Assembly (NCBI GenBank): GCA_032433765.1
Contig: JAVIAB010000049.1
Location: forward strand, 23,060,147 to 23,124,146
DNA from: Megaustenia siamemsis
Taxonomy: Eukaryota > Mollusca > Gastropoda > Stylommatophora > Ariophantidae
Length of the DNA: 64,000 bases
Direction of reading: 5' to 3'
Position numbers and translations under genes: made by a program. Positions 1 to 64,000 of the stretch are shown here, piece by piece (position 1 is the stretch's first letter; the number at the start of each line of letters is the position of its first letter). Below the pieces are notes generated by a model. The model ran no database searches. It saw only the letters and a program-made list of their open reading frames with translations, and was not told the DNA's origin.

Positions 1-155
1 CGGATTTTTTTCTGGGAAAGTGAAGCAGCACGGGCGTAATACCGACCACATTACCCCAAAAATCATGTGCTGAAAGTCTGTAAAATATAGGGTCACTAAC
101 ACCATATTTCCTTATACGCCACTTGGCGTGACGGGGGTACTTTACTTTTTGTTTT
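1..155 (+). mobile_element. tRNA-derived SINE family 1, 3' part
   Basis: The window opens inside a SINE whose fuller copies are at 28579 and 35009. The body (ACCGACCACATTACCCC and following) runs into the characteristic tail CACTAACACCATAT...GACGGGGGTACTTTAC. The tRNA-like head lies before the window. Confidence 0.75.
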
Positions 156-160
156 TACTA

Positions 161-448
161 CGCCATCCATTTTTGACAATAGAAACAAGAAAAAGAGTTC
201 TTAAATGTTATGTAGAGCCAGTCTTAACAAATGGATGTGAATCATGGACAATGGGACAACAGACAAGAAAATCACTGGAGTCTTTAGAGATGTGGTTTTA
301 CAGAAGAATGTTGGGAATACCATAGACAGCTAAGAAGAGTGATGAAAACGTTCTGAGTGCCAAAAAGAGAGCTAATTTCCAATATAAGGAAAAAACAATC
401 ATCATTTTTGGCCATGTATTGAGAAGAGAACAGCTGGAATATATTGTT
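161..448 (+). mobile_element. LINE family A fragment (reverse-transcriptase C-terminal region)
   Basis: The conceptual translation has the hallmark blocks of the C-terminal part of an invertebrate endonuclease-reverse transcriptase: ETRKRVLKCYVEPVL, EMWFYRRML and, after frame breaks, GHVLRREQLEYIV. The reading frame is lost near 330-370, so the copy is dead. The same family occurs at 2183, 28777, 33688 and 39470. An RTE-like clade is inferred from the ATG/GAT-type 3' tails of better copies. Confidence 0.8.
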
Positions 449-1535
449 CTTTGGTTCTTTGGTTATGGAAGGCCCCGGTATCACTGCAAACGAATTAAAA
501 TCCATAATTGCTAAACCGTCCGTGCCATCGTAGTCATCCGAATTAATACCTCATCTCCCAAACAAAGAAAGGTAACTGTAGTCCCCATCGTAGCAGTCTC
601 AGCACACGCCAAAAGACATAAGGCGAAACCGTGCAGAAAGTGAACACAGCCAACTGTTCCCTGTCATACGATATCATCATTCATCGTAAACAATTGGAAT
701 ATCGAAACATGATCAAAACGGATGAGACACACAGCTCACGGTGTGCACAGAGCACTTAACTCAGTAGCTCCTGCAACAAGCCGGACTTGGAATATGAGGA
801 AACTGCAACAAGGAACACTTTTCACACATAGCCTTCAATTGTTCCCGCCGCCTATCCACAATATACCGGAAGTTCACGTCCTCTTAAAAATGATGATCGT
901 CGTATTTAAAAAAAAAAAAAAAAAAATTGTATAGCGCTTGATGATGTTAGGCCATCGATGTTGACTCGAATACTGAACCTTTAGACACACAGTTAGTCGT
1001 CAGATTATCCCCGTCGCACATCAAACAACAGACCGTAAGGTTATCATACAGCCGGTCTAGGGATGTATGTAGAGCCATTACGATGACGTAGCACACAGAA
1101 ATGTCGTACACACAATTTCGATCCCTTTAGATTCCTAATTACTCTAGTGAAAGTAGCTCACGACGAACAAAACACGGTACAAATTTCCAGAAGAGATAAA
1201 ACTGTGGGTGACGAAGTACTTTACATTAATAAGTAACATGGAAATAACTAGTGTCAAGGAGCTCCAACAACGGTCATGAACAGCACCAATGTGACGTAAA
1301 GCGCAGATCAAGTCTAGACGTTGGAAGGTCGCATTCACAACACTTGATTTGTCAAAAAAGAACTGTTGACGGCGTACAACTTCGCTTTAGCGGCGCAGAT
1401 GTAATAAGTAGATCATCATTTATATTTTAACGCAGAAAAGTACAACGGAGAACCGAAATTAATCAGATCCCGAATACACATTCTGCAGCGATCGAGAGAA
1501 CGTGACCTAGATCCATCATCTTTGTAACGGAAGTC
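449..1535. other. no gene recognised
   Basis: Only short, unrelated open frames are present. A poly-A run at about 908-926 could be an old retroposon tail. Nothing else is recognisable. Confidence 0.5.
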
Positions 1536-1755
1536 CCTGCCAAGAATATACAGAACAACAACAACTTAAATGGTTTGGCCACCTGGTCAGAATGAATCCT
1601 CACCAATCACCATCAAGGGCGTTCTTCTCGAGAATGCATGGAAAAAGACCAAGAGGAAGACCCAGAAGAAGATGGATAGATGCAGTGACAGAGACATGTA
1701 ACAACAAAGAAAAATCACTAATTCAGACAGTAGTAGATGTTAGGCTCAGAAAGAG
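1536..1755 (+). mobile_element. LINE family E 3' fragment
   Basis: Translation gives EQQQLKWFGHLVRMNP, then a GKRPRGRPRRRW block and AVTETCNNK, the extreme C-terminus of another endonuclease-reverse transcriptase family. The longer copy is on the minus strand at 32165-32720. It runs directly into a tetranucleotide repeat. Confidence 0.75.
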
Positions 1756-2090
1756 TGGTTGAGTGAGTGAGTGAGTGGGTGGGTGAGTGGGTGAATGAGT
1801 GAGTGGGTGAGTGAGTGGGTGGGTGAGTGGGTGAGTGAATGAGTGAGTGGGTGGGTGGGTGAGTGGGTGAGTGAATGAGTGAGTGGGTGAGCGAGTGAGT
1901 GGGTGAGTGAATGAGTGAGTGGGTGGGTGAGTGGGTGGGTGGGTGACTGAGTGAATGAGTGAGTGAGTGGGTTTGTGGGTGTGTGAGTGAGTGAGTGAGT
2001 GAGTAAGTGAGTGGGTGAGTGAGTGAGTGAGTGAGTTGGTGATTGAGTTGGTTGGTGGGTTGATTAGTGAGTGTTTCAGTGAATATGTTA
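1756..2090. repeat. (GTGA/GGGT)n tetranucleotide tract
   Basis: About 330 bp of imperfect GAGT/GGGT tetramers directly follow a LINE 3' end. The open frame on the other strand (THSLTHPP-type) only reflects the repeat. Confidence 0.95.
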
Positions 2091-2385
2091 GGCTCAATGT
2101 GAGTGAGTAAGATTGAAGTGTGTTAATATCAATAGATGTCTAAGTGTGTACCTGTGTTTGAGAGACGACCACGTGTGTCACGATCATCAAGTGCCATGCC
2201 TGCTACGTAATCATGTCTCTCCACAACTTTCGATCTCGACAGTTATTTATCATTTTTGTTGTTGACCTTCAGCCAAGCCATTCTCTTAAGCTGTCTGGTA
2301 TCTTTTCTCTTTGCTTCCCTCTACCTCTTCGTCCCTCAATTTTTCCAGTTGTTACAATATATTATATTCCAGCTGTTCCCATCTC

Positions 2386-2653
2386 ACTCATCATCATCAT
2401 CGGGATCCATCTAGGCAACGAAGGTTAACTACCATGGAGCGCCATTCTGCTCTGTTCTTTGCTTTGATGGTGCAGGTTGTCATAGGCTGAGTTGTCCATC
2501 TTTTGATGTTACTCGACCATGTTAGTCTTGGTCTGCCTCTGCCTCTTTTACCTTATATTATCCCCTCCAAGATTACTTTTAATAGACTGTTGTGTCGGTT
2601 AACATGTCTCCAAGTCTATTCCTTCAATTTTTATATCCACTTGTTGGTTTTGA
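2386..2653 (-). mobile_element. LINE family B 3' end inserted in LINE A
   Basis: The family-B terminus (TCATCATCATC, then the block that reads EWRSMVANL in intact copies) sits inside LINE A. It is flanked by GTTCCCATCTCA at 2374-2385 and at 2654-2665, a 12-bp target-site duplication, so family B was active after family A here. Confidence 0.8.
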
Positions 2654-3174
2654 GTTCCCATCTCATTACATGGCCAAAAAATGATGATTGTTTCTTCCTA
2701 ATATTGGAAATTAACTCTCTTTTTGCATTGGCATCTTTCAAAACGTTTTCATTTCTCTTTTTAGCTGTCCATGGTACTCTCAATATTCTTCTGTAAAACC
2801 ACATTTCTATAGTCTCCAGTAATTTTCTTGTCTGTTGTCCTATTGTCCATGATTCACATCCATATGTTAAGAATGGCTCTACATAACATTTAAGAACTCT
2901 TTTTCTTGTTTCTATTGTCAAAAATGGATTGCATAGTATCTTCCTCATTTTTTGGAAAGCTGCTTTTCCCTGAGCCATTCTGCATCTCACCTCTTTTGTA
3001 CATCTTCAGTCTGAGGTTAACAAAGTTCCCAAATATTTAAATTCATTTACATGTTTTAATATTGTTCCACTTGTCTTTATTAGGCATTGCGGTGAAGTCA
3101 TTTTCTTTGTTGCTACCATTACTTGTTTTTTCACTAGAAAGGATGAGTCCTTTATTTTTGCTTCGCGTGTTTTG

Positions 3175-3441
<267 letters not shown>

Positions 3442-3620
3442 CCGAAAATATGTTTTCTCTGAAGTTTGTAATCCACTCATATACTTCTCTATTCCTTTCA
3501 AGTGTCCCATCAATTCTTAGAAAAGAGATCGAAAGCTGAGACAGTTTTCCAAGAAATCTGATACGCCTTGTGATTAATCTTGTCTTCTTCCATTGATCAC
3601 TGTAAGGGGATTTCCCGACA

Positions 3621-3929
3621 AAATGAGGATTTTAGCATCGAAAAATCGAAAGGAAAAAGATGACGCGGACGAACCAAATATAAAACCAGACGGAGCCAAA
3701 GGAAGATCAATTTTGGCTGAGAGGATTACTTTTTTGGCTGCTAATGCGGTTAAAAGATTATTGATTGGGAAGTGGAACGACAGACAGGGCTGAGTGGATT
3801 AGGGTGTTGCACACACACACACACACAGACGGACACAGGCGCTTACTGCATAAACACGTTCACAGTTTGACTATCATGTAACACGAAGACGGTTCATTAA
3901 AAAATATTCAGAAAATGAAAAAAGAAGGA
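3621..3929. other. no gene recognised
   Basis: A short (AC)n run lies at about 3811-3826. A 66-codon open frame at 3593-3793 has no recognisable domain. Confidence 0.5.
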
Positions 3930-4123
3930 AGACAGAAAGGAGTAAATAAGGAAGGAAGGAAGGAAGTGAGGGAGTGAGGGAGGGAGGGAGGGAGGGTGGA
4001 AGGAAGGAAGTGAGGGGGGAGGGAGGAAGGCAGGAAGGAAGGAAGGAAGGAAGGAAGGAAGGAAGGAAGGAAGGAAGGAAGGAAGGAAGGAAGGAAGAAG
4101 GAAGGAAGGAAGGAAGGAAGGAA
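3930..4123. repeat. (GGAA)n tetranucleotide tract
   Basis: Imperfect and then near-perfect GGAA repeats. Confidence 0.95.
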
Positions 4124-4211
4124 AGGGAAAATTAATAAGGAAGGAAAAGAAAAAAAATAGTAAAGAAAGAGACGCTCACATATCTTCCCCACCGACCATC
4201 CCAGCATTTAT

Positions 4212-5882
4212 AGAAACGCATGCATTGTTCCTGTAATTGTATGCAAGCGACTGATTGTTCCTGTAATTGTATGCAAGCGACTGATTGTTCCTGTAATTGT
4301 ATGCAAGCGACTGATTGTTGCTGTAATTGTAAGCAAACGACTGATTGTTCCTGTAATTGTATGCAAGCGACTGATTGCTCCTATAATTGTATGCAAGCGA
4401 CTGATTGTTGCTGTAATTGTATGCAAGCGACTGATTGCTCCTATAATTGTATGCAAGCGACTGATTGTTGCTATAATTGTATGCAAGCGACTGATTGTTG
4501 CTATAATTGTATGCAAGCGACTGATTGTTGCTATAATTGTATGCAAGCGACTGATTGTTGCTGTAATTGTATGGAAGCGACTAATTGTTGCTATAATTGT
4601 ATGGAAGCTACTGATTGTTGCTATAATTGTATGCAAGCGACTGATTGTTGCTATAATTGTAAGCAAGCGACTGATTGTTGCTATAATTGTATGCAAGCGA
4701 CTCATTGTTGCTATAATTCTATGCAAGCGACTGATTGTTGCTATAATTGTATGGAAGCGACTGTTTGTTGCTGTACTTGTGTGGAAGCTACTGATTGTTC
4801 CTGTAATTGTATGCAAGCGAGTGATTGTTCCTGTAATTGTATGCAAGCGACTGATTGTTCCTGTAATTGTATGCAAGCGAGTGATTGTTCCTGTAATTGT
4901 ATGCAAGCGACTGATTGTTCCTGTAATTGTATGGAAGCGACTGATTGTTCCTGTAATTGTATGGAAGCGACTGATTGTTCCTGTAATTGTATGCAAGCGA
5001 CTGATTGTTTCTGTAATTGTATGCAAGCGACTGATTGTTCCTGTTATTGTATGGAAGCGACTGATTGCTCCTATAATTGTATGCAAGCGACTGATTGTTG
5101 CTATAATTGTATGCAAGCGACTGATTGTTGCTATAATTGTATGCAAGCGACTGATTGTTGCTATAATTGTATGCAAGCGACTGATTGTTGCTGTAATTGT
5201 ATGGAAGCGACTAATTGTTGCTATTATTGTATGGAAGCTACTGATTGTTGCTATAATTGTATGCAAGCGACTTATTGTTGCTATAATTGTAAGCAAGCGA
5301 CTGATTGTTGCTATAATTGTATGCAAGCGACTCATTGTTGCTATAATTCTATGCAAGTGACTGATTGTTGTTATAATTGTATGGAAGCGACTGTTTGTTG
5401 CTGTACTTGTGTGGAAGCTACTGATTGTTCCTGTAATTGTATGCAAGCGAGTGATTGTTCCTGTAATTGTATGTGCATATTGATTGTTCCTGTAATTGTA
5501 TGCAAGCGACTGATTGTTCCTGTAATTGTATGCAAGCTAGTGATTGTTCCTGTAATTGTATGCAAGCGACTGATTGTTCCTGTAATTGTATGCAAGCGAG
5601 TGATTGTTCCTGTAATTGTATGCAAGCGACTGATTGTTCCTGTAATTGTATGCAAGCGACTGATTGTTCCTGTAATTGTATGCAAGCGAGTGATTGTTCC
5701 TGTAATTGTATGCAAGCGACTGATTGTTCCTGTAATTGTATGCAAGCGACTGATTGTTCCTGTAATTGTATGCAAGCTAGTGATTGTTCCTGTAATTGTA
5801 TGCAAGCTAGTGATTGTTCCTGTAATTGTATGCAAGCTACTGATTGTTCCTGTAATTGTATGCAAGCGACTTATTGTTCCTA
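4212..5882. repeat. 30-bp minisatellite, about 55 units
   Basis: The unit begins CTGTAATTGTATGCAAGCGA and continues CTGATTGTTC. Because 30 is a multiple of three, several frames stay open on both strands for up to 559 codons, but these are not genes. Markers such as the CTCATTGTTG unit (4701 and 5331) and the ACTTGTGTGG unit (about 4775 and 5405) recur at exactly 630 bp (21 units), showing a higher-order block duplication. A one-base loss near 5475 shifts register for the last third. Confidence 0.97.
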
Positions 5883-6004
5883 CAAGGTGTTCATTGTAGC
5901 TGCATCTGCTTATCCCACCAAGCAGTCCCGATCAACCAGCATCCCTTTTCCACCTTTCTTCTTCTTCTGCGATCATGACCCTTTCAGAGTAGGATTCCGG
6001 ACTC

Positions 6005-6300
6005 TCTCATGAATGCAGTTTAAGTGATTCGGTTGCCCCGTATAGTTTCTCTTCCAGGGAGTTGGGTGTGGACCACATTGCTCTTCTCAGAACAGTGTAC
6101 TGGGGGCAATCCTGTAGAACATGTTTTGTTGTCATGTTGTCCAGTGTGCAGTGGCATAGACTGGTTGTACCAATTTTAAGTTTGGTGAACATGTGATTTC
6201 TCATTCTGTTATGGCCAGTGCGGAGGCGAAGTATGATGACTTGATCCCTCCTTGATATTTGGAGGTATCCGTCACTCTCGTCATTTCCACCTTTACACTC
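6005..6300 (-). mobile_element. LINE C-terminal (RNase H-type LINE) fragment
   Basis: The minus strand reads MFTKLKIGTT, a Cys-rich segment, then HVLQDCPQY. This matches the layout of the C-terminal zinc-knuckle-like end of the LINE at 11210-14896 (MYTKFKIGTS...HILQDCTEY), so it is a diverged fragment of a related I/jockey-like element. Confidence 0.7.
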
Positions 6301-6439
6301 CTCACTCTCTCAATATATACACTCATGTTGCACACATCCACCTCTTACCTTAAGGAGTAAAAAAACAAATTTGGCTGTGTCCTCTTTGTCCAGAGTACGG
6401 CCATACTCTCGGTGCTGCCAGCGAGATTATCAATTAAAC

Positions 6440-7190
6440 TCATCATCATCATAGTGTGCCATCTCCGCAACGAAGGTTGGCTACCATGGAGCGCCATTCC
6501 ACTCTGTCTCTTGCTTTGATGGTGCAGGTTGTCATAGGCTGATTTGTCCATCTTTTGATGTGACTTGTTCATGTTAGTCTTGGTCCGCCTCTGCCTCTTT
6601 TACCTTGTATTTTCCCCTCCAGGATTACTTTTAGTAGGCTGTTGTGTCTTTTAACATGGCCCAAAAATCGCATTTGTCTTGTTTGAATTGTGTTTAGTAG
6701 TTCTCTTTTCATTTTTAGTTGTTTTAAGACTTCATCATTTGTTTTCTTTTCTTTCCATTCAATTCTACCTATTCTTCTATAAATCCACATTTCAAGAGCT
6801 TCAATTTTCTGTTCTGTTTTCTTGTCTAATGTCCATGTTTCTTAACCCTTCTTAAGGAATGTTGAAAAGATATAACATTTTGCTATTATTAGTTTTAGCC
6901 CTGGTGTTATTTGCTTTCTTCTTCTTCTTCTTCTTCTTCTTCCTCTTCTACTTTCTCTTTCCTTCCTCATCTGCCTTTCAGCATCGAGGGGAGATATAAT
7001 TTGCGGTTTTTTGCTCTTCTGTTCGCCTCTGCTGCTGTTATGTTTCCTAGTGCTTCTAATATTCCGTCGACCCATCTTTTAAGATTATTTATTAATAATT
7101 AACTAAGGTTATTTGTTTTGATGTTAGTATATTTTTCATGACATTAAAATTACTTGTTGCCATACCTATTCTTTTGTTTATTTCAGTTTG
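6440..7190 (-). mobile_element. LINE family B, 3' part
   Basis: The terminus CATCATCATCATAG at about 6440 is followed on the minus strand by the blocks EMWIYRRIGRI, KKTNDEVLKQLK and LGHVKRHNSLLKVILEGK. Frame breaks make it a pseudogene. A separate 194-bp repeat has inserted at 6914-7107. Confidence 0.8.
6914..7107. mobile_element. 194-bp interspersed repeat inserted in LINE B
   Basis: It begins with a (TTC)n run and is flanked by GTTATTTG at 6906-6913 and 7108-7115, an 8-bp target-site duplication. The uninterrupted family-B sequence at about 58100-58140 confirms the empty site. Related sequence in the opposite orientation occurs at 61306-61440. Class unknown. Confidence 0.65.
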
Positions 7191-7199
7191 ACTAGTGTC

Positions 7200-7865
7200 A
7201 GTCAGCAAAACATAAACTACCAACAAAAAATTATTTCCCGCCGAGGTTGTTGTTGTTGACGTAATGCCACGAGTTGATTCGGGCAGGGTGCCTTTTGACT
7301 CATTGATGTGGCGGGTCGTAATGGCTTTCTTGACATTCCCGGCTCTTACTGAAGAAGTTGGAGCTCGTCTATCCCAGGCTATGCTGGGGAAACTACTAGT
7401 CCAGCCCAGAGGTACTGCAATACTGGGTCCTCTTTATCAGTAACAGCCACCACTACAGGGAACACGGCGATCCTAGCTTCTGTTAGCCAGCCTGTTTTGA
7501 TGCAGACTGTTACCAGGGGAGACCACGAGGAGGTAGAACTGCTAGGTCTTGGTCAGCTGATGGTTCGCCGACTCTGCTATTGCCCCCAAGGTCAAATGGC
7601 AAATGAGGAAAGGAAGGAAGGAAAAAGAAGAAGAAAGATGAAAAAGAAGACGAATGTTAATTATGTAAAAGAAGGCCGAAATATATATATATATATATAT
7701 TTTTTTAGAAAATAAAAAATATAAACGTTGTCCAGGCAATGGCATAGTGCCTACTCTTGCCAGATTTCAGCTGCCGTGCGCCCTTACGTGTGTTGGACGG
7801 GACATGGGTTTTGTTGTTGTAAGTCTCTGATAGTGCTTGGTACTCGATATAACCTATTTTGATGT
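7200..7865. other. no gene recognised
   Basis: Apart from a short (TA)n run at about 7682-7700 and an A/G-rich patch I recognise nothing. Confidence 0.5.
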
Positions 7866-8059
7866 CATAGATTATTGGGGTTGGCCCTGGTTTATATAAG
7901 AGTTTCTAAGTTGGGAGAAAGTTGATTTAAGAGATTATTGGGGTTGGCCCTGATCTTGATATAGGAGATTTAAGGGTTGATATAAGAGAATTATGGTGAG
8001 GGGATGTTGAAATGAGAGATTTACAGGGGGCTGATATATATGAGAATTAAGGGGCGGGG

Positions 8060-8605
8060 GATGTTACAATAAGAGATTTATAAGCGTGGGGATGTTGATA
8101 TTAGAGATTTATAAGCGTGGGGATGTTGATATTAGAGATTTATAAGCGTGGGGATGTTGATATTAGAGATTTATAAGCGTGGGGATGTTGATATTAGAGA
8201 TTTATAAGCGTGGGGATGTTGATATTAGAGATTTATAAGCGTGGGGATGTTGATATTAGAGATTTATAAGTGTGGGGATGTTGATATTAGAGATTTATAA
8301 GTGTGGGGATGTTGATATTAGAGATTTATAAGTGTGGGGATGTTGATATTAGAGATTTATAAGTGTGGGGATGTTGATATTAGAGATTTATAAGCGTGGG
8401 GATGTTGATATTAGAGATTTATAAGCGTGGGGATGTTGATATTAGAGATTTATAAGTGTGGGGATGTTGATATTAGAGATTTATAAGCGTGGGGATGTTG
8501 ATATTAGAGATTTATAAGTGTGGGGATGTTGATATTAGAGATTTATAAGTGTGGAGATGTTGATATTAGAGATTTATAAGCGTGGGGATGTTGATATTAG
8601 AGATT
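8060..8605. repeat. 31-bp minisatellite, about 17 units
   Basis: The unit is GGGATGTTGATATTAGAGAT followed by TTATAAGCGTG (or GTGTG). More diverged related units extend upstream to about 7870. Unit length is not a multiple of three, so no long frame is created. Confidence 0.95.
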
Positions 8606-8644
8606 CGGGCGGAAGGATGACGCAAGAGAATTATGGGGTGAAGG

Positions 8645-9265
8645 AGGTTAATATAAGAGATTCTGGGGAGGATGATATAAGAGATTCTGGGGAGGATGAT
8701 ATAAGAGATTCTGGGGAGGATGATATAAGAGATTCTGGGGAGGATGATATAAGAGATTCTGGGGAGGATGATATAAGAGATTCTTGGGAGGATGATATAA
8801 GAGATTCTGGGGAGGATGATATAAGAGATTCTGGGGAGGATGATATAAGAGATTCTGGGGAGGATGATACAAGAGATTCTGGGGAGGATGATATAAGAAA
8901 TTCTGGGGAGGATGATATAAGAGATTCTGGGGAGGATGATATAAGAGATTCTGGGGAGGATGATATAAGAGATTCTGGGGAGGATGATATAAGAGATTCT
9001 GGGGAGGATGATATAAGAGATTCTGGGGAGGATGATATAAGAGATTCTGGGGAGGATGATATAAGAGATTCTGGGGAGGATGATATAAGAGATTCTGGGG
9101 AGGATGATATAAGAGATTCTGGGGAGGATGATATAAGAGATTCTGGGGAGGATGATATAAGAGATTCTGGGGAGGATGATATAAGAGATTCTGGGGAGGA
9201 TGATATAAGAGATTCTGGGGAGGATGATATAAGAGATTCTGGGGAGGATGATATAAGAGAATTAA
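8645..9265. repeat. 24-bp minisatellite, about 25 units
   Basis: The unit GATTCTGGGGAGGATGATAT plus AAGA is almost invariant. It shares the ATAAGAGATT core with the neighbouring 31-bp array, so one was probably derived from the other. The open frame (repeating IRDSGEDD) and its mirror (LLYHPPQN) are repeat artefacts. Confidence 0.95.
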
Positions 9266-9399
9266 GGGGGTGGGAGACTTGATGCGAAAGATTTGGGGGG
9301 AAGCGGTTGATATAAGAGATTTTGGTTGGATGGGGTTTGTGGAACTGGATCTCTCCAAACGTGGGGCAGAAGAATCACGTGTTGATTTTAAGGAGAACA

Positions 9400-9583
9400 G
9401 TTCAGGTTGTAGTTGTGGCTTTTGTAGTTGCAGTAGTAGTAATAGTAGTTGTTGTAGCTACAGTCGTTATAGTAGTAAGATTAGTAGTTGTAGTAGAAGT
9501 AATTGTAGTAGAAATTGTAATTTAAGTAGTAGCAGTTATAGTAGTAGTAGTAGTAGTAGTAATTGTAGTAGAATTTGTTGTAT

Positions 9584-9622
<39 letters not shown>

Positions 9623-9725
9623 AGGTAGTAGAATTAGTTGCAGTAGTAGTTGTGGTAGCAGTAGTAATAGTAATAGTTGCAATAGTAGTTGCAGTAGTTT
9701 TTTAGTAGTTGTTGTAGTAGTTGTT
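9400..9725. repeat. imperfect AGT/TAG trinucleotide tract
   Basis: Degenerate AGT-based repeats grade into the 42-bp array that follows. Confidence 0.9.
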
Positions 9726-9729
9726 GTTA

Positions 9730-10680
9730 TAGAAAGAGTTTTAGTAATAGTAATTGTAGTAGTAGTTGTTATAGTAGGAGTTTTAGTAATAGTAGTTGTA
9801 GTAGTAGTTGTTATAGAAAGAGTTTTAGTAATAGTAGTTGTAGTAGTAGTTGTTATAGTAAGAGTTTTAGTAATAGTAGTTGTAGTAGTAGTTGTTATAG
9901 TAAGAGTTTTAGTTATAGTAGTTGTAGTAGTAGTTGTTATAGTAAGAGTTTTAGTAATCGTAGTTGTAGTAGTAGTTGTTATAGTAAGAGTTTTAGTAAT
10001 AGTAGTTGTAGTAGTAGTTGTTATAGTAAGAGTTTTAGTAATCGTAGTTGTAGTAGTAGTTGTTATAGTAAGAGTTTTAGTTATAGTAGTTGTAGTAGTA
10101 GTTGTTATAGTAAGAGTTTTAGTAATCGTAGTTGTAGTAGTAGTTGTTATAGTAAGAGTTTTAGTTATAGTAGTTGTAGTAGTAGTAGTTATAGTAAGAG
10201 TTTTAGTAATCGTAGTTGTAGTAGTAGTTGTTATAGTAAGAGTTTTAGTAATAGTAGTTGTAGTAGTAGTTGTTATAGTAAGAGTTTTAGTTATAGTAGT
10301 TGTAGTAGTAGTTGTTATAGTAAGAGTTTTAGTAATCGTAGTTGTAGTAGTAGTTGTTATAGTAAGAGTTTTAGTAATAGTAGTTGTAGTAGTAGTTGTT
10401 ATAGTAAGAGTTTTAGTAATAGTAGTTGTAGTAGTAGTTGTTATAGTAAGAGTTTTAGTAATAGTAGTTGTGGTAGTAGTTGTTATAGTAAGAGTTTTAG
10501 TTATAGTAGTTGTAGTAGTAGTTGTTATAGTAAGAGTTTTAGTAATCGTAGTTGTAGTAGTAGTAGTTGTTATAGTAAGCGTTTTAGTAATAGTAGTTGT
10601 AGTAGTAGTTGTTATAGTAAGAGTTTTAGTAATAGTAGTTGTAGTAATAGTTGTTATAGTAGGAGTTTTATTAGTAGTTG
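9730..10680. repeat. 42-bp minisatellite, about 22 units
   Basis: The unit is GTTTTAGTAATAGTAGTTGT followed by AGTAGTAGTTGTTATAGTAAGA, itself built from TAG triplets. Length divisible by three creates long shadow frames on both strands (valine-rich and threonine-rich), none of which has a real protein composition. Confidence 0.95.
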
Positions 10681-11209
10681 TTGTAGTAATATCTATGGTC
10701 ATAGTAATACTAGTAGAAGTAGTAGTAGTAGTACTAGTTGTAGTGGTAGCAGCACTAGCAGCACTAATAATAGTAGTTGTAGTAGTAGCAGTAGCACTAG
10801 CAATAGTAGATGTAGCACTAGTAGTGGTACTAGTAGTTAGTAGTAGTAGTAGTAGTAGTGTTAGTAGCACTAGACGGAGTAGCAGTATTTCAGCCTTTAG
10901 TAGTTGCAGCACTAGTCGTAGTACCACTAGTACTAGTTGTAGTAGTATTACTCATAGTAGTAGTTGTTAAAATGAACAGCTAAACAGACCAATGAGTAAG
11001 TTCTCAAAGAGGCCAACACAAAAAGGGAGCTCTTAAAAAACATCAGAAAGAAGCAATCAACATTTTTTCGGGTACATCATGAGAAGAGGAAAGTTGGAAT
11101 ACTTGGTTACAACTTACAAAATAAAAGGAAAGAGAGATCACGGACGACAAAGAGAGAAAATACTGGATAACTTTGTGTCATGGCATGGAAAACAGTCAAC
11201 AACAGAACT
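10581..11209. repeat. left copy of the long direct duplication flanking LINE F
   Basis: This 629-bp segment starts at GTTTTAGTAATAG in the last 42-bp units and ends in a LINE-C fragment at AACAGAACT. It recurs at 14897-15519. The only differences I see are a 6-bp change in a TAG run and one base (ACTTACAAAA here, ACTGACAAAA in the right copy). Confidence 0.9.
10985..11209 (+). mobile_element. LINE family C fragment
   Basis: The translation has EANTKRELLKNIRKKQST, then GKLEYLVTTYKIKGKRD and QSTTEL, as in the longer copy at 39000-39468. It is cut at 11209 where LINE F begins; the missing end is found at 15520-15590. Confidence 0.85.
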
Positions 11210-11250
11210 ATCTATCTATCTATCTATCTTTCGTTCGCCTGAAGTATTGT

Positions 11251-13866
11251 CTATATCTGCAATGTCGTTTCCTGTATAAATTTTACTGTCTTTTGTAATT
11301 CTTGCAGTGGCCCATATAGTTTTGTCTGTAGTGTTGTATCTATGGGCCAATGGATTTTCCTCAGTCTACTATATTCAGTGCAGTCTTGAAGTATGTGTTC
11401 AGCAGTCTGGGGTGCCTGTCCACATGTACAAGTAGTTGATGTGCCGATCTTGAATTTTGTATACATGTGACTATGGAGTCGATTGTGTCCTGTTCTTAGG
11501 CGTATAATGATAACTTGTTCATATCTATTCATATTATGAAAGGCATCCTGATTTGGGGCTTGTGGTCCTCTGATTGATTTGATTATCTGTTTCTTATGAT
11601 GGTATGTAACTGGTGTATCTAGTTGTGTGCCTGTTGAACCTTCCTTTGCCAACTGATCTGCTTTCTCATTTCCTGGTATTCCACAGTGAGACGGGATCCA
11701 CTGCAGGGCAACCCTGTGGTGCTTGCAGAGTTCAGTCAATAAGGTCTGCAGATGTGGTAATTTTCTGGATTGTAGTGCCTGGAGTACTGATCTTGCATCT
11801 GTCAAAAACACTACAGGCTGTGGGCTAAGATTACTGTTCAGCAGTTTTTCTATTGCCAACTTTATTGCTTGTATTTCCGCATCATAATTGTGACAATATT
11901 TCCCTGTTGCTATTTTATTCATATCCCTAGTGTTATTTGGGTACTCTATATATGCACCTGCTCCCCCATTCTTTACTGCATTCTGTGCTGATCCATCTGT
12001 GTACACACGAATCCATAGGTCTTGTGGGTATTCTTCATCCAGGAAACTGAGAGCTATTGTTTTTCGCTGTAGACTATTTTGTTCCTCTTTGTCAACTATT
12101 CCTTTCACTTCTGTCCGTATTTGAACTGATAATCCTGATTCATCTGTCCAGGGAGTCTGTTCTGGTATGGGCAGAAGGGGTTTAACAACTCTTGGCATGT
12201 CTGGTGTTTGTCTACTAATACGCTTGGCTTGGTGGATAAAGCTGCTTCTCTTAAGTCGTCCCAATGCAAGATTTTGGAATCTGTCCTTCATTGGATGTCT
12301 CGGCATGCATACAAATTTTTCTGCCTGTATCAGCACCTTTGTGTCTCTCCGTTCTCTCAGTGCTGGTATCCTCCACAATTTCTCCATCTCCAATATTGGT
12401 GTTGATTTCATTGCTCCTGTGATGACCCTAAGTGCCTGGTTTTGTACTTTATCCAGTTCTTGCAATGTGGTGTTTGATGCTGAGCACCATGCGGATGATC
12501 CATATTCTAAATGTGGGCGTATACACTGTTGGTAAACTTTACTGAGTATTTTCCCACTCGCACCCCATGTGGTTCCACACAACTTTCTTAGAATAGCCAA
12601 TTTCCTCCTTGCTTTTTGGGTTGCCTTATTTATCTGCTGTTTCCAAGATAGTTTGTTATCAAATGTAACTCCGAGATATGTAGCTTGTATGTCTTCTTTC
12701 ACAGGCTCATTGTTTATGTAGATGGCTCCTGCTTTTTGTTTTGGGGAGAGTGTGAAAAGTGTAGTACTGCATTTGTCTGTATTGATGCTGATACACCATC
12801 TATTTGTCCATGAATTCAGTGCATTCATAGCTCTTTGTAGCAATTTGGAGGCCACTGTTGCATACTCCTCTGTGCACCACATTACCAAGTCATCTGCATA
12901 CATTGCCACTTTGATGCCATGTGGTAGTTCAGTAACTAGGTCATTGATGTAGATCAGAAAAAGTGTTGGAGATAGTACCCCTCCTTGTGGAACGCCCTGG
13001 CGCAATAAGACCTTCTTACTCTTAAGACCATCCAGTTGCACTCTGGCTCTCCTGTTATGCAGGTATGCTTTGACCCATTTGTACATCCTGCCATTTACTC
13101 CATAATTTCTCAGTTTCTTCAAAAGCCCTTCCTTCCATACCTTATCAAATGCTTTCTTTAGGTCTATCCATGCTGCTAGTACCAGTTTCTTTTCTTGAAA
13201 CGCATCTTCAATTTCCTGGGAAAGATAGGTTGCTTGATCTTCGGTAGAGTAACACTGTCTAAAGCCTGCTTGTTGTGGGACAAGGAGATTTTCACTTTCC
13301 AGGTACCACTGCAGTCTGAGATTGATTATACGTTCCATTGTTTTACACAAACAGCTTGTAAGGCTGATTGGTCTATAGCTGGATGTCATTGAACCATCTT
13401 TTCCTGGCTTTAGTAATGGTATCATAATTGCTTCTCTCCATGCCTGTGGCACTCTACCTGTGATCCAGCAAATGTTGTAGATCTGCAGTAGTTTTGCTTT
13501 AGCTGCAGTTCCCAAGTTCTTAATCATTTCATTGGACACTCCATCATTGCCTGGTGACTTTTTCATTTTTAATTTGGATATTGCCAGCTCTAGCTCTCTT
13601 TGTGTAATGGGTGTTTCCATTACTTCATGTGTGGTCTCTTCTTGTCTTGCATTTTGTTGTTTTAAACGGATCTCTTGTCGTTTTTCTAGGCTAATTTCAA
13701 TATTATTGTCATTTGCAAAGGAGTCTGCAAAGTAATTTGCTGCTTGTTTACCTGTTAGAATGTTTCCATCCTTCTTTAGCGTAATTTTGGTGTTCCTTTC
13801 TGTACCCTCATCATTCAGCTGTTTTACAAGCTTCCACACTTTTCTTGTGTCTCGTTCAAGATTCAA
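11251..13866 (-). CDS. LINE F reverse transcriptase-RNase H
   Basis: An 871-codon frame. The reverse-transcriptase domain shows the fingers/palm blocks (KSPGNDGVSNEMIK, YRPISLTSCLCK, AWIDLKKAFD, RQGVPQGGVLSPTLF) and the catalytic AMYADD with Tyr323-Asp326. An RNase H domain begins near residue 620 (VYTDGSAQ, Asp624; YDAEIQAI; FLTDARS; NEKADQLA), giving the D-E-D-D set. The C-terminus has a Cys/His motif (CTCG...HILQDC). The stated start is not an ATG; the frame opens inside the upstream endonuclease frame, so the natural product was a single ORF2 protein that nicks target DNA and reverse-transcribes its RNA. No internal stop is present. It is a mobile-element gene, not a host gene. Confidence 0.9.
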   Translation of the reverse strand: MNLERDTRKVWKLVKQLNDEGTERNTKITLKKDGNILTGKQAANYFADSFANDNNIEISLEKRQEIRLKQQNARQEETTHEVMETPITQRELELAISKLKMKKSPGNDGVSNEMIKNLGTAAKAKLLQIYNICWITGRVPQAWREAIMIPLLKPGKDGSMTSSYRPISLTSCLCKTMERIINLRLQWYLESENLLVPQQAGFRQCYSTEDQATYLSQEIEDAFQEKKLVLAAWIDLKKAFDKVWKEGLLKKLRNYGVNGRMYKWVKAYLHNRRARVQLDGLKSKKVLLRQGVPQGGVLSPTLFLIYINDLVTELPHGIKVAMYADDLVMWCTEEYATVASKLLQRAMNALNSWTNRWCISINTDKCSTTLFTLSPKQKAGAIYINNEPVKEDIQATYLGVTFDNKLSWKQQINKATQKARRKLAILRKLCGTTWGASGKILSKVYQQCIRPHLEYGSSAWCSASNTTLQELDKVQNQALRVITGAMKSTPILEMEKLWRIPALRERRDTKVLIQAEKFVCMPRHPMKDRFQNLALGRLKRSSFIHQAKRISRQTPDMPRVVKPLLPIPEQTPWTDESGLSVQIRTEVKGIVDKEEQNSLQRKTIALSFLDEEYPQDLWIRVYTDGSAQNAVKNGGAGAYIEYPNNTRDMNKIATGKYCHNYDAEIQAIKLAIEKLLNSNLSPQPVVFLTDARSVLQALQSRKLPHLQTLLTELCKHHRVALQWIPSHCGIPGNEKADQLAKEGSTGTQLDTPVTYHHKKQIIKSIRGPQAPNQDAFHNMNRYEQVIIIRLRTGHNRLHSHMYTKFKIGTSTTCTCGQAPQTAEHILQDCTEYSRLRKIHWPIDTTLQTKLYGPLQELQKTVKFIQETTLQI

Positions 13867-14879
13867 GGACTCTGTTTCCAGCTTCTCCGTCTGGCTTGTA
13901 GTTTAGCCAGTTGAAATTTGGCTTTAGCATGCTGGTAGTTGTTGTGGTGTTCTTGGCAAGGGTTATTTTCTGCTTGCTTTCGAGATGTTTCCATGTCATT
14001 GTGCAGTTGCTCTAGTTCACTACTCCAGTATGGTTTGTAGTGTTTCCGTGCCCCTCTAGGTATTGTTTCACTGGCAGCTTGTATTATTAGTCTACTGAAT
14101 TCATCAACTATTTTGTTGATGTCTCTATCTGTATTTATATCTTTAGTCAGTACACTGGTGTAGTGTTGATACATTTTCCAGTCTGCCTTTTTGTAATTCC
14201 ATCTGGAGAGAGTGCTGCTCTCCCTGATGGCCTCATTTTGCACCACTAAAAAGACTGGTCGGTGGTCGCTGCCTCCAAGTTGTTTCCCAACAATTCGTGT
14301 GATATTCCAATCCAGGTCTGGTGAATGGAAAGCAAGGTCTGGTGTAGATGTGGTATGCCATGATCTGGAGTAGAATGTTGGTGGATCTGTTGCCTGGTTT
14401 AATAGTATAAGCCCATTGTCATCCTGCCAATTTTCAAGCTCTTCGCCTCTCTTGTCCATATGTTCATAGCCCCAGCTCTGTGAATGGCTGTTAAAGTCTC
14501 CACATACAATTATTCTTTCTTTTAATGTAATTGTGTCTAGTGCTAGTGGGCGGTCACTCGGACAGTAGTAAAGTAGATGGAAGTCTGTATTTCCTGTCCT
14601 GAGGTGCAGTATTTGATATTCCGCCCCATCCATATACACTTTAATCTGACATGCATTAATGTTGTTCCTTACAAGAGTCAGTATTCCGCCCTTTTGTCTA
14701 TTTATTCTGTCAGATCGGTAGCACTGGTATCCCCTAATCTTCAAGGCTATGTCGTTGTTTAGATGGGTTTCCTGCAAACAGCATATGCTTATTTGTTCTT
14801 CATGCAGGATATTTTCTAATTCTATCTTTTTACTGTACCCATCTCTTTTGCTGTTGATGCCTTCAGCATTCCAGTGCAT
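13863..14879 (-). CDS. LINE F apurinic/apyrimidinic-type endonuclease
   Basis: A 338-codon frame starting at an ATG (MHWNAEGIN). It carries the exonuclease-endonuclease-phosphatase fold motifs: the metal-binding QETH (Glu37), GDFNSHSQSW, and the catalytic SDHRP near the C-terminal third. This domain makes the first-strand nick during target-primed reverse transcription. It ends in a different frame from the downstream reverse transcriptase, with which it overlaps by four bases; in related elements the two form one ORF, so a one-base indel near 13865-13885 is likely, although a programmed shift cannot be excluded. The open frame continues a few codons upstream to the element's truncated 5' end. 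Confidence 0.88.
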   Translation of the reverse strand: MHWNAEGINSKRDGYSKKIELENILHEEQISICCLQETHLNNDIALKIRGYQCYRSDRINRQKGGILTLVRNNINACQIKVYMDGAEYQILHLRTGNTDFHLLYYCPSDRPLALDTITLKERIIVCGDFNSHSQSWGYEHMDKRGEELENWQDDNGLILLNQATDPPTFYSRSWHTTSTPDLAFHSPDLDWNITRIVGKQLGGSDHRPVFLVVQNEAIRESSTLSRWNYKKADWKMYQHYTSVLTKDINTDRDINKIVDEFSRLIIQAASETIPRGARKHYKPYWSSELEQLHNDMETSRKQAENNPCQEHHNNYQHAKAKFQLAKLQARRRSWKQSP

Positions 14880-14896
14880 TATTTTTAGTGGTCTTT

Positions 14897-15519
14897 GTTT
14901 TAGTAATAGTAGTTGTAGTAGTAGTTGTTATAGTAAGAGTTTTAGTAATAGTAGTTGTAGTAATAGTTGTTATAGTAGGAGTTTTATTAGTAGTTGTTGT
15001 AGTAATATCTATGGTCATAGTAATACTAGTAGAAGTAGTAGTAGTAGTACTAGTTGTAGTGGTAGCAGCACTAGCAGCACTAATAATAGTAGTTGTAGTA
15101 GTAGCAGTAGCACTAGCAATAGTAGATGTAGCACTAGTAGTGGTACTAGTAGTTAGTAGTAGTAGTAGTGTTAGTAGCACTAGACGGAGTAGCAGTATTT
15201 CAGCCTTTAGTAGTTGCAGCACTAGTCGTAGTACCACTAGTACTAGTTGTAGTAGTATTACTCATAGTAGTAGTTGTTAAAATGAACAGCTAAACAGACC
15301 AATGAGTAAGTTCTCAAAGAGGCCAACACAAAAAGGGAGCTCTTAAAAAACATCAGAAAGAAGCAATCAACATTTTTTCGGGTACATCATGAGAAGAGGA
15401 AAGTTGGAATACTTGGTTACAACTGACAAAATAAAAGGAAAGAGAGATCACGGACGACAAAGAGAGAAAATACTGGATAACTTTGTGTCATGGCATGGAA
15501 AACAGTCAACAACAGAACT
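14897..15519. repeat. right copy of the long direct duplication flanking LINE F
   Basis: A 623-bp copy of 10581-11209. It continues without a break into the remaining LINE-C sequence at 15520, so this side preserves the original target. Confidence 0.9.
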
Positions 15520-15595
15520 GATACGATGCACTGTAGATAGAAGATTGTGGAAGGACATGATCACCTACGCCAACCGGTATGGCACACGATGATGA
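15295..15595 (+). mobile_element. LINE family C fragment with intact 3' end
   Basis: The translation runs from GKLEYLVTTDKIKGKRD through QSTTELIRCTVDRRLW to the family terminus and then ATGATGAGT. It is the unbroken version of the copy cut at 11209. Confidence 0.85.
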
Positions 15596-15598
15596 GTA

Positions 15599-16235
15599 AT
15601 TGTTATTGTTGTTGCAGTAGTAGCAGTAGTAGTAGCAGTATTAGTTGTAGTAGTAGCAGTAGTACTAGTAGTAGCAGTAGTAGTAGCAGTAGTAGTACTG
15701 ATAGTAGTGGTAGTAGTAGCTGTAGCAGTTGTAGTAGTAGCAGTAGTACTATTAGTAGTAGTTATAATAGTGACACAAGTAGCAGTAATAATTTTAGTAT
15801 TAGTAGTGTTATAGTAGTAGTACTATCTGAAGTTGTAGAAATAGTAGTAGAAGTAGTAATAGTTGTAATAGTAGTAATAGTAGTAGTAATAGTAGTAGTA
15901 ATAGTAGTAGTAATAGTAGTAGCTCTTGTACTAGTAGTAATAGAAGTAGTAATAGTAGTAGTAATAGTAGTAGTAATAGTAGTAGTAGCACTAGTAGCAG
16001 TAATAAAAGTAGTAGTAGTAGTAGTAGTAACAGTAGTAGTAGCAGTAGTAGTAGTAATAAAAGTAGTAGTAGTAGTAGCAGTAGTAGCAACAGTAGTAGT
16101 AGCAGTAGTAGTAATAGTAGTAATAGTAGTAGTAGCACTAGTAGTGGTATTAATAGTAGTAGTAGTTGTTGTAGCAGTAGTAGTAGCAGCAGTAGTAATA
16201 GTAGTACTAGCACTAGTAGTAGTGTTGGTAAAGAA
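15599..16235. repeat. imperfect TAG/AGC trinucleotide tract
   Basis: About 640 bp of AGTAGTAGC-type repeats. Open frames of poly-Ser, poly-Val and poly-Leu composition are artefacts. Confidence 0.93.
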
Positions 16236-16655
16236 GAAGACGAATGTGTTTTAATGATTTACAATTTTCCTTAAAACTGACACACACATTTACGCGTTCA
16301 TCTATTTGTTTACACGTGATCAGTTCCTTGTTAGTGCCATTCTCACGAGAGCGAGGAAGATATGATCCTTAGCTTGGACGAAAGGAAGGCGAGGGTTAAG
16401 ACAGAAACCAGACACCCAAGTGCCCATGTGCCAATTCACAAGTGCGTGCATGATCGTTTCAGTGAGCGCTCATTTTGAATTATTAACGGACACTATTTAG
16501 AAGGATGAAGCTTAACGGGCAAATGTGATCCGTCCAACACAGGCTGGATGACCTGCTCAATAACTGTTTTGTCAATAACTTTCAGCTGTTCCTTCTTGGT
16601 TTAGCCCTTCTCTGTACACAAAACGTGTCACTTGGAGCTAAATTCTGGAAGTAAT
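16236..16655. other. no gene recognised
   Basis: Unique-looking sequence without recognisable coding or element signature. Confidence 0.5.
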
Positions 16656-16658
16656 TCT

Positions 16659-17000
16659 AAATTCTAGCAATGACAGTTGTCTGCCAAACTTTTTATAATT
16701 ACATTGAATTCATAAATTCTAGCAATGACAGTTGTCTACCAGACGTTTTATAATTACATTGAATTCATAAATTCTAGCAATGACAGTTGTCTACCAGACG
16801 TTTTATAATTACATTGAATTCATAAATTCTAGCAATGATAGTTGTCTACCAGACGTTTTATAATTACATTGAATTCATAAATTCTAGCAATGACAGTTGT
16901 CTACCAGACGTTTTATAATTACATTGAATTCATAAATTCTAGCAATGACAGTTGTCTACCAGACGTATTATAATTACCATGTATTCCTAAACTCTACCAA
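16659..17000. repeat. 55-bp tandem array, about 6 units
   Basis: The unit starts AATTCTAGCAATGACAGTTG and ends TACATTGAATTCATA. The last units (from about 16970) are clearly more diverged. Confidence 0.92.
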
Positions 17001-17099
17001 TGCTAGTTATCTTCAAAACGACTAATAATTACTCTGCATTTCTGACTTATATTTATATCTGTGGCCTGGGGTGATCCCCATTACCTAAATATGCCGTGG

Positions 17100-17320
17100 G
17101 GATGGAACAATATCATCACTAACACCAAATTTCCCTATACGCCGAGCAGGGAGTAGAGAGAACGTTTACTTTATTATGAATGAAGACTGTGAGTACAGCG
17201 ATTTACATCAAACCAGTTAGCCCTCCACTATGTCTTTTAACCCTTAGTAAAGTAAAAAGAAAGTAAAGTAACCCCGTCACGCCAAGTGGCGTATAGGGAA
17301 TATGGTGTTAGTGACTAAGA
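17100..17320. mobile_element. SINE family 1 tails, two pieces in opposite orientation
   Basis: A diverged + piece at about 17108-17150 (CACTAACACC...CCCTATACGCC) and a clear minus piece at 17262-17317 (AACCCCGTCACGCCAAGTGG...GGTGTTAGTGAC). Confidence 0.65.
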
Positions 17321-17321
17321 T

Positions 17322-17384
17322 TTCTTGTAACTCATTTTCACTCTTAGCGATTAAGACTGTATCATCAGCATAGCTTATATTATT
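17322..17384 (-). mobile_element. LINE reverse-transcriptase scrap with YADD motif
   Basis: The minus strand translates to SYADDTVLIAKSENELQEIL, the catalytic palm motif of a LINE reverse transcriptase. It directly abuts a SINE tail. Confidence 0.75.
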
Positions 17385-17569
17385 ATATTATGACCTCCGA
17401 TTACCTAAATGTTATAGCGGCATAACACGCGTATCAATGACTGTATTAGAGACCATTTGTAAAGAAAAAAAACTAGACGAGTGAATGTACTGCAAGATGT
17501 TAGTTTTAGGCCTAATCTATATGTAAGTACGTCAGTAGTCTATGCACTTCATTGGTTTTTAATTATATA

Positions 17570-17830
17570 TATGGTTGGGATTTTTTTTTATGATTTCTCT
17601 CTGCGGCAACGACCACTGGTCTCATCAGCGAGGCCCGGCTTCAAACGTTAATTACTCATCGACGGAAAAAATATGAGTACCTCCGAAGTAGGTGTTATCT
17701 GCCTGTGCGGCGAGGGACCCCTATGCACACGGCTGCCAGGGAAAAATTTATTAACACGCAAAATTCAGTCCTAGTCTCTAGTGACGTCGTCAGAGGTAAA
17801 AGCTGGCAAACGAAGAAAAAAGAAAAAAAA
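17570..17830 (+). mobile_element. SINE family 2, body
   Basis: Shares long blocks with 26640-26995 (CGAGGCCCGGCTT, AAAATATGAGTACCTCC, GCCTGTGCGGCGAGGGAC) and ends in an A-rich stretch. The tRNA-like head is missing here. Confidence 0.75.
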
Positions 17831-18399
17831 TATATAAATAATGCGCCCCCCGCATCTCGTCCTGGCCTCTTCAAGTTTTGAACTCACCGTTCGCCGCTGC
17901 TGGTTTTCCTAACTTTCTCATTTTGTGTGAACGCATGCTAGAGTTCATGTAAACTTTAAAAACACAACAACAAAAAAACAAAGAAAAAACACGCACTGGA
18001 ATTAATTTATCTGATTCCACGTCAATCTAGTCAAACCCCCAAATATCGATGAAAGTGTTTACCTGTCGTTGGTCCTATTACGATTAATAGAGATTCGATG
18101 AGAGATCTATGAAGCCGCAGAAAACTGCATTAAAAATGTATAACCTGAGACGACGTTGATAAAAGCATTCGCTTTATTTCTTTCAATTAATATTTTTTAA
18201 CAATTTTGGAATGCAGCCTGCTGGAATATTATGACAGTAATAAATTGTTCTTTTGTAATTACCAATTTAGTAAATTATATTTTTAATGAAATGGAAAATA
18301 TCAATATGATATTGCTATCTATTGTTATTTGTTTTTTTTATTCTTAAAAGAGGAGTGTTCATTTTTCCACCTTTCGCATTTGGATTAGTGGAGGAGATG
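17831..18399. other. no gene recognised
   Basis: A/T-rich sequence with A runs; nothing recognisable. Confidence 0.5.
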
Positions 18400-19164
18400 T
18401 GTTCTGGGAGAAGATGAGGTCGATGACATGACTGATGGGATGGATTATCCATGATGAGATCGATGACTGATGGCAGGGATTGTCCATGATGAGATCGATG
18501 ACTGATGGCAGGGATTGTCCATGATGAGATCGATAACATGACTGATGGCATGGATTGATCATGATGAGATCGATGACTGATGGCAGGGATTGTCCATGAT
18601 GAGATCGATGACTGATGGGATGGATTGTCCATGATGGGATCGATGACTGATGGCAGGGATTGTCCATGATGGGATCGATGACTGATGGGATGGATTGTCC
18701 ATGATGGGATCGATGACTGATGGGATGGATTGTCCATGATGGGATCGATGACTGATGGCATGGATTGTTCACGATGAGATCGATGACATGACTGATGGCA
18801 CAGATTGTCCATGATGAGATCGATGACATGACTGATGGCACAGATTGTCCATGATGAGATCGATGACATGACTGATGGCACAGATTGTCCATGATGAGAT
18901 CGATGACATGACTGATAGCACAGATTGTCCATGATGAAATCGATGACATGACTGATGGCACAGATTGTCCATGATGAGTTCGATGACATGACTGATGGCA
19001 GGCATTGTCCATGATGAGATCGATGACATGATTGATGTCATGAATTGTTCATGATGAGATCGATGACATGACTGATGGCACAGATTGTCCATGATGAGAT
19101 CGATGACATGACTGATGGCACAGATTGTCCATGATGAGATCGATGACATGACTGATGGCACAGA

Positions 19165-21280
19165 TTGTCCATAATGAGATCGATGACATGACTGATGGCA
19201 CAGATTGTTCATGATGAGATCGATGACATGACTGATGGCATGGATTGTTCATGACGAGATCGATGACATGACTGATGGCATAGATTGTTCATGATGAGAT
19301 CGATGCCATGACTGATGGTATGGATTGTTCATGATAAGATCGATGACATGACTGATGGCATAGATTGTTCATGATGAGATCGATGCCATGATTGATGACA
19401 TAGATTGTTCATGATGAGATCGATGCCCTGATTGATGGCATGGATTGATCATGATGAGATCGATGACATGACTGATGGCACAGATTGCCCATGACGAGAT
19501 CGATGACATGACTGATGGCATAGATTGTTCATGATGAGATCCATGACATGATTGATGGCATGGATTGTTCATGAAGAGCTCGATGACATGACTGATGCAC
19601 AGATTGTCCATGACGAGATCGATGACATGACTGATGGCATGGATTGTTCATGATAAGATCGATGACATGACTAATGGTATGGATTGTTCATGATGAGCGT
19701 GATAACTGATGACATGGATTGTTCAAGATGAGAACAATAACTGATGACATGGATTGTTCAAGATGAGATCAATAACTGATGGCATGGATTGTTCAAGATG
19801 AGATCAATAACTGATGGCATGGATTGTTCAAGATGAGATCAATAACTGATGACATGGATTGTTCAATATGATATCAATAACTGATTACATGGATTATTCA
19901 AGATGAGATCAATTACTGATGACATGGATTGTTCAAGATGAGATGAATAACTGATGACATGGATTCTTCAAGATGAGATCAATAGCTGATGACATGGATT
20001 GTTCAAGATGAGATCAATAACTGATGACATGGATTGTTCAAGATGAGATCAATAACTGATGACATGGATTGTTCAAGATGAGATCAATAACTGATGACAT
20101 GGATTGTTCAAGATGAGATCAATAACTGATGACATGGATTGTTCAAGATGAGATCAATAACTGATGGCACGGATTGTCCAAGATGAGATCAATAACTGAT
20201 GACATGGATTGTTCAAGATGAGATCAATAACTGATGACATGGATTGTTCAAGATGAGATCAATAACTGATGGCACGGATTGTCCAAGATGAGAACAATAA
20301 CTGATGGCACGGATTGTCCAAGATGAGATCAATAACTGATGGCACGGATTGTCCATAATGAGATCGATGACATGACTGATGGCACAGATTGTTCATGATG
20401 AGATCGATGACATGACTGATGGCATGGATTGTTCATGACGAGATCGATGACATAACTGATGGCATAGATTGTTCATGATGAGATCGATGCCATGACTGAT
20501 GGTATGGATTGTTCATGATAAGATCGATGACATGACTGATGGCATAGATTGTTCATGATGAGATCGATGCCATGATTGATGGCATAGATTGTTCATGATG
20601 AGATCGATGCCCTGATTGATGGCATGGATTGATCATGATGAGATCGATGACATGACTGATGGCACAGATTGCCCATGACGAGATCGATGACATGACTGAT
20701 GGCATAGATTGTTCATGATGAGATCCATGACATGATTGATGACATGGATTGTTCATGAAGAGCTCGATGACATGACTGATGCACAGATTGTCCATGACGA
20801 GATCGATGACATGACTGATGGCATGGATTGTTCATGATAAGATCGATGACATGACTAATGGTATGGATTGTTCATGATGAGCGTGATAACTGATGACATG
20901 GATTGTTCAAGATGAGAACAATAACTGATGACATGGATTGTTCAAGATGAGATCAATAACTGATGGCATGGATTGTTCAAGATGAGATCAATAACTGATG
21001 GCATGGATTGTTCAAGATGAGATCAATAACTGATGACATGGATTGTTCAATATGATATCAATAACTGATTACATGGATTATTCAAGATGAGATCAATTAC
21101 TGATGACATGGATTGTTCAAGATGAGATGAATAACTGATGACATGGATTCTTCAAGATGAGATCAATAGCTGATGACATGGATTGTTCAAGATGAGATCA
21201 ATAACTGATGACATGGATTGTTCAAGATGAGATCAATAACTGATGACATGGATTGTTCAAGATGAGATCAATAACTGATG
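19165..21280. repeat. 1,184-bp segmental duplication within the minisatellite
   Basis: Rare markers recur at exactly 1,184 bp: GTCCATAATG (19167 and 20351), ACTGATGCAC (19591 and 20775) and GCGTGATAAC (19697 and 20881). Copies are about 19165-20348 and from 20349 to about 21280. Confidence 0.9.
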
Positions 21281-22019
21281 GCACGGATTGTCCAAGATGA
21301 GAACAATAACTGATGGCACGGATTGTCCAAGATGAGATCAATAACTGATGGCACGGATTGTCCAAGATGAGAACAATAAATGATGGCACGGATTGTCCAA
21401 GATGAGATCAATAACTGATGGCACGGATTGTCCAAGATGAGAACAATAACTGATGGCAAGAATTGTTCAAGATGAGAACAATAACTGATGGCACGGATTG
21501 TCCAAGATGAGAACAATAACTGATGGCAAGAATTGTTCAAGATGAGAACAATAACTGATGGCACGGATTGTTCAAGATGAGAACAATAACTGATGGCACG
21601 AATTGTTCAAGATGAGAACAATAACTGATGGCACGGATTGTTCAAGATGAGAACAATAACTGATGGCAAGAATTGTTCAAGATGAGAACAATAACTGATG
21701 GCACGGATTGTTCAAGATGAGAACAATAACTGATGGCACGGATTGTTCAAGATGAGATCAATAACTGATGGCACGGATTGTTCAAGATGAGAACAATAAC
21801 TGATGGCACGGATTGTTCAAGATGAGATCAATAACTGATGGCACGGATTGTCCAAGATGAGAACAATAACTGATGGCACGGATTGTTCAAGATGAGAACA
21901 ATAACTGATGGCACGGATTGTTCAAGATGAGATCAATAACTGATGGCACGGATTGTTCAAGATGAGAACAATAACTGATGGCACGTATTGTTCAAGATGA
22001 GAACAATAACTGATGGCAC

Positions 22020-25000
22020 ATATTGTTCAAGATAAGAACAATAACTGATGGCACGTATTGTTCAAGATGAGATCAATAACTGATGGCACGTATTGTTCAA
22101 GATGAGATCAACAACTGATGGCACGTATTGTTCAAGATGAGAACAATAACTGATGGCACGGATTGTTCAAGATGAGAACAATAACTGATGACACGTATTG
22201 TTCAAGATGAGAACAATAACTGAGGACAATAATTGTTCAAGATGAGAACAATAACTGATGGCACGGATTGTTCAAGATGAGAACAATAACTGATGACACG
22301 TATTGTTCAAGATGAGAACAATAACTGAGGACAATAATTGTTCAAGATGAGAACAATAACTGATGGCACGGATTGTTCAAGATGAGAACAATAATTGATG
22401 GCACGGATTGTTCAAGATGAGAACAATAACTGAGGACAACGATTGTTCAAGATGACAACAATAACTGATGGCACGAATTGTTCAAGATGAGAACAATAAC
22501 TGATGGCACGGATTGTTCAAGATGAGAACAATAATTGATGGCACGGATTGTTCAAGATGAGAACAATAACTGAGGACAACGATTGTTCAAGATGAGAACA
22601 ATAACTGATGACAAGAGCTGTTCAAGATGAGAACAATAACTGATGGCACGTATTGTTCAAGATGAGAACAATAACTGATGGCACGGATTGTTCAAGATGA
22701 GAACAATAACTGATGACATGGATTGTTCAAGATGAGAACAATAACTGATTGCACGGATTGTTCAAGATGAGAACAATAACTGATGGCACGGATTGTTCAA
22801 GATGAGAACAATAATTGATGGCACGGATTGTTCAAGATGATAACAATAACTGAGGACAACGATTGTTCAAGATGAGAACAATAACTGATGACAAGAATTG
22901 TTCAAGATGAGAACAATAACTGATGGCACGTATTGTTCAAGATGAGAACAATAACTGATGGCACGGATTGTTCAAGATGAGAACAATAATTGATGGCACG
23001 GATTGTTCAAGATGACAACAATAACTGATGGCACGAATTGTTCAAGATGAGAACAATAACTGATGGCACGGATTGTTCAAGATGAGAACAATAATTGATG
23101 GCACGGATTGTTCAAGATGAGAACAATAACTGAGGACAACGATTGTTCAAGATGAGAACAATAACTGATGACAAGAATTGTTCAAGATGAGAACAATAAC
23201 TGATGGCACGTATTGTTCAAGATGAGAACAATAACTGATGGCACGGATTGTTCAAGATGAGAACAATAACTGATGACATGGATTGTTCAAGATGAGAACA
23301 ATAACTGATTGCACGGATTGTTCAAGATGAGAACAATAATTGATGGCACGGATTGTTCAAGATGATAACAATAACTCAGGACAACGATTGTTCAAGATGT
23401 GAACAATAACTGATGACAAGAATTGTTCAAGATGAGAACAATAACTGATGGCACGTATTGTTCAAGATGAGAACAATAACTGATGGCACGGATTGTTCAA
23501 GATGAGAACAATAATTGATGGCACGGATTGTTCAAGATGAGAACAATAACTGAGGACAACGATTGTTCAAGATGAGAACAATAACTGATGGCACGAATTG
23601 TTCAAGATGAGAACAATAACTGATGGCACGTATTGTTCAAGATGAGATCAATAACTGATGGCACGGATTGTTCAAGATGAGAACAATAATTGATGACATG
23701 GATTGTTCAAGATGAGAACAATAACTGATGGCACGTATTGTCCAAGAAGATAACAATAACTGATGGCAAGAATTGTTCAAGATGAGAACAATAACTGATG
23801 GCACGTATTGTTCAAGATGAGAACAATAACTGAGGACAATAATTGTTCAAGATGAGAACAATAACTGATGGCACGGATTGTTCAAGATGAGAACAATAAC
23901 TGATGGCACGTATTGTTCAAGATGAGAACAATAACTGATGGCACGTATTGTTCAAGATGAGATCAATAACTGATGGCACGTATTGTTCAAGATGAGATCA
24001 ACAACTGATGGCACGTATTGTTCAAGATGAGAACAATAACTGATGGCACGGATTGTTCAAGATGAGAACAATAACTGATGACACGTATTGTTCAAGATGA
24101 GAACAATAACTGAGGACAATAATTGTTCAAGATGAGAACAATAACTGATGGCACGGATTGTTCAAGATGAGAACAATAACTGATGACACGTATTGTTCAA
24201 GATGAGAACAATAACTGAGGACAATAATTGTTCAAGATGAGAACAATAACTGATGGCACGGATTGTTCAAGATGAGAACAATAATTGATGGCACGGATTG
24301 TTCAAGATGAGAACAATAACTGAGGACAACGATTGTTCAAGATGACAACAATAACTGATGGCACGAATTGTTCAAGATGAGAACAATAACTGATGGCACG
24401 GATTGTTCAAGATGAGAACAATAATTGATGGCACGGATTGTTCAAGATGAGAACAATAACTGAGGACAACGATTGTTCAAGATGAGAACAATAACTGATG
24501 ACAAGAGCTGTTCAAGATGAGAACAATAACTGATGGCACGTATTGTTCAAGATGAGAACAATAACTGATGGCACGGATTGTTCAAGATGAGAACAATAAC
24601 TGATGACATGGATTGTTCAAGATGAGAACAATAACTGATTGCACGGATTGTTCAAGATGAGAACAATAACTGATGGCACGGATTGTTCAAGATGAGAACA
24701 ATAATTGATGGCACGGATTGTTCAAGATGATAACAATAACTGAGGACAACGATTGTTCAAGATGAGAACAATAACTGATGACAAGAATTGTTCAAGATGA
24801 GAACAATAACTGATGGCACGTATTGTTCAAGATGAGAACAATAACTGATGGCACGGATTGTTCAAGATGAGAACAATAATTGATGGCACGGATTGTTCAA
24901 GATGACAACAATAACTGATGGCACGAATTGTTCAAGATGAGAACAATAACTGATGGCACGGATTGTTCAAGATGAGAACAATAATTGATGGCACGGATTG

Positions 25001-25800
25001 TTCAAGATGAGAACAATAACTGAGGACAACGATTGTTCAAGATGAGAACAATAACTGATGACAAGAATTGTTCAAGATGAGAACAATAACTGATGGCACG
25101 TATTGTTCAAGATGAGAACAATAACTGATGGCACGGATTGTTCAAGATGAGAACAATAACTGATGACATGGATTGTTCAAGATGAGAACAATAACTGATT
25201 GCACGGATTGTTCAAGATGAGAACAATAATTGATGGCACGGATTGTTCAAGATGATAACAATAACTCAGGACAACGATTGTTCAAGATGTGAACAATAAC
25301 TGATGACAAGAATTGTTCAAGATGAGAACAATAACTGATGGCACGTATTGTTCAAGATGAGAACAATAACTGATGGCACGGATTGTTCAAGATGAGAACA
25401 ATAATTGATGGCACGGATTGTTCAAGATGAGAACAATAACTGAGGACAACGATTGTTCAAGATGAGAACAATAACTGATGGCACGAATTGTTCAAGATGA
25501 GAACAATAACTGATGGCACGTATTGTTCAAGATGAGATCAATAACTGATGGCACGGATTGTTCAAGATGAGAACAATAATTGATGACATGGATTGTTCAA
25601 GATGAGAACAATAACTGATGGCACGTATTGTCCAAGAAGATAACAATAACTGATGGCAAGAATTGTTCAAGATGAGAACAATAACTGATGGCACGTATTG
25701 TTCAAGATGAGAACAATAACTGAGGACAATAATTGTTCAAGATGAGAACAATAACTGATGGCACGGATTGTTCAAGATGAGAACAATAACTGATGGCACG
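22020..25800. repeat. 1,890-bp higher-order tandem duplication (54 units)
   Basis: Rare variants recur at exactly 1,890 bp = 54 x 35: GATGACAACA units (22451 and 24341), ACAAGAGCTG (22611 and 24501) and TCCAAGAAGA (23741 and 25631). Adjacent copies span about 22020-23910 and 23910-25800. Few differences are visible (for example GATAAGAACA versus GATGAGAACA at the start). Confidence 0.92.
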
Positions 25801-26062
25801 TATTGTTCAAGATGAGAACAATAACTGATGGCATGGATTGTTCAAGATGAGAACAATAACTGATGGCATGGATTGTTCAAGATGAGAACAATAACTGATG
25901 GCATGGATTGTTCAAGATGAGAACAATAACTGATGGCATGGATTGTCCAAGATGAGAACAATAACTGATGGCACGTATTGTTCAAGATGAGAACAATAAC
26001 TGATGGCATGGATAGTCCAAGATGAGAACAATAACTGATGGCATGGATTGTCCAAGATGAGA

Positions 26063-26640
26063 TGATTAGCTTCGAAAAAAAACCCTATTTTTACGTGATT
26101 TATGTGATTTATTAATTTTATGAATTAGTTTTTCTTTCACAATTATTATTGCTTGGAAAGTTTTTTCTAGATTTGATTTGTTGGTATTTTTTTTTTCCTT
26201 TTATGTATCTCAATTTATTTTATTAATGGAATGAAAACGAAAACTGTTTTAATGAAGTAATTAATTATGCAGGCAATTATCTAAAAAGTCTATCTAAACA
26301 CGGTCATCTTCTGCTGTGGTATTCATATGTGCCATTTGGGGATTGCTATAAAGTTGGATTACTATCCACGCTTCATGATCAAACGTGTGTTTAGTCAATC
26401 TGCTATTGCCTTGGAGCGGCGTACGAGTAAGGAGGAATGTATACTCTGGTGCCTTTAGATGTTCCGGTAACATCTATTTCCGAGGTAACAAGGGGAATCA
26501 CATTCATCTAATATTTCAGAATTAGAATATAGAAAATAATCACATTCCTCTAATATTTCAGAATTAGAATATAGAAAATAATCACATTCCTCTAATATTT
26601 CAGAATTAGAATATAGAAAATAATCACATTACAGCTCAAT
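26063..26640. repeat. A/T-rich stretch with a 42-bp triplication
   Basis: Within it, AATCACATTCCTCTAATATT followed by TCAGAATTAGAATATAGAAAAT is repeated three times at about 26498-26625. No gene recognised. Confidence 0.85.
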
Positions 26641-26649
26641 GAGTTAAAT

Positions 26650-26995
26650 GTCAGTGCACGAGGGACTGGTTGGTCTCCAGGCAAGACGCCGGCCTCGAGA
26701 CAGAGAGGTTGTGGGTTTAAATCCCGACTGCGCAGGTTGGGATTTTTATTTATAATTTCTCTCTGAGGCAACCACCCCTGGTCTCAGCAGCGAGGCCCGG
26801 CTTGAAACGTCAATTACTCATCCACGAAAAAATATGAGTACCTCCACAAACGGAGTTATTATCTATCTGCCTGTGCGGCGAGGGACCTCTGTGCACACGG
26901 CTGTCAGGGAAAAATGGATTAACACGCAAAATTCAGTTCCTAGTCTCTAGGGACTTCGTCAGAGATAAAAGCTGGCGAACGAAAAAACAAAAAAC
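26650..26995 (+). mobile_element. SINE family 2 with tRNA-like head
   Basis: A head with a B-box-like GGGTTTAAATCCC and an A-box-like TGGTCTCCAGGC region precedes the body shared with 17570-17830. The tRNA ancestor is not determined. Confidence 0.7.
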
Positions 26996-27340
26996 TGTCA
27001 GTGTACAGCCAGCCGCCGTATTCCCTAGTATACCCGCGATATAGTTCAAATAACTCGAGCCGTTACTAATAAATAGGATTCAATGTCTATGGAAGAGAAA
27101 CCTACTACAACCGTACAACAGCATTTATTGATCTTGTAATTTGTATGAGAATTAGGTAGGTCATTTCTGCAAACAGAGCCTGGCTAACGAGGCAGCAGGC
27201 GAACAACTAATAAGAAAGCGGTCTATCTTTTTTTCCAAGAGTAAAGAAATAGTTCCAACAGGAAGCAACCTCACCTTGAGTCTCCTTAGAATTACTGCGC
27301 TGTATCTTTATAGAAGAACTTCTTCTTCTTCTTCTATCTT
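26996..27340. other. no gene recognised
   Basis: Only a short CTT run near 27320-27335. Confidence 0.5.
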
Positions 27341-27344
27341 TCAG

Positions 27345-27735
27345 CCTTCTATCTTTCAGCTCCCTGTAGAGCATAGGTCTTCAACAAACACTTTCAACTC
27401 CCTGTGGAGCATAGGTCTTCAACAAACACTTTCAACTCCATGTGGAACATAGGTCTTCAACAAACACTTTCAACTCCCTGTGGAATTCAACAAACACTTT
27501 CAACTCCCTGTGGAGAATAGGTCTTCAGTAAACACTTTCAGCTCCCTGTGGAGCATAGGTCTTCAGCAAACACTTTCAGTTCCTTGTGGAGAATAGGTCT
27601 TCAACAAACACTTTCAGCTCCCTGTGGAGCATAGGTCTTCAACAAACACTTTCAGCTCCCTGTGGAGCATAGTTCTTCAACAAACACTTTCAGCTCTCTG
27701 TGGAGCATAGGTCTTCAACAAACACTTTCCAAGCC
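27345..27735. repeat. 38-bp minisatellite derived from a LINE 3' end
   Basis: About ten units of CTTCAACAAACACTTTCAGC plus TCCCTGTGGAGCATAGGT. The last unit runs into a minus-strand LINE coding end, and the unit itself encodes the end of that LINE (VEDLCSTES on the minus strand), so the array grew from the LINE terminus. Confidence 0.88.
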
Positions 27736-27890
27736 GCTCTGTTTCTTGCCGTTCTTTTAAGATCATTCCATGTCTTCCCCACCATCTTCATCTCTGCCTC
27801 TATATGTCTTCTCCAAGAATTCCTTGGTCTTCCTCTTTGTCTTTTCCCCTGGGGATTCCAGTGCGCTGCCGGGGCCCAAAAGGTGAATAA
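27690..27890 (-). mobile_element. LINE C-terminal fragment (RTE-like)
   Basis: The minus strand reads GKRQRGRPRNSWRR, EMKMVGKTWNDLKR and ARNRAAWKVFVEDLC, the C-terminal block of an endonuclease-reverse transcriptase family distinct from A-E. Confidence 0.8.
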
Positions 27891-28112
27891 AGAATAGTGA
27901 CGCTGTACCCTACCAGGCATGTTCGTAAGAGGCGAGAAAGGAGGGTTGGGCATGGGACTGGCTATCCCATACTGTAAAAAAAAAAAAAAAAAATTCACTT
28001 TGTAGAAGATGGTTGAGCAAAACTGTCAGAGATGTTAATTAATACCAAAATCATGTAGTTTTCATAATTGACAATAGAAATAGCAAATATTTATGATGTA
28101 AATGTGGTATAC

Positions 28113-28196
28113 GATTATACGACGCACTGTGGATAGAAAATTGTGGAGGGACATGATCGCCTACGCCAATCGGTATGGCACATGATGATGATGACC
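28113..28196 (+). mobile_element. LINE family C 3' end
   Basis: CGACGCACTGTGGATAGAAA through CGGTATGGCACATGATGATG matches the terminus of the copy at 39468. Confidence 0.8.
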
Positions 28197-28357
28197 GCTG
28201 GAAAGGTGGAATAGAAAGACTTATAGGAGACGGATAATAAAATAATATCCTCACTTGGCTCACATTGAAAGCAATGGCAAATGAACATCGAAGATATCAA
28301 GATGCATGCCACTGCCTGGGTAATTATCAAAGGGTAAAGCCTCGGCCGACATTAAAG

Positions 28358-28450
28358 TCATCATCATCATCATTGAGTGCCATCTCCGCAACGAAGGTTG
28401 GCTACCATGGAGCGCTATTCTGCTCTGTCTCTTGCTTTGATGGTGCATGT
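28358..28450 (-). mobile_element. LINE family B 3' end
   Basis: CATCATCATCATTGAGTGCC followed by the complement of the EWRSMVANLRC coding end. Confidence 0.8.
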
Positions 28451-28578
28451 TGACATTAAAGTTGCGTTAGATAATCTCAAAAAGTGACCGCGGGGTTCTC
28501 CGCCTCAGCTAGCAGTTCGTGTTCTGTGCTGAATCTTCTGTGTGTTCAGATAATAAACTGAAACACTATCTGTCTTGG

Positions 28579-29216
28579 GAGCCGTGATAGCTCAGTGGTT
28601 AGTGAACTGGACTACAAAGGACAAGAGGTAGGGTTCGATCCCAACCGACGGCTTCCGATTCACCCAGCCTTTAATGGGTAGCGGATTTTTTCCTGGGAAA
28701 ATAAAGCGGCACGGGCATAATACCGACCACATTACCCCAAAAATCATGTGCCGAAGGTCTGTAAAATGTATGGTCATCATCATCATCAAGTACCGGGCCT
28801 GCTGTCGTAGGTGATCATGTCTCTCCACAACTTTCGATCTCGGCAGCTATTTATCATCTCTGTTGTTGACCTCCTGCCAAACCATTCTCTTAAGCTGTCT
28901 GGTATCTTTTCTCTTTGCTTCCCTCTATCTCTTCGTCCCTCAATTTTTCCAGTTGTTACAATATATTCCAGCTGTTCTCTTCTCATTATATGGCAAAAAA
29001 ATGATGATTGTTTCTTCCTAATGTTGGAAATTAGCTCTCTTTTTGCTTTGACCTCTCTCAAAACATCTTCATTACTCTTCTTAGCTGTCCATGGTATTCT
29101 CAACATTCTTCTGTAAAACCACATTTCTACAGACTTCAGTTTTCTTGTCTGTTTAAATTTATGGTCACTAACACCATATTCCCTATACGCCACTGGGCGT
29201 AACGGGGGTACTTTAC
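28579..29216 (+). mobile_element. SINE family 1, head and body, split by LINE A
   Basis: The head has a tRNA A box (TAGCTCAGTGG) and B box (GGTTCGATCCC), so it is a tRNA-derived pol III retroposon. The body follows to 28776. The tail (CACTAACACCATATTCCC...GGGGGTACTTTAC) resumes at 29168, after the LINE-A insertion at 28777-29159. TATGGTCA at 28769-28776 and 29160-29167 is the target duplication. Confidence 0.88.
28777..29159 (-). mobile_element. LINE family A 3' end inserted in SINE 1
   Basis: The minus strand reads EMWFYRRMLRIPWTAKKSNE, then EVKAKRELISNIRKKQSSFF and, near the end, STTEMINSCRDRKLWRDMIT. The 5' truncation point falls at 29159. Confidence 0.88.
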
Positions 29217-29893
29217 TTTTCTCTATGGGTGGATATGCTTAACAGTTTCCACTGTCGGCGGCCATTTTTGAATTACTCGTTTCGACTTTTAACTGCCAAG
29301 GGTTCTTTAACGTACGCAGAGTGTATACGAACCTATTTTTTTGTGATTATCCAGGAGAACTAGAGACTGGATCTCAACATCCAGAGAACAGATTAAGATT
29401 TATATTTTTTGGTTTAAAATGAAAGTTTGATTAACAGGTTGTGTCTGTCGCTGCAAGCTGAGTTACCTGACTTCGATAACAGTGCACAACTACGACTTTG
29501 TTTTATAATAACTGGCTTTTGAGAGGTCAGGCTAGAATCACTTGTGGTGCGTTTATAGATTATATAGCACGCCCTTATCACCTTTCTTGTGATAGGGGAG
29601 AGGTAGTAGTGGTGGAGAGGATAGAGAATTGTATTCCTTCCTTCATTCCATTCCTCCTTAGTTAACTTCTTCCCTCTTTCTTTCTTCACTCTATTCCTTT
29701 CTTTATTTCTTCCTTCCTCACTCACTTTCTACCACCTTATCATTTTCCACCTTTCCTTCCATCCTTGAACCCCTTCCTCTGCTCTATCAATCACCTCTTC
29801 TCATCCTCTATCTCTCTCCCTCCCAAGTGGCTACTAGATAATCAAACCTATCGCTGTTTCCCCCTCATTAATATAACTCTTGTCTCTACCCAG
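29217..29893. other. non-coding sequence before the homeobox exon
   Basis: Pyrimidine-rich stretches (about 29630-29830) lead to a clear 3' splice site, TCTCTACCCAG, ending at 29893. This is probably the end of an upstream intron of the homeobox gene. Confidence 0.6.
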
Positions 29894-30689
29894 GCTCGCC
29901 AATATTGACAGACAGGCAGTTCTCAAGCGATGAACCTAGAGCGTCCATATTTCGATCTAACATCGAGAGTTTGTCGACAAGAGACCAATCACAGCTCGCC
30001 ATTTTCACTCTAGCAGCGCCACCTGTCTTAAGTGGCCCAGGGAACGTAACTCCAATGATGAGATGTGATATTAACGGAATACCGTCCCTTCATGAAAATA
30101 ATTTAGATAATGGAGACAATATAGAAAGTAGATTAGAAAGTGACCCTCCAGGCGAATGTGATATTCGCAAATCAAAAATTTCAGCATCTGTAATTTCAAA
30201 TTCAGATAAAAATTTGCAATCAAATTCTGAAAGTAGATGCTTCAGTGCACACGGTCAAAGCGAGGAGTGTGCGAAAAGTGACGATACGAACTTCAAAGAC
30301 GAGAATTCCAGCGATGACGCAATTAAAAATAAGGGTAGACATTTAAGTACTCATAAAATCGAATGTTTTAAGATGACTCATTACCTAATTAAGCGATTGG
30401 ATGGCGGTGGAGCAGGTCAGACCTTTGACGCGTGCCAGCAACAGAATGTGGACTCAGGGGACAACGTTGGCAGAGAGCTGACATCGCCACGCACACCCGA
30501 GCAGGACATCTGTGACGTCATGGTTGATGACGCAAACATTGAAGATGATGAGAGTTTGGATAGAGAGAAGGATCTCGAGGAGATGGGGAAGAGGAAACAG
30601 AGGAGGTACAGAACGACGTTCACGAGCTACCAGCTGGAGGAGTTGGAGAGGGCTTTCCAGAAAACACACTATCCTGACGTGTTCACGAG
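29894..30689 (+). CDS. arx: ARX/aristaless-type homeobox gene, exon with homeodomain N-terminal half
   Basis: Paired-class homeodomain transcription factor, expected to bind TAAT-type DNA sites in the nucleus. The exon is open throughout. It begins after a polypyrimidine tract and CAG, and ends at a donor (ACGAG/GTGAGT). Most of it is a low-complexity, Ser/Asp/Asn-rich N-terminal region with an acidic stretch ([14 protein letters not shown]) just before a basic KRKQ. The homeodomain starts at [20 protein letters not shown] (30598) and runs through residue 30, with codon 31 split. These residues fit ARX better than ALX (which has other residues at several positions), but true orthology is inferred. 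No ARX-type octapeptide is visible, so it is probably in an upstream exon or lost. Internal ATGs exist from 30055, so a start within this exon is possible. Confidence 0.85.
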
Positions 30690-30695
30690 GTGAGT
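30690..30695 (+). promoter_or_regulatory. 5' splice site of the homeobox exon
   Basis: GTGAGT directly after the split Arg codon; the phase matches the acceptor at 58817-58818. Confidence 0.85.
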
Positions 30696-30769
30696 GGTTC
30701 GATTTCGTGTTCTTGTACAGACAAAGTGTTCTGAGGTCAGTGTGTTAGCTAAGAACATTTGTTTTATCG

Positions 30770-30850
30770 TTTTCTCCAGGTGAGTTATTGTTTGACGGTT
30801 TCTCCAGGTGAGTAATTGCTTGACGTTTTCTCCGGGTGAGTTATTGAATG
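30770..30850. repeat. three tandem 28-bp repeats containing donor-like motifs
   Basis: TTTCTCCAGGTGAGTTATTG and two close variants (AGGTGAGTAATTG, GGGTGAGTTATTG) lie 85-160 bp downstream of the true donor. Each contains a near-consensus 5' splice site. Confidence 0.8.
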
Positions 30851-30999
30851 TCGCGTAGAGGTAAGGACTATCTAACGGCAAATCATGACGTCACAATGTG
30901 AACGGATTTATTCTCTTGGTACCAAACCAGAAGATTTTATTTTAGGAAGAAAAGTTCATTTGAAATCAAGAAATGGAAGGGTGAACTATATTTTAAAAT

Positions 31000-31820
31000 G
31001 TAAAAAAAAATACAACAGAAAGTTGAAAGAATAATAAAAATGGAGGGGGAAAAAAAAGAGAGAGCGAGAAAAATAAAGAAACATAGGAAGGCAGAAAGAA
31101 AGAAAGAAATATACAAAGAAGGAAAGAAAGAAAGAAAATAAAGAAAGAAAGAAAGAAAGAAAGAAAGACGTTAAAACACTTAAATAAAGAAAAAATAAAC
31201 ACACACACCCAGAGAAAGAAAGAAAGAAAGAAAGACAAAAAGAAAAAAGAAGGAAAGAAAGAAAAGAGCTAAAGGAAGAAAGAGAAAAAGCAGGGACAAT
31301 TAAAAGGAGCATGGTAGGGTGGGAGAGAGAAAAGTATAAAAGATGAGGAAGGAAGGTCGGGAGGAAGGAGGGTGGGAGGGACGGAAGGAAGGAAGGAGGG
31401 AGGGAAGGAAGAAAGGAAGGAAGGGAGGAGGGAATGGAGGAGGAAAGGGAGGGAGGGAGGGAGGGAGGGAGGAATGAAGGAAGGGAGGGAGGGAGGAAGG
31501 AAGGAAGGAAGGAAGGAAGGAAGAAGGAAGGAAGGAAGGAAGGGAAGGAAGGAAGGAAGGGAAGGAAGGAAGGAAGGAAGGAAGGGAGGAGGGGAGGGAG
31601 GAGGGAGGAGGAGGAAGGAAGGAAGGAAGGAAGGAAGGAAGGAAGGAAGGAAGGAAGGAAGGAAGGAAGGAAGGAAGGAAGGAAGGAAGGAAGGAAGGAA
31701 GGAAGGAAGGAAGGAAGGAAGGAAGGAAGGAAGGAAGGAAGGAAGGAAGGAAGGAAGGAAGGAAGGAAGGAAGGAAGGAAGGAAGGAAGGAAGGAAGGAA
31801 GGAAGGAAGGAAGGAAAGTG
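31000..31820. repeat. (GAAA)n then (GGAA)n tracts
   Basis: GAAA-rich sequence at about 31080-31280 is followed by imperfect GGAA/GGGA and then about 190 bp of nearly pure GGAA (31620-31815). The large open frames on both strands are artefacts. Confidence 0.95.
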
Positions 31821-31984
31821 ATTTTCACTTTTTTAAAAAGATAATTGTTGTTATTTTTTACTAAGAACATATCTTGTTTGCACATATCTTGTTTGATTGA
31901 GAAAGAAGCCATCTTGACGAAACATATTACCATTGCTGGTGTATGTTGGAGGGGGGGGTGGGGGGCTCACAACAGGACCAGAGG

Positions 31985-32150
31985 GATAAAGGCCGCTTGA
32001 TCAAAGCAGTCGCCACGACGTGTGAAACTCCGGATTTCTATTTCGCGCCCGATAGAAAAAAAATCATTTCTGTCTAAGCGGGTTTCGAACACCTAAAGTC
32101 GGCTTTTCAATCAGCGGAGAAGTGGTTTTAGCTGCACGGCCACGCGATCA
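31985..32150 (-). mobile_element. possible tRNA-derived SINE, third family
   Basis: The minus strand has a B-box-like GTGTTCGAAACCC and, upstream of it on that strand, a GTGGCCGTGCAGCTAA A-box-like region. Only one copy is seen, so the call is tentative. Confidence 0.45.
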
Positions 32151-32164
32151 TTATTCTTTCTTTC

Positions 32165-32720
32165 TTTTCTCTTTTCACTGATACCTAAAAGGTTTCGTGG
32201 TTATATTATTTGTCGTTCTTGAGCTCCTCGAAGTGTCTGAATTAGTGATTTTCCTTTGTTGTTACATGTCTCTGTCACTGCATCTATCTATCTTCATCTT
32301 TTCTCTTTCTCACTGATACCTAAAAGGTATCGTGGTTTATATCATTTGTCGTTCTTGAGCTGCTCGAACTGTCTGAATTAGTGATTTTCCTTTGTTGTTA
32401 CATGTCTCTGTCACTGCATCTATCCATCTTCTTCTAGGTCTTCCTCTTGGTCTTTTCCCATGCATTCTAGAGAAGAACGCCCTTGATGGTGATTGGTGAG
32501 GATTCATTCTGACCAGGTGGCCAAACCATTTAAGTTGTTGTTGTTCTATATATTCTTGGCAGGGTTGTGTTCCTACCATTTTTCTTATGGTTTCATTTGG
32601 TATTCTATCTCTTCGTGTGTTGTTTGTTACTTTTCTTAAGCATCGCATCTCATATGTATTGATATTTCTTAAATGTGATTTAGAAAGGGTCCATGTTTGA
32701 CTTTTTATAGCACAAGGTTG
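32165..32720 (-). mobile_element. LINE family E 3' part with a tandem duplication
   Basis: The minus strand reads MRCLRKVTNNTRRDRIPNE, EQQQLKWFGHLVRMNP and GKRPRGRPRRRWIDAVTE. The last ~130 bp (SLIQTVRAAQ... end) are repeated in tandem (about 32170-32295 and 32300-32425) with slight divergence. Confidence 0.82.
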
Positions 32721-32874
32721 GTATGTGAATGCTATTTATCAATTTATGCTCTTTATTACAATAATAAATTTCTTGCATAGAACCAAAAACACAAGATCCC
32801 CCCCCCCTTCTCCCCTCCCACGCCTTGATTATTCGTCCTATGAGGAATTTGGTGTTAATGGCTATAATTTTGAG

Positions 32875-33285
32875 TTATTGAGTTATTAGCGGATCATCAT
32901 CATTGCACTTCGAACATGTCCATAGGTGCTCAGATCCCCTCCCCAGCAATTCCCTCAGTGTCCAGCGACTGACGACTCCAGTTCTGTGTTGGTTGATAAG
33001 TCTTCTTACACGGCCACTAAGTTTCTCGTTTCTGGCTGTGCCCATCTTAACTCCCATCTCTTTCATCCGAAGGAGTGACGTGGACTCATGGTTGTCGAGG
33101 TCCTGTGTCCTTCCCACTTCCCGGGGGGCATTGATGATGTCCGCCCGATCCATTTGTTGACCGTCCTCAATATTAACGCAGCTAGCCAACCTGTCCGCTC
33201 TTTCATGTCCCCATACTCCTGCATGTCCTGCGACGTACATGATCAAAGACTCATCTTTGGATAATGTGTCCGGTATCACGCCAGT
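32875..33285 (-). mobile_element. LINE RNase H/C-terminal fragment
   Basis: The minus strand reads IMYVAGHAGVWGHERADRLA, the C-terminal catalytic block of a LINE RNase H domain, then a long tail ending in a Cys pair (WTCSKCNDDD). It is a different element from LINE F. Terminal ATGATGATCC fits a LINE tail. Confidence 0.75.
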
Positions 33286-33364
33286 CCGCTCTACCTGCCA
33301 GGAAAGATCTCAGTACCCATTTATAGAGATTGGATGAACACGTCAGCTTTGTCGGAGCAACCAA

Positions 33365-33455
33365 AAAAAAAAGCACTAATCTGGGATTTGAACCCTAACC
33401 CTGTCTATCAGCAGCGGCAGCAGTAATCACTACTCCAGCAAGGCTTTTTATCGAA
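33365..33455 (-). mobile_element. tRNA-like SINE head, tentative
   Basis: The minus strand contains GGTTCAAATCC, a B-box match, with a plausible upstream A-box region. No second copy is seen. Confidence 0.35.
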
Positions 33456-33687
33456 TCAAGGAAGTTGCCTGCTTGCGTTGGCCCGATGACTAAAGCAATA
33501 CACATTCTCATCATCCGCCCTTAAGAGGACGTTAAGTGGATGTAGATGTGCTGTGTTGTGGTTTGCAGTATAACTGTGATACTTGCGACTTTCGGCCCAA
33601 CACATCCGACTTCAGCATGAATCAGTGAAGTTAAAATGTGTGCTGCTTACTTACAAACACACCTTCTATCTCATATCTTTACAGTCA

Positions 33688-34215
33688 TCATCATCAAGTA
33701 CCGGGCCTAGTGGCGTAGGTGATCATGTCTCTCCACAACATTCGATCTCGGCAGCTATTTATCATTTCTGTTGTTGACCTTCTGCCAAGCCATTCTCTTA
33801 AGCTGTCTGTTATTTTTTCTCTTTGCTTCCCTCTATCTCTTCGTCCCTCAATTTTTCCAGTTGTTACAATATATTCCAGCTGTTCTCTTCTCATTACATG
33901 GCCAAAAAATGATGATTGTTTCTTCCTAATATTGGAAATTAGCTCTCTTTTTGCTTTGACCTCTCTCAGAACATCTTCATTACTCTTCTTAGCTGTCCAT
34001 GGTACTCTCAACCTTCTTCTCTAAAACCACATTTCTACAGACTCCAGTGATTTTCTTGTCTGTTGTCCTATTGTCCATGATTCGCATCCGTATGTTAAGA
34101 CTGCCTCTACGTAACATTTAAGAACTCTTGTTTCTATTGTCAAAAATGGATTGCATAGTATTTTCCTCATTTTCTGGAAAGCTGCTTTTGCCTGAGCCAT
34201 TCTACATCTCACCTC
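33688..34215 (-). mobile_element. LINE family A, C-terminal coding end
   Basis: The minus strand gives MRCRMAQAKAAFQKMRKILC through EMWF, a stop at about 34018-34022, and then VPWTAKKSNEDVLREVKAK to TTEMINSCRDRMLWRDMIT. One stop and a small deletion break the frame. Confidence 0.87.
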
Positions 34216-34229
34216 TTTACAGCAATGAG

Positions 34230-34500
34230 TAAATATTCATTCATTTTCCTCTCGGACCGAAAACGGCACTTAGAGCGAAAGTCATAGTTCTCCATGATTG
34301 ACGACCTGCTGCTAGTTCTTGGTTGTTTCTTAGTTCAATGGTTGAACCTCCACCTAGTAATTGTTCTGCGTAGCAATTCTCTTGGTCTGCCTTGTTTTCT
34401 GTCACCAGAAGGTTTCCACATGAATGCCTGACGGAGAAGTCTTTCTTCATACATTCTCAACACATGAACAATGTATTGCCAGAGCCGTCTTTTTATATAA
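34230..34500 (-). mobile_element. LINE fragment, another RTE-like family
   Basis: The minus strand reads HVLRMYEERLLRQAFMWKPS, GDRKQGRPRELLRR and, after a frame change, ELRNNQELAAGRQSWRTMT. Confidence 0.72.
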
Positions 34501-34502
34501 GT

Positions 34503-35009
34503 AAAGTAAAGTACCCCCGCCATGACAAGTGGTGTATAGGGAATATGGTGTTCTATCTATCTATTGTCCTTTCGAGCCGAAGACGGCACATAGGGCAGAA
34601 CCACAATCTCAAAAACAGAAACCTTGCATGCCAAAGTGGCACATACTGGAGAGATCACTGCTTCTAAAATCTATGGCGCTGTTTCCATAACAATACTTTT
34701 TACAATGATAGCTTGTCAAGCCATCGATCAACCTCCTTAGTCGCCTCTTACGACATGCCTGGAAGGTCACAGTGTCACTATTCTTTACCTCCCTCCCTGG
34801 TGTTAGTGACCATATATTTTTACACACCTTCAGCACATGATTTTTGGGGTAATGTGGTCGGTATTACGCCCGCGCCGTTTTACTTTTTCGGAAAAAAAAT
34901 CCGGTACCCATTTAAGGCTGGGTGAGCCCGGAAGCCGTCGGTTGGGATCGAGCCCTACCTCATGTCCTTTGTAGTCCAGTTCACTAACCACTGAGTTATC
35001 GCGGCTCCT
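34503..35009 (-). mobile_element. SINE family 1, complete, split by an insertion
   Basis: The tail lies at 34503-34552 and body and head at 34798-35009. The head carries, on the minus strand, A box (TAACTCAGTGG) and B box (GGCTCGATCCC). The 245 bp between are an insertion flanked by TGGTGTT (34546-34552 and 34798-34804). Confidence 0.85.
34553..34797 (-). mobile_element. 245-bp insertion with (CTAT)n end, related to LINE D terminus
   Basis: Begins CTATCTATCTATTGTCCTTT and CGAGCCGAAGACGGCACATA, resembling the minus-strand end of LINE D at 62423, and contains a TTAGTCGCCTCTTACGACAT segment seen in diverged form near 27930. It has a 7-bp target duplication. It may be a SINE riding on the LINE-D tail. 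Confidence 0.6.
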
Positions 35010-35084
35010 CTTTTTATAAAACTCGACATAAATTCTTGTTTAGGTCTGTCTCTTATTTGTTTCTTTGACATGTATTCTACATGT

Positions 35085-35190
35085 TGCTCCTAACTAAAAG
35101 ATCTCCCCTAGACACAAGTTATATCTCCCCTAGAAACAAATTATATCTCCCCTAGAAACACATTATATCTCCCATAGACTCAAATTAGTG
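35085..35190. repeat. first units of the 22-bp minisatellite
   Basis: ATCTCCCCTAGAAACAAATT-type units begin here, before being interrupted by LINE B. Confidence 0.85.
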
Positions 35191-35820
35191 GATATCAAAA
35201 TAGAAGAAGTAGACCTGGAGACAGTTCAGAACTACAACGACCTTGGAATACTATAACCAGTGATGGAAAATGTTTCAACTGAAATAAACAAAAGAATAGG
35301 AATGGCAAAAAGTAATTTTAATGTCATGAAGGACATAATAACATCAAAACAAATAACACCAGGGCTAAAACTAAGAATAGCAAAATGTTACATCTTTTCA
35401 ATATTCATATATGGTGCATAAAAATGGGCATTACACAAGAAAACAGAACAGAGAATTGAAGCCTTTGAAATGTGGATATATAGAAGAATAGGTAGAATTG
35501 GATGGAAGGAAAAGAAAACAAACGATGAAGTCTTAAAACAACTAAAAATGAAAAGAGAACTACTAAGCACAATTCAAACAAGACAAATGCAATTTTTGGG
35601 CTATATTAAAAGACACAACAGCCTACTAAAAGTAATCCTGGAGGGGAAAATGGAAGGTAAAAGAGGCAGAGGCAGACCAAGACTAACATGGAGGAATAAC
35701 ATCAAAAGATGTAGAAATCAGCCTATGACAACCTGTACCATCAAATCAAGAGACAGAGCAGAATGGCGCTCCATGGTAGCCAAACTTCGTTGCGGAGAAG
35801 GCACTCGATGATGATGATGA
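35191..35820 (+). mobile_element. LINE family B 3' part within the 22-bp array
   Basis: The coding blocks EMWIYRRIGRIGWKEKKTND, VLKQLKMKRELLSTIQTRQM and KRHNSLLKVILEGKMEGKRG end with the GATGATGATGAC tail. Two frame breaks are present upstream of 35470. Confidence 0.87.
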
Positions 35821-35880
35821 CTATGAGATTCAAATTATACCTCCCCTAGACTCAAATTATATGTCCCCTAGAATCAAATT

Positions 35881-36055
35881 GAATCGGCTCCATCAATGAG
35901 ATAGAACTGCTTGCACAGAACAGAGACAGATGGCGAGATTTGATAAAATATCTTTAAAAGAAAACTGCTAGAACAAAAATTCATATAGGAGAAGGTGTAT
36001 CTTGGTCTACGACCTATGGGCCGGTTACGGCTCGAAAGGTCAATAGATAGATAGA
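35881..36055 (+). mobile_element. LINE family D, short 5'-truncated copy
   Basis: Ends GGTCAATAGATAGATAGA. Flanked by TAGAATCAAATT at 35869-35880 and 36056-36067, a 12-bp target duplication in the minisatellite unit. Confidence 0.85.
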
Positions 36056-36058
36056 TAG

Positions 36059-36961
36059 AATCAAATTATATCTCCCCTAGACACAAATTAAACCTCCCCT
36101 AGACACAAATTAAACCTCCCCTAGACACAAATTACATCTCCCCTAAACACAAATTATATCTCCCCTAGGCACAAATTACATCTCCCCTAGACACAAATTA
36201 TACCTCCCCTAGACTCAAATTATATCTCCCCTAGACTCAAATTATATCTCCCCTAGACACAAATTAAACCTCCCCTAGACACAAATTATATCTCCCCTAG
36301 ACACAAATTATATCTCCCCTAGACACAAATTATACCTCCCCTAGACACAAATTATACCTCCCCTAGACACAAATTATACCTCCCCTAGACACAAATTATA
36401 CCTCCCCATTAGATACAAATTATATTTCCCCTAGACACAAATTATATCTCCCCTAGACACAAATTATACCTCCCCTAGACACAAATTATTTTTCCCCTAG
36501 ACACAAATTATATCTCCCCTAGACACAAATTATATCTCCCCTAGACACAAATTATACCTCCCCTAGACACAAATTATACCTCCCCTAGACACAAATTATA
36601 TCTCCCCTAGACACAAATTATACCTCCCCTAGACACAAATTATACCTCCCCTAGACACAAATTATATCTCCCCTAGACACAAATAATATCTCCCCTAGAC
36701 ACAAATTATACCTCCCCTAGACACAAATTATATCTCCCCTAGACACAAATTATACCTCCCCTAGACACAAATTATACCTCCCCTAGACACAAATTATACC
36801 TCACCTAGACACAAATTATACCTCCCCTAGACACAAATTATATCTCCATAGACACAAATAATATCTCCCCTAGACACAAATTATATCTCCCCTACACACC
36901 TCCCCTAGACACAAATTATATCTCCCCTAGACACAAATAATATCTCCCCTAGACACAAATT
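36059..36961. repeat. 22-bp minisatellite, about 40 units
   Basis: The unit is TCTCCCCTAGACACAAATTA plus TA, with a few length variants. Confidence 0.96.
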
Positions 36962-37551
36962 TAGTTTCCGGTTGTTTCCAAAATGGAGGAATTATTTTTC
37001 TCCGGCTTGGTATAGAACCGTTGATCAGAGGTTTAACAAGCCGCTATCGTAAAAACGATGTTGTTAATGAAACGTAGACCTGATACAGAATGTGTAAATT
37101 AGCAGTAGATAGTAGTGATAGTTTTTTCGGCCCTAAAACTTGGTATAGAATGGAACGAATTCAAAACAAACGAGGAAATTAGAGAAATCGCCAATCAACC
37201 ACTAATATCTTCAGTAATAAAGAAAAGACGATGGTCATACGTTGGACATGTGATGAGAAGAGATAATAATCGAATAGCAAAGCAAGCCCTCATATGGGAA
37301 ACAACAGGTAAAAGAAAAAGAGGAAGACCCAGGGAGACACTGAGAAGAACATTGATGAGAGAGGCAAGAGCAGCAGGAATCGGCTACCTCAATGAGATAG
37401 AACTGCTTGCACAGAACAGAGACAGATGGCGAGATTTGATAAAATATCTTTAAAAGAAAACTGCTAGAACAAAAATTCATATAGGAGAAGGTGTATCTTG
37501 GTCTACGCCCTATGGGCCGGTTACGGCTCGAAAGGTCAATAGATAGATAGA
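36962..37551 (+). mobile_element. LINE family D, longer copy
   Basis: The translation at 37115-37453 gives RWSYVGHVMRRDNNRIAKQA, GKRKRGRPRETLRRTL and LLAQNRDRWRDLIKYL. The 3' UTR ends in (GATA)n. TAGACACAAATT at 36950-36961 and 37552-37563 is the target duplication. Confidence 0.87.
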
Positions 37552-37555
37552 TAGA

Positions 37556-38055
37556 CACAAATTATATCTCCCTTACACACCTCCCCTAGACACAAATTAT
37601 ATCTCCCCTACACACCTCCCCTAGACACAAATTATATCTCCCCTACACACCTCCCCTAGACACAAATTATATCTCCCCTACACACCTCCCCTAGGCACAA
37701 ATTATATCTCCCCTACACACCTCCCCTAGACACCAATTATACCTCCCCTACACACCTCCCCTAGACACAAATTATATCTCCCCTTCACACCTCCCCTAGA
37801 CACAAATTATATCTCCCCTACACACCTCCCCTAGGCACAAATTATATCTCCCCTACACACCTCCCCTAGACACAAATTATATCTCTCCTACACACCTCCC
37901 CTAGACACAAATTATATCTCCCCTACACACCTCCCCTAGGCACAAATTATATCTCCCCTACACACCTCCCCTAGACACAAATTATATCTCCCCTACACAC
38001 CTCCCCTAGGCACAAATTATATCTCCCCTACACACCTCCCCTACACACAAATTAG
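37556..38055. repeat. 35-bp minisatellite, about 14 units
   Basis: A compound of the 22-bp unit and a 13-bp CCCCTACACACCT piece. It continues the array interrupted by LINE D; the compound form first appears at about 36890. Confidence 0.95.
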
Positions 38056-38104
38056 GAAATACGAACAGATGTTATTTCTCCGTAACAAAAACACGATAGT
38101 ATTT

Positions 38105-38330
38105 ACAAATATCCCACTAATACCAGTAAAATCGTAATTCCTTTTTTCTTTATCAAAGCGCACAGTAAAATCGTAATTCCTTTTTCCTTTTCAAAACGCT
38201 CAGTAAAATCGTAATTAATTTTCCCTTTTCCAAAGCGCACAGTAAAATCGTATTTTTTTTTATGAATGCGCACAGTAAAATCGTAATCCCTTTTTCCTTT
38301 ACGAAAGCGCTCAGTAAAATCGCTCTGAGG
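38105..38330. repeat. 37-bp array, about 5-6 units
   Basis: Units start CAGTAAAATCGTAATTCCTT and end in AAAGCG-type sequence, with variable T runs. Confidence 0.88.
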
Positions 38331-38860
38331 AAACATCATTCAACAAGCCATTCTCAGCCACCAGAACGTTAATCCTAGGATCCAATCAAACACAAGTTGA
38401 AGAGCAACAGTTTGTGCTGCAGAATCCGAAAGTCAATTTACCAAAGGGCCCTTAATCGTTCTGGACAAATTCAACCCTGTCTTCCGGATCTTGCAGTTAA
38501 AGTTCTTGTCCTCATGTCGCCATATTTGTTTACACGGACTCGCAATGCACGTCGGGATACAAGCAGTCGCGAGGCATCCTGGGACAGGTAAAAAATCCGA
38601 TTTCCTGACCAGAGGCAGTTAAGACAATGCAGACAATTTTCTTTGTGGGAAGAGCAAACATCATGGAAGGTGGGATATCTGGAGGGCAACCGTGAAATCC
38701 TTTGGCGTCAGGATATCGCGTGTTGATTGGTTGAGCTTCGGTCTTGCCAATGGATGGTGAGAAAAATAACCAACCACGGTTTGGGAAGTTTCTTTCTTTC
38801 TTTTTCCACCTTCCGTCTTCTTTTTTCCTCTTTTTTGTTTTTCTCTTACATACTATAATG
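38331..38860. other. no gene recognised
   Basis: Only short frames with no recognisable domain. Confidence 0.5.
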
Positions 38861-38862
38861 TT

Positions 38863-39468
38863 GGACATTATAGTGAAAGAAAGCACAAATAAAGTATTCA
38901 ACTTTAATAGCGAAAAGACAGTAGTTATGGTAAAAACAAAGAAAAAGACATCACCTGAGTGCAAAATAAAGACAACTGGAACAATATTAAAATAGGTAAA
39001 TGAATTTAATAAAAATGAGAAAGAGAGTTCATCGGTGCTATAAAGAACCAATTCTGACTTATGTAAGCAAATCATGGACAGTAGACAAACAAATGAAAAG
39101 ACGATTAGAGGCCACAGAGATGGGATTTCTCAGAAGAATGTTGAAAGTTTCCTGGACAGCTAAAAAGACTAATGAGGAAGTTCTCAAAGAGGCCAACACA
39201 AAAAGGGAGCTCTTAAAAAACATCAGAAAGAAGCAATCAACATTTTTCGGGCACATCATGAGAAGAGGAAAGTTGGAATACTTGGTTACAACTGGCAAAA
39301 TAAAAGGAAAGAGAGATTACGGACGACAAAGAGAGAAAATACTGGATAGCTTGGTGTCATGGCATGGAAAACAGTCAACAACAGAACTGATACGATGCAC
39401 TGTAGATAGAAGATTGTGGAAGGACATGATCGCCTACGCCAACCGGTAAGGCACATGATGATGATGAT
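38863..39468 (+). mobile_element. LINE family C, C-terminal coding region
   Basis: From 39000 an open frame reads RMLKVSWTAKKTNEEVLKEA, TKRELLKNIRKKQSTFFGHI and, to the end, DRRLWKDMIAYANR, then the ATGATGATGATGA tail. Upstream (38863-38996) a reverse-transcriptase segment is joined by an internal deletion. Confidence 0.85.
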
Positions 39469-39469
39469 G

Positions 39470-40058
39470 AAATGAATTTAAATATCTGGGAACTTTGTTA
39501 ACCTCAGACGGAAGATGTACAACAGACATGCAGAATGGCTCAGGCAAAAGCAGCTTTCCAAAAAATGAGGAAGATACTATGCAATCCATTTTTGATAATA
39601 GAAACAAGAAAAAGAGTTCTTAAATGGTATGTAGAGCCAGTCTTAACATATGGATGTGTATCATGGACAAGAGGACATCAGACAAGAAAATCACTGGAGT
39701 CTGTAGAAATGTGGTTTTACAGAAAAATGTTGAGAATAACATGGACAGCTAAGAAGAGTAATGAAAACGTTCTGAAAGAGGTCAAAGCAAAAAGAGAGTT
39801 AATTTCCAATATTAGGAAGAAACAATCATCATTTTTTGGCCCTGTAATGAGAAGAGAACAACTGGAATATATTGTAACAACTGGAAAAAAATGAGGGACG
39901 AAGAGATCGAGGGAAGCAAAGAGTAAAGATAACAGACAGCTTAAGGGAATGTCTTGGCAGTAGGTCAACAACATAAATGATAAATAACAGTCGAGATCGA
40001 AAGTTGTGGAGAGACATGATCACCTACGCCAGCAGGCCCAGTACTTTATGATGATGAT
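39470..40058 (+). mobile_element. LINE family A, C-terminal coding region
   Basis: Follows directly on the LINE-C tail. Reads RMAQAKAAFQKMRKILCNPF, ETRKRVLKWYVEPVLTYG and EMWFYRKMLRITWTAKKSNE, then a frame break at about 39893 and the usual terminus. Confidence 0.87.
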
Positions 40059-40059
40059 T

Positions 40060-40514
40060 ACATACGAGAGTTGAACAACTAGGCTAGCTAACTAATAACA
40101 CAATATAAACTGAAGAAACATAAAAAACCAGAAAGACGATAAAAACAAAAAAGGAGAAAGGGAAAGAAATACTAAATAAGTTAAAAAAAAAAAGAAGGGA
40201 AAGAAAGAAGGAAGGCGGGAAAGGTCAAGGTGAAGTACGGGACTTCAATCGACGTCTTAGCACGCGAGTTTTCATCCATATGTTCTTAGCCCCTATCCAG
40301 AAGTGTTCGGAGACTTCTGGATAGTGTCGCTTCAAGCATTGAAGCTCACGAAGCGAGGCGGCATTCCTCACCTTCTCAAAGTACTACTACCCTGGTACCC
40401 ATTTCTGCCTAAGGCTGGGTCGACCGCGGGGGTATTTTTTGTTTCCCAACGATGAGTGCAACTGACACTGCCTCCAGTAGGAATCCAGCACGGGTTGTCC
40501 GAACGATAAAAACA
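40060..40514. other. left flank of the Polinton, no gene recognised
   Basis: Contains GTACCCATTTCTGCCTAAGG (about 40398), which resembles the GGTACCCATTTAAGGCTGGG end of SINE-1 heads, so an old SINE may be present. The last 12 bases (AAAACAAACGAT) match LINE family B and continue into LINE B on the far side of the Polinton. Confidence 0.5.
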
Positions 40515-40520
40515 AACGAT
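40515..40520. repeat. 6-bp target-site duplication, left
   Basis: AACGAT, repeated exactly at 55626-55631. Six bases is the usual Polinton target duplication. Confidence 0.93.
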
Positions 40521-41110
40521 AGTAGTAGACCAGGAAGGAAACGCTCCTGGTTTTTTAGTTGACCAAAGAGTAGGGTATACCCTACGAAGTCCAGTACAAG
40601 AGTTATATAGTAGGATACCACCACTTTCCCATGGTGGAAGGTGGTGGTGGTGGTGGAGCTTCTGTCATGATATATATGTATATATGAATAGGGCTTGTAT
40701 AGTGCATGAAGGGGTGAGTCATGTATTGGACAGCAGTTTTTCCCGCCAAAGTGACTTCCAATAGGAGCTAGTGTGTGTGTGTGTTGTCCAGCTATAGACC
40801 ACGCCCACTCCGGAAGTGAAACTACCATATTAGGGAGTAGTGATACGTTAGTTATTTCATAGTTATGGTGAGTATATATACATATAATAGTAATAAGTTA
40901 ATAGTTATTATATCTACGTTGACGTAAAGGGCCCCGTATTTAAGATATGGACCATAAGTAGGTATATATATACATACATATATTGGCAAATCTTGCTGGC
41001 GGTATTAACGAACAGTCATTTTCTCCTACCGTGGCAGCTCAATATCTCCCACCGTTGCCGCTCTCGCGTGAGTTTAATGATTATTGTCTCCAGCGAGCGC
41101 GAAACGCAAC
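40521..41110. repeat. Polinton left terminal inverted repeat, 590 bp
   Basis: Complement of 55036-55625 with a single mismatch that I can find (A at 40790 versus the expected C). It contains a terminal hairpin (CCAGGA...TCCTGG, 40531-40550) and a perfect palindrome AGGGTATACCCT just inside it. Open frames crossing it are artefacts. Confidence 0.97.
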
Positions 41111-41140
41111 AGGTCATGTAAAAAAAGGCGCGTACACGGT

Positions 41141-41183
41141 TTAATATATTCATTCGACTAGCGTCGGTCGGTCAGTCAGTCAC
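41141..41183 (+). promoter_or_regulatory. candidate promoter of the polymerase transcript
   Basis: A TATA-like TTAATATATT (41141-41150) is followed 25-30 bp later by TCAGTCAGTCA, an initiator-like sequence, just inside the left terminal repeat. Inference from motif and position only. Confidence 0.35.
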
Positions 41184-41482
41184 GCGGTACCCACAGTGAT
41201 AACACTGCCAGATACGCTTCCATATCTGTAAATCTACCACCAGAGCCTAACTGATATTATCCTACCAGAGCTGTAAATCTAACAGCAGATAACCACAGGT
41301 GTTATACTGAAACACCGTCGGAGAAGCTAGGAGAACCAACCTTTAAAAACCAACAGTATAAGAATACAGGTAAGTTGAAATTTCACTTAAAATACATAAC
41401 AATGTGTGTTTATTATCATAGTTTTATTAATGGAAATGAATTACGTAACATATAGGAACGTGTTCGGTAAATCTCTTAACGG

Positions 41483-42004
41483 TCACAGAGCAAAGCTGTT
41501 ACGAAATAGAGTCCACATCGTCGTATCCTTTTCGTTAGAGAAGTCTTGGAACTTTTTCCAACCTCCGTTTTTTACAAACCAGTCTCCGAATAATCCACCG
41601 ATAAACATTCCGGCAAAGAAAGCGAAGCTCTTTTCCAGAGAAGATATATCTGTATCGGAATCGTAAAAGTCTTTGACATGGTTCTTAATTAGTCGATAAG
41701 CCAGCGTATAAATAATCACGAGGCGCCCACAGTTAAAAATTCCATCTGAAACCATATAAACCACAATGGTCGCAAACGAGGCGTAAATATCCTTATCAAC
41801 GACTCCCAAAGTTATACCAGCGAATAACGAGTCATATCTCTCTGATACCGTATAGACTAGTTTAGCCATTGACTTATAAAACGGGGAAAGCTTCTTTTTA
41901 GTCTTATCGTAAGTGTGGATAATGTCAACAGCTAATACCACAATTTCGTTCGAAATTGTAGCCACACACATTTTACAATCAGAACTAGTCATTTTCGAAT
42001 CCAT
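41483..42004 (-). CDS. Bcl-2-like apoptosis regulator encoded by the Polinton
   Basis: A 173-residue protein with an ATG start. Residues 84-103 (MVSDGIFNCGRLVIIYTLAY) fit the BH1 motif, in which an Asp-Gly and an Asn-x-Gly-Arg precede a hydrophobic helix. Residues 141-152 (DWFVKNGGWKKF) fit BH2, with the signature W-x-x-x-x-G-G-W. A BH3-like helix (LVYTVSERY, about 49-57) is weak. Length and order fit the all-helical Bcl-2 fold. The hydrophobic stretch at 127-140 would be a core helix; no C-terminal membrane anchor is evident. Family members bind BH3 helices to block or promote mitochondrial apoptosis; an anti-apoptotic role for the element is inferred. It lies next to the left terminal repeat, opposite in direction to the polymerase. 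Confidence 0.8.
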   Translation of the reverse strand: MDSKMTSSDCKMCVATISNEIVVLAVDIIHTYDKTKKKLSPFYKSMAKLVYTVSERYDSLFAGITLGVVDKDIYASFATIVVYMVSDGIFNCGRLVIIYTLAYRLIKNHVKDFYDSDTDISSLEKSFAFFAGMFIGGLFGDWFVKNGGWKKFQDFSNEKDTTMWTLFRNSFAL

Positions 42005-42382
42005 ATAAGATAAATTCAGAAGCGCGCGTGGTACGTGAAATCAATAATGTGAAACATGTCTGGACATGTTCGGGTATACATTATGCGTGAGTCACACAAA
42101 CTGAGCGATGTATTAAGTTCCATGAATCTTATAGTTCCAGTCGCGTTAGTACAAACACATATTGTAAAAGTGGTATGGTTACGATAGTGATATGAACATG
42201 ATAGGGATAGAGACTCAAATATGTCGATAAAGGCTTTAGTAAACACCTAGATACCCGCTCACCGACAAAATATAATATTTAAAACTAACTGTTAGTGGAT
42301 GCGTGGTTTAGTTAAGTAATAAGTACGTAGATGTTGATAATGTGTTTTGAGTGTAAAGATTAAAGTACTGATAAGAGAGAGC

Positions 42383-42436
<54 letters not shown>

Positions 42437-42837
42437 AAAAGAAAGAAAGGTAGAGAGAGAGAAAGAAAGAAAGAAAGAAAGATTTGAAACGGACTGATAT
42501 AGCGGTGGTAGACGCTGAGAGACATTTATAATAAACTAGCGAAAGCGGAGGAATGAGTCATACCTGGCTATAGCGTTTATGATAGTAGGAGCGACGGATG
42601 AGTTGTACGAGGATGGTGTAAGACATGATAGCTGCTGAGGTTATGTGTGCTAATGAAGTGGTCGATAACTAATAACTGTCTAGTAACATATAGTATGTGT
42701 GCGTGCGTACATGTGTGTGCGCGTGTATGTGTGTATGTGTGCGCGCGCGTGCGTGTGCGAGCGCATGTTATATATGTATACTATTTCAATGTATTTTTGG
42801 TACGCACACTAAATGAGTGGTTTTATCTCGTTGACAG
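42005..42837. other. spacer between the Bcl-2-like and polymerase genes
   Basis: Contains a (GA)n run at about 42385-42432, GAAA repeats to about 42482, and a TGTGTGCG-rich stretch at 42693-42770. A 76-codon minus-strand frame at 42016-42246 lacks an ATG and a recognisable domain. Confidence 0.6.
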
Positions 42838-45800
42838 ATGGCCTCACGTAACGAACTTGTAAGCAGACCACGCCACGTGTGTGAAACGTGTGGGAAAAGC
42901 TTCACACGTCGGGATGCTCTAGCCAGACACGTAGATAGTGCGCACGGCCAACAGAGATATCCGTGTCCTATATGCGGCTGCATCTTTACAAGATCCACAA
43001 ATCTTACAAACCATGTGGCGAAGAAACACGCAGCATGTGCAACTATCTCATCGGCACCAGCACCGGCTACATCAAGGGCCCCGACAGTATTCTCTGCAAC
43101 AGACAACAATGTTGCAGAGACCGGGGATGAAGAACACTATAGAAAGAAACCCCGAGTAGATAACACTCGTGGGGGTGACCAGCCTAGAGACAGTACAGAG
43201 CACATATCATCTGTACGCATTAATACTAAATACTCGTGTAAAGACTGCGGGAAAATATTTACTACCCAAAACCATCTAGATCGGCATGTAGACACTGTTC
43301 ACAATAAACAGACATACCAGTGTCCTATATGTGTATGCGAATTTAACAGACAGGACAATCTAAGAACACATATTAAAAACAAACACCAACTACCGATATC
43401 AACAAGTACAAGCTCAGCATCCTCGACAAGACCATCAACCACCTCCACAACAGCAGTGTCAACCACCTCCGCCACCTCATCAGCTTCGATACCGACGACC
43501 TGTTCAAAGTCCAGAGCTGATCCAACAATTAAGAGGAAGCGGAATAATGAACATTCGATAGAGAGTCAACACAGCAAGAAGGCGCGAACGGATCTAGAAT
43601 TAGACAGTTTAGCTAGTTTACCATCAGATGTTAGACAGGTCTATGTCGACAACTGGTCTGCAATAAGGTCACATAGTAATAATAATAGGCATCTGTCAAC
43701 GCACACCGTCTTCCATAATCCAAATTCACAGCTACTGCCAAACTGGGCAAACATCCTAAATCCCATATTTAATAACCAAACACGTAGATTTAAAATAAAT
43801 TATTCTCACAATTTCATCCTGAGGAATAAAGAAAACAATGACCTTCGGTTTTTCCATAGTAGTTTCAATAATAGTTTAATTCTTTCAACTCCGATGGTTA
43901 TCAATAACAGAGCAGATTTTGATAGGTTCCTCACACAACTACAAGATAGCGACCCCTTAAACCACGCAAATCATAATAGACCGAGCACTAAATATACCGT
44001 CGAAACCCTTCCCAGCACTTCGTTCTATCTCTATAATTTCGTAGAATATCCTATCGGGTGTCTAACCACCGACCTGCCACAACACATTACAAACAATAAA
44101 TTCATTTATACATTACAAAATAGCAAGCATGGACCACCCTATACTGATAATCTCTGTTTCTTTAGATGCGTAGCGTTATTTAGGGGTGGTAATCTCGGTA
44201 ATTTACACAGACCCACCAGCGATCTCCTGAAACAGTGGCAAGCCCATCAGGGGTTAGATATAGACGACAAGTTCCCGGGTGTAACGCTAGCGCAGATTCC
44301 CTCTCTAGAAAAGTGTTTCGGTATTAACGTGGACGTCTTCGCTTTTGACAAAGACCAAGCCCTGTCCCCAATGCTAAGAGGTAGTACGACTTTTAGCGAC
44401 ACCTTACGAGTTCTATTTTACGAAGAACATTTTATGTATATAGCGGACATAGATAAGGCGGCCCGGGCTTTTTCCTGTCCTAAATGTGGAAAATTGTGGA
44501 AAGAATGTTGGCGTATGGATAAACACGAGAAGACATGTACCGGAGATAAGCGAAAAGACAAGTATATCGGAGGAGTTTATAGGAACAAAGAGGGTATACT
44601 CGAAACGATAGCTAATAGGGGTATAGAAGTTCCTAATAATTACGTGTATCCCTACAGAGCGACGTACGATTACGAATGTTACTTTAGTAATGTACCGACG
44701 ACAGATGGAAACATTAGTAATGTCACCGAATATGTAGCCAGGCATATTCCAATGTCTTGTGCCGTAGCCAGTAATATTCCTGGTTATGAGAAACCGGTAT
44801 GTTTTGTGAGCGAAGGTGATTCTCAAAAATTAGTGAGTAAAATGATAGATTATCTAGAGACATTAGCGAAACGGGCGTATATAATCTTACGCGGCAGTTT
44901 CAAACAGGTTTTTGACAGTTTAAGAGACAGGGGTGACTGTAGCGACCTCATAGGGAAACTCGAATCATACTTGAAAGAGCTCCCCGTTATAGGATTCAAC
45001 TCTGGAAAGTATGACTTAAACGTTATCAAACCATATTTAATAAGACATTTCGTAGCTGCGGCGAACAAAGTAGAAAAATCGAACGAAGAAGATGATGAAG
45101 AGGAAAAAGATGAAGAAGATGACGTTGATGAAGAATTGAAAAATGATGACGATGAAGAAGATGATGACGATGAAGAAGAAGATGACGATGAAGAAGAAGA
45201 TGACGATGAAGAAGAAGATGACGATGAAGAAGAAGAGCCGAAACAAAACAAAACTAAAAAAGGGGTGACCTCGCCCTTCAAGTTTATCGTTAAGCGCAAT
45301 AATAATTTTATGTGCATCTCCACCAGTCGACTAAAGTTCTTAGATATTATAAATTATCTCGCCCCGGGGTTCTCTTATAGTAAATACTTGGCGGCGTACA
45401 AGATTAAAGAGACCAAAGGTGTATTTTGTTACGAGTATATTACCGACCTAATAAAGTTAGACGAAACCTCTCTCCCCCCTCACGAGGCCTTCTTTTCGAC
45501 GCTTAAAAACTGTAATATTTCAAACGAAGAGTACGAGTATTGTAACAAGATATGGGCGGACAATAACATGTCCACTCTCAGAGATCTTCTTGTTTGGTAT
45601 AACAACAAGGATGTCGGGCCCTTCCTACTAGCATTAGAGAAACAGATCGAATTTTACGCGGGTTTAGGTGTAGATATGTTTAAGGACGCCATTTCAGTCC
45701 CGGGTGTGACGTTAAGATACCTCTTCAACACCATACCTAAAAACGTAGTCTTTTCTTTATGCGGTAAACGCGAGGCAGAGCTTCATAAAACACTTAGAGA

Positions 45801-47313
45801 TAATATAGTGGGTGGCCCGAGCATAATCTTTCATCGCCACCACGAGAAGGACGAGACTCGAATCAGAGGTAATCCTGAAAACGTAGTAGAGAGTCTTAAA
45901 GGCTACGACGCAAACGCTCTGTATCTCTGGGCGTTGATGCAGAAAATGCCCACTGACTTTCCAATTATACGAAAAGTTGAGGACGGGTTTAGACAACGTA
46001 AAGTTAATTATTACGATCAGCAGAGTAGAGAGTGGTTAACGTGGGTAGCTCACAAACACAACATTGAGTTGCGAACTCAATACAACGGGGGTGAGGTACC
46101 TTTAGGACCTCGTAGGATTAGAGTGGATGGCTTCTGTCAAAAGAGTAACCTATCCGCTAATAATAAAGTCTGGCAGTATCATGGTTGTCTGACGCACGGC
46201 CATATCTGTCACCTCACTGAAAAACACAAAGGTGTTAACCCTATAAACAAAAAACCCTTGTCCGAGCTATACGACAAGACCCGGGAAATTCGCGAATATT
46301 TAACCAACGACGTTGGAGTTGACGTGGTTGAGATGTGGGAATGTGAGTGGCAAGAGCTAAAGAAAACCGATAGCACAATTATTCCGTTTCTTAAACAAGC
46401 CCTCCCCAGAGCAAAACCATCGTATGCCCGGGAAAAATTACCACTAACCGTCGCGCAGATCTTGAAGGCTGTTAAAGACGAAACGCTGTTTGGTTTGGTA
46501 GAATGCGATATTCATGTCCCCGATTCTCTCAAGGAATATTTTAGCGAAATGACACCCATATTTAAAAACGTAGACGTGTGTAGAGACGATATAGGAGAGC
46601 TTATGAAGGAATACGCCGTGAAAAATAAATTATTGACGACCCCTAGACGTACCCTGATAGGTAGTTATATCGGGAAGAAAATTCTTTTGGCCACCCCCTT
46701 ATTAAAATGGTATTTGGATCACGGTCTAGAGGTAACCAACATCTACCAGGTGATCGAATACCACCCTGTTAGTTGTTTCAAACAATTTGGGGACACCGTA
46801 TCCGACGCCAGACGAAAAGGGGATGTAGATGAGACGCAGTCCATTACGGGGGAGACCATGAAGTTGTTAGGGAATTCGGCGTATGGAAAAACTCTCACCG
46901 ATAAGGCGAAACACTCGAACGTCGCGTACTGCGAGGGTGAGTCCGCTTCCAAGCTCGTTAACGACCCCCTATTTAAACATATGACAGATTTAGGAGTAGG
47001 GAATATATTCGAGGTGGAAATGTTAAAAAAGACGACGAGGTGGGACCTTCCGCTACAAATCGGCTACTTTGTATATCAATACGCCAAGCTACGGATGTTG
47101 CAATTTTATTACGATTTTTTAGACCGGTTCGTAGAGAGATCATACTTTCAGTTGTGTGAAATGGACACTGACAGTCTGTATTTGGCGTTAAGTAAACCTA
47201 GTTTAGCTGCCGCCGTTAGACCGCCTTTACTCGAAACTTTTTATAACGAGTACGATCAGTGGTTCCCCTCAGAGACCTGTAGCGTTCATCGGGAGGAGTT
47301 TGTTAGGAGTTAA
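42838..47313 (+). CDS. polB: Polinton protein-primed DNA polymerase B, stopped before its C-terminus
   Basis: Replicates the linear element from a protein primer. It has 1,491 codons. The N-terminus has two pairs of C2H2 fingers (C15-H36, C43-H64, C134-H155, C162-H183). An OTU-like cysteine-protease region (DNLCFFRC, Cys440; EEHFMYI, His531) is followed by a CCHC-type finger at 547-568. Exonuclease motifs: ExoI YDYECYF (Asp611, Glu613), ExoII FNSGKYDLN (Asn721, Asp726), ExoIII YNNKD (Asp925). Polymerase motifs: A, GYDANALYLW (Asp1024); B, KLLGNSAYGK (Lys1342-Gly1350); C, CEMDTDSLYL (Asp1443, Asp1445). An acidic Asp/Glu block at 750-801 is inserted between ExoII and ExoIII. A TAA at 47311 ends the frame, while homologous sequence continues in the same frame to 47682. 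The ATG directly follows a possible splice acceptor. Confidence 0.95.
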   Translation: MASRNELVSRPRHVCETCGKSFTRRDALARHVDSAHGQQRYPCPICGCIFTRSTNLTNHVAKKHAACATISSAPAPATSRAPTVFSATDNNVAETGDEEHYRKKPRVDNTRGGDQPRDSTEHISSVRINTKYSCKDCGKIFTTQNHLDRHVDTVHNKQTYQCPICVCEFNRQDNLRTHIKNKHQLPISTSTSSASSTRPSTTSTTAVSTTSATSSASIPTTCSKSRADPTIKRKRNNEHSIESQHSKKARTDLELDSLASLPSDVRQVYVDNWSAIRSHSNNNRHLSTHTVFHNPNSQLLPNWANILNPIFNNQTRRFKINYSHNFILRNKENNDLRFFHSSFNNSLILSTPMVINNRADFDRFLTQLQDSDPLNHANHNRPSTKYTVETLPSTSFYLYNFVEYPIGCLTTDLPQHITNNKFIYTLQNSKHGPPYTDNLCFFRCVALFRGGNLGNLHRPTSDLLKQWQAHQGLDIDDKFPGVTLAQIPSLEKCFGINVDVFAFDKDQALSPMLRGSTTFSDTLRVLFYEEHFMYIADIDKAARAFSCPKCGKLWKECWRMDKHEKTCTGDKRKDKYIGGVYRNKEGILETIANRGIEVPNNYVYPYRATYDYECYFSNVPTTDGNISNVTEYVARHIPMSCAVASNIPGYEKPVCFVSEGDSQKLVSKMIDYLETLAKRAYIILRGSFKQVFDSLRDRGDCSDLIGKLESYLKELPVIGFNSGKYDLNVIKPYLIRHFVAAANKVEKSNEEDDEEEKDEEDDVDEELKNDDDEEDDDDEEEDDDEEEDDDEEEDDDEEEEPKQNKTKKGVTSPFKFIVKRNNNFMCISTSRLKFLDIINYLAPGFSYSKYLAAYKIKETKGVFCYEYITDLIKLDETSLPPHEAFFSTLKNCNISNEEYEYCNKIWADNNMSTLRDLLVWYNNKDVGPFLLALEKQIEFYAGLGVDMFKDAISVPGVTLRYLFNTIPKNVVFSLCGKREAELHKTLRDNIVGGPSIIFHRHHEKDETRIRGNPENVVESLKGYDANALYLWALMQKMPTDFPIIRKVEDGFRQRKVNYYDQQSREWLTWVAHKHNIELRTQYNGGEVPLGPRRIRVDGFCQKSNLSANNKVWQYHGCLTHGHICHLTEKHKGVNPINKKPLSELYDKTREIREYLTNDVGVDVVEMWECEWQELKKTDSTIIPFLKQALPRAKPSYAREKLPLTVAQILKAVKDETLFGLVECDIHVPDSLKEYFSEMTPIFKNVDVCRDDIGELMKEYAVKNKLLTTPRRTLIGSYIGKKILLATPLLKWYLDHGLEVTNIYQVIEYHPVSCFKQFGDTVSDARRKGDVDETQSITGETMKLLGNSAYGKTLTDKAKHSNVAYCEGESASKLVNDPLFKHMTDLGVGNIFEVEMLKKTTRWDLPLQIGYFVYQYAKLRMLQFYYDFLDRFVERSYFQLCEMDTDSLYLALSKPSLAAAVRPPLLETFYNEYDQWFPSETCSVHREEFVRS

Positions 47314-47682
47314 GGTAAATTTAAGGTAGATTGTCGAGACTGCGAAAAAACAAAATTGTACCATAAACGTACCCCAGGTTTATTTAAGTTAGAGTACGAA
47401 GGGGATGGGATAGTATCGTTATGTAGTAAAACATACCACTGTTTTGGAGATTACTCAAAAACTAGTACTAAGGGGCTTAGCAAACATCACAATAAACTAG
47501 ACAAAGATATATTTATGAAGGTTCTCAAGACACAACAGGCGCAGGGAGGGAAAAATGTGGGTTTTAAACGATATAAATCGAGTGTCTATACATATACACA
47601 GCACAGAAATTCTCTCTCTTATTTCTACATCAAACGCCGTGTGCACAACGACAATGTGACGACTTTTCCGTTAGGTATCTAG
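47314..47682 (+). pseudogene. polB: polymerase B C-terminal part, beyond the in-frame stop
   Basis: 122 codons in the same frame as the polymerase, ending at a second stop (47680-47682). KRTPGLFKLEYEGD and LCSKTYHCFGD are family-typical for the end of the Polinton polymerase, in the thumb region. There is no early ATG, so this part would be made only by read-through. It is either a nonsense mutation in a young copy or a base error in the sequence. Confidence 0.85.
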
Positions 47683-48102
47683 AGTATTTATATATATATA
47701 TATATATTATGTATATACAATGATACTTCTGTGATAGTTTTATGTCCAGTGATAATGAACATATGTTTGTGTCGTTGTCACGTTTATATTGTATTAAAAT
47801 ATATCATTAAAAAAAGTATGCAGTTTTTTTCTATTGTATATACATGTCACGTGGTACTGTCTCGTAAGAATAATATGGATACTCTCAGTATCCTTGGTGT
47901 ACTACCAGTATACCTGTGTGTAAAACAGAAAAAACGAGTTACAACATCTATGACTTTCACACCTATACAATCCATTATATACGTACACATAAATGACAAA
48001 TAACACGAGGCATGTTTTGTAATTTATATATATTTTATTGATACAGCACAACACCGATACTGCGTATGCAGTACATCTAGACACGACATAAAAACACAAC
48101 AT
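47683..48102. other. intergenic space between convergent polymerase and PC4-like genes
   Basis: Starts with a (TA)n run (about 47690-47708) and is A/T-rich. Short frames here show no domain. Confidence 0.6.
48034..48039 (-). terminator. polyadenylation signal for the PC4-like gene
   Basis: AATAAA on the minus strand, 64 bp past the stop codon at 48103. Confidence 0.6.
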
Positions 48103-48858
48103 CTAAATGTTCAGCCTCAGTCTCTTTCTTCTTCTAAGATGACCCGGGGCAATCGTTGTTATTGGTTGAATCTTTTCAACGTTGTCAGTATCGTACACGG
48201 GAGTCCTGTAAGAACCATTATTTATCGAATGAGGTTCGTTGCATGCCGATGTAGATACTGGAAGTCTATGATCTGCCGTGGTCGACGGCGCGTTCGAGGG
48301 AAGAGGCTGTAGTGTTGTTGCATTAGCCTCGAGACGAGCACACTCGGCCAATAACTCGTCCTGCATAGCCACGAGCTGTTCGTTTCTACTAAGATGACCC
48401 GGAGATAGTGCTGGTACTGGGTGACTACTTTCGAAGTTGCCAGTATCGTAGAAAGGAGCCATGTAAAAGCCACTATTTATGGAATATGGCTCGATACTCG
48501 GCGACGTGGATACTGGAAGTGTGTGATCTAGTCTGATGTCGGGTTCGTTCACTGTATGAGTCTCGAGTGTTGTTGCAATGGCTTCGAGACGCTCATACTC
48601 GGCCAATAACTCGTCCTGCATAGACACGAGGTGTTCAAATTCTGAACGATTCAACGTGATCCCATACTTGGTGGGATATTTTAAATTCGATGTCCCGAAA
48701 AATTTTCGAATATGGATCATAGTCGACCCTCTGTATGAAGACACAGACGCTACTTTCAGCCCTGTAGCCAATGGTTTGACCATTTCACGATCTGCTGTAA
48801 CGTAGACCCAGCTAGTGGGTACATCGACAACTGGTGCAGCCTCGACGTTTGTCAGCAT
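48103..48858 (-). CDS. PC4-like single-stranded-DNA-binding protein with duplicated C-terminal tail
   Basis: 251 residues, ATG start. Residues about 33-82 fit the PC4/p15 transcriptional-coactivator fold: a beta-strand region (SVSSYRGSTMIHIRKFF) is followed by YPTKYGITLNRSEFEHL, matching the family's K/T-x-x-G-I-x-L-x-x-x-x-[FW] pattern before the dimer helix. PC4 domains bind single-stranded or melted DNA, so a role in replication or late transcription is plausible. The helix and what follows are duplicated: residues about 78-159 (LVSMQDELLAEYERLEA...) and 162-243 (LVAMQDELLAECARLEA...) align over 82 positions. It ends in a basic, NLS-like RRRKRLRL. This gene is not part of the core Polinton set. 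A TATA box lies upstream and a polyadenylation signal downstream. Confidence 0.78.
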   Translation of the reverse strand: MLTNVEAAPVVDVPTSWVYVTADREMVKPLATGLKVASVSSYRGSTMIHIRKFFGTSNLKYPTKYGITLNRSEFEHLVSMQDELLAEYERLEAIATTLETHTVNEPDIRLDHTLPVSTSPSIEPYSINSGFYMAPFYDTGNFESSHPVPALSPGHLSRNEQLVAMQDELLAECARLEANATTLQPLPSNAPSTTADHRLPVSTSACNEPHSINNGSYRTPVYDTDNVEKIQPITTIAPGHLRRRKRLRLNI

Positions 48859-48910
48859 CTTCTGTATCTCAGCACTGAGCGATGTGTGACTGGCGCTTTC
48901 TCACCCGCGA

Positions 48911-48918
48911 CTTTTATA
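48911..48918 (-). promoter_or_regulatory. TATA box of the PC4-like gene
   Basis: TATAAAAG on the minus strand, 53 bp upstream of the ATG at 48858; transcription would start near 48885. Confidence 0.6.
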
Positions 48919-49010
48919 GCATAGGTCAGATTATAGATCCGGTTTAGTCCGGATTTTTAAACACTAAAATTCGTGTCCAGACTTGTCTGCGATATTTTAA
49001 GCCACTGACG

Positions 49011-49505
49011 TCATTGCACTAGAAATTTTAAATTTTGCGCCATAAGCTTCGGTGCTAGTATTCGATACACGATTCGATCGTTTATGTGTTGTCTGGTGGA
49101 TGAGGTAAACGGCATTAAGACCCTTTGCATTGATCCTCCTCGTGTTTTAATCAGTAGAAAATACACAGAGTACAGTCCACACGCGTTACTAACAAGATCT
49201 TGTAACTGACGCGAGTTGTAGATGAGAGGTCTGTTCGAATTCCTCTCGATAAAATCGATGATCTCGGTATGTCTGGGAGAAAACCCGAAACTGTCGAAAT
49301 ACTCAAACTGCCCCATAGCGTTGTAGTAGAGGGCGACCCAGTGAGAGCCAGGTAGATAGCTGGGATCTGTATTGATAACGAAGACTGCTGTTTTAGTTGG
49401 ATCGATATAGCGAGGTAACCGATTGCGAGCCACTACGCTAACAATGGAACACCGTCTCACAAAAATGTCAGACATGAGTACTTTGAGAATATCTTTCGTA
49501 TTCAT
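49011..49505 (-). CDS. adenovirus-type cysteine protease (maturation protease)
   Basis: 164 residues, ATG start. A cysteine protease of the adenain/C5 and related Ulp1 fold, which cleaves capsid precursors during virion maturation in relatives. The catalytic set is complete: His55 in LPGSHWVALYY, Asp71 in FEYFDSFGF, Gln102 and Cys109 in QLQDLVSNACGLYSVYF. Length is close to the usual 160-200 residues and no break is visible. It is the last of the tightly packed leftward block and follows the major capsid gene by 11 bp, as often seen in Polintons. Confidence 0.95.
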   Translation of the reverse strand: MNTKDILKVLMSDIFVRRCSIVSVVARNRLPRYIDPTKTAVFVINTDPSYLPGSHWVALYYNAMGQFEYFDSFGFSPRHTEIIDFIERNSNRPLIYNSRQLQDLVSNACGLYSVYFLLIKTRGGSMQRVLMPFTSSTRQHINDRIVYRILAPKLMAQNLKFLVQ

Positions 49506-49516
49506 TGTCGAAGTGT

Positions 49517-50225
49517 TTACGCTGTGTAATCTGTAAGAATCTGTCTCGTTTTAGAGATCTCCAGCACGGAATCCAGTTCTGCGTAAACTAGGACCTGTAT
49601 AGGATTAGGCGTGATCGTCGCAAATTTGAGCTCGATGGCGACGGGCCCTGATTTTGCCAGCTCAAATTGTTCGGTGTTCAAAAGACTTGGGCTGAGATCG
49701 AATGCAAAAAGAGTGTAGGCGTTCTTGAAGTCGTTATAATCTATTCCGTTACCAGCGTCTGTTCCCACAAGACCCAACGCCAGCATGGACTTGAAGTAGG
49801 CGCGAGCGTACTGACCGCGGTCAAATTCGGTAGATAGAGGTTTACCCCAAATACTATGACCGGCGACGGTGATGTTTAAGTAGGTAAGGCCAAAGTTTTT
49901 AAAATTGAAGGGGTTGGTGTCGTAACTTCCATTAAATGCAGCCGAGTCCAGTAAGCCGAGGACTAGTCGCGTTGGTGTTTGAGTCAGAAAAAGATTGTCT
50001 TGGGAATGAGATAACATGCCTTTAGGAATGGCAAATGTTTTAATCATAACTCTCTTCATGGGGTATCGCGCATTGCCTCGTAAGAGAGCCTTTTCGTGAG
50101 CCAGCGAAATGGCTGGATTAACTGAGGCTTTCCTCACCAACAGGGCGGCGTAGGTGATGACACTTTTATAACCGACAGTTTTGTCGTGAGCTATGATGTT
50201 AAATACGTCCTTTGAGGGGTCAACT
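49517..50225 (-). pseudogene. major capsid protein, C-terminal part (after frameshift)
   Basis: Continues the major capsid protein in another frame. The frame is open from about 50225 to the stop at 49517 and has no ATG near its start, so it is not a separate gene. Blocks such as KRVMIKTFAIPKGM, FNFKNFGLTYLNITVAGHSI and FDLSPSLLNTEQFELAKSG, then a strand pattern ending VLVYAELDSVLEI, fit the second jelly-roll of Polinton capsid proteins. The shift from the upstream frame falls between 50191 and 50225, where a run of four G (50216-50219, + strand) is the likely site. Confidence 0.88.
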
Positions 50226-50826
50226 TAATTTTCACGTCAACCCTGTTTAGCATGTAACGCTCCTGAGCAAAAATATCAGAGTGAAGTCGCCCTATCATAT
50301 CCAGCTCATGGCTACCTCGGGCCAGATTTCGACGAGTTTTAAGACCCGCATTGGAGTCACCTTGGGTGTCATCCGCGTGTTTGGGAGTATCGGTGTAGTA
50401 GAGCGCGCTCGTGAGATAACTTTTCTTAGATTCCTTGCTATGGTTGAGAGTGGCTTCTAGGTATGCTCGAAAAGGGTAGGTGTTTTCAGAAGCTGAAATC
50501 AAAGTATCGTTGAGAGATACGTCGACTTGTGAGATTAGACTGTGCAGAAAATAGTTCACAGGCGCAACTTCAACATCATTTGGTATATTTTCACCGTTGG
50601 ACAGCGTGATTTTTGCTCTCATATGCAGATACGTGTTGGAAAAATCGATGTATTCGTCCGAATTTCCGCTGATGGAAAACTCTATAGGGGCCCCAGATGC
50701 CAGAGACGCCAAGGGGGAAACTTCTACAAACTGGGCAGAATCAAGAGATGTCTGAGTCGGTGGAACGCTAAACAAATCTAGTCCAGAATGGAAACACTCG
50801 CAAGACTTGGGATGCACTAACGCCAT
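50191..50826 (-). CDS. major capsid protein, N-terminal part (frameshifted)
   Basis: 211 residues from an ATG to a stop created by a frameshift. It corresponds to the first half of the double jelly-roll major capsid protein that builds the icosahedral shell in Polintons, adenovirus and virophage-like relatives. Family-typical blocks: the N-terminus CFHSGLDLFSVPPTQTS, IDFSNTYLHMRAKI and SQVDVSLNDTLIS, with MLNRVDVKIKL just before the break. The remaining protein follows in another frame (to 49517), giving a total near the usual 420-450 residues. With this indel no full capsid protein could be made. Preceded by the pX-like gene (6-bp spacing). Confidence 0.92.
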   Translation of the reverse strand: MALVHPKSCECFHSGLDLFSVPPTQTSLDSAQFVEVSPLASLASGAPIEFSISGNSDEYIDFSNTYLHMRAKITLSNGENIPNDVEVAPVNYFLHSLISQVDVSLNDTLISASENTYPFRAYLEATLNHSKESKKSYLTSALYYTDTPKHADDTQGDSNAGLKTRRNLARGSHELDMIGRLHSDIFAQERYMLNRVDVKIKLTPQRTYLTS

Positions 50827-50831
50827 ATCGC

Positions 50832-51317
50832 TTAACCGAATATGTCCGAATAGTTTGTCCTCTTAGACTTCTTGGACGCGGAATGAGAGTGATCGCGTCG
50901 TTTCGTCGTTTTTATTCTTCTTGCCGGCATCCCAGGTGGAGCTGCTCGTCTTTTCCTTCTTCTACCGCTTCCGGTTTGTTGGCCTGTATCGCCACCGGCC
51001 AGATGACTGATGGCTCCCTGAATTAAACGCTGACCGGATTCCTTAGCTCTTTCTTTAAACGACTCTCCAATATTTCTTCCCGCCAATGCGTCTTGCGCGA
51101 CTTGTAGTCCCGTACCGACACCTTCTCTGAGTAATGCCTTACCTCCTGTTTTTAGCCACGGTAAAATTGCTCTTCCGATGCCTCCGAAAAAACTTCCGAT
51201 ACCGCGACCTCGCTGACTTCTACCTCCGACAAATACCGGGAGGCCGTGGCCGGCTTGATTAAAGCAACACTCTTCGTATAACTTAGCATTTCGATGAAGC
51301 GGCGTGTGTCTCACCAT
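50832..51317 (-). CDS. pX-like minor virion/core protein
   Basis: 161 residues, ATG start. N-terminal Cys pair followed by QAGHGLPVFVGGRSQRG and a Gly-rich amphipathic stretch (GIGSFFGGIGRAILPWLK), then an Ala/Gly helix and a very basic Arg/Lys tail (GRRRKRRA, then RRIKTTKRRD). This layout recurs at this position in Polintons and adintoviruses, where it is compared with adenovirus core or membrane-active minor proteins. A role in DNA condensation or membrane interaction is inferred. Starts one base into the end of the penton frame. Confidence 0.8.
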   Translation of the reverse strand: MVRHTPLHRNAKLYEECCFNQAGHGLPVFVGGRSQRGRGIGSFFGGIGRAILPWLKTGGKALLREGVGTGLQVAQDALAGRNIGESFKERAKESGQRLIQGAISHLAGGDTGQQTGSGRRRKRRAAPPGMPARRIKTTKRRDHSHSASKKSKRTNYSDIFG

Positions 51318-51610
51318 TATACCAGATCGAAGTGCTTCCGCGCTCTGAAATGTAACGTCAGTACCGACGTTCCGGATGTAAATGGGATCGCAACTCCCCT
51401 GTCGTTAGTTAAAAGAATTTCTAACCTGTCGAAGGAGAACCTGCTCAGGGGGACATAGTGCGGTTTGTCGTAGATGCAAAATATGGATGTGGTGGTTTTC
51501 TCCAAAACAGGAACTGCCCTCAGTAAGGGTACCAGAACATCCCCCACCACTCTAGGTGACACTAGATCGCAATAGACGTACACGTTTCTGGTTTGCGTTT
51601 CCAAATTTAT
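51317..51610 (-). pseudogene. penton-type minor capsid protein, C-terminal part beyond an in-frame stop
   Basis: In the same frame as the upstream part and separated from it only by the stop at 51611. There is no ATG. VYVYCDLVSPRVVGDVLVPL, PHYVPLSRFSFDRLEI and TSVLTLHFR are the family's conserved second half, normally fused to the N-terminal part. It would be expressed only by read-through. Confidence 0.87.
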
Positions 51611-52072
51611 TTATTTCTCGCCGTGCAGGGCCACGTTAGCGTCTGTCACGCGATTCGATGGGAGGCTTAAGATACTTTTCAATTCCTCGCTTATGGTAAC
51701 CGAGTGTCCTTGGTCAAAGAGTTTAAGTATGGCCTTATTTTCGTTTTTTTTATTAAAAAATCTCATTTTGATGGGTGGTGATTTTTCCAAAATCACTTTA
51801 TTTAAAGCATCGATAAAGTTATCCGCTGTCTTGTATAACCCCGGCGCCAGTTCCATTGTTACTGCTGTGTTACTAGAGGTTTCGTAACGGAGCCAGATAT
51901 CGCCGGGTAGGACGTTGAAATGAGTGTTTGGAAATTGTATCTCGGCCAAACCGACTTCGTAGTTTGCGTTCAGTTCGATAGTTTGAGGGAGTTTGACGAA
52001 AAAGTTTCCAGGACTATTTTCAGGATAAATTTGCATCGAAGCGTTGCTGGGGGCTGTGATGTAAAAACTCAT
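51611..52072 (-). CDS. penton-type minor capsid protein, N-terminal part
   Basis: 153 residues, ATG start. MSFYITAPSNAS, then YPENSPGNFFVKLPQTIEL and YEVGLAEIQFPNTHFNV are the typical opening of the single jelly-roll Polinton minor capsid (penton) protein that occupies the five-fold vertices. It ends at a TAA after HGEK, in the middle of the usual ~250-residue protein. The missing half follows in frame (51317-51610). Upstream neighbour is a small membrane protein (10 bp). Confidence 0.88.
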   Translation of the reverse strand: MSFYITAPSNASMQIYPENSPGNFFVKLPQTIELNANYEVGLAEIQFPNTHFNVLPGDIWLRYETSSNTAVTMELAPGLYKTADNFIDALNKVILEKSPPIKMRFFNKKNENKAILKLFDQGHSVTISEELKSILSLPSNRVTDANVALHGEK

Positions 52073-52082
52073 CTTCCTTGAT

Positions 52083-52388
52083 TCACCGTCTCGTCTCTAA
52101 CTTGGGGTTTGGAAGCATGTAACCCAGACAACTGCTCAGGAGCGCGATCCAAATCTTTCCGTCCTGACCCTCACCGTTTCCACCCGTCAGATTAAATAAA
52201 GCCACGCCGATTACGGCATATATAACGATCATTTGACAGAGAAAAACGATTTCCATTCGCGGGAGCAGTTTACCGAAAACAGGCCAGAGTGAGGTTCTGC
52301 TATCGTGACTGGTCCCTTCGTCGTTCTTCGTTTCTTCTCGTTCAACTACCGTACTCAGAAAAGTTTGCACGTGTTCATCCCCCTCCAT
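52083..52388 (-). CDS. small membrane protein of Polintons
   Basis: 101 residues, ATG start. An acidic N-terminus precedes a hydrophobic segment (about 47-69, IVFLCQMIVIYAVIGVALF) and a short second one (IALLSSCLGYMLPNP). A single-pass protein ending SSxLGYxLPNPK is a common small gene beside the integrase in Polintons; function unknown. Four bases separate it from the integrase stop. Confidence 0.75.
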   Translation of the reverse strand: MEGDEHVQTFLSTVVEREETKNDEGTSHDSRTSLWPVFGKLLPRMEIVFLCQMIVIYAVIGVALFNLTGGNGEGQDGKIWIALLSSCLGYMLPNPKLETRR

Positions 52389-52392
52389 TTCG

Positions 52393-53481
52393 TTAGTCTC
52401 TGTATCTCGATACTTGATCGCTCAAAATCCAAGTGTTAAATGCCGATGTGTAACCGTACCATTTGACTAAGTACTGTTTTGTTCCACCAACTTTCCTCTC
52501 TTCTAAGATGGCTTCTATTCGATACACCCGTTTTTCGCCGACTTTCTGAAGCTCTTCTGTATAAAACGACCCTTTCAACTCTTCACCAGAATCATCTTTC
52601 ACAACGTAGGTTACCGGGTTAGTGATTTTGTTTACACGACTGATTGTAAACAGTTCTTCCGTCCACGCTGGTGTATACCCCTTTTTGAAATTAGCTCTGG
52701 CTTGAGCTATCCTAACTCGATCACCTTCTTTATAACGGTTATTGATCGCTACTGACTGTCTATTGTCTCTCCCCGATAGTTTATTATACAACGTGTTCCA
52801 GACTTGTTCTTGATTGGCCGAATTTACGTGGACCGGCGCCATTTTAATGCTCCTGTGATACGAATTATTGTAGTTTCTGAGTAAGGCGGATAACGCATCC
52901 ACATATCTCAATTTGTTCGTTTTCGTAAAAAATTTCCACATTTTCTCTTTTAACGTTCGGTTAAATCGTTCTACGATCGCTGCCTTTATATCCTCGTTCT
53001 CCGTAGTGAAGAAATGGACTCCATTTTCCTTGAGAAACTTTAGGAAAGTTTTGTTGACGAATTCGGATCCTTTGTCCGTTTGAAGATGTATCGGTTTGCG
53101 CTCGGCAAATATTTCGCTCACGGCCTCCACTAGATTTTTTGCGGTTTTCGACCGTATCGGAACTGCCCAAGCATACTTCGCAAAAACGTCGATACACGTA
53201 ACGAGATACGAGAACGCGTCGTTGTATCTTCTTAATTGTCTCAGATCGATCAGATCAGCCTGGAACTGCTGGTTCATACCACCCACGATGATGGGTCGTC
53301 TCTTAAATTTTCTAATAATGGGTTTGTGTAGAGTATAAGCATCCTGTAGACTCAGCCATTCTTTAATCTTTGCAGAGCTTAGTTTTGTACTACGCTGTAA
53401 ACCACCCACACCCCCGTAGGCACCCGGTCGATTCGGATCGTAGTAACGGCTTCTTAAAATCTTATCTACTCGTTTGGCCAT
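52393..53481 (-). CDS. retrovirus-type integrase with chromodomain
   Basis: 362 residues, ATG start. Catalyses insertion of the element; the 6-bp target duplication is the expected footprint. The RNase H-fold core has the D,D,E triad: Asp76 (QADLIDL), Asp136 (LQTDKGSEF), Glu171 (AIVERFNRTL), with 34 residues between the last two. Conserved FAKYAWAVPI and YNNSYHRSIKMAP frame the core. A basic beta-rich region follows, and a C-terminal chromodomain (about 318-356, YRIEAILEER then YLVKWYGYTSAFNTWI) suggests chromatin targeting. No break is visible. The start overlaps the preceding gene's end by 16 bp. Confidence 0.96.
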   Translation of the reverse strand: MAKRVDKILRSRYYDPNRPGAYGGVGGLQRSTKLSSAKIKEWLSLQDAYTLHKPIIRKFKRRPIIVGGMNQQFQADLIDLRQLRRYNDAFSYLVTCIDVFAKYAWAVPIRSKTAKNLVEAVSEIFAERKPIHLQTDKGSEFVNKTFLKFLKENGVHFFTTENEDIKAAIVERFNRTLKEKMWKFFTKTNKLRYVDALSALLRNYNNSYHRSIKMAPVHVNSANQEQVWNTLYNKLSGRDNRQSVAINNRYKEGDRVRIAQARANFKKGYTPAWTEELFTISRVNKITNPVTYVVKDDSGEELKGSFYTEELQKVGEKRVYRIEAILEERKVGGTKQYLVKWYGYTSAFNTWILSDQVSRYRD

Positions 53482-53927
53482 GACTCCCAGTTTGGTTTTG
53501 GAATTTTACTTTTTCTTCTTTTCCTGAGCCTGTACTTGCCCACAACTTCTTTGTGAGTGACCGCTTTCGTTTTCGGCCTAGGCGCGCTTGGCGCTGACTG
53601 AGGAATTTTTTCGTCGACTTCATCTTTAAGTACCGCAGTTGGTGGTGTTGTAATCGCGTCGGGGGATGGGGGTGCCTGTTTAATGTCCACTACGCCTAGA
53701 GGTTTGTGTCTGTACTGATCGAGACGTTGCAGATACCGTTGCAATGTCTGCTGATACAGTCTGGCTTTGTCGCGTGGTGACATGTCCTCTCTTTCCAGGA
53801 CTCGTTGCATTTGCGTATCCAGATCTCCTAGGGTGTCTTTTAGTGACTCGGGTGGCGTATACGCGCTTTGGTGGTGATTTACAGACTCTACCAGTCGAGG
53901 ATCTATCAAAATCATTTTCTTGGCCAT
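53466..53927 (-). CDS. conserved Polinton protein of unknown function (ILIDPR family)
   Basis: 153 residues, ATG start. The N-terminus AKKMILIDPRLVE and a central helical part (DLDTQMQRVLEREDMSPRDK, then YQQTLQRYLQRLDQYR) recur in Polintons, upstream of or near the integrase. The tail is Pro-rich and then strongly basic (GKYRLRKRRKSKIPKP). A structural or DNA-binding role is possible, but none is known to me. Confidence 0.75.
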   Translation of the reverse strand: MAKKMILIDPRLVESVNHHQSAYTPPESLKDTLGDLDTQMQRVLEREDMSPRDKARLYQQTLQRYLQRLDQYRHKPLGVVDIKQAPPSPDAITTPPTAVLKDEVDEKIPQSAPSAPRPKTKAVTHKEVVGKYRLRKRRKSKIPKPNWESWPNE

Positions 53928-53930
53928 CGT

Positions 53931-54254
53931 TCACATGCCCAGAATACCGCTCAGGATACCCAGAACTGGTTTAATCAGAGCGCCGATAAAACCACCCTTT
54001 TGTAGAATCTGTTTTCTCTTTTTCACGGTCGTCTTTTTTCGTGCGAGAATCCTCAGGTCGTGTTTATGGCGCTGTAACCGTCTCTTCTGAGCCGGCGTGA
54101 GCCGAACGTTACCTTTTAACACGTTGTGGCAACATTCGCACAGAGTTCTTATGAGATCAGGCGACGCTGTTTTCATCGCGGCCTTTACAGCTGGTGGTTT
54201 AGCCGAGCACAGAAAACGCAACATCTCTCCGTGTCTTTTGACAGATTCGCCCAT
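53931..54254 (-). CDS. small basic conserved Polinton protein
   Basis: 107 residues, ATG start. Two Cys in LCECCHNVLKGNVRL, a very basic middle (LTPAQKRRLQRHKHDLRILA, KKRKQ) and a hydrophobic Gly-rich end (GGFIGALIKPVLGILSGILG). The LTPAQKRRLxRHK and GGFxGALxKP pattern is shared by small Polinton proteins, perhaps virion-associated. Function unknown. Confidence 0.75.
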   Translation of the reverse strand: MGESVKRHGEMLRFLCSAKPPAVKAAMKTASPDLIRTLCECCHNVLKGNVRLTPAQKRRLQRHKHDLRILARKKTTVKKRKQILQKGGFIGALIKPVLGILSGILGM

Positions 54255-54259
54255 GTTCC

Positions 54260-54874
54260 TTATTTTGGGATGTAGACTACCTGCTGTTCTTTAGGAAAAA
54301 TATTTGTGCGCAGCCTTAGATGATCCGGTGTCTCTTGCCGAAGGTCAATTAATAAATACCCGTGTGGAGCCGATGTCGCGTCTTTAAAACTTTCTTGCAC
54401 GTACGACACGCGCCCCGGGTACATTTGTTTGGCCAGATTCGTAATCTGAGACCCGTCTCTCGGGTTTTTAAACATAACTATGTAATGACTGTTGAGACTT
54501 ATCGTCCGCTGTTCCTTGTTTTTGCTAAAGAGATTCTGTACTATATACACGACGCTTATATTTCTATGATGACTTCCCTTGGTAAATAGTTTCGTGACCC
54601 TATCGTCGGTTTCGTTCATCAGATCGTCTATGACCAACAGACGTGTCCTATCTCCTCGCCATTGCTCCATGTCGGGTAGCCCTTCGTTAAACTGAACACC
54701 CTTCATCGTATCGTACATCGATTGCCACTCGCCGTAACAGTAGATTATTTCCTCCGGAGCGGGTCTGATCATTTCTGACACGTGATCGATAAAGCGCCTA
54801 ACAAACACACTTTTTCCGCATCCCGTCGGTCCTGCGACTAGCGCCGTAAACGGATGATTCCAGGTTGGATCCAT
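54260..54874 (-). CDS. genome-packaging ATPase (FtsK/HerA type)
   Basis: 204 residues, ATG start. Pumps the element's DNA into capsids in virus-like relatives. Walker A GPTGCGKS (residues 15-22) follows the family's FTALVA strand. Walker B is RLLVIDDLM (Asp83-Asp84), and VVYIVQNLFSKNK carries the sensor/Gln region. The usual length is about 200-250, so the gene looks intact. First gene of the leftward block. Confidence 0.95.
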   Translation of the reverse strand: MDPTWNHPFTALVAGPTGCGKSVFVRRFIDHVSEMIRPAPEEIIYCYGEWQSMYDTMKGVQFNEGLPDMEQWRGDRTRLLVIDDLMNETDDRVTKLFTKGSHHRNISVVYIVQNLFSKNKEQRTISLNSHYIVMFKNPRDGSQITNLAKQMYPGRVSYVQESFKDATSAPHGYLLIDLRQETPDHLRLRTNIFPKEQQVVYIPK

Positions 54875-54908
54875 ACCTACGACTGTCGCGAGGTAGATTT
54901 ATGTCGTT

Positions 54909-54916
54909 ATTTTATA
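54909..54916 (-). promoter_or_regulatory. candidate TATA box for the leftward gene block
   Basis: TATAAAAT on the minus strand, 35 bp upstream of the ATPase ATG. Confidence 0.45.
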
Positions 54917-55035
54917 ACTTACGAACCTTATTTGATAACACTATACGCGTATCGAGACCATAAGTATTGTTATTAACCTATGTCTTATTGTCTGCTAACC
55001 GCGTACCGAGACAGCTCGCTCATTAGTTTACACTT

Positions 55036-55625
55036 GTTGCGTTTCGCGCTCGCTGGAGACAATAATCATTAAACTCACGCGAGAGCGGCAACGGTGGGAG
55101 ATATTGAGCTGCCACGGTAGGAGAAAATGACTGTTCGTTAATACCGCCAGCAAGATTTGCCAATATATGTATGTATATATATACCTACTTATGGTCCATA
55201 TCTTAAATACGGGGCCCTTTACGTCAACGTAGATATAATAACTATTAACTTATTACTATTATATGTATATATACTCACCATAACTATGAAATAACTAACG
55301 TATCACTACTCCCTAATATGGTAGTTTCACTTCCGGAGTGGGCGTGGTCTATAGCGGGACAACACACACACACACTAGCTCCTATTGGAAGTCACTTTGG
55401 CGGGAAAAACTGCTGTCCAATACATGACTCACCCCTTCATGCACTATACAAGCCCTATTCATATATACATATATATCATGACAGAAGCTCCACCACCACC
55501 ACCACCTTCCACCATGGGAAAGTGGTGGTATCCTACTATATAACTCTTGTACTGGACTTCGTAGGGTATACCCTACTCTTTGGTCAACTAAAAAACCAGG
55601 AGCGTTTCCTTCCTGGTCTACTACT
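55036..55625. repeat. Polinton right terminal inverted repeat, 590 bp
   Basis: Complement of 40521-41110 with one mismatch (G at 55356). Confidence 0.97.
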
Positions 55626-55631
55626 AACGAT
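55626..55631. repeat. 6-bp target-site duplication, right
   Basis: AACGAT, identical to 40515-40520; it continues into LINE B (GAAGTTTTAAAATAGC). Confidence 0.93.
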
Positions 55632-55670
55632 GAAGTTTTAAAATAGCTAAAGATGAAAAGAGAACTACTA

Positions 55671-55675
55671 AACAC

Positions 55676-55717
<42 letters not shown>

Positions 55718-56168
55718 GTTCAGGACTCAATCAGAGTAAGGATTCCAGACTCCCACATGAAGTCAGCTGTCAGGCTAAGTGTGTTGATCGCCCCCACAGA
55801 CAGAACATCACAATTAGAGTCTGTCAGATCCACTCTGACTGAACACCCGTTAATACGTTGCACTGTGTTCTGCGCCAGGGGGCCAGTGCATCCGATTTCA
55901 GCCAGCATTTTATTCGGGTTTGCTTTCCATAGCCTTTGATTGTCCCCAATCTTCCTGCAAGGCAGCAGATGATCTTTTCTGTAGGGGGATTCTGCCCTTA
56001 GGTGGTAGGTCCTCCCAGGTTTACGAGCACCATCTGCCCGAGTCACTAGAGGTGTCTGTTAGAACCAGACAAATTGTTATGTTCTGTCTGTGGGGGCGAT
56101 CAACACACTTAACCTGACAGCTGACTTCATATGAGAGTCTGGAATCCTACTCTGATTGAGTCCTGATC

Positions 56169-56218
<50 letters not shown>
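55671..56218. mobile_element. fold-back (MITE-like) element inserted in LINE B
   Basis: Arms of about 135 bp are inverted copies: (TC)n then GCGTTCAGGACTCAATCAGA...CCCCACAGACAGAACAT on the left (55673-55808); ATGTTCTGTCTGTGGGGG...CTCTGATTGAGTCCTGATCGC then (GA)n on the right (56079-56216). About 270 bp of unique centre lacks a coding domain. No transposase is present. Confidence 0.75.
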
Positions 56219-56219
<1 letters not shown>

Positions 56220-56599
56220 CAGAACAAAACAAATGAAATTTTTGGGGCATGTTAAAAGACACACCAGCCTACTAAAAGTAATATTAGAAGGAAAAATACA
56301 AGGTAAAAGAGGCAGACGAAGACTAACATGGACGAGAAACATAAAAAGATGGACAAGTCAACCTATGACAATCTGCACCATCAAAGCAAGAGACAGAGCA
56401 GAATGGCGCTCCATAGTAGCCAACCTTCGATGCGGAGACGGCACTCAATGATGATGATGATGATGATGTCCAAACGTCGGTAGCTCAGTAGGGTGGTTTT
56501 CCCAACTAGGCTAACGAGGCCACCTGAAGGAAGAAACGAAAGAGAGAAAGGTAATTGTGGTGTTGAGGTCCATGACTTTTGGTTCACTTTCTGTGACAT

Positions 56600-56747
56600 T
56601 TTCATCTTATATAATTTGAAGATCTTGTAAGTTTTCTGCTATCAACAAAACGTCATTTATATACCTGAGTTGTTCAGGTCGCTTTCCGCGCTGTGATGAT
56701 ATATTTGGTTTGCAATTGTTTTTGAAATATTTTACCTGTAAAAAAAA
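56600..56747 (-). mobile_element. LINE reverse-transcriptase scrap
   Basis: The minus strand reads KRPEQLRYINDVLLIAENLQ, the palm motif with Asn in place of the first catalytic Asp. Confidence 0.75.
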
Positions 56748-56807
56748 AGGTAAAGTACCCCCGTCACGCCAAGTGGCGTATAGGGAATATGGTGTTTCAT
56801 CATCAAT

Positions 56808-57600
56808 ATGGTGTTTCATCATTTTGGTGAATCTGGGAGAAGATTAGCGGAAAGGTTTTGTGAACATCTACGTGATGTCCAACAAAATACTGGTACTCCG
56901 GTATCTTCCCACTTCAACTCCCCTGATCACAAGGGTAAAGACGACATCCGTGTCACTGGTATTGTCCTTTGTCACTCTGGCGACCGCAGCCGCTATACTT
57001 TGGAAAATCGCCTTATAGTCCAGTATGGTTCGCTGACCCCGAGAGGTATGAATGTATCACACTCATACGCATAGTTTCTTTTTGCTTGCTCCTTCCCCTT
57101 TGCATAGTCTTCTCTACTACACATATTTGGGTTCTTTGGTCTACTTACTATGCCATGCTTTTTATAGTTCTTCTCCTCTAGTCCCTTATGAGACACTTCG
57201 GTTTTCTCCTCTATAATTTTTTTTCTGTGCTTCTTACCCCTCATTTATTTTTACTGTACCCCACTCTCAGACATCTCACTCTTAGCGTCTTTTTACACCT
57301 GTCAGTCTACTATTCGATTCTTTCTCCTTTGTGTTTGCACACTGACCCCTGTGTTAACTCCTCTGGTTCTGTTTACATTTACGCACTTTTTGGCACGATT
57401 TTCGACGTTCACGACAGCCGCACTTGGTTACGATTTTATTTTGGATTTGACAGGATAGTTTTATTTTTGTTGTTGTTTTCTTTAACACATTTCGATTGTT
57501 TTTGTTTTGGTTGTTTCGTTATCAGTTTTGTGTGTGTGTTTTTATTGTTTGTTCCTGATGAAGGCCTATTGAGCCGAAACGTTGTTTAGTCTGTGTCGTC
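56808..57600 (+). mobile_element. Penelope-like element 3' end with GIY-YIG endonuclease remnant
   Basis: The translation at 56808-57074 reads GESGRRLAERFCEHLRDVQQ, VSSHFNSPDHKGKDD and RLIVQYGSLTPRGMN, the C-terminal part of the GIY-YIG domain of Penelope-like retroelements. Downstream, CCTGATGAAGGCCTATTGAG then CCGAAACGTTGT (57556-57588) is the 3' motif often found with these elements. The reverse transcriptase is absent. Confidence 0.75.
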
Positions 57601-57656
57601 CACTTGTCACGTAAAGCTTCTTACATACCATTTTTTATTTTTTTATTTTCCCTTTG

Positions 57657-58500
57657 TTTCATCATCATCATCGAGTGCCTTCTCCGCAACGAAGGTTGGC
57701 TACCATGGATCGCCATTCTGCTCTGTTTCTTGCTTTGATGGTGCAGGTTGTCATAGATTGACTTGTCCATCTTTTAATGTTACTCGTCCATGTTAGTCTT
57801 AGTCTGCCTCTTTTACCTTGTATTTTCCCTTCCAATATTACTTTTAGTAGGCTGTTGTGTCTTTTAACATGCCCCAAAAATTTCATTTGTCTTGTCTTAA
57901 TTGTATTTAGTAGTTCTCTTTTTATTTTCAGTTGTTTTAAAACTTCATCGTTTGTTTTCTTTTCTTTCCATCCAATTCTACCTATTCTTCTATAAATCCA
58001 CATTTCAAAGGCTTCAATTTTCTGTTCTGTTTTCTTGTATAATGTCCATGTTTCTGCACCATACAGGAATATTGAGAAGATGTAACATTTTGCCATTCTT
58101 AGTATCAGCCCTACTGATATTTGTTTTGTTGTTAGTATATTTTTCATGGCATTAAAATTACTTTTTGCCAAATCTATTCTTTTGTTTATTTCAATTTTAC
58201 ATTTTCCATCATTGGTTATAGTATGTCCCAGGTAGTTGTAGCTCTGGACTGTCTCCAGATGTATTCCCTCACCTGTGATATTTAATTGTAGGTCTTGAGA
58301 ATTTGCTTTGTTTATGATCATAGTTTTAGTCTTTTTGATATTCATATCTAGTCCATATTTTTTGCTTGTCATGTTTATCGCATTAAGCAATTGTTGTAGG
58401 TCTTTATAATTTTCTGCTAGTAGTACAGTATCATCAGCATATCTTAGGTTATTGATTATCTTTCCATTAATGTTTAGGCCTGGCATCTCTAGTATGCCTA
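57657..58500 (-). mobile_element. LINE family B, longest copy (reverse-transcriptase palm to 3' end)
   Basis: An open 272-codon frame includes NNLRYADDTVLLAENYKDLQ (catalytic YADD), VQSYNYLGHTITNDGKC, KCYIFSIFLYGAETWTL, EMWIYRRIGRIGWKEKK and GHVKRHNSLLKVILEGKIQG. The terminus is CATCATCATCATCGAGTGCC at 57660. No stop occurs in the preserved part, so it is a fairly recent 5'-truncated insertion. Confidence 0.88.
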
Positions 58501-58815
58501 AATATGGTGTTAGTGACCATAAATTTTACAGACCTTCGGCACATGGTGTTCTCGAAAAGTTTTGAAGGCTCGCTGTGTTGTGTTTTGATCTTTCTGCCTT
58601 GTCACGTGGCCAAACCATTTTATTTGCTGTGTATTTGTGTATGCTAATAGCGAAGACTATTTCCAGCTTTTAAAATAAATTCTCCATTTCTTTCCTCTCA
58701 TTCATCTAACACATTTATGATCTTATCACTTAGACTGTTTCCTCTCATTCATCTAATCATCTACTACTATCTAAACGCCAATTATAAATAAATCGATCTA
58801 TTTTCTAATCTTTTA

Positions 58816-58864
58816 CAGAGAAGAGCTAGCGATGAGAATAGATTTAACAGAAGCCAGAGTTCAG
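58816..58864 (+). CDS. arx: ARX-type homeobox gene, 46-nt micro-exon (homeodomain residues 31-46)
   Basis: After TCTAATCTTTTACAG (acceptor AG at 58817-58818) the exon 58819-58864 begins with the third base of the split Arg codon and encodes EELAMRIDLTEARVQ. It ends at a donor, CAG/GTGAGA. The phase fits the exon ending at 30689. The join gives an uninterrupted ARX-like homeodomain up to residue 46, and the intron at 46/47 is conserved in paired-class genes. Residues 47-60, with specificity residue 50, are beyond the window. It is too short for ordinary ORF searches. Confidence 0.9.
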
Positions 58865-59194
58865 GTGAGAATAGAATGTGATCTTCTCTCCGTGAAGTTA
58901 AGTTATGTCTTGTCATAATGGTTTAAATAGAACACCATGGCTCTAGAATAATGGTATTAATACCTGCTGCGCAGAACAGAACAATTAACCATTTTAGACT
59001 CGGAACAAGCCATAACAGATGAAGTAACGCAGTTTCAACACCATCAACTTATGATGGATATGACTGTGGCACAGACAAAATTATTGCAGAACAGCTGCTA
59101 CAAGCATGCCCAACATTTGATGAACATAGAAGGTCCTTGTGGCGATCACCGATACCATACACACACAAACGGTATGGAGATGCACAGAAAACTA

Positions 59195-59760
59195 TAGATT
59201 TACCTGTCAACTATAGACTTACCTGTCAACTATAGATTTACCTGTCAACTATAGACTTACCTGTCAACTATAGATTTACCTGTCAACTATAGATTTACTT
59301 GTCAAATATATATTTACCTGTCAACTATAGATTTACTTGTCAGCTATAGATTTACATGTCAACTATAAATTTACTTGTCAACTACAGATTTACTTGTCAG
59401 CTATAGATTTCCTTGCAACAATAGACTTACCTGTCAATTATAGATTTACCTGTCAACTATAGATTTACCTGTCATCTATAGATTTACCTGTCAACTATAG
59501 ATTTACCTGTCAACTAAAGATTTACCTGTCAACTATAGATTTACTTGTCAAATATATATTTACCTGTCAACTATAGATTTACTTGTCAGCTATAGATTTA
59601 CATGTCAAATATAAATTTACTTGTCAACTACAGATTTACTTGTCAGCTATAGATTTACCTGTCAACAATAGACTTACCTGTCAATTATAGATGTACCTGT
59701 CAACTATAGATTTACCTGTCATCTATAGATTTATATGTCAACTATAGATTTGCTTGTCAG
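59195..59760. repeat. 19-bp tandem array, about 29 units
   Basis: The unit is TATAGATTTACCTGTCAAC. A block of about 250 bp (containing AAATATATATTTACC) is itself repeated (59290-59490 and 59530-59750). Confidence 0.93.
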
Positions 59761-59764
59761 ATGA

Positions 59765-60312
59765 CGAAAACAAAACCTAGCAGCGAACCGTCAGAAACGA
59801 ACGAGTTAAGATTTCAGCTTGCAGTGAGACCGTCTGTGGCGTCTTGACAGGCGATTGGCAGCAAGCAATCATGATAAGTCTATAGTTTGGTAGAAACATT
59901 AGTGCCTTACACTGGATTTTGCTTCTGAAGAGTTTCTCTCGTGGCTGAATCTGCCAATATTGGATAGACAGATCCGTCCACTGAATGAACAAGATGTGTT
60001 TCTGGTGCCTGGCCTCGTCTCCGTTCCTCTGCCCCTTTTGTAGTCTTAATTGGATATCAACACTGGCTTGAAAGTTGCTGTGAAATGTCTTATTTTTGTT
60101 CTCCATGAGCCACGATCTGCAACCAGATCCTCCGAGTTTCCTTCACTGATAGAGAATTCACTCAAGTCAGCCCTGCAAACATCCTTTTATTTCATCATTG
60201 GACTGCCATTTTGTCTCTTAGTTCACCATACAATATTTGTTTGGGAATATAATTGCTGTCCTTCCTTCTTACGTAACCCAGCCACCTTAGTCTATGACTA
60301 ATAAGTGTTGCC
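59765..60312 (-). mobile_element. LINE C-terminal fragment
   Basis: The minus strand reads LRWLGYVRRKDSNYIPKQIL and, further down, LVADRGSWRTKIRH, the C-terminal coding end of another endonuclease-reverse transcriptase family. Confidence 0.75.
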
Positions 60313-60747
60313 ATGATGGTTGGTAGTTTGACTCGCTGTAAGACATTAGAGTTGGTTGCTTTGTCATGCCATGATGGATGGGAGTTTGGCTCGTTGTAAG
60401 ACATTAGAGTTGGTTACTTTGTCTTCCCATGATGGTTGGGAGTTTGGCTCGTTGTAAGACATTAGAGTTGGTTACTTTGTCCTGACATGATGGATGGGAG
60501 TTTGGCTCGTTTTAAGACATTAGAGTTGGTTACTTTGTCCTGCCATGATGGATGGGAGTTTGGCTCGTTGTAAGACATTAGAGTTGGTTACTTTGTCTTC
60601 CCATGATGGTTGGGAGTTTGGCTCGTTGTAAGACATTAGAGTTGGTTACTTTGTCTTCCCATGATGGTTGGGAGTTTGGCTCGTTGTAAGACATTAGAGT
60701 TGGTTACTTTGTCCTGCCATGATGGATGGGAGTTTGGCTCGTTGTAA
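60313..60747. repeat. 58-bp array grown from LINE coding sequence
   Basis: About seven units beginning TGGTTACTTTGTCCTGCCAT and ending GTAAGACATTAGAGT. The first unit is in phase with the adjoining LINE (HPSWHDKATNSNVLQ on the minus strand), so the array arose by tandem duplication inside the LINE. Confidence 0.9.
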
Positions 60748-61269
60748 ATAAAGAAAAGAAAAGGAATGGCAAAAAGTAATTTTAATGCCATGAAAAATAT
60801 AGTAACAATAAAACAAATAACAGTAGGGCTGAAACTAAGAATAGCAAAATGTTACCTTTTCTAAATATTCCTATATGGTGCAGAAACATGGACATTGGAC
60901 AAGAAAACAGAACAGAAAATTGAAGCCTTTGAAACGTGGATTTATAGAAGAAAGGTAGAATTAGATGGATAGAAAAGATAACAAACGATGAAGTTTTAAA
61001 ACAATTAAAAATAAAAAGAGAACTACTAAATACAATTAAGACAAGACAAATGAAATTTTGGGGCACGTTAAACGATACAACAGCCCACTAAAAGTAATAT
61101 TGGAAGAGAAAATACAAGGTAAAAGAGGTAGAGGCAGACCAAGACTAACATGGGTGAGTAACATCAAAAGATGGACAAGTCAATCTATGACAATCTGCAC
61201 CATCAAAGTAAGAAATAGAGTGGAATGGCGATCCATGGTAGCCAACCATAGTTGCGGAGACTGCACTCA

Positions 61270-61306
<37 letters not shown>
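60748..61306 (+). mobile_element. LINE family B 3' part
   Basis: Blocks in three frames: FNAMKNIVTIKQIT, then RNSPLKVILEEKIQGKRG and EWRSMVANHSCGDC, then an (ATG)n tail at 61271-61306. Confidence 0.85.
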
Positions 61307-61307
<1 letters not shown>

Positions 61308-61440
61308 ACATAACAACAGCAGAAGCGACGAACAGAAGAGCAAAAGACCGCAAATCATATCTCCCCTCGACGCTAAACAGAAAATGAGCAAGGAAAGAAG
61401 TCGACTGTTCAGTTGCTCCATGAAAAAGAAAAAAAACACA
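61306..61440. mobile_element. interspersed repeat related to 6914-7107
   Basis: ACATAACAACAGCAGAAGCG...ATATCTCCCCTCGACGCTAA is the diverged complement of the insertion in LINE B near 7 kb. It follows a LINE-B tail directly. Confidence 0.6.
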
Positions 61441-62085
61441 TGAGAAAACCGAACCCTGCTTATTTCCCAGAGTTCTGCTTCTTAACTCCCAAACTAACCA
61501 TGAGCCCTCCCAGCAACCGTTGACATAGGTCAGTACAATGTTGACATTATTCGTTTCGTCGTCATTCAATAACAGACATACATTTCTATTAACCCTAGTG
61601 TTGACAAGACGTGGCCGCGTCAAAGACACGAAACAAGATAACTAAGTACGGGGCAATACGATCAGGCAAGGAATATCTAATTAACTATTGTTAACACAAA
61701 TCTACAATTACTTCAGAAATATTTGTCATTGACATTTGAAATGTTTTAAGTGATTTCCTTGAACGTTGAAGTTTGATTTAAACGGCTTTTGCAAGAATCT
61801 CATTTAAAATCGCGATGACATGTATGTATTCGTGCGCGTTCAGGAATAAACGGTGAAAAGTGTGAGGATATCTTTACGCCAGAGAAGAAAGGTCGGTAAA
61901 CAAAACGGAGTTTGCTGAAGTTGGGTCTAATAAAGAAGGACAGTCGTAATGTTTGTTTGTCAGAGGCGTTTCCTTCAGAGTTTGAGATAGTGTTTTGTAT
62001 TACTAACAGGATATGTTAAATGTTATGACGTGGTGCTCAGAACATGAAAATACCTCCCCCACTCCTAACTTCAACTCAAAGTTCA
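61441..62085. other. no gene recognised
   Basis: Intronic sequence of the homeobox gene; no element recognised. Confidence 0.5.
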
Positions 62086-62690
62086 TCATCATCATCGAGT
62101 GACGTCTCCGCATCGAAGGTTGGCTACCATGGCGCGCCAATCCACTCTGTCTCTTGCTTTGATGGTGCAGATTGTCATAGGCTGACTCGTCCTTCTTTTG
62201 ATGTTACTCGTCCATGTTAGTCTTCGTCTGCCTCTGCTTCTTATTCCTTGTATTTTCCCTTCCAATATTACTTTTATTAGGCTGTTGTGTCTTTTAACAC
62301 GCCCCAAAAATGTCATTTGTCTTGTTCTAATTGTGTTCAGTAGTTCTCTTTACATTTTTAGTTGTTTTCAAACGTCATCGTTTGTTTTCTTCTCTTTCCA
62401 TCCAATTCTACCTATTCTTCTATCTATCTATTGACCTTTCGAGCCGTAGCCGGCCCATAGGGCGTAGACCAAGATACACCTTCTCATATCTGAATTTTTG
62501 TTCTAGCAGTTTTCTTTTAAAGATATTTTATCAAATCTCGCCATCTGTCTCTGTTCTGTGCAAGCAGCTCTATTACATTGAGGGAGCCGAATCCTGTTGC
62601 TCTTGCCTCTCTTATCAATATTCTTCTATAAATCCACATTTCAAAGGCTTCAATTTTTTGTTCTGTTTTCTTGTCTAATTAACTCAAAGT
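62086..62690 (-). mobile_element. LINE family B 3' part, split by LINE D
   Basis: Terminus CATCATCATCGAGTGACGTC at 62088; the minus strand reads GRVKRHNSLIKVILEGKIQG. It resumes at 62629 with EMWIY-region sequence after the LINE-D insertion. Confidence 0.83.
62423..62619 (-). mobile_element. LINE family D 3' end inserted in LINE B
   Basis: Starts TCTATCTATTGACCTTTCGA and contains the complement of LLAQNRDRWRDLIKYL. Flanked by ATTCTTCTA at 62414-62422 and 62620-62628. Confidence 0.85.
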
Positions 62691-62854
62691 TACAATGGAA
62701 AAAAATGCATCTACCAGGAGCCATTTGCCTGAGCATTCAATAACGTCCCTAACATTTATCAATATTGTTATATCGTTGGCAGAATGTGCTCTCGGCTCAT
62801 ATCATCCATGTATAAACATAAATTATATGGAGCAGCTAAACTGAAAAACAAGTC

Positions 62855-62900
62855 AAACTACAACGTTTCGACAAAAGACTTCATCGGGTGCAATAAATAA
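62855..62900 (-). mobile_element. Penelope-associated 3' motif
   Basis: CAACGTTTCGACAAAAGACT then TCATCGGGTGCA is the complement of the GATGAAG...CGAAACGTTG motif seen at 57556-57588. Confidence 0.5.
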
Positions 62901-63064
62901 ACTATACAAGTTAAACACTTATTCCAAGCTAGAAAAAAACAACGCGGGTCTAAAAAAATGGTTGGAAAAGACGGTGGCTATGATTTACACATAGTCTTGT
63001 TAAAAGATAAATAGACAATACGGCGGATAGGTTTAGATTTGATAAATAGGTTGTGATGTATTTT

Positions 63065-64000
63065 CTTTTTGTATTTATTGTGTTGTTTTCTTGCTTACAT
63101 TTATGTGTTTAATTTTGTTGAGTCTTCTGGTTTCATTTATGTGTTTAATTGTGTTGTGTTTCCTTGCTTACATTTATGTGTTTGATAATGTTGTGTTTTC
63201 TGGCTTACATTTATGTGTTTAATTGTGTTGTGTTTCCTTGCTTACATTTATGTGTTTAATTGTGTTGTGTTTCCTTGCTTACATTTATGTGTTTGATAAT
63301 GTTGTGTTTCCTTGCTTACATTTATGTGTTTCATTGTGTTGTGTTTCCTTGCTTACATTTATGTGTTTAATTGTGTTGTGTTTCCTTGCTTACATTTATG
63401 TGTTTAATTGTGTTTGTGTTTCCTTGCTTATATTTATGTGTTCATTGTGTTGTGTTTCCTTGCTTATATTTATGTGTTTAATTGTGTTGGGTTTCCTTGC
63501 TTACATTTATGTGTTTAATTGTGTTGTGCTTCTCTGCTTACATTTATGTATTTAATTCTGTTGAGTTTTATGGCTTGCATTTATGTGCTTAATTTTGTTG
63601 TGTTTCCTCTCTTACATTTAAGTGTTTAATTGTATTGTGTTTCCTTCCTTACATTTATGTGTTTAATTGTGTTATGTTTCCTTCCTTACATTTATGTGTT
63701 TAATTGTGTTATGTTTCCTTCCTTACATTTATGTGTTTAATTGTGTTATGTTTCCTTGCTTACATTTATGTGTTTAATTGTGTTATGTTTCCTTGCTTAC
63801 ATTTATGTGTTTAATTGTGTTATGTTTCCTTCCTTACATTTATATGTTTAATTGTGTTGTGTTTCCTTGCTTACATTTATGTGTTTAATTGTGTTGTGTT
63901 TCCTTGCTTACATTTATGTGTTTCATTGTGTTGTGTTTCCTTGCTTATATTTATGTGTTTCATTGTGTTGTGTTTCCTTGCTTATATTTATGTGTTTCAT
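63065..64000. repeat. 37-bp minisatellite, about 25 units, running off the window
   Basis: The unit is TTGTGTTTCCTTGCTTACAT followed by TTATGTGTTTAATTGTG. Open frames of the LAYIYVFNCV type are artefacts. Confidence 0.96.

What the first reader, a model, noticed from the sequence alone, without database searches (positions are those of the whole stretch)
41483..42004. Polinton carries a Bcl-2-like gene next to its left terminus
BH1-like (SDGIFNCGRLVIIY) and BH2-like (DWFVKNGGWKKF) motifs occur in the right order and at the right spacing in a 173-residue protein. Bcl-2 homologues are well known in large DNA viruses as apoptosis blockers, but they are not core Polinton genes. This suggests that the element behaves, or recently behaved, as a virus facing host apoptosis.
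Basis: partly seen in the sequence, partly recalled or inferred. Interest (0 to 1): 0.9.

Follow-up and report, generated by a model that had tools for sequence, protein, structure and literature searches.

The report
Virus-like transposon carrying a Bcl-2 gene
A virus-like mobile element in an animal genome carries a gene of the Bcl-2 family, which controls cell suicide, and related elements in the same genome carry their own Bcl-2 genes, some near a cell-cycle (cyclin) gene.

Summary
Window 41483-42004, minus strand, encodes a 173-residue Bcl-2-family protein (Pfam PF00452, E 2.8e-8, above cut-off; best solved relatives are pro-survival BFL-1/A1 and Mcl-1). It lies about 370 bp inside the left terminal repeat of a 15.1-kb Polinton (40521-55625) with 6-bp target duplications and terminal repeats differing at 3 of 598 positions. 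In 61 of 61 gene copies fetched with flanks the gene sits between terminal repeat and polymerase gene; 75 of 81 examined frames are uninterrupted. dN/dS falls from about 1.5 in the closest pairs to about 0.4 in distant ones, as if selected during replication and neutral after insertion. The genome holds at least four further multi-copy Bcl-2 lineages. Two occur in Polintons with a cyclin gene downstream (25 of 32 places), a pairing known (recalled) from gammaherpesviruses; another occurs as convergent gene pairs about 3.9 kb apart, element type unknown. Most likely it is a viral pro-survival Bcl-2 that sequesters host BH3 proteins. No useful structure and no function test was obtained, and elements lacking the gene could not be counted. 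Anti-apoptotic homologues in related adintoviruses were reported in a 2024 preprint.

The parts
40515..40520 (.). left target-site duplication AACGAT
   Evidence: same 6 bp at 55626-55631
40521..41114 (+). left terminal inverted repeat (begins AGTAGTAG)
   Evidence: 598-bp match (40517-41114), 3 mismatches, with the right end
41483..42004 (-). Bcl-2 homologue, 173 aa (BH1 residues 86-99, BH2 141-152; no LxxxGD BH3 motif, no C-terminal hydrophobic tail)
42838..47313 (+). PolB-like protein with N-terminal C2H2 fingers; frame ends at 47313, a further 108-aa frame at 47356-47682
   Evidence: DNA_pol_B_2 E 3.6e-4, below cut-off; polymerase motifs recalled
48103..48858 (-). PC4-like protein
   Evidence: PF02229 E 2.7e-9
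49011..49505 (-). adenovirus-type C5 protease
   Evidence: PF00770 E 5.3e-8
49517..50826 (-). two frames (50191-50826, 49517-50140) that I take for a split major capsid gene
   Evidence: recalled resemblance only; no Pfam or PHROG match for either, no convincing PDB match for the first
52393..53481 (-). retrovirus-like integrase with C-terminal chromodomain
   Evidence: rve E 3.5e-13, Chromo E 2.6e-8
54260..54874 (-). packaging ATPase, adenovirus IVa2 / poxvirus A32 type
   Evidence: PF02456 E 8.6e-6
55032..55625 (-). right terminal inverted repeat
55626..55631 (.). right target-site duplication AACGAT

Best explanation
The frame is an accessory gene of a Polinton (adintovirus-like) lineage that encodes a pro-survival Bcl-2 protein. 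Most likely mechanism: when the element is expressed, the protein folds as a Bcl-2 helical bundle, its BH1/BH2 groove (conserved Arg94) captures BH3 helices of host death proteins, and the infected or germline cell survives long enough for replication and spread. Shown here: family membership by sequence, position in a TIR- and TSD-bounded Polinton, high copy number, signs of selection, and kinship to Bcl-2 genes of other Polinton families, some with a cyclin gene downstream. Inferred: fold, groove binding, pro-survival direction, benefit to the element. Shared residues and the absence of the host intron suggest one old capture from an animal Bcl-2 gene followed by divergence inside the elements, but the tree is too weak to show it.
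For: Pfam Bcl-2 above cut-off for this protein and for one member each of families B, C, E and F/G. PDB search with a profile of 8 sequences: BFL-1 1.3e-14, then Bcl-xL, BCL2L10, Mcl-1 in the 60 rows shown of 206. No LxxxGD motif. 61 of 61 copies with flanks match the neighbouring intergenic stretches, inner TIR and polymerase start; 60 of 61 the outer TIR. Identical gene copies L001, L002, L003, L005 have different outer flanks, so separate insertions. dN/dS by distance 1.5 to 0.39; shared variants 0.51, singletons 0.84. Frame 3.0% diverged against 4.6% and 4.0% in flanking noncoding DNA, lower in 52 and 45 of 54 copies; stop-free frames expected if neutral about 41 of 81, seen 76. N91, R94, N146, W149 invariant in 75 copies. 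Splice donor after the BH2 GGW/GRW in 5 of 5 host-like exons, 0 of 5 mobile lineages.
Against: The only structure model (single sequence, pLDDT 41) is unusable; Foldseek gave nothing at E 0.001, though its first four rows were BFL-1/A1. The BH1 Trp is replaced by Cys, Phe, Tyr or Val in all 75 copies. No C-terminal membrane tail. dN/dS near 0.4 is only moderate constraint. Copies were found by their Bcl-2 gene and taken from the 150 best-scoring of 1614 candidates, which favours intact frames and hides elements without the gene; the integrase census that would show those did not complete. No expression data. The window copy looks defective in other genes.
Confidence: 0.78

Rival explanations
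1. A Bcl-2 family protein of the pro-death or regulatory kind: the element uses it to kill or sensitise cells, for example to release particles, or as a BH3-independent membrane or calcium regulator.
For: Bcl-2 bundles serve both directions (recalled); BH1 Trp is lost; function was not tested.
Against: The rows shown in the PDB searches are pro-survival proteins or BCL2L10 (60 of 171 and 60 of 206 rows); no LxxxGD motif; viral Bcl-2s with tested function are mostly pro-survival (recalled).
Confidence: 0.12
2. A host Bcl-2 gene that happened to be captured by this one insertion, with no function for the element.
For: Polintons can pick up host sequence (recalled).
Against: At least 150 scored copies genome-wide, 61 of 61 with flanks in the same place in the element, lower divergence than flanking noncoding DNA, and related genes in other Polinton families.
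Confidence: 0.03
3. Host-domesticated use: some copies now serve the host as cell-survival genes.
For: Many open frames in the genome, of the window family and of others.
Against: The closest pairs show dN/dS about 1.5, so no constraint after insertion on average (few changes per pair). A conserved single-copy locus was not looked for.
Confidence: 0.05

Closest known systems
Polinton/Maverick elements and adintoviruses with accessory anti-apoptotic genes (Starrett 2021, not held, recalled; Buck 2024 preprint PMC11071296, passages)
   Same: Integrase with chromodomain, C5 protease, IVa2/A32 ATPase, terminal repeats; [quoted passage not shown]
   Different: Here at least 150 endogenous copies in one unnamed 2.59-Gb genome, several distinct Bcl-2 lineages, and a cyclin gene downstream of the Bcl-2 gene in two of them. 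The main text of the preprint has no word beginning with 'bcl' or 'cyclin'
Viral Bcl-2 proteins of herpes-, pox-, irido- and asfarviruses (recalled)
   Same: Intronless Bcl-2 homologue as accessory gene of a DNA virus
   Different: Carrier is a 15-kb integrating Polinton; the rows shown in the PDB searches are cellular BFL-1, Bcl-xL, Mcl-1 and BCL2L10, no viral protein
Gammaherpesvirus v-cyclin with v-Bcl-2 (recalled; titles seen in the listing)
   Same: One virus carries both a cell-cycle driver and a death blocker
   Different: The Polinton cyclin is closest to cyclin E1 (1.4e-19); viral cyclins score far weaker, about 3e-5; small genome, genes about 1.5 kb apart in L102
Burro giant retrotransposons of planarians (PMC6431247, passages)
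   Same: A mobile element with a BCL2-like motif
   Different: LTR retrotransposon polyprotein, not a separate gene of a DNA element

Membership tests
Bcl-2 family (PF00452) | profile score above curated cut-off over nearly the whole domain | tested here: met
   34.7 bits vs 31.4, profile 2-100 of 100
Bcl-2 family (PF00452) | BH1 NWGR and BH2 W...NGGW signatures | tested here: met
   N-x-GR and W-x3-NGGW present; N91, R94, N146, W149 invariant in 75 copies, but the BH1 Trp is replaced
Bcl-2 family (PF00452) | helical-bundle fold | tested here: inconclusive
   single-sequence model pLDDT 41; Foldseek no match at E<=0.001
pro-survival viral Bcl-2 | binds BH3 peptides and blocks Bax/Bak | not testable with these tools
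   needs the bench
pro-survival viral Bcl-2 | closest to pro-survival members, no BH3 motif of its own | tested here: met
   (60 rows shown of 171 and 206)
pro-survival viral Bcl-2 | C-terminal membrane anchor (common, not universal) | tested here: not met
   C-terminal maximum hydropathy -0.55; family B has a tail, 2.51
Polinton/Maverick | terminal inverted repeats and 6-bp target duplication | tested here: met
Polinton/Maverick | rve integrase, C5 protease, packaging ATPase | tested here: met
Polinton/Maverick | protein-primed type B polymerase | tested here: inconclusive
   DNA_pol_B_2 E 3.6e-4, 20.0 bits vs cut-off 25.8, on a piece; nothing for the full length at E 0.1, nor in PHROGs or PDB
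Polinton/Maverick | double jelly-roll major capsid protein | tested here: inconclusive
   no profile match for the two candidate frames; PDB tried for one
Adintoviridae | integrase with C-terminal chromodomain | tested here: met
   definition from PMC11071296 passage
Adintoviridae | OTU-like N-terminal domain on PolB and BLAST-recognisable hexon | tested here: inconclusive
   Pfam finds C2H2 fingers, no OTU; hexon not compared with adintovirus hexons

The most novel reading that the evidence does not exclude
An animal Polinton lineage has evolved a herpesvirus-like host-control module, a v-Bcl-2 next to a v-cyclin, and one branch of the Bcl-2 gene has spread further as the main recognisable cargo of a short repeat that holds it in two convergent copies.
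Probability: 0.45. Interest if true: 0.85.

Novelty: new variant of a known kind. Interest (0 to 1): 0.68.

Why it matters
Whether animal Polintons (Mavericks) live as viruses is open: an abstract seen in the listing (PMC8097293, 2021) says their particles have not been observed. A gene whose most plausible use is to keep a cell alive, with signs of constraint through rounds of replication, and accompanied in sister families by a cell-cycle gene, suggests that these elements meet host-cell death and cell-cycle control as viruses do. It gives a simple bench test (BH3 binding, Bax rescue) and a natural series of diverging mobile Bcl-2 genes.

Tried and rejected
Chance match to short motifs: rejected by Pfam and PDB scores. 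One-off host capture: rejected by the copy survey. Cyclin in the window element: none found; best match E 0.67 over 26 residues. B as a head-to-tail joint through terminal repeats: no inverted repeat of 40 bp or more in the Bcl-2/cyclin gap of L102, and no match of the window's terminal regions to L102-L105 or L114 at E 0.01 (repeated in 136).

Full report
What is there. The frame at 41483-42004 is on the minus strand, 173 aa, ATG to TGA. Pfam places residues 47-149 in the Bcl-2 family over nearly the whole profile, above the curated cut-off. Against solved structures the best relatives are BFL-1/A1 (2.3e-6) and Mcl-1; the 60 rows shown of 171 are BFL-1/A1, Mcl-1 and BCL2L10. A profile of eight sequences of this genome raises this to 1.3e-14 for BFL-1, with Bcl-xL, BCL2L10 and Mcl-1 following (60 rows shown of 206). 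PF00452 rings in 0 of 14 control genomes (not named in the answer, so a weak control). The protein has no LxxxGD BH3 motif and no hydrophobic tail.

The element. The terminal inverted repeats match over 598 bp with 3 mismatches; both ends begin AGTAGTAG and are flanked by AACGAT, so the element is 40521-55625, 15,105 bp, with 6-bp target duplications. It encodes an rve integrase with chromodomain, C5 protease, IVa2/A32 ATPase and PC4-like protein and a 1491-aa protein with C2H2 fingers whose polymerase part matches DNA_pol_B_2 only weakly (3.6e-4, below cut-off; nothing); motifs that I recall from protein-primed polymerases are visible in it. Its frame stops at 47313 and a further frame follows at 47356. 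Two frames that I take, from memory, for the two parts of a capsid gene (50191-50826, 49517-50140) had no profile match (PDB tried for the first only). The inserted copy is therefore young by its ends but probably defective; the Bcl-2 frame is intact.

Copies. Searching the window's own genome gives 150 scored matches (of 1614 candidates, so a lower bound), five at 100% including the window, 142 of 150 without a stop inside. I examined 81 of these 150: 61 with about 1.5 kb on each side, 20 gene only. In 61 of 61 the neighbouring intergenic stretches, inner terminal repeat and polymerase start match (some only in part); 60 of 61 also match the outer terminal repeat. These copies were found by their Bcl-2 gene, so elements of the family without it were not seen, and the integrase search that would show them did not complete (last try). 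Of the five identical copies, four printed their outer flanks and these differ, so they are separate insertions (L004 was not found by the search string).

Selection. Of 81 frames, 75 are uninterrupted; the six dropped are three with one or two in-frame stops, two with frameshifts and one with a short match. Pairwise dN/dS among 62 distinct sequences: median 1.50 for dS up to 0.02 (64 pairs), then 0.74, 0.49, 0.50, 0.47, 0.40 and 0.39 (4 pairs) in successive bins up to dS 0.5; 18 of 1891 pairs with no synonymous change fall in no bin. The first bin rests on one or two synonymous changes a pair. Variants shared by several copies give 0.51, singletons 0.84. The frame differs from the window copy by 3.0% on average, the flanking noncoding pieces by 4.6% and 4.0%; the frame is lower in 52 and 45 of 54 copies (of 61, the five identical ones and two with short flank matches were left out). 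Random substitution at the seen distances would leave about 41 of 81 frames without a stop, against 76 seen. This fits constraint on replicating lineages followed by neutral decay; the bias is that best-scoring places were taken. Within BH1 and BH2, N91, R94, V96, I98, G140, N146 and W149 are invariant in 75 copies; the BH1 position that is Trp in the aligned BFL-1 is C (58), F (15), Y (1), V (1).

Other Bcl-2 lineages. PF00452 in the same genome (150 scored of 1061 candidates) and family B's protein (150 scored of 1237) show more lineages. B: nine full-length copies at 98-100%; in L102 it lies between a divergent polymerase gene (55% identical to the window's) and a cyclin gene, followed by an ATPase and two small proteins 79-92% identical to the window's. 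Pfam: Bcl-2 1.2e-14, Cyclin_N 1.1e-23; the cyclin's best solved relative is cyclin E1, 1.4e-19. C: L103, polymerase, Bcl-2 (2.9e-12), then a cyclin whose frame is broken in this copy and open in others. The cyclin search scored all 78 candidates of its first look, 63 matches. Of 32 places that I took from the 150 rows as B or C, 25 have a cyclin match within 8 kb downstream. Left out before that count: three rows that are pieces of places already counted, one F/G row, two E rows, one unclassed row (C8:44005741), and the rows at 32% identity or less; of the 63 cyclin rows I used 40, dropping pieces of the same places. Some cyclin places with open frames (C151:9494819, C51:100635799) have no Bcl-2 row near them. 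Direct checks at three further B copies and one C copy: polymerase piece found in 4 of 4, cyclin piece in 2 of 4. D: in L104 beside polymerase remains. E: L105, Bcl-2 1.6e-10, no match to the window's other proteins within 4 kb, a reverse transcriptase nearby; so E is not shown to be in a Polinton.

F/G. A lineage 55-57% identical to the window protein (L101, L114). Many further rows, with open frames of 179-202 aa and some with stops, I assign to it by identity and frame length only. Those that lie near another such row form 28 convergent pairs and one direct pair, gap 3868 bases at the median, range 316-5570; unpaired rows were not counted. In the 3.0 kb read (L114, L115) I found no convincing Polinton gene (best besides Bcl-2: E 0.019 over 20 residues in L114, 0.040 over 35 in L115), and no Pfam match above cut-off other than Bcl-2 in the three frames scanned. 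I cannot say what kind of element this is.

Origin. The eight aligned sequences (three of A, one each of B, C, D, E, F/G) share N91, R94, S116, D117, W142, G147, G148. Host-like exons L082, L083, L088, L089, L096 have GT directly after the BH2 GGW/GRW (5 of 5 examined; L084 and L097 do not reach it). A, B and C have none after GGW, and D and E, which lack this Trp, none after GG (0 of 5; F/G not examined). A tree of 18 rows (L084 and L097 left out as too short) groups 14 mobile rows apart from 4 host rows with weak support, 68/85, in 67% of 200 bootstrap trees, with a warning about long branches. This agrees with one old capture, but does not prove it.

Gene order. In the window element the order from the left is terminal repeat, Bcl-2, polymerase, the rest, ATPase, terminal repeat. 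In L102 it is polymerase, Bcl-2, cyclin, ATPase; in L103 polymerase, Bcl-2, cyclin. Where A has its two ends, B has the cyclin: a circular permutation. No terminal repeat was found in that gap of L102; the ends of B and C were not mapped.

Literature. Starrett 2021, which defined adintoviruses, is not held; I recall that it mentions anti-apoptotic genes but saw nothing. [quoted passage not shown] 'bcl' and 'cyclin' occur 0 times in its main text. 'bcl' also occurs 0 times in PMC8097293 (vertebrate Mavericks), PMC8363768 (Drosophila adintoviruses) and PMC10812802 (passages). PMC6431247 passages report a BCL2-like motif in planarian Burro retrotransposons. Listings for Bcl-2 or anti-apoptotic with polinton, adintovirus or maverick, and polinton with cephalopod or octopus, showed no title on a Polinton Bcl-2 (and 117, where 12 of 250 were listed); most listed papers were not opened and the library is partial, so this is no proof of novelty.

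Verdict. The finding is real and larger than described: a multi-copy, constrained, probably pro-survival Bcl-2 gene of a Polinton, with diverged relatives in other Polintons, two of them near a cyclin. Function, fold and virion formation remain inferred.

Noticed in passing
L102:6030-6713 (+); ten full-length places at 99-100%, this one included: A cyclin gene (Cyclin_N 1.1e-23) between Bcl-2 and ATPase in a Polinton of the same genome; a second cyclin lineage about 44% identical goes with family C.
   Followed up: partly
L114, L115 (G000:C47:56751100-56754100) and 28 pairs: Bcl-2 frames in convergent pairs about 3.9 kb apart, no convincing Polinton gene in the 3.0 kb read; element type unknown.
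   Followed up: partly
L105:3847-4467 (-): Bcl-2 lineage E with no other Polinton gene match within 4 kb and a reverse transcriptase nearby.
   Followed up: no
window 47313-47356 and 50140-50191: Interrupted polymerase frame and split presumed capsid frame in a copy whose terminal repeats differ at only 3 of 598 positions.
   Followed up: no
window 56221-62328 and 57668-58486: Several inverted repeats and a frame that by eye resembles the reverse transcriptase of L105: probably nested retroelement copies.
   Followed up: no
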